NCBI GenBank assembly: GCA_903903635.1
Contig: CAIUZK010000134.1
Location: forward strand, 1-42,613
DNA length: 42,613 nt
Source of the DNA: an uncultured Bacteroidota bacterium
GTDB taxonomy: Bacteria; Bacteroidota; Bacteroidia; Chitinophagales; Chitinophagaceae
Reading direction: 5' to 3'
In this document: positions 1 through 42,613 of the stretch, piece by piece
Layout: each line of letters starts with the position of its first letter
How positions within the stretch are numbered: position 1 is the first letter of the stretch
The notes under the pieces: model-generated
What the model was told of the DNA's origin: nothing
Database searches by the model: none
What the model saw: only the letters and a program-made list of their open reading frames with translations
Translations under genes and position numbers: made by a program

Positions 1-67
1 CCGATTATGAACAAAGTTATAGGTTTTCTTTCATTATTTTTCTTACTTTGCATGTATATTTGTTGCG

Positions 68-526
68 ATGAATAAAATTTCTATACTATATGTCGATGAT
101 GAAATAAATAACCTTATCTCATTTAAAGCTGCGTTCAGAATAAAATACCATGTCCTTACTGCTATAAGTGGTGAGGAGGCTATTAAAATTTTACGCAACA
201 ATACGGTTAATATTATCATCACCGATCAGAGAATGCCACAGATGACTGGTGTAGAGTTTCTTGAGTCTATACTTACTGAATTCCCTGATCCAATAAGGAT
301 TCTGCTTACTGGTTTCGCTGACATGAACGCTGTTATCGATGCAATAAATAAGGGCAAAATTGCGCTCTATCTCTCTAAACCGTGGGACGTTGCCGAACTG
401 GAAGCCGCTATTGAAGATTCGTATGAAGTTTACAAACAAAAATTGGAGGAAAAAGAAATTACCCAAAAATTAAGCCTCTCCAATGAGCAACTTGAATTTT
501 TGTTACGCCAAAAACTTTTATCCTGA
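68..526 (+). CDS. response regulator with a receiver domain and coiled-coil tail
   Basis: A 152-residue protein with a full CheY-like receiver domain (about residues 4-118): acidic pocket D10/D11, phosphoacceptor D53 in the stretch IIITDQRMP, T81 in LLTGF and K104 in SKPWD. The TDQRMP and LLTGFAD wording is typical of receivers attached to HD-GYP or other signalling outputs (RpfG-like), but no output domain follows; residues 115-150 look like a charged coiled coil. It is therefore a single-domain regulator that probably acts by protein contact. A TAnnTTTG element (TATATTTG, 55-62) ends five bases before the ATG, so the transcript may be almost leaderless. No sensor kinase lies beside it in the window; the next 600 bases hold repeats. 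The family is sure; the partner is unknown. Confidence 0.88.
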   Translation: MNKISILYVDDEINNLISFKAAFRIKYHVLTAISGEEAIKILRNNTVNIIITDQRMPQMTGVEFLESILTEFPDPIRILLTGFADMNAVIDAINKGKIALYLSKPWDVAELEAAIEDSYEVYKQKLEEKEITQKLSLSNEQLEFLLRQKLLS

Positions 527-628
527 TTTCAGCATTAACCATACCTTAACAACATCAAACGATTGTTTAACCCCCTGTTTTAATACTCCGCCAATAAAAT
601 TTATTTGTTTTTCAAACATGCATACCTA

Positions 629-924
629 AGGAACGTTGATGAAATAAGTTCCACCATATTGCGAAGTTATATTTCTTTTATTAACTGCCATAGCTTTAGC
701 GAAGGCATGTTATTAACTGCCATAGCTTTAGCGAAAGCATGTTTTATGAGGCATGCCCGCAAGGGTACGAGCGCAGCTCTATCTTTAATGCGAAAACTTT
801 CGGGATAAAGACTTTTGCAACGAAATAAAAATGGAACGGCAAAGCCCTCACCGGGACAAATAAAAATGATTATGATCGAGGTAATAGAACGAGTAAGAGA
901 GTGGGAGTTATTTCCTTCGTTCCT
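629..924. repeat. inverted-repeat (MITE-like) element, copy 1
   Basis: The left end (629-654, beginning AGGAACGTTGATG) and the right end (901-924, ending CTTCGTTCCT) are imperfect inverted repeats of about 25 bases. The left arm also contains its own small inverted repeat (GGAAC...GTTCC). Internal landmarks shared with other copies are GCCATAGCTTTAGCGAAGGC and AAAGACTTTTGCAACGAAAT. This copy is the longest (296 bases) because of an internal 32-base tandem duplication and an extra stretch at 840-900. It has no plausible coding content; the short open frames inside are products of the repeat. No clear target duplication was seen. Confidence 0.8.
680..743 (+). repeat. 32-base tandem duplication inside repeat copy 1
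   Basis: Two adjacent 32-base units (680-711 and 712-743), each beginning ATTAACTGCCATAGC, differ at one base (GAAGG versus GAAAG). Copies 2 and 4 of the element have this unit once, so the duplication is private to copy 1 and probably arose by replication slippage. Confidence 0.85.
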
Positions 925-1139
925 CAGCATCTTTTATACTGGAAACGGGATAAAAATTGCCTTTCTGAAAAACGCACTTTGTGCCCCTGATTGTTATATC
1001 TTTCCGATTTTGTGGCCTTTGTGATTACCATTGTGCCCTTTGTGGTTAGAATTAATGTATTTGTTTATCCCGTGTTAAGTATAATTAAGGCATTTTGCAT
1101 TTACCTTTATGAGCTATTTGTATTAATTACCGACACCAG
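925..1139. other. intergenic stretch with degenerate CTTTGTGG repeats
   Basis: Between repeat copy 1 and the glycosyltransferase there is no convincing gene. At about 1009-1048 the motif TTTGTGG / CTTTGTG recurs three times at irregular spacing, a low-complexity pattern often found between genes in Bacteroidota. No strong hairpin or promoter was recognised. Confidence 0.4.
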
Positions 1140-1913
1140 ATGATCGAAATCAGCGTTGTTATTATCACTTTTAATGAGGAAAAAAATCTTGGCCGGTGCC
1201 TTGATTCGATAATTGAGATTGCAGACGAAATCATTATTGTTGACAGTAATTCAACCGATCAGACTTTGGCTATAGCAGCCCGCTATGATGCGCGGGTTGT
1301 ACATAATATATTTGTTGGCTATGGCGAACAAAAAAACTTCGCCTCAAATAAAGCAAAACACGACTGGATATTATCTTTAGATGCTGATGAAGCTCTGTCT
1401 CCTGAACTGATCAAAAGTATCAGTGAATTCAAAAACAATCCGGCAGCATATAACGTATACAGCATTCCGCGTATTACCAATTACTGCGGAAAATGGATCA
1501 GGCATTGTGGCTGGTATCCTGATAGGCAAACCCGGCTATTCAATCGCACAAAAGGAAGCTGGGTTGAAAAAAAAGTTCATGAATTCTGGAAAGCAAATAA
1601 TGACAATGAACCTAAAGGAATCTTAAAAGGAGATTTATTGCATTATAGCTTTTCATCCATATCCGAACACCTGGGAAAAATTGAAAAATATTCTGAGCTT
1701 GCCGCCCTCGATGCTGTTTCCAAAGGCAAGAATGCCAGTATTCTCAAAATATTTTTTTCACCCATCTGGCATTTCATTTCCGGCTATTTTATAAAACTTG
1801 GTTTCCTCGATGGCTTTTATGGTTACGTCATTTGTCGGCTTTCCGCCTACTCTGCACTGGTCAAGTATTCCAAAATCAGGCAGTACTACCAGCGCTCCGG
1901 CACAAAAAAGTAA
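1140..1913 (+). CDS. family 2 glycosyltransferase (WaaE/KdtX-like)
   Basis: A 257-residue GT-A enzyme. The N-terminus ISVVIITFNEEKNL is the nucleotide-sugar-binding start of family GT2, IIIVDSNSTDQT (31-42) is the second conserved loop and D81-A-D83 is the metal-binding DXD motif. The middle WYPDRQTRLF and the hydrophobic C-terminal part (about 210-245) match the small GT2 group that adds sugars to lipopolysaccharide core or other surface glycans, with the C-terminus lying on the inner membrane. The acceptor cannot be told from sequence. It stands alone, without a glycan gene cluster. The start is the ATG that directly precedes IEISVV; no strong ribosome-binding site is visible. Confidence 0.85.
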   Translation: MIEISVVIITFNEEKNLGRCLDSIIEIADEIIIVDSNSTDQTLAIAARYDARVVHNIFVGYGEQKNFASNKAKHDWILSLDADEALSPELIKSISEFKNNPAAYNVYSIPRITNYCGKWIRHCGWYPDRQTRLFNRTKGSWVEKKVHEFWKANNDNEPKGILKGDLLHYSFSSISEHLGKIEKYSELAALDAVSKGKNASILKIFFSPIWHFISGYFIKLGFLDGFYGYVICRLSAYSALVKYSKIRQYYQRSGTKK

Positions 1914-2040
1914 TTGGCTCCCGCTTTTACATTTGCGTTAGCTGTTTATAAAGAACTCCACCAATACATTAGCATAAGTTATGTTGTTCCTTATTTATCC
2001 ACGTCAATGCTTTTTTAAATTTTAACTTTTGAATTTTAGT

Positions 2041-2048
2041 TACATTTG
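2041..2048 (+). promoter_or_regulatory. -7 element of the carA promoter
   Basis: TACATTTG matches the Bacteroidota -7 consensus TAnnTTTG and lies 17 bases before the carA ATG. No TTG is found at the ideal upstream distance, so this is a half match only. Confidence 0.5.
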
Positions 2049-2065
2049 CACAATTTGTTTTTTCA

Positions 2066-3175
2066 ATGACTCAGATACAAAATACAGCACCTGCCTGGTT
2101 ACTGCTTAAGGATGGCACACTTTTTAAAGGAAAATCATTCGGAGCCAAGGGAACAGCGGGTGGCGAAATATGCTTTAATACTGGCATGACCGGCTACCAG
2201 GAAGTTTTTACAGACCCCTCCTACACCGGCCAGGTACTAATCATGAATAATGCCTACATCGGCAATTATGGTGTCAAAAAAGAAGATGTAGAAAGCAACT
2301 CTGTAAAAATAAGTGCGCTTATCTGCAAAAACGTGGCTTATCGGTATTCCAGGTTGGTTGCCGATGACAGTCTGGAAAATTACCTCATTAAAAACAACAT
2401 CGTAACCATTTATGATGTAGATACCAGGGCGTTGGTTCAACACATTCGCGCAAAGGGTGCGATGAACTGTATTATCTCTACCGAATTATCAGATGTTGAG
2501 CGCCTGCAGGCTGAACTGGATAAAGTCCCGGATATGTCGGGCCTTGAATTATCATCCCGGGTTTCTACAAAAGAACCTTATTGTTTAGGCAATCCCGATG
2601 CCCCTATCCGTATAGCTGTAATGGATTATGGCGTAAAAATAAAAATACTCGATTGCCTTGTTGCACGAAATGCATACCTGAAAGTATTCCCGGCAAAAAC
2701 ACCATTTTCTGAATTGAAAAAATTTGGCGCTCACGGCTATTTTATTTCAAACGGCCCCGGCGACCCTGCTTCAATGAAATATGCCGTTGATACAGTTAAG
2801 GAAATATTGGCTACCAATAAACCATTCTTCGGTATCTGCCTCGGACATCAGTTACTTGCCAGGGCCAATGATATCCCTACCTTTAAAATGCACCACGGAC
2901 ACAGGGGATTAAATCACCCGGTAAAAAACCTTATTACCGGCAAATCTGAGATAACCACCCAAAACCATGGGTTTGGGGTCGATCCTGAAGCGTTAAAGAA
3001 CAGCGATAATATTGAAGTAACGCATCTTAATCTCAACGATGGCTCGATTGAAGGAATAAGGGTTAAAAACAAACCTGCTTTCTCTGTTCAATACCATCCT
3101 GAAGCTACTCCGGGACCACATGATTCAAGATATTTGTTTGATGATTTCATACAACTGATAAAGGACAACGCATGA
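2066..3175 (+). CDS. carA: carbamoyl-phosphate synthase, small (glutaminase) subunit
   Basis: A 369-residue glutamine amidotransferase subunit that frees ammonia from glutamine and passes it to CarB for carbamoyl phosphate, used in pyrimidine and arginine synthesis. The N-terminal CarA domain (about 8-140, including FNTGMTGYQEVFTDPSYTGQ) is followed by a class I amidotransferase domain with the nucleophile C258 in FGICLGHQL and the His/Glu pair in QYHPEATPGP near the end. Length is normal for the family. The partner carB is not in the window, so the two subunits are encoded apart. Identification is secure. Confidence 0.97.
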   Translation: MTQIQNTAPAWLLLKDGTLFKGKSFGAKGTAGGEICFNTGMTGYQEVFTDPSYTGQVLIMNNAYIGNYGVKKEDVESNSVKISALICKNVAYRYSRLVADDSLENYLIKNNIVTIYDVDTRALVQHIRAKGAMNCIISTELSDVERLQAELDKVPDMSGLELSSRVSTKEPYCLGNPDAPIRIAVMDYGVKIKILDCLVARNAYLKVFPAKTPFSELKKFGAHGYFISNGPGDPASMKYAVDTVKEILATNKPFFGICLGHQLLARANDIPTFKMHHGHRGLNHPVKNLITGKSEITTQNHGFGVDPEALKNSDNIEVTHLNLNDGSIEGIRVKNKPAFSVQYHPEATPGPHDSRYLFDDFIQLIKDNA

Positions 3176-3278
3176 TTTTAGCGCCTGATCAGTAATGTTA
3201 CCAACCCCATCAGGCTTACTATAATAGGTACAATAATTAAACTACATTTTTCTATTTTTCACATAAGACTATAAGAAA

Positions 3279-4241
3279 ATGAAACAGGAAAAAATACTTA
3301 TCATAGGCGCCGGCGGACAGATTGGCGTTGAACTTACATTAGCGCTCCGCAAATTATATGGCAATGACAATGTGATTGCTTCTGATATCCGGGATGCTCA
3401 TCCCTTGTTGAGCGATAGTGGCCCGTATGTTGTCCTTAATGCAATGGATGCGCATGGCACCCGCGAACTGGTAAAAAAAGAAGGTATTACCCAGATATAC
3501 CTCCTGGCTGCACTACTATCGGCTACCGGCGAAAAAGCGCCTCATAAAGCCTGGGAAATAAATATGCAAAGCCTGATCCATATACTCGATCTTGGCGTAC
3601 AGGAGAAACTCACTAAAATTTACTGGCCAAGTTCTATGGCTGTTTTTGGCCATAGCACACCCCACGATCAAACTCCTCAGAAAACAATTATTGAGCCTCA
3701 GACTGTTTACGGTATCAGCAAATATGCCGGCGAACTGTGGTGCCAGTATTATAATCAGCGCTGGGGACTGGATGTGCGTAGCCTCCGCTATCCGGGCCTT
3801 ATCAGTTGGAAATCTGAACCAGGCGGCGGCACTACTGATTATGCCGTTGAAATTTATTACGAGGCGCTTAAAAACAAGAAATACACCTCCTTCCTTTCCG
3901 AAAATACCTGCCTGCCCATGATGTATATGGATGATGCTATCAGGGGCACAATTGAACTGATGGAATCACCAGCCGATAAACTTAAAACCCGCATGGCCTA
4001 CAATATCTCAGCCATAAGCTTTACCCCAAAGCAAATTGCAGAATCCATCAGAAAACACATTCCTGATTTCACTATCGACTATCACCCCGACTTCCGTCAG
4101 GCTATAGCAGATGGCTGGCCTAAGAGCATTGATGACAGCGCGGCACGTAACGACTGGGGCTGGAAAAATGATTTCGACCTGGATAAGATGACCGCTGAAA
4201 TGCTGTTGCATCTGAAAAAGAAATTAGCAATTACTGTATAG
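3279..4241 (+). CDS. tdh: L-threonine 3-dehydrogenase, GalE-like short-chain type
   Basis: A 320-residue extended short-chain dehydrogenase: NAD-binding GAGGQIG (10-16), catalytic S117/S118 and Y143xxxK147 (VYGISKYAG). The stretches PGLISWKSEPGGGTTDYAV and LPMMYMDDAIRGTIELM mark the epimerase-like threonine dehydrogenases, which oxidise threonine to 2-amino-3-ketobutyrate with NAD. The usual next enzyme is 2-amino-3-ketobutyrate CoA ligase; an enzyme of that superfamily lies about 15 kb downstream at 19163, not next door. It stands alone between carA and dapF. The ATG at 3279 directly precedes the Rossmann strand. Confidence 0.92.
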   Translation: MKQEKILIIGAGGQIGVELTLALRKLYGNDNVIASDIRDAHPLLSDSGPYVVLNAMDAHGTRELVKKEGITQIYLLAALLSATGEKAPHKAWEINMQSLIHILDLGVQEKLTKIYWPSSMAVFGHSTPHDQTPQKTIIEPQTVYGISKYAGELWCQYYNQRWGLDVRSLRYPGLISWKSEPGGGTTDYAVEIYYEALKNKKYTSFLSENTCLPMMYMDDAIRGTIELMESPADKLKTRMAYNISAISFTPKQIAESIRKHIPDFTIDYHPDFRQAIADGWPKSIDDSAARNDWGWKNDFDLDKMTAEMLLHLKKKLAITV

Positions 4242-4261
4242 TTGAGGCCCGGTTACCGCAT

Positions 4262-4301
4262 TATCATCCGGCTGCTATCTTATGAAAGCTGTCGGATGAT
4301 A
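4262..4301. terminator. inverted repeat after tdh (possible terminator)
   Basis: TATCATCCG (4262-4270) pairs perfectly with CGGATGATA (4293-4301) and the loop contains a further AGC/GCT pair. There is no T-run on either side, so it may be a weak or factor-assisted terminator, or a small repeat. Confidence 0.4.
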
Positions 4302-4335
4302 TAAAATACAGGATAAAACAGGCCATAGTTAATAT

Positions 4336-4343
4336 TATCTTTG
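4336..4343 (+). promoter_or_regulatory. -7 element of the dapF promoter
   Basis: TATCTTTG fits TAnnTTTG. It places transcription start near 4348, which rules out the upstream TTG at 4341 as the dapF start and supports the ATG at 4368. Confidence 0.55.
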
Positions 4344-4367
4344 CTACTGCAATTTATACCGGCTATT

Positions 4368-5138
4368 ATGACCTTTTTCAAATACCACGGCACAGGCAAT
4401 GACTTTATACTGTTCGATAACCGTGATGCGATATTGCGTTTATCTCAGGAGCAGATAGCACACCTCTGCAACAGGCACATGGGTATTGGCGCCGATGGAT
4501 TGATGCTGCTGCAAAATGAACCTGGCTATGATTTCCGGATGGTTTATTACAACTCAGATGGCAATGAAAGCACTATGTGCGGTAATGGGGGCAGGTGCAT
4601 GGTAGCATTTGCTAAGAGCCTGGGCCTTACAGACTCCATGGCTTCGTTTATAGCTATCGACGGGCCACATACCGCTACCTTGAATAGCAATGGCAACATC
4701 AGCCTGCAAATGCAGAACGTTTCAGACATTACCATACACAAGTACCATACTATTCTGAATACCGGCTCGCCTCATTATGTAAAATTCGTAAGCAATGTAA
4801 AGGCTGTGGATGTAGTGCAGGAAGGCCGGAAGATCAGAAACCAGCCAGAGTTCCATCCTGCTGGTATCAATGTCAATTTCGTTCAGTTAAATAATGGCAA
4901 ACTTGCTGTAAGAACATACGAAAGAGGAGTGGAAGATGAAACGCTAAGCTGCGGTACAGGCGTTACAGCCGCTGCCATTGCTGCAACAGCCTTGTTTGAA
5001 GGCCAATTTGAGACTAATATAGAAACCCCAGGCGGTAAATTATCGGTTACCTTTCACAAAGACACACCAAATACAGCTAAAGAGGTAGTGCTTACCGGGC
5101 CTGCACAATTTGTTTTTAAGGGAGAGATTGAAATATAA
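4368..5138 (+). CDS. dapF: diaminopimelate epimerase
   Basis: A 256-residue cofactor-independent epimerase that converts LL- to meso-diaminopimelate for lysine and peptidoglycan synthesis. Both catalytic cysteines are present: C71 in TMCGNGGRC and C195 in ETLSCGTG. The N-terminal FFKYHGTGNDFILFD is the family signature. A frame extends nine codons further upstream, but the -7 promoter element at 4336-4343 overlaps that extension, so the ATG at 4368 is the better start. A small membrane protein gene follows after 68 bases with its own promoter-like sequence. Identification is secure. Confidence 0.96.
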   Translation: MTFFKYHGTGNDFILFDNRDAILRLSQEQIAHLCNRHMGIGADGLMLLQNEPGYDFRMVYYNSDGNESTMCGNGGRCMVAFAKSLGLTDSMASFIAIDGPHTATLNSNGNISLQMQNVSDITIHKYHTILNTGSPHYVKFVSNVKAVDVVQEGRKIRNQPEFHPAGINVNFVQLNNGKLAVRTYERGVEDETLSCGTGVTAAAIAATALFEGQFETNIETPGGKLSVTFHKDTPNTAKEVVLTGPAQFVFKGEIEI

Positions 5139-5160
5139 ATGTTTTTTGGGTGGGCTTTGT

Positions 5161-5189
5161 TTGAAAAATTGTGCCTTTTTTTATCTTTA
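5161..5189 (+). promoter_or_regulatory. promoter of the small membrane protein gene
   Basis: TTG (5161-5163), 18 bases, then TATCTTTA (5182-5189), one base off TAnnTTTG. The predicted start of transcription is about 13 bases before the ATG at 5207. Confidence 0.5.
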
Positions 5190-5206
5190 TCCAACAAAAT
5201 AATACT

Positions 5207-5413
5207 ATGACTGCACTTAGAAGGAAACAAATACTGGCAGAATTGCTTTTTTGGTGGCTGTTGTCTATTATTAGCATAGCCATATTCGGCTATATAAAAT
5301 ACAAAAATGGCGGATCAGTCCCTCATATAAATCTTATCTCCTCCTTAATTTTTGCTGTTGTCATGACCGGTCTGAATATGATATTGAATAAAATTCTAAA
5401 AAGGATAAAATAG
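5207..5413 (+). CDS. small two-helix inner-membrane protein, unknown function
   Basis: A 68-residue protein starting MTALRRKQ, with two hydrophobic helices (about 12-31 and 42-60) separated by a short polar loop (YKNGGSVPH) and a basic C-terminus (KILKRIK). The positive-inside pattern suggests both ends are cytoplasmic. No family recognised. The start at 5207 is chosen because a promoter-like sequence overlaps the longer frame that begins at 5171. It sits between dapF and the convergent recR. Confidence 0.6.
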   Translation: MTALRRKQILAELLFWWLLSIISIAIFGYIKYKNGGSVPHINLISSLIFAVVMTGLNMILNKILKRIK

Positions 5414-5494
5414 CAGCTTCAGTTATCCTGTTCTAATAAAATTCAGGTTAGATCTATACTTATTATCAGGATACCAGATTCACCATTAATTCTA

Positions 5495-6121
5495 CTACTT
5501 ACCACTCACATTTACGTAATTATCTATCGGCAGCCGCTTAGCTATTGACCGCGCCAATGTCATCTCATCGGCATATTCCAGTTCACCACCAAACGAAATG
5601 CCACGCGCTATGGTAGTAATGGTTACCGGCACATCCTTTAGCTGTCGGGCAATGAAATATACGGTAGTGTCTCCCTCAATCGTAGGGCTAAGCGCCATTA
5701 TGATCTCACTGATCTCATTAGTTTTTACCCTGTTCTGCAGTGTTGCAATATTAAGTTGCTCCGGCCCAATGCCATCAAGCGGCGAAAGGATACCACCCAG
5801 CACATGGTACAAACCGTTATATTGTTGGGTGCTTTCTATTGCTATTACATCCCGTATGGTTTCCACCACACACACCTGGCTATGGTTCCGGCTCCTGTTC
5901 ACACAAATACCGCATATCTCACTATCCGAAACGTTATGGCACTCCTTGCAGAATTTTACCTCATGGCGCATCCTCGAAATAGCCCCTGTAAACTGATCCA
6001 CCTCCGATTCATGCAACTTCAATAATTGCAGTACCAGCCTCAAAGCTGTCTTTTTGCCTATACCCGGCAACCTCGAAAATTCCTGTACCGCGTCCTCTAC
6101 TAGTTTCGATGAAAATATCAT
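5495..6121 (-). CDS. recR: recombination mediator RecR
   Basis: A 208-residue RecR. It has an N-terminal helix-hairpin-helix (LPGIGKKTA, 18-26), a four-cysteine zinc site (C58, C61, C70, C73) and a Toprim domain (about 80-175, with VVETIRDVIAIE and YHVLGGILSPLDGIGPEQL), which is the complete family architecture. RecR with RecO and RecF loads RecA at single-strand gaps. It lies on the same strand as recF, with only a 73-residue antitoxin-like gene between them, so the three may be co-transcribed; recO is not present. Confidence 0.96.
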   Translation of the reverse strand: MIFSSKLVEDAVQEFSRLPGIGKKTALRLVLQLLKLHESEVDQFTGAISRMRHEVKFCKECHNVSDSEICGICVNRSRNHSQVCVVETIRDVIAIESTQQYNGLYHVLGGILSPLDGIGPEQLNIATLQNRVKTNEISEIIMALSPTIEGDTTVYFIARQLKDVPVTITTIARGISFGGELEYADEMTLARSIAKRLPIDNYVNVSGK

Positions 6122-6261
6122 TGTAAAAAATCGATTGCCGCTGCAACCTACTTAAAAAATCTGTCTTTTAATTTGTACTACTGTTGCGTATAAATATATG
6201 GTACGTTCGAAATCTTGCTATACATTTTCAGAATAAACAGGTGTAAACTTGCCTCTAATAT

Positions 6262-6483
6262 TTATACGATGGATAACCTTTTCTTGATATCCTCCCAGTC
6301 AACTGTTTTCATCTGTCCCGATTCATATTCCCTAATCCGTTCGTCCAATATCTGCTTATGTTCTTCAGGCACTTCATCCTCAACATCTAAGCCTAATAAT
6401 CGCTTTATTTCGTTTAAAATCCATTCATCATCTACATGGCTTAACGCCTCAATTATCTGCCGTCTTTCTAATTCAATATTCAT
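6262..6483 (-). CDS. putative addiction-module component (orphan antitoxin-like)
   Basis: A 73-residue acidic protein. The C-terminal half, ending with DERIREYESGQMKTVDWEDI and then KKRLSIV, resembles the short bacterial addiction-module component family (PF09720-like), where a helical N-terminus precedes an R-x-x-x-Y-x-x-G...W-E-D/E-V core. Such proteins usually precede a RelE/ParE toxin gene. Here the 140 bases downstream, up to recR, hold no plausible toxin frame, so it is an orphan or the toxin has been lost. It lies 35 bases after the recF end and might share its transcript. The assignment rests on a short match and is moderate. Confidence 0.6.
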   Translation of the reverse strand: MNIELERRQIIEALSHVDDEWILNEIKRLLGLDVEDEVPEEHKQILDERIREYESGQMKTVDWEDIKKRLSIV

Positions 6484-6518
6484 AAGAATGGCATTTTTAC
6501 AAAATTAACTTCTTTTCA

Positions 6519-7613
6519 TCACAAATAAATAAACCCCACATCAGCCCCTTCCCCAAAAGCCTGCTTTATGCGTTCTGGGTGGGTATCGGTTAGTATCACC
6601 TGCCCGAAACCTTCGCTTCTTATAATGCGAAGCAATGCCTCCATCCTGCTTTGATCCAGTTTCTCAAATATATCGTCAAGCAATAAAATAGGCAGATGCC
6701 CCAGCACATTGCTCAGGTAGGTGTATTGAGCCAGCTTCAATGCAAAAAGGAAACTTTTCTTCTGCCCCTGTGAGCCAAATTGCTTCAACTGCAGTTCGTT
6801 CAAGTTAAAATCCCAGTCATCTTTATGTATACCCCTCAGGGTCCGCTGGTAGCGAAGATCATGCTGCAGATTGCCTGCCAGCCAGTCTTTAAGCGGTTTT
6901 ATGGCAAGATCACTGGTATAATTTACCTGCAAGGGCTCCTTCCCTCCCGACAATCTGTGGTAAAAATCATTGAGCAGGGGCAGAAACTGAGTCAGGAAGG
7001 TTTTGCGCTGAGCATGTATATATGCCCCATCAGCCGAAAGTTCAGCATCATAAAACTCAAGTTCCGTCCGATTGGATGATGGATTATAAAATTGATTCTT
7101 AAGCCATGCATTCCGTTGCAACAATATCCTTTGGTAGTGCATCAGCCGCTCCAGGTAGTTTTTGTCTACCTGCCCCAGTATGCTGTCCACCCATTTACGC
7201 CGTAGTTCACTCCCCCCGTTTATCAACTCCGTATCATCAGGAGCTATCATTACTGCCGAATATAATCCTATATGATCAGTCAGCTTCTCATATTCTACAT
7301 CATTATTATATATTTCTTTTTTCCCTGCCTTCCATTTACAACTGATTATTTCCGCTTTCCCGACTCTGCAAAATGATCCGCTAACCCGGAAACCATCCAG
7401 CCCTGTTTGTACATTATTTTGCTGATAGGCTGTAAAATAGCTCTTTGTATAACACAAATAATATATAGCATCAAGCAAATTGGTTTTCCCGCTGCCATTT
7501 GACCCGGTTATACACGAAACCGGGCACTTGAAATCAAATGTTGCAGAGGCGTAATTCCTGTATTGCAGTAAGGTTATTTTATTTAAAGTGTTCAAAGCAG
7601 CGGATAGAAACAA
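6519..7613 (-). CDS. recF: DNA replication and repair protein RecF
   Basis: A 364-residue SMC-like ATPase. Walker A GSNGSGKT is at about 37-44, the ABC signature lies in FGSQGQKKSFLFALKLA and Walker B is LPILLLDDIFEKLD near the C-terminus. RecF recognises gap junctions and helps RecOR load RecA. No ATG is present at the N-terminus; the frame can start at TTG 7613 or at TTG 7595 (then beginning with NTLNKITLLQYRNYAS), and the second fits the usual family start about equally well. It is divergent from pdhA, with 34-52 bases between the two starts, so their promoters must overlap. The family is certain, the start uncertain. Confidence 0.93.
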   Translation of the reverse strand: MFLSAALNTLNKITLLQYRNYASATFDFKCPVSCITGSNGSGKTNLLDAIYYLCYTKSYFTAYQQNNVQTGLDGFRVSGSFCRVGKAEIISCKWKAGKKEIYNNDVEYEKLTDHIGLYSAVMIAPDDTELINGGSELRRKWVDSILGQVDKNYLERLMHYQRILLQRNAWLKNQFYNPSSNRTELEFYDAELSADGAYIHAQRKTFLTQFLPLLNDFYHRLSGGKEPLQVNYTSDLAIKPLKDWLAGNLQHDLRYQRTLRGIHKDDWDFNLNELQLKQFGSQGQKKSFLFALKLAQYTYLSNVLGHLPILLLDDIFEKLDQSRMEALLRIIRSEGFGQVILTDTHPERIKQAFGEGADVGFIYL

Positions 7614-7647
7614 AAGTTTTTATAAATTCGCACAAATTTACGTAATA

Positions 7648-8640
7648 GTGCAGACACCGTTCGGTAAAGAAACATATTTGTATTGGTATGAGATCATGTT
7701 GTTGTTGCGCCGCTTCGAAGAAAAGGCAGGACAGCTATATGGTATGCAAAAAATACGTGGATTTTGTCATTTGTATATTGGTCAGGAAGCCATTGCTGCG
7801 GGCACTATGACTGCACTAAGGGATGATGACAACCTGATTACAGCTTATCGCGACCACGGTCTGGCTATTGCAAAGGGGATTAGTGTCAAAGAATGTATGG
7901 CCGAACTTTATGGTAAGGCTACCGGCTGCACCAAGGGTAAAGGCGGCAGTATGCACTTTTTCTCTAAGGAAAAAAGGTTTTTTGGCGGACATGGTATTGT
8001 GGGCGGACAAATAGGTGTTGGTGCGGGTATTGCGTTTGCCGAAAGATATAATGGAACCGACAGGGCTACCATTTGTATTTTCGGCGATGGCGCTGCCAGG
8101 CAGGGTATCTTACACGAGGCTTTCAATATGGCTGTACTTTGGCAATTGCCGATAGTATTTGTTTGCGAAAACAATTTCTATGCCATGGGAACCTCTGTTG
8201 AGCGTACATCCAAAGTGCTGGATATTTACCGCCTCGCAGATGCTTACGATATGCCGGGCGACAGTGTAGATGGTATGAGTTGCGAGGAAGTGCACAAAGG
8301 TATTGAACGTGCCGTAAGGCGTGCCCGTGAAGGTGGCGGCCCCACTTTCCTTGAGATTAAAACTTATCGCTATCGCGGTCACTCTATGAGCGACCCCGCT
8401 AAATACCGGACTAAAGAAGAGCTGGAAGAATATAAAGAAAAAGACCCGATCAACCAGGTGCTGAAGACGATCATGGAGAATAACTTTGCTACTCAGGAGC
8501 AGATTGACATGATTAACGAAAAAGTAAAATTCGAGGTGGAGGAAGCTGTTCAGTTTGCTGAAGAAAGCCCATTCCCTGATGATAGTGAATTGTATAAAGA
8601 CATTTATGCCGATAAAGAGTACCCGTTTATAACAGACTAA
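7648..8640 (+). CDS. pdhA: pyruvate dehydrogenase E1 component, alpha subunit
   Basis: A 330-residue thiamine-diphosphate enzyme subunit. KETYLYWYEIMLLLRRFEEK, GFCHLYIGQEA, TKGKGGSMH and GDGAARQG (146-153) with the distal N in VFVCENN are classic PdhA motifs; RYRGHSMSDPAKYR holds the phosphorylation-loop region. E1 alpha works with E1 beta (PdhB) to decarboxylate pyruvate; pdhB is not in the window. I choose the GTG at 7648 because it gives the family's usual N-terminus and length; the longer frame from 7588 would run into recF. An inverted-repeat element begins immediately after the stop codon. Confidence 0.93.
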   Translation: MQTPFGKETYLYWYEIMLLLRRFEEKAGQLYGMQKIRGFCHLYIGQEAIAAGTMTALRDDDNLITAYRDHGLAIAKGISVKECMAELYGKATGCTKGKGGSMHFFSKEKRFFGGHGIVGGQIGVGAGIAFAERYNGTDRATICIFGDGAARQGILHEAFNMAVLWQLPIVFVCENNFYAMGTSVERTSKVLDIYRLADAYDMPGDSVDGMSCEEVHKGIERAVRRAREGGGPTFLEIKTYRYRGHSMSDPAKYRTKEELEEYKEKDPINQVLKTIMENNFATQEQIDMINEKVKFEVEEAVQFAEESPFPDDSELYKDIYADKEYPFITD

Positions 8641-8757
8641 TTACCCCAAACCCCTGAAGGGGCTTCACTAAAAAACGAAAATTAAATTTTAATACTAACC
8701 AGAAAATAAACAAAACTCAGCCCCGGAATAGAAAAGCCCCTTCAGGGGTTGGGGTTA
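8641..8757. repeat. CCCCTGAAGGGG-type inverted-repeat element
   Basis: The left arm (8642-8666, TACCCCAAACCCCTGAAGGG and following bases) and the right arm (about 8729-8757, GCCCCTTCAGGGGTTGGGGT and following bases) are near-perfect inverted repeats of about 24 bases around an AT-rich centre of roughly 65 bases. Each arm is itself a hairpin (CCCCTgaAGGGG). Such elements are scattered between genes in many Bacteroidota. This one fills the whole pdhA to TPR-gene spacer: it starts one base after the pdhA stop and ends about 12 bases before the next ATG. As RNA it could act as a terminator or a processing and stability element. Confidence 0.75.
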
Positions 8758-8769
8758 AAAAATCAGATT

Positions 8770-9468
8770 ATGGCAAATTCAGCAAGAAACCAACCCGGAG
8801 TAGAAAGACCTACAAGACAAGAACCTGAAACCGACCCACTGGAAAATGTGCAGGCGCTTTATGAGAAAAACAAAAAAATAATAACTACAGTTGGTACTGT
8901 CGTTATCTCTGTAGTCGTTTTATACTTTGTTTATACCAAGCTTTACAAGGGACCAAACGAAGAAAAAGCAGCTACTGCCCTCTCCTACCCTCAATTATTC
9001 TTTGCTGCCGATTCTCTGAATCTTGCACTGAATGGTGATGGTAAAAACCCGGGCTTCACTAAAATCAAAACAAAATATAGTGGTACTGCCGCAGGAAATC
9101 TCGCTTATTATTATGAAGGGGCATGCTACCTGAAAATGGGTGATTTTAAAAATGCCATCAAGTCCCTTAAAGAATTTAATGGCAAGGGAACTTCTGTTGG
9201 CAATATGGCCGATGGCCTTCTTGGCGAAGCTTACATGGAAGAAAAGGATAACGCTCATGCCATCGAATGTTTCAAAAAAGCAACCAGCAATAAAGAAGAC
9301 AACCTGATTACTCCAATGTTCTTATACCAGTTGGCATTGGCTTACGAAGCATCCAACAACGCTGCTGAAGCTAAAGCCGCTTTCAAACGCATCCGTGATG
9401 AATACCCAAAAAGTATTCAGGCCCGCGATATGGATAAGGAACTTGCCCGCCTTGGCGAATTGAACTAA
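8770..9468 (+). CDS. membrane-anchored TPR-repeat protein (YfgM/BamD-like layout)
   Basis: A 232-residue protein: a cytoplasmic polar N-terminus (1-36), one transmembrane helix (about 37-56, IITTVGTVVISVVVLYFVY) and then a periplasmic region with two to three tetratricopeptide repeats (GNLAYYYEGACYLKMGDFKN, AIECFKKATSNKEDN and MFLYQLALAYEASNNAAEAK). The layout resembles YfgM-type tetratricopeptide proteins involved in envelope protein folding, but the exact role is unknown. The start is the ATG at 8770, just behind the repeat element; the in-frame TTG upstream is inside the repeat. A perfect terminator hairpin follows. Confidence 0.8.
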   Translation: MANSARNQPGVERPTRQEPETDPLENVQALYEKNKKIITTVGTVVISVVVLYFVYTKLYKGPNEEKAATALSYPQLFFAADSLNLALNGDGKNPGFTKIKTKYSGTAAGNLAYYYEGACYLKMGDFKNAIKSLKEFNGKGTSVGNMADGLLGEAYMEEKDNAHAIECFKKATSNKEDNLITPMFLYQLALAYEASNNAAEAKAAFKRIRDEYPKSIQARDMDKELARLGELN

Positions 9469-9496
9469 ATTCTTCATTTTCATTTTTTATAACTTT

Positions 9497-9535
9497 CCCC
9501 TTTTTATCTTTACCGATAAAAAGGGGATTTTTTTT
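9497..9535 (+). terminator. strong hairpin terminator that overlaps the ribH start region
   Basis: CCCCTTTTTATC (9497-9508) and GATAAAAAGGGG (9515-9526) form a perfect 12-base stem with a 6-base loop, followed by eight T residues (9528-9535). The ribH ATG begins at 9536, directly after the T-run. The purine block AAGGGG in the descending stem is also the only possible ribosome-binding site for ribH, and TATCTTTA (9505-9512) inside the hairpin resembles a -7 promoter element. Confidence 0.8.
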
Positions 9536-10045
9536 ATGGCACTATCGCAAAACAGTTTTAGTTTATTGGACACGCACCAACTCGAAACCTTGAAGTTGCC
9601 GAGAGTAGCCATTGTTCATACCGAGTGGAATGATAAAATAGTACGTGAACTTGTAAATGGCTGCGAAGGGATCATTCACCGGTTTTCCGGCGAGATCATC
9701 GAAAACATTGCTGTGCCCGGTTGCTTCGAGTTGCCATTTGCCTGCAAACACCTTTGGGGAAAATGCAAAGACCAGGATGACAAACCCGAGGCTATAATCG
9801 CTTTTGGCGCAGTTATCAGGGGCGGCACACCTCATTTCGAATATGTAAGCAAAGCGGTCACAGACGGCATAGTTCAACTCAACCTTACCCTTCCTGTACC
9901 TGTAATTTTTGGCGTTCTTACCCTTGACAACGAAGACCAGGCCTGGGAAAGACTGGGCGGCGCTCATGGCCATAAAGGTGAGGAAGCTGCGGTAACGGCT
10001 TTAAAAATGATCCGGATAATCAGGGCCTCACAGGGTATTCTGTAA
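9536..10045 (+). CDS. ribH: 6,7-dimethyl-8-ribityllumazine synthase
   Basis: A 169-residue lumazine synthase, the next-to-last enzyme of riboflavin synthesis, which condenses 5-amino-6-ribitylaminouracil with 3,4-dihydroxy-2-butanone 4-phosphate and assembles into pentamers or 60-mers. Visible motifs are VAIVHTEWND, the substrate loop PGCFELPFACK, GAVIRGGTPHFEYVS with the catalytic His, and GVLTLDNEDQAWERLGG near the end. Other rib genes are not nearby. Translation starts at the first base after a terminator T-run, an unusual setting described separately. The convergent sirtuin gene ends two bases beyond its stop. Confidence 0.96.
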   Translation: MALSQNSFSLLDTHQLETLKLPRVAIVHTEWNDKIVRELVNGCEGIIHRFSGEIIENIAVPGCFELPFACKHLWGKCKDQDDKPEAIIAFGAVIRGGTPHFEYVSKAVTDGIVQLNLTLPVPVIFGVLTLDNEDQAWERLGGAHGHKGEEAAVTALKMIRIIRASQGIL

Positions 10046-10047
10046 TA

Positions 10048-10722
10048 TCACAGCAGTAATTTCATCAGATCGGCTATACCTTCAGTAGCCGGCTTTTGTA
10101 TGGGTATCACATTCTTATACTTGCTTACGGGTGGTATGTTCTTATCTATCACATACTTACTCACCTTTTCCTTTACATAATCTACCAGCCCTGCCGCAGG
10201 ATATACCACCAGCGATGTGCCGATGAGCACAAAAATATCGGCATCATACATAATCGGAATGGCCGATTCTATCATGGGTACAGGCTCTTCAAACCAAACC
10301 ACATGAGGCCTGTATTGCCCCCCATCCTCTGCCAGGTCGCCCAGTTTGATGTCACCCTTTATCCTGTACAATTTATTGGTGTTTTTATCACTGCGCATCT
10401 TCAGTATCTCGCCATGCAGGTGCATCACTTTCTTCGAGCCTGCCCTTTCATGCAGGTCATCTATGTTTTGGGTCACTATATGCACATCATACTTTTCCTG
10501 TAGCTCAGCCAGGGCCATATGGGCCGCATTGGGTTGGGCATTCAGCACATCCTTCCGCCGCATATTATAAAAGTCCAGCACCAGCCCCGGATTCTTCCGC
10601 CATCCCCTCGGCGTAGCCACATCATCTATATTATACCCTTCCCACAACCCATCAGTATCCCTGAAGGTTTTCAAGCCGCTTTCCGCGCTTATACCCGCAC
10701 CTGTTAACACTACCAATTTCAT
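10048..10722 (-). CDS. cobB: NAD-dependent protein deacylase, sirtuin (CobB, class III)
   Basis: A 224-residue sirtuin. NAD-binding TGAGISAESGLKTFR (7-21), TQNIDDLHERAG (84-95), catalytic H103 in HLHGE and IGTSLVVYPAAGL are all present. Y52 and R55 in FYNMRR match the Tyr/Arg pair that binds acidic acyl groups in SIRT5-type (class III) sirtuins, pointing to desuccinylase or demalonylase activity. The small domain between H103 and the VVWFEE motif has no cysteine, so the usual four-cysteine zinc site is missing. It is convergent with ribH. The enzyme family is certain; the acyl preference is inferred. Confidence 0.93.
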   Translation of the reverse strand: MKLVVLTGAGISAESGLKTFRDTDGLWEGYNIDDVATPRGWRKNPGLVLDFYNMRRKDVLNAQPNAAHMALAELQEKYDVHIVTQNIDDLHERAGSKKVMHLHGEILKMRSDKNTNKLYRIKGDIKLGDLAEDGGQYRPHVVWFEEPVPMIESAIPIMYDADIFVLIGTSLVVYPAAGLVDYVKEKVSKYVIDKNIPPVSKYKNVIPIQKPATEGIADLMKLLL

Positions 10723-10918
10723 AAAACCAATTTTTTGATTGATACCCGTGCCTCTGTTTTCACCATGAAATTACTAAAACCATGGGTTATTTTTATGGGT
10801 AGGGAGGGTAAAATTATTCTTTGCAGGAGACTTCACTAACTTCAACAGAAAGGAAATACCACCAGTTCGAATTTTGAGCTGAAGATTCCTTTACCTTTAC
10901 AATATAAAATATATGCCA

Positions 10919-11026
10919 ATGAAAAACGCCATATTGGTTTTTGTGTTTTCTATAGCACTATTTGCAGGTTTGAAGGCTAATTCACAAAGTTGGCAGTGGG
11001 CAAAAGGCACTTCAGGAATTGGTTGA
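10919..11026 (+). pseudogene. beheaded secreted-protein gene (signal peptide plus first residues)
   Basis: ATG at 10919 opens a 35-residue frame: a Sec signal peptide (MKNAILVFVFSIALFAGLKA, then NSQ) followed by SWQWAKGTSGIG and a stop. The residues after the signal match the start of long exported Bacteroidota proteins with repeated W-A-K-x-x-G-G segments, which normally run for hundreds of residues. The frame stops exactly where the repeat beginning GCCGAGTC appears (11033). The simplest reading is that a cell-surface gene was cut by insertion or deletion and only its first 35 codons remain. A short functional peptide is less likely. Confidence 0.6.
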
Positions 11027-11032
11027 GTCCCA

Positions 11033-11100
11033 GCCGAGTCTCAAAAACTATTTCGGCCTAATAAATAGCCCTAAAGTTGATGGACTCGGCGGAAATCAGC
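11033..11100. repeat. GACTCGGC repeat, copy A
   Basis: This stretch begins with GCCGAGTC (11033-11040), ends with the inverted GACTCGGC (11083-11090) plus GGAAATCAGC, and is about 80 percent identical to 11951-12016. The inverted ends make an 8-base stem closing a 42-base loop that itself contains TTTCGGCC. Confidence 0.7.
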
Positions 11101-11404
11101 GTACAGCAACTAAGTCTGACCAATATCCGAGATGAATTACCATAAACGGAAAGCATTTGAAATTGATGTACAATGGAAAAGTACTATCCGGAAAAGTAAG
11201 AGTGAGAATTATGTAAAGTAAGGAAATAAAAGAAATATATGTATTCATGGAACTTCATTATAATTATGGAAGATTAGGCTCAGATCCACATAATTATATT
11301 AATTTACTAGAACTTTGGCTTTGGGAACATTAAGTAATAGGTCCATCAATAAGAACGAGTTATATTTTCATGAATTGAGTTTATAAATATAATAATTAAA
11401 TTAT
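11101..11404. other. AT-rich remnant region with two very short frames
   Basis: There is no recognisable gene. Two short frames have plausible codons: 11132-11221 (29 residues, starting MNYHKRKAFEIDVQW) and 11247-11333 (28 residues, starting MELHYNYGRLGSDPHNY). Both read like tails or middles of broken proteins. With the beheaded gene upstream this looks like decayed accessory DNA, possibly the remains of a surface or toxin-type locus. None is called as a gene. Confidence 0.35.
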
Positions 11405-11809
11405 ATGATTAAGGAGGAAGAATTAGATACAATATTTTACAGTAATGTGTTCCAGGAAATAAATAATGAGATTGCATTAAAGTCAAATTGCAGTGTTGAT
11501 AAATCTCCAATATTGTTTGATATGGTAAAACGAGAAATATTGGATTCTGGAGTATCTCCAGAAAGAATCAAATTCTTCATTCAAAACAAGAGGAAACTGA
11601 TTATTGATTTTGGTATAAAATTTTTGTTATTTAATAATAATAAACCTGATGTGATTGGATGCGGAGCATGCATTACTTATTCGATATATCTTATCTATAT
11701 TGAAGATATGCCGGAAAAATTATTAGAATACATAAATTATAGAAGAATACCGAGAGCGAAAACTGTATTAAAAGAGCTAATGTTGATAATGACTGAAATA
11801 AATAGCTAG
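11405..11809 (+). CDS. hypothetical protein in accessory patch
   Basis: A 134-residue soluble protein starting MIKEEELDTIFYSNVF with a ribosome-binding-like AAGGAGG inside the first codons; the ATG at 11405 follows an AT-rich leader. It is acidic at the N-terminus and basic at the C-terminus (YRRIPRAKTVLKELM), has a short hydrophobic middle (GCGACITYSIYLIYIED), no signal peptide and no recognised domain. Codon use is more AT-rich than in the core genes. Its size and orphan position among broken genes and repeats are what one sees for immunity proteins of lost toxins, but no partner is present, so that is only a guess. Confidence 0.55.
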   Translation: MIKEEELDTIFYSNVFQEINNEIALKSNCSVDKSPILFDMVKREILDSGVSPERIKFFIQNKRKLIIDFGIKFLLFNNNKPDVIGCGACITYSIYLIYIEDMPEKLLEYINYRRIPRAKTVLKELMLIMTEINS

Positions 11810-11852
11810 AAAAAGTATCCCCCCGGGTTGTTCCAGGTCTTCAAAAAATGTT

Positions 11853-11910
11853 GTTCCTTGATGTTAGCGAAGCGCATCAGGAACTGCAAATAATACTCCG
11901 TCTCAGACGG
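11853..11910. repeat. two adjacent hairpins (REP-like)
   Basis: GTTCCTTGATG (11853-11863) pairs with CATCAGGAAC (11875-11884) apart from one bulged T, with loop TTAGCGAAGCG. It is followed by the near-perfect palindrome CCGTCTCAGACGG (11898-11910). The loop text TTAGCGAAG resembles the TTTAGCGAAGG core of the larger inverted-repeat family in this window. Confidence 0.6.
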
Positions 11911-11950
11911 CATTCAAAGAACAAAAGCTTATATAATTGCCTGGCGGGGG

Positions 11951-12075
11951 GCAGTCTCAAAAACTACTTCAGCCTGATAATTAGTCCCAAAGTGACGGAC
12001 TCGGCGACAATCAGGGTGGACAATCAGCGAAATCATACTTCGTGCGCCATAGCTTTTTCAGCGAAGGTGCATAAT
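11951..12075. repeat. GACTCGGC repeat, copy B, joined to an inverted-repeat core fragment
   Basis: 11951-12016 repeats copy A (AGTCTCAAAAACTACTTCAG ... GACGGACTCGGC) with scattered changes and without the left GCCG of the stem. Then 12044-12075 reads GCGCCATAGCTTTTTCAGCG followed by AAGGTGCATAA, a diverged version of the GCCATAGCTTTAGCGAAGGC core found in the four MITE-like copies. The stretch 11810-12150 is thus a mosaic of repeat pieces and holds no gene. Confidence 0.6.
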
Positions 12076-12165
12076 CCCCTAAATCCGCGATTCAGACATT
12101 AATGCGTCCAAGCCTATTCTCAAAATCAACTTAGAGTGTTAGGCACCAGCTTATTGAAAAAGGTG

Positions 12166-12196
12166 TTGACAATAATCTAAAATTGATTTATCTTTG
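12166..12196 (+). promoter_or_regulatory. promoter of the RelE-like toxin/antitoxin pair
   Basis: TTG (12166-12168), 20 bases, TATCTTTG (12189-12196): a full match to the Bacteroidota two-part promoter. Transcription would start near 12201, which excludes the frame's upstream TTG start and supports the ATG at 12212. Confidence 0.75.
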
Positions 12197-12211
12197 TTTC
12201 AGCTAAAAGGG

Positions 12212-12526
12212 ATGGCATACCATACAAACACAACAACGGGTTTTGATAAGCAAGCTAAGCGGTTGAGTAAAAAGTATGCTTCGATTATGACAGACATTAA
12301 AGCATTACGTGCTTCATTGGCCGAAAATCCATTTCAAGGCGATGGGCTAGGTAATGATCTGTATAAAGTACGTTTGGCTATAAAATCTAAAGGCAAGGGG
12401 AAATCGGGCGGAGCCCGTGTTATTACTATGGTGAAAGTTGTAGCTAAAACGGTAATTCTGGCTGCCATTTACGATAAATCGGATCTGGAAAATATATCGG
12501 ATTCGGATTTGGAAAATTTATTCTGA
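12212..12526 (+). CDS. RelE/ParE-superfamily toxin
   Basis: A 104-residue basic protein starting MAYHTNTTTGFDKQAKRLSK. The pattern FDKQAKRLSKKY ... N-P-x-x-G-x-x-L-G-x-D-L-Y-K-V-R-L-A ... GGARVITMVKV ... VILAAIYDKSDLENIS is that of RelE-like toxins of Bacteroidota, which cleave mRNA on the ribosome (or, for ParE types, poison gyrase). The gene is preceded by AAAAGGG and by a full promoter. The antitoxin follows after 19 bases, so the order is toxin first, as in HigBA-type loci. Family assignment is good; the exact target cannot be told. Confidence 0.82.
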   Translation: MAYHTNTTTGFDKQAKRLSKKYASIMTDIKALRASLAENPFQGDGLGNDLYKVRLAIKSKGKGKSGGARVITMVKVVAKTVILAAIYDKSDLENISDSDLENLF

Positions 12527-12545
12527 GCAATAAAACATACCTGAA

Positions 12546-12866
12546 ATGAGTATAGATATTGATAATAAAAAGAAAGCAAGAAATAAAAAAGTATTTCTTG
12601 ATGAATTGAAAGGCGCTCTGGATGAAATAAAAGCTGCTGATGCTTATGCCAATAAAACAGGTCTCGAATTTTCGGAGGCTTTTGATGTGATAAAGAAAAA
12701 AGGCGGCATACGCGCAGGAGCAGGAGCTCCCAAAAAGGCGCGGATTGCCACCAACAGGTCAGTAAAACTAACCGATGAGGACTATCAGAAGATCATCAAA
12801 AAGTATGGATCTTTTACTAACGGTGTAAAATCCTTGTTGAAGGATAAGGTTACAACTGCTGCTTAA
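12546..12866 (+). CDS. cognate antitoxin with ribbon-helix-helix-like C-terminus
   Basis: A 106-residue protein directly after the RelE-like toxin. The N-terminal half (MSIDIDNKKKARNKKVFLDE and on to about residue 55) is charged and helical. A glycine-alanine linker (GGIRAGAGAPKKARIA) leads to NRSVKLTDEDYQKIIKKYGS, then FTNGVKSLL, which has the strand-helix-turn-helix pattern of a ribbon-helix-helix DNA-binding unit. In most RHH antitoxins the DNA-binding part is N-terminal; here it is C-terminal. By analogy it should neutralise the toxin and repress the promoter at 12166. Confidence 0.72.
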   Translation: MSIDIDNKKKARNKKVFLDELKGALDEIKAADAYANKTGLEFSEAFDVIKKKGGIRAGAGAPKKARIATNRSVKLTDEDYQKIIKKYGSFTNGVKSLLKDKVTTAA

Positions 12867-13279
12867 GTGCATTCTTTCTCCTGCTCCGGTGTCCGCCGCA
12901 GTTGGTGCTCCCCACCAACAACCTCGCGTAGCGCATCTCGCTCCTTACTGCACACAACCTAATTGATAATAACAACCCTTAAGTGCGGTCCTAATCCCGT
13001 TAGTACCGCCCCTTTTAGCGCTAACGGGATTTTGCTGAGAATAGCAAAAAAGCCATACTTTGAAGACAGCAAGGTATTTCCCATTGTATATTACAAAAAG
13101 CTTTCTCCAGACCAACAGCAGGTCAACAAAAAGGAAATATTTTTTGAGCGGATACGCATAATGCTGTTAAGTAATTGATTTATAACACCCAAAAAGCGCA
13201 GTGCTTAAAAGGACATTTCGGTCATTTATTTTCTTCGTATTCTCAACATTTTCAGGACAAAATAAATTATCGAATTACC
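12867..13279. other. hairpin-rich spacer with a doubtful short frame
   Basis: After the antitoxin come GTTGGTG/CACCAAC (12901-12919, 7-base stem, 5-base loop) and a larger inverted repeat at 12993-13031 (separate entry). A frame at about 13026-13178 (tail ...KKPYFEDSKVFPIVYYKKLS..., ending FFERIRIMLLSN) has reasonable codon use but no proper start and no known family; it may be the end of a broken gene. The rest shows nothing. Confidence 0.35.
12993..13031. repeat. perfect 11-base inverted repeat downstream of the toxin/antitoxin pair
   Basis: AATCCCGTTAG (12993-13003) and CTAACGGGATT (13021-13031) are exact inverted repeats around a 17-base centre that includes the palindrome TAGCGCTA (13016-13023). 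An alternative stem, GCGGT (12985-12989) with ACCGC (13005-13009), overlaps it and cannot form at the same time. Four T residues follow on the plus strand, so it could end the toxin/antitoxin transcript. Confidence 0.6.
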
Positions 13280-13310
13280 TTGACTTTTATCAACATTATT
13301 TTTAGGTTTG
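13280..13310 (+). promoter_or_regulatory. promoter upstream of repeat copy 2 and the porin-amt genes
   Basis: TTG (13280-13282), 20 bases, TAGGTTTG (13303-13310): a full consensus match. Transcription should start near 13315, about six bases before repeat copy 2, so the porin mRNA leader would contain the entire element. Confidence 0.65.
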
Positions 13311-13320
13311 TTATCCATTA

Positions 13321-13512
13321 AGGAACGTTGACGAAATAAGTTCCACCATATTACGAAGTTATATTTCTTTTATTAGCTGCCATAGCTTTAGCGAAGGCAT
13401 GTTTTATGAGGCGTAAAATCTTTATTCCGAAAGCTTTCGGGATAAAGACTTTTGCAACGAAATAAAAATGGAATAGTACAAGTAAGATGGGGGGAGTTAT
13501 TTTCTTCGTTCA
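13321..13512. repeat. inverted-repeat (MITE-like) element, copy 2
   Basis: 192 bases. The left end AGGAACGTTGACGAAATAAG is matched in inverted form by the right end (about 13488-13512, reading GGGAGTTATTTTCTTCGTTC). Inside are GCCATAGCTTTAGCGAAGGC once, and a near-perfect 28-base palindrome at 13420-13447 (CTTTATTCCGAAAG then CTTTCGGGATAAAG). In copy 1 that palindrome is degraded; in copy 4 it is replaced by a different sequence. Confidence 0.82.
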
Positions 13513-13539
13513 TAAACACAAGAATCCAAAACAACATTG

Positions 13540-14670
13540 ATGAAAAAATTTTTATACTACCTCGTTTTTCTTTTTCTGTTCACAACAACTTCAAACGCCC
13601 AAAAAATTGATACTGTTTCCACATTTTCTATAACAGGTTATGTAGATGGGTATTATGCTTACTATTCAGATTCGGTAGGACCGGGAAATTTCCAGAAGTG
13701 GCCCAATACATCTCCCAGGAACAATAGCCCGTCTTTGAATACGGCTATGCTATCGATGCTGTATAATGCAGAAAAGGTAAGGGCTGCTGCTGTGTTCTCC
13801 TTTGGCGACTTTGCAGCCTGCACCTGGGCGCCGGCTCCATACAACAATGTGATGGAAGCTCATGTAGGCTTTAAGGTAAACAGTAAATTCTGGATAGATG
13901 CGGGAATGTTCAGAACCCACTTCGGTACCGAGTTTCTGCTTCCTGGTGAGAACTTAACCAGTTCCATAACAGTAGGCACATTCTATGAGCCTCCATTTGA
14001 AAGCGGATTGCGCCTCAATTTTGATCCTACCAGGAAACTGGAGATCAATCTTTTTCTGCTGAATGGTTATGGTATGTTTGTTGACAATAACAATCAGAAA
14101 TCATTTGGAGCAGGAGTAACTTATGCTATCAATGATAATACCGGTATAGGTTATACCAACTATATAGGCGATGATAATCCGGTTGCCTACACAGGCCCTG
14201 CCCATCTGAGGATACATCAGAATGCATTTTTGAATTACAAGCATAAAAAGATAACAGTACAGACAGGTATGGATTTCTGTATGCAGCAAAATTCCGACCT
14301 TCAGTCAGGTACTGAAAGCGCTACCATGTGGAGTGCCCTGGCAACCTTAAAATATCAGGCAGCTAAAAGGTGTGCCGTATATGGCAGAGCAGAAGTATTC
14401 AGCGATCCTAATGGTATTATGTCAGGTGTTCTTCTTGACAAAACCGGAAAACTCACAGGGTATAAACTTTGGGGCGCTACAGCAGGCCTGGAATACAAAC
14501 CAACTGAAGAATCATATATCAGGCTTGAAAGTCGGTTAATAGCAATGGATAAGGACCAGTATATTTTCATCAACAATGGCACATCCGACAATAAACGAAT
14601 TGAAGTTATGCTTAATGCCGGTGTAACTTTTGACCTGCTGAAAAGTTTTGCAACCAGGAAAAGCGAATAA
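13540..14670 (+). CDS. outer-membrane beta-barrel porin (OmpL/bbp2-like)
   Basis: A 376-residue protein with a clear Sec signal peptide (1-21, ending TTTSNAQ) and then a barrel rich in alternating aromatic strands (YVDGYYAYYSD, AAVFSFGDFA, FWIDAGMFRTHFGTE, YGRAEVFSD), ending with a terminal strand (VMLNAGVTFDLL). G-Y-V-D-x-Y-Y and AGMFRTHFG are typical of the putative beta-barrel porin-2 family of Bacteroidota. The ATG at 13540 is the start; the TTG one codon earlier is unlikely. The ammonium transporter gene follows 99 bases later on the same strand, suggesting this porin admits ammonium or small nitrogen compounds. The promoter lies on the far side of repeat copy 2. Confidence 0.83.
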   Translation: MKKFLYYLVFLFLFTTTSNAQKIDTVSTFSITGYVDGYYAYYSDSVGPGNFQKWPNTSPRNNSPSLNTAMLSMLYNAEKVRAAAVFSFGDFAACTWAPAPYNNVMEAHVGFKVNSKFWIDAGMFRTHFGTEFLLPGENLTSSITVGTFYEPPFESGLRLNFDPTRKLEINLFLLNGYGMFVDNNNQKSFGAGVTYAINDNTGIGYTNYIGDDNPVAYTGPAHLRIHQNAFLNYKHKKITVQTGMDFCMQQNSDLQSGTESATMWSALATLKYQAAKRCAVYGRAEVFSDPNGIMSGVLLDKTGKLTGYKLWGATAGLEYKPTEESYIRLESRLIAMDKDQYIFINNGTSDNKRIEVMLNAGVTFDLLKSFATRKSE

Positions 14671-14769
14671 GCTGAATTGATCGTAATACCCATTATCTTA
14701 GTACCATAGTTAATCAGTTATAAAGAATTTTAAACAAATACATTTTTAACCTGAAAAAAAATACCAATC

Positions 14770-15999
14770 ATGCCAAACTTTGATACCGGCTCAACGGGCT
14801 TTATGCTCCTTGCCACAAGTCTTGTAATGTTAATGACCCCCGGGCTCGCATTCTTTTATGGAGGTCTGGCGGGCAAACGAAACATTCTGGGTATTATGAT
14901 CCAGAGTTTTGTATCAATGGGAATTACCACCATTATGTGGTACATCTGCGGTTATTCGCTCTGTTTCAGCGGCAATGAGCTGGGTGGAGTAATAGGTGAT
15001 TTTCATAAGTGTTTCATGCAGGGTGTGGATCTGAATACCCCATTCCCCGGCAACAATAAAATGCCGGAGTTCGTATTCTTTGCTTACCAGATGATGTTTG
15101 CCATCATCACACCAGCGCTTATTACCGGAGCCTTTATCAACCGTATTACCTTTAAGGCTTACCTGGTATTCCTGGTGGTTTGGCAGGTCCTGGTGTACTA
15201 CCCGTTTGCCCATATGATCTGGGGTAATGGTCTTTTGTACCAGTGGGGTGTACGCGACTTTGCCGGTGGTATTGTAGTTCATGCCACAGCAGGATTTGCA
15301 GCCCTTGCATCAGTAATTTATGTAGGTAAACGCCGCGACAGAGAATCACCACCTAATAGTATTCCATTGATAGCTATAGGTACAGGGCTCTTATGGTTTG
15401 GCTGGTATGGGTTCAATGCAGGTAGCGAACTTGATGTAGATGCTATTACAGCCCAGGCGTTTATCAATACCGATGTTGCCGCTTCATTTGCTGCTATTAC
15501 CTGGCTGGCTATTGAGTGGAGCCTGGTTAAGAAACCAAAATTTGTAGGCCTGCTTACCGGTGCTGTTGCCGGATTGGCAACCATTACACCTGCGGCAGGA
15601 TATGTTACACTTAGTTCGGCGGTATCTATTGGTATTGCATCGGGTGCGGTATGCTATCTCGCTGTATCGCTCAAGAACCGTATGGGCTGGGATGACGCCC
15701 TGGACGTTTGGGGTGTACATGGCGTAGGTGGATGCCTGGGAACTATACTTCTTGGTGTATTTGGATCAAAACTTGTTAATGCTACGGGTGCTGATGGATT
15801 GATAAATGGCGGCGGCACATTCTTTATTCACCAGTGTATTGCAGTGGTTGGAGCATGTATTTATGCGTTCGTTTTCACATATGGTATGCTGGCCGTGATC
15901 AACTTCATTACCAAGGTGAAGGTGCATGAAGAGGATGAAAATGCCGGACTTGATGCATCCATACATGGCGAGCAGGCATATGATGCAGGAGTGGTATAA
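14770..15999 (+). CDS. amt: ammonium transporter, Amt/MEP/Rh family
   Basis: A 409-residue inner-membrane protein with about eleven transmembrane helices. DTGSTGFMLLATSLVMLMTP opens the first helix; the twin pore histidines lie in GGIVVHATAGFAALA and DVWGVHGVGGCLGTILLGVF; FGWYGFNAGSEL and AGLATITPAAGYV are further family motifs. The C-terminal cytoplasmic tail (KVKVHEEDENAGLDASIHGE) carries the region that PII proteins contact. No glnK/glnB gene lies beside it, which is unusual; the porin upstream takes that place. A GC-rich terminator follows. Confidence 0.96.
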   Translation: MPNFDTGSTGFMLLATSLVMLMTPGLAFFYGGLAGKRNILGIMIQSFVSMGITTIMWYICGYSLCFSGNELGGVIGDFHKCFMQGVDLNTPFPGNNKMPEFVFFAYQMMFAIITPALITGAFINRITFKAYLVFLVVWQVLVYYPFAHMIWGNGLLYQWGVRDFAGGIVVHATAGFAALASVIYVGKRRDRESPPNSIPLIAIGTGLLWFGWYGFNAGSELDVDAITAQAFINTDVAASFAAITWLAIEWSLVKKPKFVGLLTGAVAGLATITPAAGYVTLSSAVSIGIASGAVCYLAVSLKNRMGWDDALDVWGVHGVGGCLGTILLGVFGSKLVNATGADGLINGGGTFFIHQCIAVVGACIYAFVFTYGMLAVINFITKVKVHEEDENAGLDASIHGEQAYDAGVV

Positions 16000-16023
16000 A
16001 TCTTAAGTCTATAAATTGTCAGG

Positions 16024-16051
16024 CAACCCCGGGATTTTCCGGGGTTGTTTA
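16024..16051 (+). terminator. terminator after amt
   Basis: CAACCCCGG (16024-16032) pairs perfectly with CCGGGGTTG (16039-16047), with a 6-base loop and a following TTTAGTTT. Confidence 0.8.
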
Positions 16052-16173
16052 GTTTAGCAACAATACCTTATGAATTTGTCAATCAATAGAAGTATTCGTG
16101 TACATGTGATTAGTAAAAAAAATCAAACAGAGGGGACTGAAAAAGCAGATTCAAAAACAGACATAAATTAAAA

Positions 16174-16860
16174 TCACTTATCAATCTTAAAATAATCGTA
16201 GAAATAGTCGGGATGCTTCAGGTTGATCCAGGATGCTCTGCTCTTTTCAAAATCTTCATAGGTAAAGGCTTCGATTTCCTTTTGGCTGAAATTCAGAACC
16301 TGATCCGGAACTCCCCTGGTTATTATACCCAAACCATGATCGGCATCGAGTACAAAAACATTGAGGTCTTTACGGTGGCATTGCAGGTGTAATATTGCCT
16401 TCCATACATCCCCGTTCCAGAAACGGCTGTAATTCCCTTCGGCATATTCCTTGTATGAGCTGGCGGCTTCTTTGGTCTGCGGATTACAATCGTGCACCAC
16501 TATAACACCATTATCAGACATGTAATTGAGTGTGTTCTCTATATCTCTAAGGGCAAAATCATATTCATGCATGCCGTCAATAAGTATCAATTCGGGTTTC
16601 TTATTTTCGAAAACCCGTTTAGCATTTTTCAGAAAAAAGTCGTCACTGGTAGTCTCGAAATACCGATTAAATACGTTGTAGGGATTAACAAAAAGCTTTC
16701 CCATTACCCTCATTTTATCGAATGCAAAACTGGGGTCTACAGCAACTTTAAATGAACTTTTGATCCGGAAAAAAACATGGCCGTTTGAAACGCCAACCTC
16801 CAGGTAATTGTTTAATTTTTTGCTCTTCATGAGCGATTTGATAACATCTAATCTCTTCAT
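16174..16860 (-). CDS. class I SAM-dependent methyltransferase (Methyltransf_24-like)
   Basis: A 228-residue protein. NNYLEVGVSNGHVFFRI (about 17-33) is motif I binding S-adenosylmethionine; VAVDPSF is motif II; PELILIDGMHEYDFALRDIE and GVIVVHDCNP are the later motifs of the Methyltransf_24 group, whose members often act on sugars or surface polymers (macrocin-methyltransferase-like). The substrate is unknown. It stands alone, convergent with amt, so the context gives no substrate hint. The ATG at 16860 gives a normal length. Confidence 0.82.
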   Translation of the reverse strand: MKRLDVIKSLMKSKKLNNYLEVGVSNGHVFFRIKSSFKVAVDPSFAFDKMRVMGKLFVNPYNVFNRYFETTSDDFFLKNAKRVFENKKPELILIDGMHEYDFALRDIENTLNYMSDNGVIVVHDCNPQTKEAASSYKEYAEGNYSRFWNGDVWKAILHLQCHRKDLNVFVLDADHGLGIITRGVPDQVLNFSQKEIEAFTYEDFEKSRASWINLKHPDYFYDYFKIDK

Positions 16861-16992
16861 ATGGTTTATAGATTGGGCCGAAAGTAATGAAAAAAAATAA
16901 TTGGCGGTTATAAATGTTTAGCTATATAAATTATTCAAATTCAGAATAATTGAAATAAAAAGCTTACCTTTTGCAACATTTCAAAATAAAGT

Positions 16993-17214
16993 ATGGAGAT
17001 AGCACAGGATCTGTTGAAGAAAATAAACATTATGCCGGAACGTTTTCCGAATTCAAATAACAGCAAATGGATACGGATACATATGCTTAATGGTAAGACC
17101 TGCCTGGGGTATTATAATTTCAAAGAAGAGTCATGGCGCGAATTCAATGACATACTGAATCTGCACAATACCTCCATACTCAATGCCAAAATGATCAAGG
17201 GCTGGCATTATTAG
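16993..17214 (+). CDS. small hypothetical protein
   Basis: A 73-residue soluble protein starting MEIAQDLLKKINIMPERFPN; the stretch WIRIHMLNGKTCLGYYNFKE is beta-rich, and it ends IKGWHY. No signal peptide, membrane segment or recognised family. A TTTTGCAACA region just upstream resembles a Bacteroidota promoter. Codon use and position between two well-separated genes favour a real gene, function unknown. Confidence 0.6.
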   Translation: MEIAQDLLKKINIMPERFPNSNNSKWIRIHMLNGKTCLGYYNFKEESWREFNDILNLHNTSILNAKMIKGWHY

Positions 17215-17255
17215 TCAGAGGTTCTGAAAACGAGTTCCAATAATACTATTTCATT

Positions 17256-18911
17256 CTATCTGTCTCCGTAGTGCTTATAGTTGGCAATTTCGGTTATTGG
17301 CTTTCCTATGCATCCGTTTGGCGTCTGTATATGAAGTAATGCTGCAAGGGTTGCAGAGATATCAGTCATATTGTAAGGGTTATTGGTCTCCCCTTTTGGT
17401 ATGTGCCAGCCGTACCATAGCAATGGGATATGTGTGTCGTAAGGATTCCAACTGCCGTGTGTCATACCGGTGGTTTTACCTCCATTTTCATACCATCCCG
17501 GATTGAGCACCATTTGAATTATGCCACTTCTGTTTTTGTTGTACCCATTTACAGCCATTTGTTTAATTGGTTCAGGTACAGGTGTACCATCCATATTGTC
17601 CATATCAATCACATAAGCAACCTCAGGCCGTTTATTGAGCCAATCCATTATTACTTTCTTCACATTGGCTATTTGCATCCCCGATTTAGCCAGTTTATTA
17701 TAATTGATAAATACCTGGTAGTTTGCAAGGCCCTGAATTAATGAATCTACCCCCAGATTTTTTTTAAGATATTCATTTAAATCAGCTCCGAATGCACCTG
17801 AAAGTACACCAGCAGGTACATCCAGGTCAGAAAGAAACGTGGTATTATGTGCGCCGCCATGGTCGGCAGATAAAAAGAACAAGTAGTTATCCCTGCCATA
17901 ACGTTCGTCAAGATACCTGAGCAGCGATGCGATCTCGAGGTCGAGCCGCAGATAACAATCTTCGATCTCTATTGAATTCGGGGCAAACTGGTGGCCGATA
18001 TAATCTGTACTTGATAAGCTAATAGCCATAAAATCGGTTTCATTCCCCTTCCCCATCGCTTCACCTTCCATACATGCTTTTGCCATCATGATAGAATAGG
18101 TGTTGCCTGCAGGCATGGATTTAAGTACAGCATAGCGATCTGAATCGGCAAGGGTATCAAATACATGTGGGAATACGGGCGCTTTCTCGCTTTTAAATGC
18201 CTTTTCGTAGTTACTGGCATCAACAGTGCTTTGAATGTATTTATCGGCCGGATAAAGGAGTCTCCAGCCAAGCTTAACCAGGCTGTCGCCAGCTTTTCTT
18301 TTATTGAATGCCTGCAGCCATGCCGGGTTCTGGTTTGGATAATAAGAACTGGTGGTAAAGCCTCCTGTTTTATCGCTGTACCAATAAGCGGCATTCGCCA
18401 GGTGGCCTCCCGGCAGAATACTGCCCCTGTCTTTAATAGCCACCCCATATACTTTTGAACGTAGATTGGTAGCTAGTTTCAATTCATCGGTAATAGTTGT
18501 GGTGAGCAAATTTGCAGGGCTATAGGAAGGCGCTTTAGATTCATCGCCAACCAGATGTACATTTTTGTCATCTACACAATATACATTCTGGCCAGACTGG
18601 TTATCTATCCAGTTATTGCCTGCAATACCATGAATAGACGGTACAGAGCCGGTATAAATACAGGTATGGCCGGGAGCCGTATTGGCCGGAATGTAATTGA
18701 TGGAAGTATTCTGGCAATTATAACCATGCTTCAGCAGGCGACGGAAGCCATCTTTGCCATACAGATCGTAATAGCGGTACAGATAATCCCAGCGCATCTG
18801 GTCAACAACAAGACCAACAACGATTTTTGGTCTTTCCACACTATCCTGCTTGTGTACACAGGAAGACAAACCCACTATTAACAAAACAATAAACAGCTTT
18901 ACACCCCTCAT
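17256..18911 (-). CDS. pafA: alkaline phosphatase PafA, lipoprotein
   Basis: A 551-residue alkaline-phosphatase-superfamily enzyme. The signal ends in the lipobox LSSC (Cys18), so it is an outer-membrane or periplasmic lipoprotein. Zinc and catalytic motifs: VVDQMRWDY, nucleophile Thr in NTAPGHTCIYTG, SSTDYIGHQFAP, SADHGGAHN and GMTHGSWNPYDTHIPLLWYG. K and R in IKDRGSILPGG match the Lys/Arg pair that PafA of Elizabethkingia uses for phosphate monoesters, so it should be a broad phosphomonoesterase that releases phosphate from sugar and lipid phosphates. No phosphate-uptake genes are nearby. Confidence 0.92.
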   Translation of the reverse strand: MRGVKLFIVLLIVGLSSCVHKQDSVERPKIVVGLVVDQMRWDYLYRYYDLYGKDGFRRLLKHGYNCQNTSINYIPANTAPGHTCIYTGSVPSIHGIAGNNWIDNQSGQNVYCVDDKNVHLVGDESKAPSYSPANLLTTTITDELKLATNLRSKVYGVAIKDRGSILPGGHLANAAYWYSDKTGGFTTSSYYPNQNPAWLQAFNKRKAGDSLVKLGWRLLYPADKYIQSTVDASNYEKAFKSEKAPVFPHVFDTLADSDRYAVLKSMPAGNTYSIMMAKACMEGEAMGKGNETDFMAISLSSTDYIGHQFAPNSIEIEDCYLRLDLEIASLLRYLDERYGRDNYLFFLSADHGGAHNTTFLSDLDVPAGVLSGAFGADLNEYLKKNLGVDSLIQGLANYQVFINYNKLAKSGMQIANVKKVIMDWLNKRPEVAYVIDMDNMDGTPVPEPIKQMAVNGYNKNRSGIIQMVLNPGWYENGGKTTGMTHGSWNPYDTHIPLLWYGWHIPKGETNNPYNMTDISATLAALLHIQTPNGCIGKPITEIANYKHYGDR

Positions 18912-19162
18912 TTTATCAGGTTTTTTAATTTTGTCCCCGCTATGCAGGGCTGGAAAATAATATAAACATACAAAAGTGCGATTATTGTCATGAATGGTCA
19001 GTTATATTTTTATTATTTTTGCACCCGGAAAGAGTTTTTTAGTAATCAATTTACAGTCTTCAGGTAATGTGAAGTAAAATTTTCTTATTGTAAACTGTCA
19101 ATTACCTGCTATATACTCTGCTAATAAAGCAACTACCAACTGTTAACAGTAAATTTTAAAAT
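18912..19162. other. divergent spacer between pafA and the alpha-oxoamine synthase
   Basis: 251 bases. TATTTTTG at 19014-19021 fits the -7 element for the plus-strand gene and would give a leader of about 140 bases; the TTG at 18985 is six bases too far for a good match. No strong hairpin or repeat was seen. Confidence 0.4.
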
Positions 19163-20407
19163 ATGGACATATTCGCAAAATTCGAGAACAGACTAGGACC
19201 GATAGGAGACTACGCAGAAAAGTCGCCGGGTTATTTCGCATTTCCGAAACTGGAAGGTGAAGTAGGCAACCGCATGAAATTCAGAGGCAAGGAAAAGATC
19301 ATCTGGAGCCTTAACAACTACCTCGGACTGGCCAACCATCCGGAAGTACGTAAGGCAGATGCTGAAGCTGCAGCAAAATACGGACTTGCCTCACCAATGG
19401 GCGCACGTATGATGAGCGGCAACTCTGATTTGCATGAGCAACTGGAAAAAACACTTGCAGGATTTGTGGGTAAGGAAGATGCCATGTTGTTCAACTATGG
19501 TTATCAGGGAATGGTTTCGGCTATCGATAGTCTTTGCGGCAGGCATGACGTGGTGGTGTATGATGCAGAATCGCATGCATGTATCATTGACGGACTTCGC
19601 CTCATACCCAGCCACCGTTATGTTTACAAGCACAATGATATAGCTGATTGCGACAAGCAACTGGCACGCGCTACCGAACTGATTAAGAAAACCGGTGGTG
19701 GTATAATAGTAATTACTGAAGGTGTATTTGGAATGAGCGGCAACCAGGGTAAGATTCGTGAGCTGGCTGTGCTGAGAGAAAAATATGAGTTCCGCCTGTT
19801 TGTGGACGATGCACATGGTTTTGGTACTATGGGTAAGCGTGGTGCAGGTATAGGTGATGAGCAGGATTGCATAGATGATATAGATATTTACTTCTCTACT
19901 TTTGCCAAGTCGATGGCGAGCATTGGTGGTTTCCTTGCGGGAGATAAGAAGATTCTTACCTTCCTGAGGTATAATATGAGGTCTCAGATATACGCCAAGT
20001 CATTGCCAATGGCATTTGTAGCAGGCAATCTGAAACGCCTTGAATTATTGATGAACCATCCTGAAATTAAGGAGAAACTATGGCATAATGTGCGCCGCCT
20101 GCAGCAGGGTTTCCGTGACCGTGGCTTTGACCTCGGCACAACCAATACGCCGGTTACCCCTGTATTTATGAAGGGTGGATTGTATGATGCCGTGCAGCTT
20201 ACTTATGATATGCGTGAGAACTACAACATTTTCTGCTCAGTAATTGTGTACCCTGTAATACCTAAGGGGCAGATAGAACTGCGCATTATCCCTACTGCTG
20301 CTCATACCGATCAGGATATTGATGAAACGCTAGCTGCATTTGATGCTGTGCGTGAGAAGCTGGATAAGAAGTTGTATCCGCAGGAGATGCCGTTTGTGGG
20401 AGTGTAA
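19163..20407 (+). CDS. alpha-oxoamine synthase (serine palmitoyl- or cysteate acyl-transferase, or KBL-like)
   Basis: A 414-residue PLP enzyme of the class that joins an acyl-CoA to an amino acid with loss of CO2. NNYLGLANHPEV, ESHACIIDGLRL, FVDDAHGFGTMG and the PLP lysine K249 in FAKSMASIGG are clear; the C-terminus has VIPKGQIELRI. The superfamily contains serine palmitoyltransferase (first step of Bacteroidota sphingolipids), cysteate acyltransferase (sulfonolipids) and 2-amino-3-ketobutyrate CoA ligase. The N-terminal extension (FENRLGPIGDYAEKSPGYFA) and the ASIGGF wording favour the lipid enzymes over KBL, although a threonine dehydrogenase lies at 3279. No neighbouring lipid genes settle the matter. 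Confidence 0.82.
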   Translation: MDIFAKFENRLGPIGDYAEKSPGYFAFPKLEGEVGNRMKFRGKEKIIWSLNNYLGLANHPEVRKADAEAAAKYGLASPMGARMMSGNSDLHEQLEKTLAGFVGKEDAMLFNYGYQGMVSAIDSLCGRHDVVVYDAESHACIIDGLRLIPSHRYVYKHNDIADCDKQLARATELIKKTGGGIIVITEGVFGMSGNQGKIRELAVLREKYEFRLFVDDAHGFGTMGKRGAGIGDEQDCIDDIDIYFSTFAKSMASIGGFLAGDKKILTFLRYNMRSQIYAKSLPMAFVAGNLKRLELLMNHPEIKEKLWHNVRRLQQGFRDRGFDLGTTNTPVTPVFMKGGLYDAVQLTYDMRENYNIFCSVIVYPVIPKGQIELRIIPTAAHTDQDIDETLAAFDAVREKLDKKLYPQEMPFVGV

Positions 20408-20487
20408 GGGTAATGTGGCAATGTGGTAATTCGTTAATGTGGCTTACCACGATGCATTTAGCAATAAACTGAAATTCCATTTTTTTG

Positions 20488-20518
20488 AAAGCCCTGCAAT
20501 TGTTTGCAGGGCTTTTGT
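20488..20518 (+). terminator. terminator after the alpha-oxoamine synthase
   Basis: AAAGCCCTGCAA (20488-20499) and TTGCAGGGCTTT (20504-20515) form a perfect 12-base stem with a 4-base loop and T-rich flanks on both sides, so it can work in either direction. Confidence 0.85.
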
Positions 20519-20615
20519 ATTTAGGGTTTAGGCACAATTAAAGATTATGCATGTAGCTTGGTATTGGAATCTTATCTGTAGCCAATAACACAATGTGGAT
20601 TATCCAATTTGTTCG

Positions 20616-20623
20616 TATCTTTA
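20616..20623 (+). promoter_or_regulatory. -7 element before the STAND gene
   Basis: TATCTTTA, one base off TAnnTTTG, 31 bases before the ATG at 20654. No good TTG lies at the right distance. It overlaps the alternative upstream TTG start (20609), which makes that start unlikely. Confidence 0.4.
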
Positions 20624-20653
20624 TATAGACCAAAAAAAGTAAGAATATCACTT

Positions 20654-23600
20654 ATGACTAAACTCCAAGAAATTGAAAACAAACTTTTATCTGTAAACGA
20701 TGCGGTTTTTCAAAATGTTTGCGATGCATATTTATTTTATACAGAACCAAATTTCCAAGACATTAATCGGACAGGAAGCCAAAAAGGAAAACAAAAAACA
20801 ACCAAAGGAACTCCCGACACATTTTTCACATTGCCAAATGGGAAATATATTTTAGTTGAGTACACAACTAAGTCAAATAAAAAAAACGAAAAGGCGTTTT
20901 TAGATAAGGTTATTGAGGATCTTGATAAATGTTTGAATGAAAATGAAACTGGCATAAAGCATTCTGAAATAAGTAAGATAATCTACTGTTTTAATACCAC
21001 CATTAGCCTTGAAAATTCGAATCTCCTAAAAGAATATTGCAGAAAACAAAATGTAAAATTAGAACTAAAGGGAATCGATACGCTAGCTCTTGGGCTACTA
21101 GGTAGATGTGTTTATGTTGCCAAAGAATTTTTAGGAATCACTATTGATACCGGACAAATACTTCCTCCAAATGTTTTTATAGCCGAATATGAATCTTCTG
21201 GATTTGCAACAAAATTATCGAATGCCTTTCACTTTAGAAATGATGAGTTAAACCAGCTAATTAATTCAATTAATAATGAGCGAATTACAATTCTTACCGG
21301 GCCTCCAGGAATTGGGAAATCAAGGCTGGCATTGGCAGCATTAGAGTGTAGTAAGCAAAAAATATCTTCTAGCAATATACTATGTATCTCAAACAAAAAT
21401 GCGCCTATTCATGACGATCTTAGATCTCGTATCCTAGAAGACTTAGACTATCTGATATTTATTGATGATGCAAATAGGCAACAAACTAATTTGCGACAAG
21501 TATTGTATTTATTAAAGGAGAAACGTAATGGTAAAATTCACATTATCATTACCGTTAGAGACTATGCATTTGAAGAGATTTCTGCTTTATGCAATGACTT
21601 TAATCCAACTATTATTTCTCTTAATAAATTCACAGATGAGCAGTTAGAAAACATTTTGAAAAGTAAAGATTTCGGGAATCTAAATAACACATGTATTAAG
21701 CGAGTCCTTGAAATAGCGGACGGTAATCCTAGGTTAGCAATGATGTCGGCAACTGTGGCGCTTGAAAAAAACAACCTAGCAGAGTTAGATAATGTATCGA
21801 CTATCTATGACAAGTATTTCAGGTCTTCTATCGCTGATCAGACTCTTTTTTCAAATGTCCCATTACTAAAAACACTGGGGGTACTTTCTTTTTTTTACAC
21901 TATAAATTTTGAAGATGAAGTTTTTTGCAATAATCTATATCGCTTGTTCGATATTGATGCCTATATGTTCAGGGAGTCACTAGAAAAATTAGATCGCCTC
22001 GAATTAATAGAATCATCTTCTGATTTTATGGTTGTGAAAATTTCGGAACAAGTTTTATCAACATACTTTTTTTACAAGACCTTTCTTCTAGATAAATCAT
22101 TAGATTTTACTATCTTACTTGATAATTATTTTGATAACTATTCTTACAGAATCAGAGATACTGTAATTCCTGCAAATAATACATTTTCTTTTGAAAATGT
22201 TTATCAAAAAATAGATCCTTATCTGTCTGATTTTTGGAGAAAAAACTCAGGAAGTGAAAAAGCAATTTTGAAATTTTTAGACCTTTTTTGGTTTTATCGT
22301 TCAGATAACGTCTTTGACTTTATTTATAATAAAATCAAGTCGTTACCCATTTTGGAAAATGTCGTATACGTTTTTAGCGATGAAAATTCATCAAACCTAT
22401 ATTCTACCAAAGATGAATATCTGGAACTTCTTTTCAATTTTTTCCAATATCCTCAAGTAACTCTGCTTCCTTCATTAGAATTAAGTTTTGATTATGTAAA
22501 GAAGGTTCCAAGTAATTATTCGGTATTAGTGAAAAAAATTAAAAGTAGTTTTATTATTTCAGAAGACGATGCAAGACTTGACTATTATCGTCAAAATGAA
22601 CTCTTACATTACCTTAAAAAAAATAGCGATAGTGGAGATAGCATTTATATTTCTACCTTATTTCTTATTGCTCCAGAATTACTAAAAACAAATTTAAACA
22701 TCGTTTCCGGTGGTCGAAAGAGAGGTACTATATCTTGGTATAGATATAAACTTCCGACAAACGAAATCATTAAAAATTACAGAAAAAATATTTGGACGTT
22801 AATAATAGCGAATTTCAGAAATAATTCACAAGAAAGTGAAGAGTTCCTCCAAAAGTATTTGACTGACATACATGATGGAGTGAAGGATCTAATAGAATTT
22901 GATTTAAAGTTTGTATTGATTTTTTTTGGAAAAGTTTTGGATAAAAAGAAATTCTCGCATTGTTTTCTAGTTCAAAAATTTCTAAAAGTATACAATGGTT
23001 ATAAAATAAAACATACTGGATTCCAAAAGCTGAAAATAAAATTCATTGGAGAATCTTATAGAATATTTAATGTTCTAACTTTCGATATGTTGCATGGGAA
23101 AGATGATGAAGATTTTATATTATTGCCTTACGATGAATACCAAAAAAAGAAGGAATTAGAAATAAAAAAATCGATTGTATTTAAGTCAGTTAGCGATTTT
23201 AGAATTTTCTACAAAATCTATGTCGAATTGTTTCTTTGGAATAAAAGTAATATTAGTTATTCATTTGATATAATATTAGGCGAAAACACTATAAATAACC
23301 CTGATCTAGGTTTAAAAATACTAAAAGAAATACTTAATACATGCAATCAAACGAATTATGTTCCTTGGAGACCTTTCGAATTTTATATTCAAAATAACTC
23401 CTCCAAGATGTGCGTGAATTTATACAAGACTTTTATTAATATAGACTTCAAACAAAAAGCCTGGTGGGTTTTGAATATGATCCACTTCCTACCCAAAGAA
23501 CTAATTACAATCGATAAATCCAACGATTTTACTCAATTACTTAAAGACAGACAATTAGACACATGTGTTGATTTTGCTTTTCTTATTAAATTAGTTCCTG

Positions 23601-24415
23601 TCAACCCATTAATTTTTTCAGAAGTACTAGAAATTATAAAAGACAAGAATATTGAAGGAAAGTATCGGTTCACAATGAATTACGACTTTTTTGATAAATA
23701 CATACAATATTGCCATAATAATATTGATTTATTAAAAACGACCTATTTACAACAGGACAAATTGACTCCTCACTATGATTTCAACTTTAATCAATTTTTT
23801 AAAATATTAAAACTTGACAATAGTTTCCTGCTTGAGTATATAAAAGAAATTACAGAGGATAGATTTTCATTAAGTTCCAGGGAAAGTAGATATCTATCGA
23901 AAATATGGCAATTAGAAAATGGACAGGAACTTTTTTTAGAAGTTTTCGAATATCTAATCAGTAAAAACCTTTACTCTGTTGATGAACACATATGCGGATC
24001 GTTCTTTTCAGATCTGGACGAATCTTCCAAATCAAAAGCGTTTAATTTCTTAAAAAATCTATTGTTCCAGAATAAAAGAGATGTGAAAATTACTCAGGTT
24101 ATCATTTATATTGTCCGGCATATTTTTTATAACGAATATGAAGGTCTCCTATTATACTTTCTATCCATTAATGATGATATTGAACAATTCAAGCAAATAC
24201 CTTTTTTTGATAACCATTTTATGAGCGATGGAACGGTAAACTGGTATGATGTTAGAGCGGAAGAACTAAATAAAATCCTCAATATACTCAATAAAATAAA
24301 AGAAAAATCGTATAGATATTCCTCGCATAAAGTCTATATTAAAGAACGAATAGATGATGAGAAAAGGTTTGCTGACCATGAACGGAAGAGGAATTTTCTT
24401 GAAAGTAACTTTTGA
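20654..24415 (+). CDS. STAND NTPase with N-terminal PD-(D/E)XK-like nuclease domain (Avs/nSTAND3-type defence protein)
   Basis: 1253 residues in three parts. (1) Residues 1-165: a restriction-endonuclease-like domain, with KGTPDTFFTLPNGKYILVEY (51-70) giving D55 and E69 of a PD-(D/E)XK site, but T71 where the classical Lys would be. (2) About 195-480: a STAND NTPase with Walker A GPPGIGKS (216-223), Walker B YLIFIDDAN (266-274), TVRDY (300-304) and the GxP-type motif GNPRLA (357-362). (3) About 480-1253: a long helical region without recognised repeats, the usual place of the sensor. In Avs-type proteins the C-terminus binds a phage protein and the oligomerised NTPase activates the nuclease. 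The gene is much more AT-rich than its neighbours, stands alone and is followed by a HigBA pair, as in a transferred defence insert. The family is well supported; anti-phage function is inferred. Confidence 0.85.
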   Translation: MTKLQEIENKLLSVNDAVFQNVCDAYLFYTEPNFQDINRTGSQKGKQKTTKGTPDTFFTLPNGKYILVEYTTKSNKKNEKAFLDKVIEDLDKCLNENETGIKHSEISKIIYCFNTTISLENSNLLKEYCRKQNVKLELKGIDTLALGLLGRCVYVAKEFLGITIDTGQILPPNVFIAEYESSGFATKLSNAFHFRNDELNQLINSINNERITILTGPPGIGKSRLALAALECSKQKISSSNILCISNKNAPIHDDLRSRILEDLDYLIFIDDANRQQTNLRQVLYLLKEKRNGKIHIIITVRDYAFEEISALCNDFNPTIISLNKFTDEQLENILKSKDFGNLNNTCIKRVLEIADGNPRLAMMSATVALEKNNLAELDNVSTIYDKYFRSSIADQTLFSNVPLLKTLGVLSFFYTINFEDEVFCNNLYRLFDIDAYMFRESLEKLDRLELIESSSDFMVVKISEQVLSTYFFYKTFLLDKSLDFTILLDNYFDNYSYRIRDTVIPANNTFSFENVYQKIDPYLSDFWRKNSGSEKAILKFLDLFWFYRSDNVFDFIYNKIKSLPILENVVYVFSDENSSNLYSTKDEYLELLFNFFQYPQVTLLPSLELSFDYVKKVPSNYSVLVKKIKSSFIISEDDARLDYYRQNELLHYLKKNSDSGDSIYISTLFLIAPELLKTNLNIVSGGRKRGTISWYRYKLPTNEIIKNYRKNIWTLIIANFRNNSQESEEFLQKYLTDIHDGVKDLIEFDLKFVLIFFGKVLDKKKFSHCFLVQKFLKVYNGYKIKHTGFQKLKIKFIGESYRIFNVLTFDMLHGKDDEDFILLPYDEYQKKKELEIKKSIVFKSVSDFRIFYKIYVELFLWNKSNISYSFDIILGENTINNPDLGLKILKEILNTCNQTNYVPWRPFEFYIQNNSSKMCVNLYKTFINIDFKQKAWWVLNMIHFLPKELITIDKSNDFTQLLKDRQLDTCVDFAFLIKLVPVNPLIFSEVLEIIKDKNIEGKYRFTMNYDFFDKYIQYCHNNIDLLKTTYLQQDKLTPHYDFNFNQFFKILKLDNSFLLEYIKEITEDRFSLSSRESRYLSKIWQLENGQELFLEVFEYLISKNLYSVDEHICGSFFSDLDESSKSKAFNFLKNLLFQNKRDVKITQVIIYIVRHIFYNEYEGLLLYFLSINDDIEQFKQIPFFDNHFMSDGTVNWYDVRAEELNKILNILNKIKEKSYRYSSHKVYIKERIDDEKRFADHERKRNFLESNF

Positions 24416-24444
24416 GAATAAGTCCGCCCATTTTAAAATTTCCT

Positions 24445-24475
24445 TTGCAACCTGTCACGTTTAGCGTTACATTTG
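24445..24475 (+). promoter_or_regulatory. promoter of higBA
   Basis: TTG (24445-24447), 20 bases, TACATTTG (24468-24475): a full consensus match. Transcription would start at about 24480, the very base of the GTG start codon of higB. Confidence 0.75.
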
Positions 24476-24479
24476 TATT

Positions 24480-24758
24480 GTGATCGTTTCTTTCAGACAT
24501 AAGGGCCTAAAACTTTATTACGATAAGGGGGATAGCTCTAAACTGCAGCCGCAGCATGTAGGTAAAATACGACTGATACTTACCCGTTTGGACGCGTGTT
24601 CTACGGCAGCGGAGATGCAGGTTCCGGGATATGATTTGCATGCGCTTTCGGGCAATCTGAAGAATTTCTGGTCGGTAAAGGTAAATGGCAATTACAGGAT
24701 CATTTTCAGGTTTGAAGGAGACAATGTATTTGATGTAGATTATTTAGATTACCATTAA
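24480..24758 (+). CDS. higB: HigB-family toxin (RelE superfamily)
   Basis: A 92-residue protein that fits the HigB/plasmid-maintenance killer family end to end: FRHKGLKLYYDKGD, H-V-G-K-I-R-L-I-L-T-R-L-D-A, MQVPGYDLHALSGN, W-S-V-K-V-N-G-N-Y-R-I-I-F-R-F and the closing VDYLDYH. HigB toxins cut mRNA on the ribosome. The start is a GTG; no ATG is available, and a full promoter ends four bases before it, so the message may be leaderless. higA follows after 10 bases, in the usual toxin-first order. Its base composition is close to that of the core genes, unlike the STAND gene before it. Confidence 0.92.
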   Translation: MIVSFRHKGLKLYYDKGDSSKLQPQHVGKIRLILTRLDACSTAAEMQVPGYDLHALSGNLKNFWSVKVNGNYRIIFRFEGDNVFDVDYLDYH

Positions 24759-24768
24759 AAACCAGCAT

Positions 24769-25080
24769 ATGGCGATGTTTAATCCAGCCCATCCGGGCGA
24801 ACTGATAAGAGAAACAATTGAGGCGCTTCGGGAAGAGTCGGGGAAGCCTTATACTATACAGGAAATTGCAGATGGCTTGCTAACCACCCGCAAAACACTA
24901 TCAGCTATTATCAATGGTAAGCAATCTGTAACAACAGAAATGGCCATTAAGCTTGCTGCTGCTTTTAAAAATACAACACCTGAATTCTGGCTCCAGGCCC
25001 AGTCCAATTATGATCTGGCCGCAGCAAGGCGCATTACTGATACCAAGGGAATTACTGTATTCTGGAAGCCTGCTGCTTAA
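24769..25080 (+). CDS. higA: HigA-family antitoxin (XRE helix-turn-helix)
   Basis: 103 residues. The N-terminus MAMFNPAHPGELIRETIEAL is the HigA signature; the helix-turn-helix is IQEIADGLLTTRKTLSAIIN (about 28-47), followed by GKQSVTTEMAIKLAAAF and TPEFWLQAQSNYDL. HigA binds and silences HigB and represses the shared promoter. The gene is 10 bases behind higB and clearly its partner. An RmlD-like gene starts 62 bases after its stop without an obvious promoter and may receive read-through. Confidence 0.93.
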   Translation: MAMFNPAHPGELIRETIEALREESGKPYTIQEIADGLLTTRKTLSAIINGKQSVTTEMAIKLAAAFKNTTPEFWLQAQSNYDLAAARRITDTKGITVFWKPAA

Positions 25081-25142
25081 AGGCAATTGAAACAAACTTG
25101 AGTCCATTTATTAATTTTAGCCTACAATATCAATTCAAAAAC

Positions 25143-26021
25143 ATGAAAGTATTTATATCCGGTGCATCCGGGCTGGTTGGGGGAAATTGTTTGAAACATT
25201 TTAAGGAGCAGGGTTGGGAAACTGTGGGTTCCTATTTTTCGTTTGAGACCGATGATACTGTATTCTACGATACACTGAACCAGGACCATCCGTATAATTT
25301 CAATGTGGCTGAGTTTAAGCCTGATGTGATCGTGCATTGCGGCGCACTTACCCATGTGGACTATTGTGAAGATCATGTGCAGGAGAGTTATGAAAAAACT
25401 GTGCAGAGCACCATCAACCTCATTAAACTGGCCAATGAATGCAAGGCCCGCATGGTATACATCTCTACCGACTATGTATATGATGGCGTGAATGGCCCTT
25501 ACAGGGAAGATGCTCCATTCAATCCGTTAAGTGTGTATGCACGGCATAAGCTGGAAGCAGAACAACTGGTGATGAGGGATATTGCCAATCCGCTGGTGAT
25601 GAGGGTAACCAATGTGTATGGCAATGAGCTGAGAGGAAAAAACTTTGTTGCCCGCATTATTGACCAATGCAGAAACAATCAAAAACTGACATTAAAACTA
25701 CCTTACGATCAGTATGCCTCTCCCGTTAATGCATGGGATATAGCACGGGCTATGTATCTGCTGCTCAGGGATGGTAAAAGCGGTATCTACAACATGGGTG
25801 GAACAGATTATGTAAACCGTGTGGAACTGGCGTTGCGTGTGCTGAGCTACTTCCCGGATGCGGAATATGACCTGATACCCATAAGCACGGAGGCCATGAA
25901 GCAGCCAGCCGCAAGACCATTACTTGGCGGATTTGTGAAAATGAAATTCAGTAATGAATACCCTGAGTTTTTGTTTGGGAATATAGATAGTTATGTAAAG
26001 GAAGTTATTTCACGATCTTAA
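25143..26021 (+). CDS. RmlD-like NAD(P)-dependent sugar reductase
   Basis: A 292-residue short-chain dehydrogenase starting MKVFISGASGLVGGNCL (Rossmann glycine motif at 7-13). VDYCEDH, YISTDYVYDG and the catalytic Y-x-x-x-K in VYARHKLEAE match the RmlD substrate-binding family (dTDP-4-dehydrorhamnose reductase). No other dTDP-rhamnose genes (rmlA, B, C) are nearby, so it could serve another sugar or act in an unlinked pathway. The start is the ATG at 25143; a longer frame from TTG 25098 lacks support. The last 12 bases overlap the end of the convergent PolX-family gene. Confidence 0.83.
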   Translation: MKVFISGASGLVGGNCLKHFKEQGWETVGSYFSFETDDTVFYDTLNQDHPYNFNVAEFKPDVIVHCGALTHVDYCEDHVQESYEKTVQSTINLIKLANECKARMVYISTDYVYDGVNGPYREDAPFNPLSVYARHKLEAEQLVMRDIANPLVMRVTNVYGNELRGKNFVARIIDQCRNNQKLTLKLPYDQYASPVNAWDIARAMYLLLRDGKSGIYNMGGTDYVNRVELALRVLSYFPDAEYDLIPISTEAMKQPAARPLLGGFVKMKFSNEYPEFLFGNIDSYVKEVISRS

Positions 26022-27665
26022 AAACTCTTCGAACTGTTTCAAGGTAAAACTACTCAGATTGCGCTCCTTAGTGAGCCCACCCTTCTGTGCCACCATAACA
26101 CCATAGTAAGTATCGTGATACCCCTCTACTGCGTGGGCATCGGGATCTATTGAGAGCAGCACACCTTTTTCAAGTGCATATTCTATCCATCTCCAGTCGA
26201 GGTCGAGCCTGCGTGGGTGGGCATTAATCTCCAGCACCACTTTGTGTTCGGCACAGGCATCGATGATGGCTTTATGGTCGAGCGGATAACCTTTACGCGA
26301 TAGTAGCAGCCTGCCGGTGGGGTGGCCCAGGATTCGGGTATATGGATTACGGATAGCGGTGAGCACCCGGTCCATGGCTTTCTCCTGCGACATTTTCAGA
26401 TTGCTGTGCACAGAGGCTATTACCAGATCGAAGGTAGCCAGTACCTGCGGACTATAATCGAGGCTGCCATCGCTGAGTATATCCGACTCAATACTTTTAA
26501 ATATCCTGAATGGAGCCAACCTGGCATTCAATGCATCAATCTCCTGATGCTGGGCTGCAATGCGGTCGGGTTTAAGTCCGCCTGCATAGAAAGCAGATTG
26601 CGAGTGGTCGCTGAGCACAAGGTATTCGAGCCCGGCAGCAATGGCGGCCTTTGCCATTTGCTCGATGGTATTTACGCCATCGCTCCATGTAGAGTGTGAA
26701 TGGATAATACCCCTGATATCGGATGGCTGAATAAGCAACGGTAATTTATGCTGTGCGGCTATATCCAGAATAGCTGTGGTTTCCCGCTGCATTGGGGGGA
26801 TGAAATCCAACCCATTGGCTATGAATATTTCTTCTTCAGATGAAGGTGCATCCGGAATATGATAGCGACTATTAAATGCAGTTAAAAACTCGTCGCTTCC
26901 AGTGGTCGTGAATAATTTGCTATAAAAATGTTGTTTATCCGTAAGGTGGAATTTGAGCCGGGGTTGACCAGGAAGGGTCACCCTGAGGCAATCATCCGAT
27001 TCATATTCTACGACTGCATTTTCTATTTCACCAAATTCTTCATTGATCAATTCTTTATCTATATCCGTTACAATCTCTACAAATTCCAACGTCTCATTTT
27101 GCCTTCTTACATCGCCTGTTAGCGAGCATAAATTATCTGGATTATTGGCCAGCAATTGCTTTACTATTGTATTACTGAATACCTCAACCTCGGCCCATAA
27201 ATGGAAGCCCAGGTTCTGCTTGAAATAAACAATATTCTGGAGTACACTTTCCTGGGTCTTAGCTCCGAAACCTTTGAGGGTAACCAGGCGGTTTTCCTGG
27301 CAGGCATACTCCAACTCTCCCAACGACTCAATGCCCAGTTCATTCCATATAACCGAAATCTTTTTAGGGCCCAGGCCTTTTATCTGGAGCATCTTTATAA
27401 TACCCGGAGGTGTATTGGCTATCAGTTCTTCCAGTTGCGGCAACTTACCTGTGGCTTGCAGTATCCTTATTTTTTTGCCTGTAGCCTCCCCTATTCCCCT
27501 GACATTGAACAATTCGGCATCGTCCATGGTTGCTATTTCGGCAGGCAGGCGCTCAATGTTAAACGCTGCATTGCTATAGGATTTCGACTTAAAGCTGTTC
27601 TCACCATGAATATCCATCAATTTGGACAAGAGGGAGAAATGGTCGGCAATTTCGTAATTGTTCAT
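26010..27665 (-). CDS. polX: PolX-family protein with intact PHP domain and degenerate polymerase site
   Basis: 551 residues in bacterial PolX layout: helix-hairpin-helix motifs (FNVRGIGEATGKKI; LQIKGLGPKKI; TLKGFGAKT) in the first 150 residues, a polymerase-beta-like palm at about 150-300, and a C-terminal PHP domain from about 325 (HSHSTWSDG, YLVLSDHS, ESDIL, VHSNL, ILGHPTG, NAHPRRLD, DPDAH). All PHP metal ligands are present, so 3'-5' exonuclease or AP-endonuclease activity is expected. The nucleotidyl-transfer motif, normally G-S-x-R-R then D-x-D, reads TGDVRRQNETLEFVEIVTD, and the third Asp region reads PRLKFHLTD: the catalytic aspartates appear to be lost. Its own promoter lies upstream at 27684-27714. 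Confidence 0.9.
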   Translation of the reverse strand: MNNYEIADHFSLLSKLMDIHGENSFKSKSYSNAAFNIERLPAEIATMDDAELFNVRGIGEATGKKIRILQATGKLPQLEELIANTPPGIIKMLQIKGLGPKKISVIWNELGIESLGELEYACQENRLVTLKGFGAKTQESVLQNIVYFKQNLGFHLWAEVEVFSNTIVKQLLANNPDNLCSLTGDVRRQNETLEFVEIVTDIDKELINEEFGEIENAVVEYESDDCLRVTLPGQPRLKFHLTDKQHFYSKLFTTTGSDEFLTAFNSRYHIPDAPSSEEEIFIANGLDFIPPMQRETTAILDIAAQHKLPLLIQPSDIRGIIHSHSTWSDGVNTIEQMAKAAIAAGLEYLVLSDHSQSAFYAGGLKPDRIAAQHQEIDALNARLAPFRIFKSIESDILSDGSLDYSPQVLATFDLVIASVHSNLKMSQEKAMDRVLTAIRNPYTRILGHPTGRLLLSRKGYPLDHKAIIDACAEHKVVLEINAHPRRLDLDWRWIEYALEKGVLLSIDPDAHAVEGYHDTYYGVMVAQKGGLTKERNLSSFTLKQFEEFLRS

Positions 27666-27683
27666 TGGCTATTGAAGTAGGGT

Positions 27684-27714
27684 CAAATGTAGAAATCAGA
27701 AAGTTCTGAATCAA
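27684..27714 (-). promoter_or_regulatory. promoter of the PolX-family gene
   Basis: On the minus strand: TTG (27714-27712), 20 bases, TACATTTG (27691-27684), then the ATG 18 bases further on at 27665. A full match to the Bacteroidota consensus. Confidence 0.75.
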
Positions 27715-27851
27715 AAATAAATTAGAAAGAAATTGAAGTACTAATGAATAAACAATGACCGAGGAAGTTGGTAACGTTATTAAAATAGGGCTCAACTGAA
27801 TAATTCAAAATTGAAATTCTTCTCCGATGAAATTTACGGAATTATTACTTA

Positions 27852-28367
27852 TCAATTTGTCGAGTTATAGCGTAAGGTCTTAATCCAAACGTTTTTTTGA
27901 AGGTATTTCATTAGGGGGCCATTTGAATAATATCTACCAGTATTCAAGAAATAAAAATCACCTGAAAAACTACTACAAATAATTCTTAATGATTTCCCGT
28001 TAGCATAGAGTTCAAAGTGTAAACGGACATCAATACCATTTATCCCTCGATCAATACCATCATTAAAAAAAGAAAACAGGCTATCGTAAACAGCAAATTC
28101 TTTCGACCCTTTTTCTAAAACAATTTGCTTCTTTATATCTTTAAATATCCATTTAAAAGATTCGCAACTCACAGTGGCAATTGTGCCCAGACCCGGCTCA
28201 TCAACATAATCAATCACAATCTTATCGCATCTTGCTGTATCATTAAAAATACTGACCTTTCTTATACTATCAGCCATCACTTCTGCAATCCTATCCTTAC
28301 GAGGATTAATATTATTGCATTGCGCAAAGAACATTAAAATAAGCAATGTGGCAATGGTGTATTTCAT
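27852..28367 (-). CDS. putative lipoprotein, unknown function
   Basis: A 171-residue protein starting MKYTIATLLILMFFAQCNN: a short signal with lipobox FAQC (Cys17), then a polar domain rich in beta strands (CDKIVIDYVDE, GTIATVSCESFKWIF, GIDVRLHFELYANGKSLRII, GDFYFLNTG). No family recognised. A frame extends 11 codons upstream but has no signal-like start, so the ATG at 28367 is used. It is convergent with nothing and divergent from the gene at 28931, with a repeat copy between them. Confidence 0.7.
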   Translation of the reverse strand: MKYTIATLLILMFFAQCNNINPRKDRIAEVMADSIRKVSIFNDTARCDKIVIDYVDEPGLGTIATVSCESFKWIFKDIKKQIVLEKGSKEFAVYDSLFSFFNDGIDRGINGIDVRLHFELYANGKSLRIICSSFSGDFYFLNTGRYYSNGPLMKYLQKNVWIKTLRYNSTN

Positions 28368-28475
28368 GCAGAATAGTTCAACTGGAAAATGCAAAAACAA
28401 TATACAATAATCACCAATAATAATCTCCGGAATTTTTACCCACCATCTTCGAAAATCCCGATTTCAAATTCCCTT

Positions 28476-28556
28476 AGGAACGTTGATGAAATAACTTCCA
28501 CAAAATAGCTCTCATTTCAATACAAAAGATGCGGAAGTTATTTTGAAAGCTTCACT
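28476..28556. repeat. inverted-repeat (MITE-like) element, copy 3, 81-base miniature
   Basis: The left arm AGGAACGTTGATGAAATAAC, continuing TTCCAC, and the right arm (28531-28556, GCGGAAGTTATTTTGAAAGC, continuing TTCACT) are inverted copies; AAATAACTTCC/GGAAGTTATTT is an exact 11-base pair. Only about 29 bases of unrelated sequence separate the arms. All internal landmarks of the larger copies are missing, so this is a solo pair of ends. Confidence 0.7.
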
Positions 28557-28587
28557 TACCATAATTATATAATTTAATCTGTGAAAA

Positions 28588-28860
28588 TTATTTTGTCCCA
28601 ATTCCTAAGCCCATCAGTAGCAGGAGCGTATATCTATATTCATCCCATTTTTGCGGCAATAATTTCAGTAACATTTGCCGGAGAAAAATAACCCGGATAA
28701 AATTATTGGCAACCATACTGATCTTTACCGGCGTATACATGGTCAGTTTTGGATTCCGCAGAAAAAACACCATTTCACCTGATATTATTATGCCTGAATA
28801 GATTTTCGGGAGGCAACTCCTCCTCTTTTCCCATTTCCCATACCCCCAAATAATTTCCAT
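28588..28860 (-). CDS. doubtful small frame, possibly a gene remnant
   Basis: A 90-codon frame on the minus strand ending LLLLMGLGIGTK, with a hydrophobic, basic middle (VANNFIRVIFLRQMLLKLLP). It has no signal peptide, no known family and no promoter seen; the N-terminal third reads unlike protein. It may be the decayed end of a membrane protein or chance. The spacer 28401-28930 otherwise holds only repeat copy 3. Confidence 0.2.
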   Translation of the reverse strand: MEIIWGYGKWEKRRSCLPKIYSGIIISGEMVFFLRNPKLTMYTPVKISMVANNFIRVIFLRQMLLKLLPQKWDEYRYTLLLLMGLGIGTK

Positions 28861-28930
28861 ACCATTTTACACCATAAATGTTTAAAATACAAAAGAAAAT
28901 ATTATCTTGCATTTCTAAATTGTAAACAAT

Positions 28931-29386
28931 ATGAAACAACTACTATTAATTCTATGCATGGGCTTTACCGTAAACTCTTCTTTCGCCCAGGAAAGATCTC
29001 TTCAGCACGCCATTCAGGACAAACACCACAATGTTGTTGCCTATATCAAAAATGGGGTTGTTACGAGTGCCGGCAACCAATTTCTGGGTGAATTTAAACC
29101 AGTCAATGGCGAATTGTCAATTACCGACAAAAACCATACTGTTATCGGCTACCTGGCACAAGGAAAAAATGTGCTTGATGCAAATCATAAAATGCTAGGC
29201 TCAATAAACAGCGATGGCAAGGGCACTACTACAGTTTCCGTTTTGGATGCCGGCAATAATAAAATAGGATCAATTAATTTCGAAACCGGTGTTGTTACCG
29301 ATAAAATGGTCAACCTCATAGGTTATGAAATGGATACGGAAGTAATGTGGGCTGCGCCTTACTTTTTCTTCTTTAAATTCCAATAA
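28931..29386 (+). CDS. secreted protein of short beta repeats (5-fold beta-flower-like)
   Basis: 151 residues with a Sec signal peptide (1-19, ending SSFAQ). The mature part is made of about five repeats of 20-25 residues with the pattern h-x-D-x-x-x-x-h-x-G-x-h-x-x-G: HNVVAYIKNGVVTSAGNQFL, HTVIGYLAQGKNVLDANHKM, NKIGSINFETGVVTDKMVNL. This regular pattern fits the small Bacteroidota beta-flower proteins. The C-terminus PYFFFFKFQ ends in aromatic residues and carries no T9SS domain, so it is likely periplasmic or outer-membrane-associated. The function is unknown. A strong terminator follows. Confidence 0.72.
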   Translation: MKQLLLILCMGFTVNSSFAQERSLQHAIQDKHHNVVAYIKNGVVTSAGNQFLGEFKPVNGELSITDKNHTVIGYLAQGKNVLDANHKMLGSINSDGKGTTTVSVLDAGNNKIGSINFETGVVTDKMVNLIGYEMDTEVMWAAPYFFFFKFQ

Positions 29387-29400
29387 TATACTATAACTTA

Positions 29401-29450
29401 TAGCCCTGCTATTACCATTTTAATTAATTGTAACAGCAGGGCTATTTTTA
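29401..29450 (+). terminator. terminator after the beta-repeat protein
   Basis: TAGCCCTGCT (29401-29410) pairs with AGCAGGGCTA (29435-29444), extended by TTAC/GTAA with one bulge, and is followed by TTTTTA. Confidence 0.8.
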
Positions 29451-29500
29451 TGCCAACTAATTCACTTATTCCTTAATTTTACCTTTCAAATTCAAAACTC

Positions 29501-30412
29501 ATGAGGAGATATTCTACACTGTTTTTATCATTATTAATCTCGGGCGCTGCCATTGCACAGATTCCTAATCCAAGCTTCGAATCATGGACTGCACACACTG
29601 GCTACGATACTCCTGATAGCTGGGGTAACACCAATTCGTTCACTACGCTTGCAAGTGTTTTCACCTGCGAAAAAGGCACAACAGGCGCGCCATCGGGCTC
29701 AAGCTACCTTAAGCTTACTTCAAAATCAGTACCCATGGTGGGTGTTGTACCTGGTGTAGCTGTTACCGGCACAATAAGTGTATCTGGCACTACTTATGGT
29801 GTGAGTGGTGGTTTTGCTTACAACCAGCGCCCTGCCAACCTTACAGGTAGTTGGGAATATATGGCTGCCGGCGCCGACCATGGCCAGATTGCAGTGTTTT
29901 TATCTAAATGGAATATGGCATTAAACAAAAGAGATACAGTCTCCTTTACCAATTATGCCGTTCCTGGCTTACCTGGCATGGTGATGGTTTGGGCTACCTT
30001 CTCCATTCCACTTACTTATCAGGGCGGACAATACCCTGATTCTGCAATGATTCTTGTCTCTTCCAGTACAGCTACACCGGTAGCCAACAGCTATATCTAT
30101 TTGGACAATCTTGCTTTTGCAGGAAATGTACCATCAGGCGTTGTAACCGTGGTTAATGATCATGCCGAAACAACCATCTACCCTAATCCGGCTAAGGATA
30201 AAGCCACAATTTATTATTACAGCCTGCTCAGTGGCAATGTAAACATCAGTATTACTGATATTGCAGGTCGTACCATAAAAAATATCACAGCTCCGGTAGT
30301 TAACGGATCTAATAATATTTCTCTTGACCTTACGGGTATCATAAAAGGCAACTACATCATTAATCTTTCTGATGGCGTTGGTTCTGAATCTAAAAAACTG
30401 ACCATCGAATAA
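29501..30412 (+). CDS. T9SS cargo protein, PCMD-like carbohydrate-binding fold
   Basis: 303 residues: signal peptide (1-19, SGAAIAQ), a beta-sandwich-like region (IPNPSFESWTAHTGYDTPDS onward, to about 215) and a C-terminal T9SS type A sorting domain (about 228-303: TTIYPNPAKDKATIYYYS, NISITDIAGRTIKNI, NYIINLSDGVGSESKKLTIE). The opening N-P-S-F-E-x-W with a later YPDSAMILVSSS and YLDNLAF is the pattern of the putative carbohydrate metabolism domain (PCMD) family. It should be exported through the outer membrane and fixed to the surface or released. It is the closest relative of the next gene, with strong terminators on both sides. Confidence 0.82.
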   Translation: MRRYSTLFLSLLISGAAIAQIPNPSFESWTAHTGYDTPDSWGNTNSFTTLASVFTCEKGTTGAPSGSSYLKLTSKSVPMVGVVPGVAVTGTISVSGTTYGVSGGFAYNQRPANLTGSWEYMAAGADHGQIAVFLSKWNMALNKRDTVSFTNYAVPGLPGMVMVWATFSIPLTYQGGQYPDSAMILVSSSTATPVANSYIYLDNLAFAGNVPSGVVTVVNDHAETTIYPNPAKDKATIYYYSLLSGNVNISITDIAGRTIKNITAPVVNGSNNISLDLTGIIKGNYIINLSDGVGSESKKLTIE

Positions 30413-30435
30413 ACGATTTTTAAAAAAACCGTTTT

Positions 30436-30466
30436 AAAGGCGGGCTATTAGCCCGCCTTTATTTTA
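30436..30466 (+). terminator. terminator between the paralogous T9SS genes
   Basis: AAAGGCGGGCT (30436-30446), 3-base loop, AGCCCGCCTTT (30450-30460): a perfect 11-base stem followed by ATTTTA. Confidence 0.88.
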
Positions 30467-30648
30467 CCGGATAATGATATTGGATTGACTATCATGCAGT
30501 TTATCGAAACCTGCAATTCAATTAATTTACTCAGGATATATACCCCTGCTTCCATTTGCTTTCTACCCGGAGAGCCAGTACCAATTACATCATTATTTAC
30601 CCTAATTTTGCAAAAGTATCCGAGGATCTAAGTCCCGGTACACATACA

Positions 30649-31551
30649 ATGAAGCATTACCTATTTTGCCTTTGCATCTGCCTTTGCTGTTTCCATGCCA
30701 ATGCGCAGGTACCCAACAGTTCATTCGAATTGTGGGATTCAACTGCAGGTTACCTTTCCCCTGTTGGCTGGGACAATCTTAACGCGCTCACTAATCCCAC
30801 GGGAATTAATACCTGCGAGCGCATTGCACCGGGCTATTCCGGAGATTTCTATCTGGCCCTGAATACCGAAACCATTCCCGGCATGGGTATTTTACCCGGC
30901 ATTGCAGCTTGTGGCAAACTCGATCCTGTTACGCATTATCCGGTATCAGGTTTTCCATTTACCGGTCGCCCACAGGTATTGGCCGGCATGTGGCAGTATA
31001 TGCCATTCCATGTGGCAGACAGCGGACATATAGCTATACTGCTTTCAAAGTGGAATACTATTTCTTCCAGCAGAGATACAGTTGCGTTTTCAAGCTATAA
31101 ACTACCCGGTATGGTCATGACATGGACTCAGTTCCAGATTGGTCTTAACTACAGAGATACATCCACACCCGATTCAGCAATGATATACCTTACGGCCAGC
31201 AGCGCATCTCCGGTTGCCTATAGTTTTTTGTGGGTCGATGATCTCGCTTTAAGGGATTCTATACCTCCGACAACTCAAATAAAGGGCTTAACCAACAATC
31301 AACTATCAACGGCACTTTACCCTAATCCGGCAAAGGAACAAACCACCCTGAGATATTCTGCCATTAGCAATTCAGACATAACTGTAACCATAAACGATAT
31401 GGATGGCAGATGCATTAAATCTTTGAAATTCCAGGTGTATAACGGCACAAATGAATTGCCTCTTAACACCACAGGAATATTGCCCGGCCTCTATTTCATC
31501 AGAACAACCGGAGGCGAAGAAACAACCCAGCTTAAACTAATTATTGATTAA
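30649..31551 (+). CDS. T9SS cargo protein, paralogue of the preceding gene
   Basis: 300 residues with the same plan as 29501-30412: signal peptide (1-20, FHANAQ), VPNSSFELWDSTAGYLSPVG, GMGILPGIAACG, GHIAILLSKWN, PDSAMIYLTASSASPVAYSF, DDLAL and a C-terminal T9SS type A domain (ALYPNPAKEQTTLRYSAI ... TVTINDMDGRCIKSL ... PGLYFIRTTGGEETTQLKLI). The two proteins align over their whole length, so they came from a tandem duplication but have diverged widely. TAATTTTG (30603-30610) is a plausible -7 element and supports the ATG at 30649 rather than the longer frame. The function is unknown; a glycan-binding surface role is inferred. Confidence 0.82.
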   Translation: MKHYLFCLCICLCCFHANAQVPNSSFELWDSTAGYLSPVGWDNLNALTNPTGINTCERIAPGYSGDFYLALNTETIPGMGILPGIAACGKLDPVTHYPVSGFPFTGRPQVLAGMWQYMPFHVADSGHIAILLSKWNTISSSRDTVAFSSYKLPGMVMTWTQFQIGLNYRDTSTPDSAMIYLTASSASPVAYSFLWVDDLALRDSIPPTTQIKGLTNNQLSTALYPNPAKEQTTLRYSAISNSDITVTINDMDGRCIKSLKFQVYNGTNELPLNTTGILPGLYFIRTTGGEETTQLKLIID

Positions 31552-31572
31552 CGTAACGATAAATAAACAACA

Positions 31573-31917
31573 ATGAAAAACTTAAAATTAGCAGCCTTAG
31601 CGTTCCTTCTTTTTGCAGGAGTTAATACTTCATTTGCACAGTCGAAAACTGAAACCATCAAGGTATCAGGCAACTGCGGCATGTGTGAAAAACACATAGA
31701 AACTGCAGCAAAAAAAGCGGGCGCCAAACAAGCAAAATGGGACAAAAAAACAAAGGTGCTTACAGTAACTTTTGACGAAGGAAAGACCTCGAACGATGCC
31801 ATTCAGAAGAATGTAGCCGCCGCAGGTTATGATACTGAAAAGTATACCGGTGATGAAAAAGCATACAAGGCGCTTGATGAATGTTGCCAGTATGACGACA
31901 AGAAAAAAAGCAACTAA
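31573..31917 (+). CDS. periplasmic heavy-metal-associated (HMA) domain protein
   Basis: 114 residues: Sec signal peptide (1-22, NTSFAQ), then one HMA domain with the metal site GNCGMCEKHIE (Cys-x-x-Cys), followed by KAGAKQAKWDKKTKVLTVTF and DAIQKNVAAAGYDTEKY. The tail holds a second cysteine pair (DECCQYDDKKKSN). Such exported HMA proteins carry copper or related metals outside the inner membrane. It starts 21 bases after the T9SS gene without a terminator between them, so it may be co-transcribed; no P-type ATPase or CusCBA genes are nearby. Confidence 0.85.
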   Translation: MKNLKLAALAFLLFAGVNTSFAQSKTETIKVSGNCGMCEKHIETAAKKAGAKQAKWDKKTKVLTVTFDEGKTSNDAIQKNVAAAGYDTEKYTGDEKAYKALDECCQYDDKKKSN

Positions 31918-31998
31918 TTACCAGCTTGTAACCTGTTGAAATTCAATTCCGGATCACACATTTTGGTGGCAGTGAAAACATTGCCGCAAAAAAATAAT

Positions 31999-32030
31999 TT
32001 GGAAAAACCGTTTCGTTGCATTTATCTTTG
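31999..32030 (+). promoter_or_regulatory. promoter of the SAM-riboswitch leader
   Basis: TTG (31999-32001), 21 bases, TATCTTTG (32023-32030). Transcription would start near 32035, a few bases before the P1 stem of the riboswitch. Confidence 0.72.
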
Positions 32031-32040
32031 CACCAGTTCT

Positions 32041-32165
32041 TTAATTCACTTATCAAGAAAGGCAGAGGGTCATGGCCCTGTGAAGCCTTAGCAACCTCTT
32101 CCGTCGGCAGGCGGAAAACTGGTGCTAATTCCAACCTGATTAATTTCAGGACAGATAAGTCAGAC
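32041..32165 (+). promoter_or_regulatory. SAM-I (S-box) riboswitch
   Basis: Conserved S-box blocks occur in order: AGAGGGTCATGGCCCTGTGA, AGCCTTAGCAACC, GGTGCTAATTCC and CAGATAAG. P1 is ACTTATC (32048-32054) with GATAAGT (32154-32160). The P3 helix is formed by the CCGTCGG/GGCGG region and P4 by CCTGA/TCAGG. It binds S-adenosylmethionine and controls the metB-hom genes that follow, giving feedback control of methionine supply. A rho-independent terminator with a matching antiterminator lies directly downstream. Confidence 0.92.
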
Positions 32166-32186
32166 GCAATAGTTTTCTGATAACCC

Positions 32187-32198
32187 CGCTTAAGCGGT
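32187..32198 (+). promoter_or_regulatory. CCGCTTAAGCGG hairpin in the leader
   Basis: A perfect 12-base palindrome between the aptamer and the terminator. It would form a short stem in either switch state and may serve as a spacer or pause site. Confidence 0.45.
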
Positions 32199-32211
32199 AT
32201 TCATAACACTC

Positions 32212-32244
32212 AAGCTCCTCTGATTTATCGGTGGAGCTTTTTTT
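32212..32244 (+). terminator. riboswitch-controlled terminator
   Basis: AAGCTCC (32212-32218) pairs with GGAGCTT (32233-32239), continued after one mismatch by CTGA/TCGG closing a TTTA loop, and followed by a seven-T run. Its upper part, TCTGATTTATC (32219-32229), can instead pair over 11 bases with GATAAGTCAGA (32154-32164), which contains the 3' strand of P1. With SAM, P1 forms and the terminator stands; without SAM the long helix forms and transcription goes on. Confidence 0.88.
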
Positions 32245-32268
32245 ATGTCCCTACTCGAGGAGGGACAT
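32245..32268 (+). repeat. second hairpin behind the riboswitch terminator
   Basis: ATGTCCCT (32245-32252) and AGGGACAT (32261-32268) pair exactly around ACTCGAGG. It has no T-run and sits at the 5' part of the read-through message, about 85 bases before metB; it may stabilise that RNA. Confidence 0.5.
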
Positions 32269-32352
32269 AGCAAAGGCATCGCCGGTAATCTCTCTTTCTG
32301 ATAAGTGCGTGTACAAGAATCATTTTTCTTAACCATTTAAAAACGAAAAACG

Positions 32353-33540
32353 ATGAGCAACGCAACAAAACTAATCCATAGTATTCCGGTCGATCCGCTT
32401 ACAGGTTCCATATCAGTACCCATCTACCAAACCTCAACCTTCGTGCAGGAAGCGCCTGGTGAAAATAAGGGCTACGATTATGCACGCAGCAACAACCCAA
32501 CCAGGGCAGTACTGGAAAACATTATTGCAGAGCTGGAAGGCGGCCAGGCAGCATCAGCCTTTGCCAGCGGGCTTGCAGCCATTGATGCAGTAGTGAAATT
32601 ATTGCAATCGGGCGATGAGATTCTTGCTGTAAATGATATATACGGAGGGGCTTTCCGTTTGTTCACCCATATCTATGCTAAATTCGGTATCAAGGTAAAC
32701 TATGTAGATACTACCGATGTAGTAAATGTGATCGATGCGATCAATTCGAGAACAAGGCTGGTGTGGCTGGAAACCCCCACCAACCCCACCCTTAAGATCA
32801 GCGACATAGAAGCCATTGCAACTATCGCCAGGCAAAACGGAGCTTTGCTTTGTGTCGATAATACCTTTGCATCGCCTGCCCTGCAGCAGCCCATAAAACT
32901 CGGGGCGGATATTGTAGTGCACAGCGCTACCAAGTACCTGGGTGGCCACAGCGACCTGATAGCAGGACTGGTTGTAACACGAACTAAGGAACTGGGAGAG
33001 AAAATAAAATTCATTCAGAATGCCAGCGGCGCAATACTCTCACCCCATGATAGCTGGCTGGTAATTCGTGGCGTGGAAACATTGTATCTGAGGGTAAAGG
33101 AGCATTCAAAAAATGCACAGAAAGTTGCTGAATATCTTACCGGTCATCCTGCTGTAGATAAAGTTTACTATCCTGGTCTGAAGAGCCACCATAACCACGA
33201 TATTGCGGCCAGACAACAAAGCGCATATGGCGGTATAGTATCTTTTAGTCTTAAAACTGATTCTGCTGAAGCTGCTAAACTGGTAGTTTGCAATACTGCG
33301 CTTTTTAAACTGGCCGAGAGCCTGGGCGGCGTAAAAAGCCTGCTTTGCCATCCGGCAACAATGACCCATAAAAGTATACCTGCCGAAATACGCAGAGCTG
33401 CCGGTGTATCAGACAGCCTGGTTAGATTGAGTGTTGGCCTTGAAGATGTTTCCGATCTGATAACTGACATAGGGCACGCATTGTCAATTGCCACTCAGAC
33501 CTATGATAAAGTCCAGTCGGCTATAACATTGGCAAATTAG
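32353..33540 (+). CDS. metB: trans-sulfuration PLP enzyme, cystathionine gamma-synthase type
   Basis: 395 residues of the Cys/Met metabolism PLP family. YDYARSNNPTRAVLENIIAE binds phosphate, ASGLAAIDAV and LETPTNPTLK flank the cofactor, and K194 in HSATKYLGGHSD forms the Schiff base; SLGGVKSLLCHPATMTH is the C-terminal signature. Family members include cystathionine gamma-synthase, gamma-lyase and O-acetyl/O-succinylhomoserine sulfhydrylase. SAM-riboswitch control and the homoserine dehydrogenase gene next door point to the synthetic direction (homocysteine or cystathionine from activated homoserine). Which sulfur donor it uses cannot be read from the sequence. Confidence 0.88.
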   Translation: MSNATKLIHSIPVDPLTGSISVPIYQTSTFVQEAPGENKGYDYARSNNPTRAVLENIIAELEGGQAASAFASGLAAIDAVVKLLQSGDEILAVNDIYGGAFRLFTHIYAKFGIKVNYVDTTDVVNVIDAINSRTRLVWLETPTNPTLKISDIEAIATIARQNGALLCVDNTFASPALQQPIKLGADIVVHSATKYLGGHSDLIAGLVVTRTKELGEKIKFIQNASGAILSPHDSWLVIRGVETLYLRVKEHSKNAQKVAEYLTGHPAVDKVYYPGLKSHHNHDIAARQQSAYGGIVSFSLKTDSAEAAKLVVCNTALFKLAESLGGVKSLLCHPATMTHKSIPAEIRRAAGVSDSLVRLSVGLEDVSDLITDIGHALSIATQTYDKVQSAITLAN

Positions 33541-33632
33541 GTAAGCTGGCATAAGCATACCTCACTGATGTTCGCATCGTTCTCATTACCGCTTCAACAA
33601 ATTTCCAAACCAACTAAACAAGCACTTTAATC

Positions 33633-34907
33633 ATGTCTATACAAAATCAACAATCCAAATTAACCATAGGCCTGTTTGGCTTTGGTGTGGTAGGCGAAGG
33701 CCTCTACAAGGTACTCGCACATACCCCTACTCTGAATGCAGAAATCAAGAAAGTCTGTATCCGCCATCCGGAAAAACAAAGGGCAGCGCCAGCCAGGCTG
33801 TTTACAACAGATGCCGGCGAACTGCTCAACGATCCCGCAATAAATGTAATTGTAGAACTCATTGACGATGCACAGGCAGCATACCACATTGTTACTACAG
33901 CACTCAGTAAGGGCAAAGCCGTAGTAAGCGCCAACAAAAAAATGATTGCCAAACATCTTGAAGAGCTGATAGCGCTGCAGCAACAGCACGATGTACCTTT
34001 CCTTTATGAAGCGGCTTGCTGTGCCAGTATTCCGGTAATACGCAACCTTGAAGAGTATTACGATAACGATCTGCTACAGGGTATCTCGGGTATAGTAAAT
34101 GGCTCAACCAATTTCATACTCACCAGGGTATTTGATGAGCAACAGAGCTTTGATTCAGCATTGCAACTCGCACAGGCAGAAGGCTTTGCTGAAAGTGATC
34201 CGTCACTCGACATCAATGGCATTGATGCAGTCAATAAACTAAGTATCCTGCTCACCCATGCATATGGCATTATTTCCAGGCCCCATGAACTGATACACAC
34301 AGGTATCCAAAGCCTGAATGAAAACGATGCCCTGTTTGCCCGTGAGAAAGGTTATGAGATCAAACTGGTGGCTCAGGCGCACAAACTGAAGAACGGATAT
34401 ATTGCAGCATTTGTGCTGCCTCAGTTTACTGAAAAAAGCAACCAGCTCTTCTCAGTAAAAAACGAATATAATGGAGTCATCATTGAAAGCAGCCTGGCCG
34501 ACAAACAGTTTTTTTATGGTAAAGGCGCAGGTGGATTTCCAACAGCTTCTGCTGTGCTCAGCGATCTTTCAGCGCTACGGTATTGCTACCGGTACGAGTA
34601 CAAAAAACTGCATTACCAGGAGCCATCCTTAATAACCAATGATTTTCACCTCAAGGTTTGTATCAGGTTCAGGGGCCTTACACAGGTGCCACATGAGCGG
34701 TTTGATATCATTACTGAATGGAGCAGCAGTAAAGACAAATGTCATGTTACCGGTATCATCTCCTTTAAAGAATTATTGAAAAGCGATTGGTGGAAGCAGC
34801 CCGGTGTATCTCTGATATTATACCCCGATGGCATCATTGATAGTTATGTCCCTTTGAAGGAACATACTGAAGATGCGGCTGAATTTGTAGAGCAATTTGC
34901 GGGTTAA
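33633..34907 (+). CDS. hom: homoserine dehydrogenase
   Basis: 424 residues. NAD(P)-binding GFGVVGEG (16-23), SANKKMIA, EAACCASIPVIRNLEEY, NGSTNFIL, AEGFAESDPSLDINGIDA and FYGKGAGGFPTASAVLSDL are the full set of family motifs. It reduces aspartate semialdehyde to homoserine, the branch point to methionine and threonine. The last 90 residues occupy the place of the regulatory ACT domain but are poorly conserved. It begins 92 bases after metB with no promoter or terminator between, so both are under the SAM riboswitch, tying homoserine supply to methionine need. A strong terminator follows. Confidence 0.95.
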   Translation: MSIQNQQSKLTIGLFGFGVVGEGLYKVLAHTPTLNAEIKKVCIRHPEKQRAAPARLFTTDAGELLNDPAINVIVELIDDAQAAYHIVTTALSKGKAVVSANKKMIAKHLEELIALQQQHDVPFLYEAACCASIPVIRNLEEYYDNDLLQGISGIVNGSTNFILTRVFDEQQSFDSALQLAQAEGFAESDPSLDINGIDAVNKLSILLTHAYGIISRPHELIHTGIQSLNENDALFAREKGYEIKLVAQAHKLKNGYIAAFVLPQFTEKSNQLFSVKNEYNGVIIESSLADKQFFYGKGAGGFPTASAVLSDLSALRYCYRYEYKKLHYQEPSLITNDFHLKVCIRFRGLTQVPHERFDIITEWSSSKDKCHVTGIISFKELLKSDWWKQPGVSLILYPDGIIDSYVPLKEHTEDAAEFVEQFAG

Positions 34908-34910
34908 CCC

Positions 34911-34945
34911 ATAGTTGCCGGGGTGTTACTCCGGCAACTATTTTA
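34911..34945. terminator. bidirectional terminator between hom and the T9SS beta-helix gene
   Basis: ATAGTTGCCGG (34911-34921) and CCGGCAACTAT (34931-34941) form a perfect 11-base stem with a 9-base loop. TTTT follows on the plus strand; the minus-strand gene ends inside this spacer at 34943, so the element serves two convergent genes. Confidence 0.85.
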
Positions 34946-36223
34946 TTCTACCAGCAATTTACCGGTATACAAAACTTCACTTTCATTTTTTAGCTTCAGG
35001 TAATACATTCCAGGCGTCAAATTATTCCTGCTTACCTGCACTGAACCTGTTGTTATGCCCTGCAAGCGCTGCATCAGCCGGCCACCTACATCTGTCACAT
35101 CAATAGAATAGACATGTCCCTCTTCAATGTCAAATTCCATAGTTGCATGATCACACATCGGATTTGGGAAAACCCTTACTGTCATTGCCTTATTTGCGGT
35201 TACAGGTTCCACATAGGTAACCCCGGCACTACATGCATTATCAATACTGAAAGTCAGAACACCATAAGATGGACTTATGTATCCATCGCGCAACTTCGCA
35301 CGTATTGATGCTGAATCCGAAAGACAAAAGCAATTCCCGGATATATCTCCGTTTGCATTATAGTCGTACTGTATGTTCCAGATCGAATTGGTGCAGATTT
35401 TATTGTCGCTGAAATTCACGGTAGGTCCATAGTAGTATCTTTTCAGTTCAATTCCGGTTACATTGTTATGTATGTAATTATTGGTAAGGGTAGTACCATC
35501 TACCATATCAACAAATACACCAAGGTTGCTGTTATACACCTCACAATGCTGCATTGTTTTCCATGGCTGTGCTGCAATTAAAGTATTGTTCGCAAAGGTG
35601 CAGTTCAAAATATTATCAGCATTTGCACCATTTGTATTGTTAATAAACACGCTGTTCGAAACCGTAATTGTTCCGGGATAATTCTGGTTCACACCCAAAA
35701 AATTAGACTCAAAGCGGCAGGAATCTACAGATACAGTTCCTGCTGCCGGAGAATCGCCTAACCCAAAATGATTGTTATAAAAATAGCAGTTATTGAAGGT
35801 ATAAGTGCCGTTCGAGTACATTAGCCGCATGAAGTTATATGCATAACTGATATTACAAAAAGCCATCTGAACCATTTTAGCGTAGGCGCTTCCGGTAACT
35901 ACTATTCCCTGGTAGGCCCCCATATTTGGTCCGCCGTTGCCCGAAGTAAAATAGATCCTGTCTGTTGGTGTGCCTATGGCCTTAAACTGGCCCCTCATAT
36001 CTATACTTACACCACTGTTAAATATTACCGTTACCCCCGGATCTATAGTCAGGCTTCCTCCCGGAAAAACCACAATGCTGTTGGCAATGGTATACGGACT
36101 ACCCGATAAAGTCCAGACAGTTGAAGAATAGATATCTCCAGTAATGGTTGTCTGAGCCGAAACAGTCATATGACCCAGCAGCATTACAAAAAACAAAGCA
36201 AATATGGACTTAAGGTATTTCAT
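34943..36223 (-). CDS. T9SS cargo protein with right-handed beta-helix
   Basis: 426 residues: signal peptide (1-23, HMTVSAQ), then a parallel beta-helix region (about 40-320) with many asparagine-rich turns (YTFNNCYFYNNHFG, ITVSNSVFINNTNGANADNI, TLTNNYIHNNVTGIEL), and a C-terminal T9SS type A domain (VRVFPNPMCDHATMEFDIE, YSIDVTDVGGRLMQRLQ, PGMYYLKLKNESEVLYTGKL). Such proteins are surface adhesins or polysaccharide-binding or -cleaving proteins; no lyase active site could be identified. The ATG at 36223 is preferred to the longer frame because CAAATCTA (36285-36292) is a -7 element that would place transcription start near 36280. Confidence 0.85.
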   Translation of the reverse strand: MKYLKSIFALFFVMLLGHMTVSAQTTITGDIYSSTVWTLSGSPYTIANSIVVFPGGSLTIDPGVTVIFNSGVSIDMRGQFKAIGTPTDRIYFTSGNGGPNMGAYQGIVVTGSAYAKMVQMAFCNISYAYNFMRLMYSNGTYTFNNCYFYNNHFGLGDSPAAGTVSVDSCRFESNFLGVNQNYPGTITVSNSVFINNTNGANADNILNCTFANNTLIAAQPWKTMQHCEVYNSNLGVFVDMVDGTTLTNNYIHNNVTGIELKRYYYGPTVNFSDNKICTNSIWNIQYDYNANGDISGNCFCLSDSASIRAKLRDGYISPSYGVLTFSIDNACSAGVTYVEPVTANKAMTVRVFPNPMCDHATMEFDIEEGHVYSIDVTDVGGRLMQRLQGITTGSVQVSRNNLTPGMYYLKLKNESEVLYTGKLLVE

Positions 36224-36284
36224 ATAATCGCTTTTAGCATTTTTATTCCGGCAGCAAACACCAGATTCATTTATGATCACGTTA

Positions 36285-36292
36285 CAAATCTA
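36285..36292 (-). promoter_or_regulatory. -7 element of the T9SS beta-helix gene
   Basis: On the minus strand it reads TAGATTTG, matching TAnnTTTG, about 60 bases before the ATG at 36223. No TTG lies at the ideal distance upstream. Confidence 0.45.
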
Positions 36293-36495
36293 ATTATTCT
36301 GCAAATAGTTTTGAATTAAAATTGACCTTGACCTTTTTAAGGTTATGGAATAAGCTGTCTGAACTGCTATTTTTTCATACTTGTGCCACTTTACCAGCCA
36401 CCTTGTCTCTATTTCTTGATTTTATATGCCAAATTTTCAGAATAATTAGTTTGGAACAGTTTTTATAGTATAATAGGAAAGCAAAACTAAAGGAC

Positions 36496-39123
36496 ATGAA
36501 CCTGAACAACTTTACCATTAAGGCACAGGAAATAGTGCAGCAGGCACAGCAGATCGCCTTCGATAACCAGAACCCGAGTATTGAAACTGCCCACATTCTT
36601 CAGGCTTTACTGAATGATAATGACGGGCCCGTTTCCTACCTGCTTAAAAAGAATAATGTAAATATCAGTTTCGTAGAAAACAAACTACAGGAACTGACTA
36701 AAAGGCTACCTAAAATACAAAGTACCGAGCCTGCCCAAAACATAAGCAGGGAAGCCAATAACTTAATTCTGCGCACTGCAGCCATCCTCAAAACTTTTGG
36801 CGATGAATTCGTAACTCCCGAACATCTGCTTATAGGATTGTTACAGGTTAATGATGAAACAGGCAAGCTGCTAAAGGATGCGGGACTTACCGAAAAAGGA
36901 CTGACAACTGCTATTAAAGAATTAAGAAAAGGAGGAACAGTTAATTCTCAAACCTCCGACCAGCAATACAATGCCCTGCAACGATATGCAAGGAATCTGA
37001 ATGAAATGGCCAGAAATGGCAAAATGGATCCGGTCATTGGCCGTGATGAAGAGATAAGAAGGACGTTGCACATTTTATCCCGCCGGTCAAAGAACAACCC
37101 AATCCTGGTAGGAGAACCGGGGGTTGGTAAAACTGCGATTGTTGAAGGTCTGGCCAATAGAATTATTAATGGCGATGTACCCGAAAACCTGAAATCCAAG
37201 ATCATCTTTGCGCTCGACATGGGAGCGCTGATGGCTGGGGCAAAATACCGTGGTGAATTTGAAGAAAGATTGAAAGCCGTGATCAAAGAGGTAGCCGAAA
37301 GTGACGGAGCTGTGATTCTCTTTATTGATGAGATTCACACCCTGATAGGCGCAGGTGCTATGGAAGGTGCAATGGATGCGGCAAACATACTCAAACCAGC
37401 TCTTGCTCGTGGCGAACTAAGGGCCATTGGAGCAACTACCCTTAATGAATATCAGAAGTATTTCGAAAAAGATAAGGCACTCGAAAGACGTTTCCAGAGA
37501 GTGTTCGTTGATGAGCCATCTCCTGAAGATGCCATTTCCATCCTTCGCGGATTGAAGGACAGATATGAAAGCCATCACCAGGTAAGGATCAAAGATGAAG
37601 CCATTATTGCTGCGGTTGAATTGTCCAACCGTTATATTACCGATCGTTTTCTGCCCGATAAGGCCATTGACCTTATTGATGAAAGCGCGGCTAAACTTAA
37701 ACTGGAATTGAACTCTATGCCCGAAGCCCTTGACGAACTGGAACGTCGTATCAGGCAACTGGAGATAGAGCGGGAAGCTATAAAAAGAGAAAAAGACGAC
37801 AGCAAACTTAAAGAACTCAGTCAGGAAATATCTGTGTTAACTGTGCAGCGCGATACACTTAAGGCTAAATGGCTGGAAGAAAAAGAAATCGTTGATAAAA
37901 TAAATAAAGCCAAGAATTCTATCGAACACCTGAAGCTTGAAGCCGAACAGGCTGAACGCGAAGGCAACTATGGCCGTGTAGCCGAGATCCGTTATGGCAA
38001 AGTGCAACACGAAGAGGCTACAATTGAGGCGCTTTCCAAACAGCTTCATGACATGGATGGGCTGGGCAAACGCCTGCTGAAAGAAGAAGTGGATGCTGAT
38101 GATATTGCCGAAAATGTAGCCAAAGCTACAGGAATACCGGTGCAAAGAATGCTGACCAGCGAAAGGGCTAAACTGCTGAATCTGGAAGACGAATTACACA
38201 AGCGTGTGGTTGGTCAGGAGGAGGCGATCACTGCGGTATCCGATGCTATACGCCGTGGCCGGGCCGGGCTGCAGGATCCACGCAAACCAATAGGTTCTTT
38301 CATTTTCATAGGTACTACCGGCGTGGGTAAAACCGAACTGGCTAAAGCGCTGGCCGAAATACTGTTTGATGACGACAGCATGATGACCCGCATAGATATG
38401 AGCGAATACCAGGAGAAACACAGCGTGAGCCGCCTTGTTGGTGCACCTCCCGGATATGTGGGTTACGATGAAGGTGGACAGCTTACAGAGGCAGTTCGTC
38501 GCAAGCCATACTCTGTGGTATTGCTTGATGAAATTGAAAAGGCACACCCGGATGTTTTCAATGTACTGCTTCAGGTGCTGGATGATGGTCGCCTTACCGA
38601 CAACAAAGGACGTGTGGTGAATTTCAAAAACACCATCATCATCATGACCAGCAACATGGGCAGCAATATAATCCAGGAAAATTTTGCCGATATAAAGGAC
38701 AACCAGGACATAGATATGCTCATGGATGCTACCAAGGAACAGGTAATGGAAGTACTGAGACAATCGCTCAGACCTGAGTTCCTGAACCGCATAGATGATG
38801 TGATCATGTTCAGGCCATTGATGAGAAAAGAAATAAAAGGTATCATCCGCATACAGTTGGAGCTGCTGCAAAAGCAATTGATGACACAAAATATAGACCT
38901 CCAGTTTACCGATTATGCACTTGATTACCTGTCTCAGCGCGGCTTCGATCCGCAATATGGTGCAAGGCCACTGAAGAGGCTGATACAAAAAGACATCATC
39001 AACATGCTGAGCAAGAAAATAATTGGCGGCGAAATTGACAAATCTAAACCTGTGCTTATTGATGTTTTCGACGGTGTGGTGGTAATGAGAAATGAAGCAA
39101 AGAATGCAGTGCCTGTAAAATAA
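36496..39123 (+). CDS. clpB: ATP-dependent chaperone ClpB
   Basis: 875-residue disaggregase, full length. The N-terminal Clp-N repeats ([20 protein letters not shown], then [14 protein letters not shown]) are followed by AAA+ domain 1 with Walker A GEPGVGKT (about 206-213) and Walker [12 protein letters not shown], the long middle coiled coil (about 405-525, with [19 protein letters not shown]), AAA+ domain 2 with [16 protein letters not shown] (about 606-621) and the sensor region [14 protein letters not shown]. With DnaK/DnaJ it rescues aggregated proteins after heat stress. A sequence TTGGAACAGTTTTTATA about 45 bases upstream could be an alternative-sigma promoter, but it lacks the GC needed for a good sigma-54 match. 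Confidence 0.98.
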
Positions 39124-39143
39124 TAGGTAATTCTAAGAAACTT

Positions 39144-39176
39144 GAAGCGCACAACACAATGTGCGCTTCTTTGTTT
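39144..39176 (+). terminator. terminator after clpB
   Basis: GAAGCGCACA (39144-39153) and TGTGCGCTTC (39160-39169) form a perfect 10-base stem with a 6-base loop, followed by TTTGTTTT. Confidence 0.88.
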
Positions 39177-39194
39177 TCTCAAAACCCGAAGTAA

Positions 39195-41855
39195 TCAGAA
39201 AGTAATCCGCACACTTCCGAAAATCCCAAAATGTTTTGCCAATGGCTCATTTGGCTGGGAGGCAGGTGACACACGCCAATCGAAATCTATACGGAAGAAC
39301 TGAAAAATGTTCGATACACCGGTACCTAACTCCAGGTAAGGATCACCCTGTAAAGTACGGAACGGAAATCCCTTTTGCAGATTCAATGCTTTGTTGGCAT
39401 CAGTCAGATCACCTATTACAGCCTTCGCTGTCCAGAACTGCCGGAACTTCAGCTTTTTAAGCGCAGGTATGCGGTTGAAAATACCACCACCAAGGTTATG
39501 TTCCAGATTTACCCCGGCATACCTGTCGCTTACAAATTCATAGCTGTTCATCATTTCAAATGCATACTGATTGTAATAGAGATACTCATTACCCGGATGT
39601 ATTTCCAGAAGCGGATAAGGTAATGTGCCAAAGTATTTGCCAACAAAAACATTATAGTATATAAAGCCGAACGGAGGAATATTTATATGTTCGGTAACAG
39701 TGAATCGCATCTTCTGATAATCATAACCGCTGTTGAGCACATCCTTGATACCGGCAGTAATATTGAGATTAAAAACCGGGTACTTGCTGCCTACATTCAA
39801 CCTCAGGTATTGCCCGTCTACATACTTTTCCTTGTAAGCATACCTGAAGTCTATACCTACCTCCGAACTGATTACATTTGGGGATGGCTTACCCGATTTA
39901 TCAAAAAATATGCCTGCTGATGGCAAGGGCGCATAAGGTGTAAAATCTTTATGCTGTAAAACAAGTTTGTGACTGAACCCGTTGAAATATTCCTTATAAA
40001 ATTCAAATCGCTCATCATTCGAGAATGCCAGCTTCCAGGGTATTCCCGGTTTGCGGAAAAGGGCGCTGAATATATTGTCTGCGCCCATCTGGTCATAATA
40101 ATTCACCTTCTGATTCACATCATGAGCATAATAACCATACAAGTAGGTGCGCGGATGCCTGTTAAGTATCCATAAGCCGGTGAAGCCATATTTGAACTTT
40201 TTATCCAGGTCTCCATAGGCCAGGTATCCGGTAAAATGTGCATCCTTAATAGACCTTGGTGAACCTAAAGAAATTCTGAACCGGTTCCCTTCAATAGGAT
40301 TATTACTATAAACATAAAAATAGGGACCTACCTGAATTGGCCCAAAATCTTTTACACCACTCACCAGAAAAGTAATGGTATTCTTATACAATGTAGTGAT
40401 GGGCATTTTATTAATGGTATCTACCATTTTGTAAATAGCCTTCTCATTCTTCGATAAGGTATCTGGTCGGCTGTTTAGCCACCATTCATCAGTATACTTC
40501 CTTGCTGAATCCGATCGTATCACCTCCTCTTTATAGTCCGGATTATCAATTACCTTGGTAATGGCTGAATCATTGATCTTTATTTTGTGGTAGGTTGTTG
40601 TTTTTCGCCCTATCATGCCAGGCAGCTTGTTTGAATTATACGCGCTGAAAGTGGCAATAAATTTATCCTTGGTTGGAAACCAGAAACTATCTATAGGAGC
40701 AAATTCCTGATAGAGGCTCACCTTGTCCACCCAGTTTATATTCGCCGATTTAGGTATATCCATACTCATCCGCTCTATCGAAAAAACGGAATCTACTACC
40801 CAGAAGTCACCCGAGAAACAATTCTCCCCTTCCCTCTTAGGTTTAAACTGAACCAGTATAATATTATAGCCATAAGCCTTCTGTGTATCCTTTATAGCGT
40901 ATTTGTAATAGTAAAGGCCAGCATCGCTTATCGGACTAACAAATTTCTTATCAAATACAGGTATGTAATTGCGGTAAATGTTCACATTCTGGTACAGTGA
41001 GCCTAAGTACTTGTCTATATGTTCATTATTTACCCCTTTCACCATTGTGGCCTTGATAAACTCCCGCTGCTTTTTCGGGTTGCGCTGAAAGTAAAAATCA
41101 GAAATCGTTTCAGTGAGATACAGAGGCAGGTAGGGTCTGGAATCGCTTACTGTATCCAGGTTGTCAAAAATAAAACTGTAGCTTTTCAGCATCGGTATTT
41201 TCTGAAACTGCGCTTTGGTGAGTCTTTGCAGGTCGGCTTCCAGCCTGTTGTAGGCTTCATAATTATAGTTATCCACCTTATCCGGATTATTCACCGGCTT
41301 CTGTGCAATCACTTTGCGCATCAGCACCACTGCCGGATCTTCGCCCGCATGTATCACAAACTCATCCAGGGTAGATTGAGCGCGCTCCATTTCAATAATA
41401 AAGTTGTAATCAAACCTCGTCTTTTTAAGTATTCTGGTAACCTTTTTATACCCCATGGCCGAGATCTGCAAGGTGTCGTTAGGTAGTTTTTCGGTTCTTA
41501 AAACAAAATTACCATCCAGATCGGCGGGCATCCCCACTGCGGAATGAGGAAAATTTATTGTAGCAAAAGGGATACCCTCTCCGGTATTCATATCGGCCAC
41601 TTTCCCGTTGATAAGGTAACCTGTATGCCTTTCTTTTTTTACATTCTCCAGGCTGTCTTTCAGGGCCTGCATTTTCTTCATCCTTATACTATCTGCCCTG
41701 TGTATTTCAGTAGTATCTATAGCCAGGTTCATATCATCAGGTACGTTTATCTTATGCACAGAATCCCTTTTTGCCAAAGAGTCCTGAACCTGGGCAAAAG
41801 CCGATGGACCAGCACATATACAACAGAATAAAATAATTGCTTTAAGGAAATTCAT
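39195..41855 (-). CDS. DUF5686 outer-membrane protein with carboxypeptidase-like regulatory domain
   Basis: 886 residues: signal peptide (1-22, PSAFAQ), a charged helical stretch (about 30-75), a carboxypeptidase-regulatory-like beta domain (HTGYLINGKVADMNTGEGIP onward, about 78-165) as found at the start of SusC-like TonB-dependent proteins, and a long DUF5686 region ending in an outer-membrane beta-barrel (many aromatic strands, terminal FGIFGSVRITF). DUF5686 proteins are abundant in Bacteroidota, have no TonB plug and no established function. The gene is alone, convergent with clpB. Family sure, role unknown. Confidence 0.85.
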   Translation of the reverse strand: MNFLKAIILFCCICAGPSAFAQVQDSLAKRDSVHKINVPDDMNLAIDTTEIHRADSIRMKKMQALKDSLENVKKERHTGYLINGKVADMNTGEGIPFATINFPHSAVGMPADLDGNFVLRTEKLPNDTLQISAMGYKKVTRILKKTRFDYNFIIEMERAQSTLDEFVIHAGEDPAVVLMRKVIAQKPVNNPDKVDNYNYEAYNRLEADLQRLTKAQFQKIPMLKSYSFIFDNLDTVSDSRPYLPLYLTETISDFYFQRNPKKQREFIKATMVKGVNNEHIDKYLGSLYQNVNIYRNYIPVFDKKFVSPISDAGLYYYKYAIKDTQKAYGYNIILVQFKPKREGENCFSGDFWVVDSVFSIERMSMDIPKSANINWVDKVSLYQEFAPIDSFWFPTKDKFIATFSAYNSNKLPGMIGRKTTTYHKIKINDSAITKVIDNPDYKEEVIRSDSARKYTDEWWLNSRPDTLSKNEKAIYKMVDTINKMPITTLYKNTITFLVSGVKDFGPIQVGPYFYVYSNNPIEGNRFRISLGSPRSIKDAHFTGYLAYGDLDKKFKYGFTGLWILNRHPRTYLYGYYAHDVNQKVNYYDQMGADNIFSALFRKPGIPWKLAFSNDERFEFYKEYFNGFSHKLVLQHKDFTPYAPLPSAGIFFDKSGKPSPNVISSEVGIDFRYAYKEKYVDGQYLRLNVGSKYPVFNLNITAGIKDVLNSGYDYQKMRFTVTEHINIPPFGFIYYNVFVGKYFGTLPYPLLEIHPGNEYLYYNQYAFEMMNSYEFVSDRYAGVNLEHNLGGGIFNRIPALKKLKFRQFWTAKAVIGDLTDANKALNLQKGFPFRTLQGDPYLELGTGVSNIFQFFRIDFDWRVSPASQPNEPLAKHFGIFGSVRITF

Positions 41856-41941
41856 AAACTAATAAGGCAAACGCAAAGCAATGTACCAAATTGCCCGAAA
41901 GAATAAAAAATTGTTTTAAACAACGAAATTCTATAAGGCAG

Positions 41942-42469
41942 CTACTCCTGTTTCTTATCCACCTTGATTATATATCGCGCCAGATAGTCATTATTGGTGA
42001 GTATTACATAGGCCAGCATCAATTTCAGACCACAAAATACCATATTATGTACCTCATAGTTGGGGCCAGCATAACCGGGTTTTAAATAACTTTCTGAATT
42101 TAAGTACCGGACCAGATATTTAAACAATTCAGGCAAATTATCAATAATCAGGTATAGTCCGCAAATAATCATTGCAATATTCATTACCATGGTTTTGTCC
42201 ATGTTAAGGGAAAATTGTTCCTCATAAAATCCCTGGTGCAGTTTCAGCCTGTCTATGACTAATGTGGGTCTGAATAAAAGCAGGTAAACTAAAAGGAGGT
42301 CAATAATTACAAATACTCCGAAACCCACAATGTTGGTATATCCTTCATAAGCAGCGCTCAGATACCGCATAATATGAAAGACGAGGTCACGGCCATCTGT
42401 AAAAGCCTGTTTGAGCATAATAATGCCTATTACTTTAAGAATTATAACAAACAAACTTCTCGGGGTCAT
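41942..42469 (-). CDS. polytopic membrane protein, unknown function
   Basis: 175 residues from the ATG at 42469 (MTPRSLFVIILKVIGIIMLK). About four transmembrane helices: residues 6-22, 45-65 (GFGVFVIIDLLLVYLLLF), 95-113 (VMNIAMIICGLYLIIDNLPE) and 145-162 (VFCGLKLMLAYVILTNN). It ends in a basic tail. No family recognised. A longer frame continues into the inverted-repeat element upstream, but those codons are repeat sequence. The element begins three bases before the start codon, so the native leader and ribosome-binding site have been replaced. Confidence 0.7.
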   Translation of the reverse strand: MTPRSLFVIILKVIGIIMLKQAFTDGRDLVFHIMRYLSAAYEGYTNIVGFGVFVIIDLLLVYLLLFRPTLVIDRLKLHQGFYEEQFSLNMDKTMVMNIAMIICGLYLIIDNLPELFKYLVRYLNSESYLKPGYAGPNYEVHNMVFCGLKLMLAYVILTNNDYLARYIIKVDKKQE

Positions 42470-42472
42470 ATA

Positions 42473-42613
42473 AGGAACGTTGATGAAATAAGTTCCACCA
42501 TATTGCGAAGTTATATTTCTTTTATTAACTGCCATAGCTTTAGCGAAGGCATGTTTTATGAGGCGTAAAATCTGCGAATAATGAATTATTTAAAGACTTT
42601 TGCAACGAAATAA
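42473..42613. repeat. inverted-repeat (MITE-like) element, copy 4, cut by the window end
   Basis: Begins AGGAACGTTGATGAAATAAG (identical to copy 1) and continues with the GCCATAGCTTTAGCGAAGGC core and AAAGACTTTTGCAACGAAAT. Between these, the palindrome seen in copy 2 is replaced by TCTGCGAATAATGAATTATT. The right end lies beyond the window. The first 80 bases match copy 1 almost exactly, so these two copies are young. Confidence 0.82.

Follow-up and report, generated by a model that had tools for sequence, protein, structure and literature searches.

We found that a 1253-aa protein encoded in a 42,613-nt contig from an uncultured member of the Chitinophagaceae (the whole stretch, hereafter the window) is likely a mobile STAND protein that acts against phage, Avs-like in design and of a type that is not named in the libraries used. 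It belongs to none of the Avs models in those libraries, and the family around it carries no name in Pfam, NCBIfam or PADLOC; no publication describing this family was recognised among literature listings and the opening lines of abstracts, with most subscription journals lying outside the search. By analogy with the sensor-switch-effector receptors drawn on for comparison (Avs protein function, PMC12931631), the window protein probably works like an Avs-type receptor, with a sensor, a STAND switch and a nuclease. What is new is the family, the position of a lysine in its nuclease domain and an optional membrane module.

The open reading frame covers 20609–24415 on the forward strand, and an ATG at 20654 opens the nuclease-STAND gene (20654..24415, +) of 1253 codons for amino acids in the window translation. 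The first ~165 residues (20654..21148, +) form a predicted PD-(D/E)XK-like nuclease domain, and an nSTAND3 NTPase domain follows at residues 195–337 (21236..21664, +), which Pfam recognised at 30.2 bits (cut-off 27.2) and which bears out the STAND NTPase named in an earlier, sequence-only reading of this DNA. Besides nSTAND3, no Pfam family scored above its own cut-off in the 1253-aa protein. The Walker A motif GPPGIGKS (residues 216–223, including K222; 21299..21322, +) and the GNPRLA motif (residues 357–362; 21722..21739, +) lie where that reading had placed them, as do D55, E69 and T71, by both translation and alignment; G357, N358, R360 and A362 are kept in 54/54 rows of the family alignment. 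Residues 480–1253 (22091..24412, +) make up the presumed sensor, a C-terminal region without a family match. The predicted model of residues 170–1253 has fair confidence (mean pLDDT 83.8), and in it the ~770 residues after the NTPase are mostly helical, as had been proposed. Protein and profile searches (Pfam, NCBIfam, PADLOC, PDB sequences) gave nothing usable outside the NTPase. The broad Avs-like design of an N-terminal effector, a central STAND NTPase and a C-terminal helical region is present in one protein, in which the NTPase is given by the nSTAND3 match and the rest is predicted. Since full-length relatives occur across many phyla, chance is excluded as the source of the nuclease-STAND architecture.

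The PD-(D/E)XK core fold is present in the predicted N-terminal domain, together with both acids of the superfamily, D55 in the PD motif (codon 20816..20818, +) and E69 in the (D/E)xK motif, each in 54/54 rows. At the canonical lysine position, the family has T in 30/54 and S in 24/54 rows. The codons of E69, Y70, T71 and T72 (20858..20869, +) therefore spell E-x-[ST]-T instead of E-x-K, with E and the second T in 54/54 rows, so that the exchange of Lys for Thr, taken earlier as a private change of the window protein, is in fact a family rule. A further lysine, K85 (codon 20906..20908, +; helix 79–94), is the candidate for a relocated catalytic lysine; its family equivalent stands 10–16 residues past E69, on the next helix of the predicted structure, and D55, E69, T/S71, T72 and K85 are kept together in all 54 intact family rows of the alignment. 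Lysines on the helix after the acids are known within the PD-(D/E)XK superfamily, including active enzymes, and the lysine of the Hantaan and influenza endonucleases comes from a helix (PMC4909276). Because K85 sits on the next helix, a relocation of the catalytic lysine is probable, as in the hantavirus and influenza endonucleases, with K85 replacing the missing ExK lysine by analogy. The different nuclease chemistry that the sequence-only reading drew from the Thr does not follow, since the invariant K85 could take the missing lysine's part.

The same arrangement raises the possibility of an effector that targets RNA or single strands, with an active site like that of the cap-snatching endonucleases of segmented negative-strand RNA viruses, which have an acidic PD and E and a lysine on the following helix (Hantaan and influenza; PMC4909276). 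The family's PD, E-x-[ST] and helix lysine 10–16 residues on resemble the spacings of 14 residues in Hantaan (E110/K124) and 13 in Lassa (E102/K115) given in the same source, and the Pfam family L_protein_N weakly matched 17/44 nuclease domains (best E 2.1e-4), with the window domain under the cut-off. In contrast, the best fold matches of the nuclease domain are DNA restriction enzymes and Avs4, with Avs4 at the top in VIA, while an arenavirus endonuclease reached only E 0.03 and probability 0.28. The likeness is one of layout, with no reliable sequence or fold match between the cap-snatching endonucleases and the nuclease domain, and may reflect the shared superfamily alone, and we consider action on RNA or single strands unlikely.

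Full-length relatives of the window protein were found at 59 or more loci in species genomes and in 13 Leptospira plasmid records. The 59 loci were collected with two peptide patterns, which makes them a lower bound, and include two apparent repeats (L041 of L002 and L051 of L003). They are distributed over Bacteroidota (41), Bacillota (5), Pseudomonadota (4), Ignavibacteriota (3) and one each of Altimarinota, Planctomycetota, Fidelibacterota and Cyanobacteriota, with 2 unlabelled; counting Leptospira, nine phyla are represented, some of them by one metagenome contig. Identity to the window protein is 26–37% (41 rows), and the 54 intact rows are 1220–1286 aa long, most of them 1238–1246 aa, with the value of 1220 hinging on the choice of start. 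Broken copies are also present: 6/59 carry stops or frame changes (L043, L046, L052, L062, L064, L070), and the Leptospira copy L011 is split by IS1501. Among 395 genomes drawn evenly from the class, a near full-length match was seen in 4 (the window's own genome included) and any match in 29, and most of the other matches cover the NTPase alone. In a quick tree, the rows of Bacillota, Ignavibacteriota, Stenoxybacter (Pseudomonadota) and Leptospira fall among those of Bacteroidota, and the labelled rows require 6 changes of phylum label; support is weak at several forks, and the branch leading to the window row is long. No relatives were found in phage records, nor in viral contigs with two peptide patterns.

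The gene is AT-rich relative to its surroundings, as the sequence-only reading had stated. Its GC content is 0.297, compared to 0.465 and 0.444 in the flanking genes and 0.406 in the window, and falls to 27.9% over residues 481–1253. The 414-aa gene on the upstream flank, which looks ligase-like by eye, is present in 30/35 genomes of the genus. Among 24 downstream stretches retrieved from congeneric genomes, some of them short, the downstream flanking gene (reductase/epimerase-like by eye) begins 96–400 bases past the upstream one in 6, lies 4.0 and 9.2 kb on in 2, and falls outside the stretch in 16. No match to the nuclease-STAND gene or to the HigBA-like pair behind it was found in any of the 24. 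As the two flanking genes are adjacent in six congeneric genomes, the nuclease-STAND gene and the HigBA-like pair behind it came in on an insert. Its approximate extent is 20522..25104 (no strand assigned): similarity to two empty sites (L109/L110) stops at ~20521, after a common terminator-like stretch, and resumes at 25105–25143. By sequence comparison, the gene and the pair sit on ~4.6 kb of foreign DNA. Four of the 35 congeneric genomes (G000–G034) show the nuclease-STAND gene: it is intact in G000 and G027, present as a stop-containing fragment at a contig end in G003, and present as a remnant of the C-terminal part in G020. The domain order, the conserved residues of the NTPase and the nuclease, the predicted nuclease fold and the insertion into a core locus are all observed features.

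As for the HigBA pair reported to follow the gene, its antitoxin was confirmed as HigA (103 aa; 24769..25080, +; TIGR02607, 74.0 bits, cut-off 47.7), while the toxin match is a weaker one: the 92-aa RelE/HigB-like gene (24480..24758, +) has RelE/StbE as its best match at 23.8 bits, below the cut-off of 27.9. The pair has a GC content of 43.8%. It was rejected as a partner, in that no HigA or HigB relative (ORFs of at least 80 aa) was seen beside the other 65 loci; among the 66 loci it adjoins the window copy only, sharing the insert without being a conserved partner.

A neighbourhood survey of homologues for defence islands had been suggested from the sequence. We used 66 loci (the 59, six from Leptospira and the window) with 882 neighbouring ORFs, and found a defence gene within 3 kb in at least 16/58 loci; the seeds of this count were picked by eye near the gene, so that only the figure of at least 16/58 stands. 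Within 3 kb, the genes that PADLOC or Pfam confirmed include a type III restriction enzyme (L020), a ResIII helicase (L035), AbiEii (L059), a type I methylase (L062), HsdR (L068), MmeI (L030), IetS (L037, with a relative in L045), TmtA (L042), TIR-NB-ARC (L052) and GmrSD (L065). Also confirmed at this distance are the Gabija-type GajB (L029, with a relative in L058), an OLD/GajA-like ATPase (L032) and, in L028, a C5 methylase; L016 has a weak match to Mrr_cat_2. Farther out, the seeded count gave 2/56 loci at 3–6 kb and 1/52 beyond; hits other than the seeds themselves numbered 5, 2 and 1 over the three distances. An unbiased PADLOC comparison of the nearest 140 of 263 ORFs (at least 120 aa, within 3 kb, reaching 1254 bases) with 140 of 215 ORFs beyond 6 kb returned 159 families near vs 150 far, which by itself shows no enrichment. 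This statistic is uninformative because one protein matches many models; among the first 25 PADLOC families listed, up to 4 members were near and 1 far, and GajA models matched in 3/140 near ORFs. The survey thus gave defence genes near part of the homologues, but the window copy is surrounded by core genes, outside any defence island, and no defence hotspot was seen at its site in the 11 stretches (of 24 fetched) whose ORFs were read by eye. The setting of the family is mobile, patchy and often defence-rich. The patchy cross-phylum spread with broken copies and the known defence genes near part of the loci are likewise observed.

A role in competition between plasmids or mobile elements, or in their maintenance, would leave phage defence aside. 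This possibility draws on the 13 Leptospira plasmid records, with parA/parB-type genes adjoining the copy in those read, on recombinase-like genes near several copies, and on the HigBA-like pair on the window's insert. A recombinase cluster was found in 9 loci, up to several kb off, with its L028 member matching Phage_integrase, and a serine-recombinase-like cluster (by eye) in 6 loci, also up to several kb away. However, most copies found come from contigs that are either chromosome-size or unassigned, and some of them have restriction, Gabija, AbiE or IetS genes nearby; plasmid exclusion and phage defence can also coincide as one function. We assign such a role a low probability.

PADLOC and NCBIfam include models of Avs1, Avs2 and Avs3, and the Avs4 models were confirmed to be present in both. 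In agreement with the earlier proposal of an Avs-like effector-STAND-sensor design outside the described types, none of the Avs models in these libraries was matched by the protein or by the family profile. Avs5 (SIR2-STAND; PDB 9jap) has a SIR2 effector, whereas that of the window protein is nuclease-like: the nSTAND3 NTPase is present and SIR2 is absent (no Pfam SIR2 match). Avs3 (PDB 8dgc) shares the broad design. The function of Avs proteins was reportedly described by Gao et al. 2022.

Avs4 (AVAST type 4; NF041815, PDLC02169, PDB 8dgf) is close in design, also joining a nuclease, a STAND NTPase and a helical C-terminus in one protein, and the window protein could be a distant offshoot of a described Avs type, likeliest Avs4, sensing the same ligand as that type (phage portal protein). 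VIA places Avs4 first for the nuclease domain, Foldseek puts it at ranks 1 and 2 for the non-nuclease part (TM 0.21–0.26; Avs3 is at rank 4), and the NTPase profiles align. Against this, the protein did not match NF041815 (cut-off 1500 bits) or PDLC02169 at E up to 1, and there were 0 Avs4 matches across the window's genome. The profile-profile alignment with Avs4 was limited to the NTPase surroundings, at 97%, and left the C-terminal part unaligned; the nuclease domain alone gave no alignment to an Avs4 profile of 3 rows only. Solved Avs3 and Avs4 chains gave no sequence match to the window protein. The Avs4 rows have Q-x-K by eye where the family has E-x-[ST]-T and the helix lysine, and Avs4 is ~1560–1580 aa long vs 1253 aa. 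For the C-terminal half, TM-scores of the fold matches are low (0.18–0.26), and exportins and clamp loaders are among those that score. For residues 170–1253, Avs3 and Avs4 were absent among the 50 VIA matches listed, and ClpA, Cdc6, clamp loaders and plant NLRs were level with EfAvs5, so VIA decides no kinship. Membership of a described Avs type is thus quite improbable. A nuclease domain that has lost catalysis and is used for binding or assembly only is most improbable: the ExK lysine is missing in 54/54 rows, but T72, K85 and both acids are retained in 54/54 at 26–37% identity, as they would hardly be in a dead domain, and active enzymes of related fold are known to carry their lysine on a helix (PMC4909276).

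For the preferred reading of an Avs-like anti-phage protein, the C-terminal helical region would bind a phage product, upon which the STAND NTPase would change its nucleotide state and oligomerise. Oligomerisation would gather the N-terminal PD-(D/E)XK domains, nucleic acid would be cut, and infection would be stopped at the cell's cost. Ligand sensing, oligomerisation, cleavage, phage protection and the replacement of the ExK lysine by K85 are steps that we infer. If the protein is protective, a widely spread type would be added to the bacterial NLR-like receptors, and its near-constant length over several phyla suggests a single conserved trigger. The invariant helix lysine lets one ask if the active site of an immune nuclease was rebuilt, and if its substrate changed as a result.

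The gene had been described as a single-gene system, which holds for the window copy, without the membrane module, but not throughout the family, as 8/59 loci (L018, L028, L038, L039, L040, L044, L049, L063) have a tightly coupled membrane module. Directly upstream of the nuclease-STAND gene, with a gap of −7 to +8 bases, these loci encode a protein of 236–260 aa with a hydrophobic N-terminal helix and a Nuc_deoxyrib_tr-like domain (26.1 bits in one member, cut-off 28.8), preceded in 7/8 by a small hydrophobic protein. The presence of the module requires 6 changes on the tree, at least 4 on well-supported branches, which shows that it was gained or lost several times. It would show how a one-gene system acquires a second effector. 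A bolder and rather doubtful extension is a STAND immune family of at least nine phyla with a trigger other than those of Avs1–5 and a lysine-relocated nuclease that perhaps acts on RNA or single strands, joined in some hosts by a membrane-anchored deoxyribosyltransferase-like second effector to form a two-effector alarm.

Two other STAND proteins (L007:13881-17672 and L154:1231-4080) have a nuclease-like N-terminus and a STAND P-loop as in the family but, unlike the family, a Q-x-K lysine (by eye). The family profile missed the L007 gene and matched the L154 gene over positions 99–448. On the Leptospira plasmid pLiSL2, the next gene encodes another protein that, by eye, has a STAND P-loop and is nuclease-like at its N-terminus, with Q-x-K; Pfam gave no match for it.

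In eight of the stretches from other genomes and plasmids that carry the family gene (L018, L028, L038, L039, L040, L044, L049 and L063), a tightly coupled gene lies immediately upstream of it. The protein of this upstream module combines a hydrophobic N-terminal helix with a deoxyribosyltransferase-like domain at the 8 loci, and at 7 of the 8 a small hydrophobic protein is encoded ahead of it.

Large proteins are also encoded next to the family gene. On the Leptospira plasmid pLiSL2 (L007), the gene immediately 3′ of it (13881-17672, + strand) encodes a protein of 1264 aa for which a Pfam scan gave no match; by eye, its N-terminus is nuclease-like with Q-x-K, and its STAND P-loop reads GLSGVGKT. 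In Kordia algicida (L047), the family gene starts 57 bases downstream of a gene for a 1283-aa protein (6093-9941, + strand), in which neither a Pfam match nor a P-loop pattern was found. L015 (4586-4840) and L020 (13692-14021, + strand) each have a short ORF that shares bases with the family gene at its 3′ end; the L020 ORF contains the P-loop GKWGSGKT, and from its sequence it looks like a truncated part of another NTPase.

Inspection by eye revealed one more nuclease-like STAND protein with Q-x-K in the comparison stretch L154 (1231-4080, + strand), and the gene directly 5′ of it resembles a restriction-modification subunit. Two further comparison stretches, both from Bacteroidia, encode Avs4-like proteins of 1689 aa (L131, 733-5799, + strand) and 1683 aa (L132, 1483-6531, - strand), which score 583 and 515 bits, respectively, against the Avs4 profile (cut-off 1500). 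In both, the match begins only past about the first 140 profile positions, and judging by sequence these proteins are possibly a further variant.

One Leptospira copy of the family gene (L011, 7873-12829, + strand) is disrupted in nature, being interrupted near residue 57 by the IS3-type element IS1501. The window itself has two more AT-rich kilobases, at 11001-12000 (GC 0.329) and 28001-29000 (GC 0.342).
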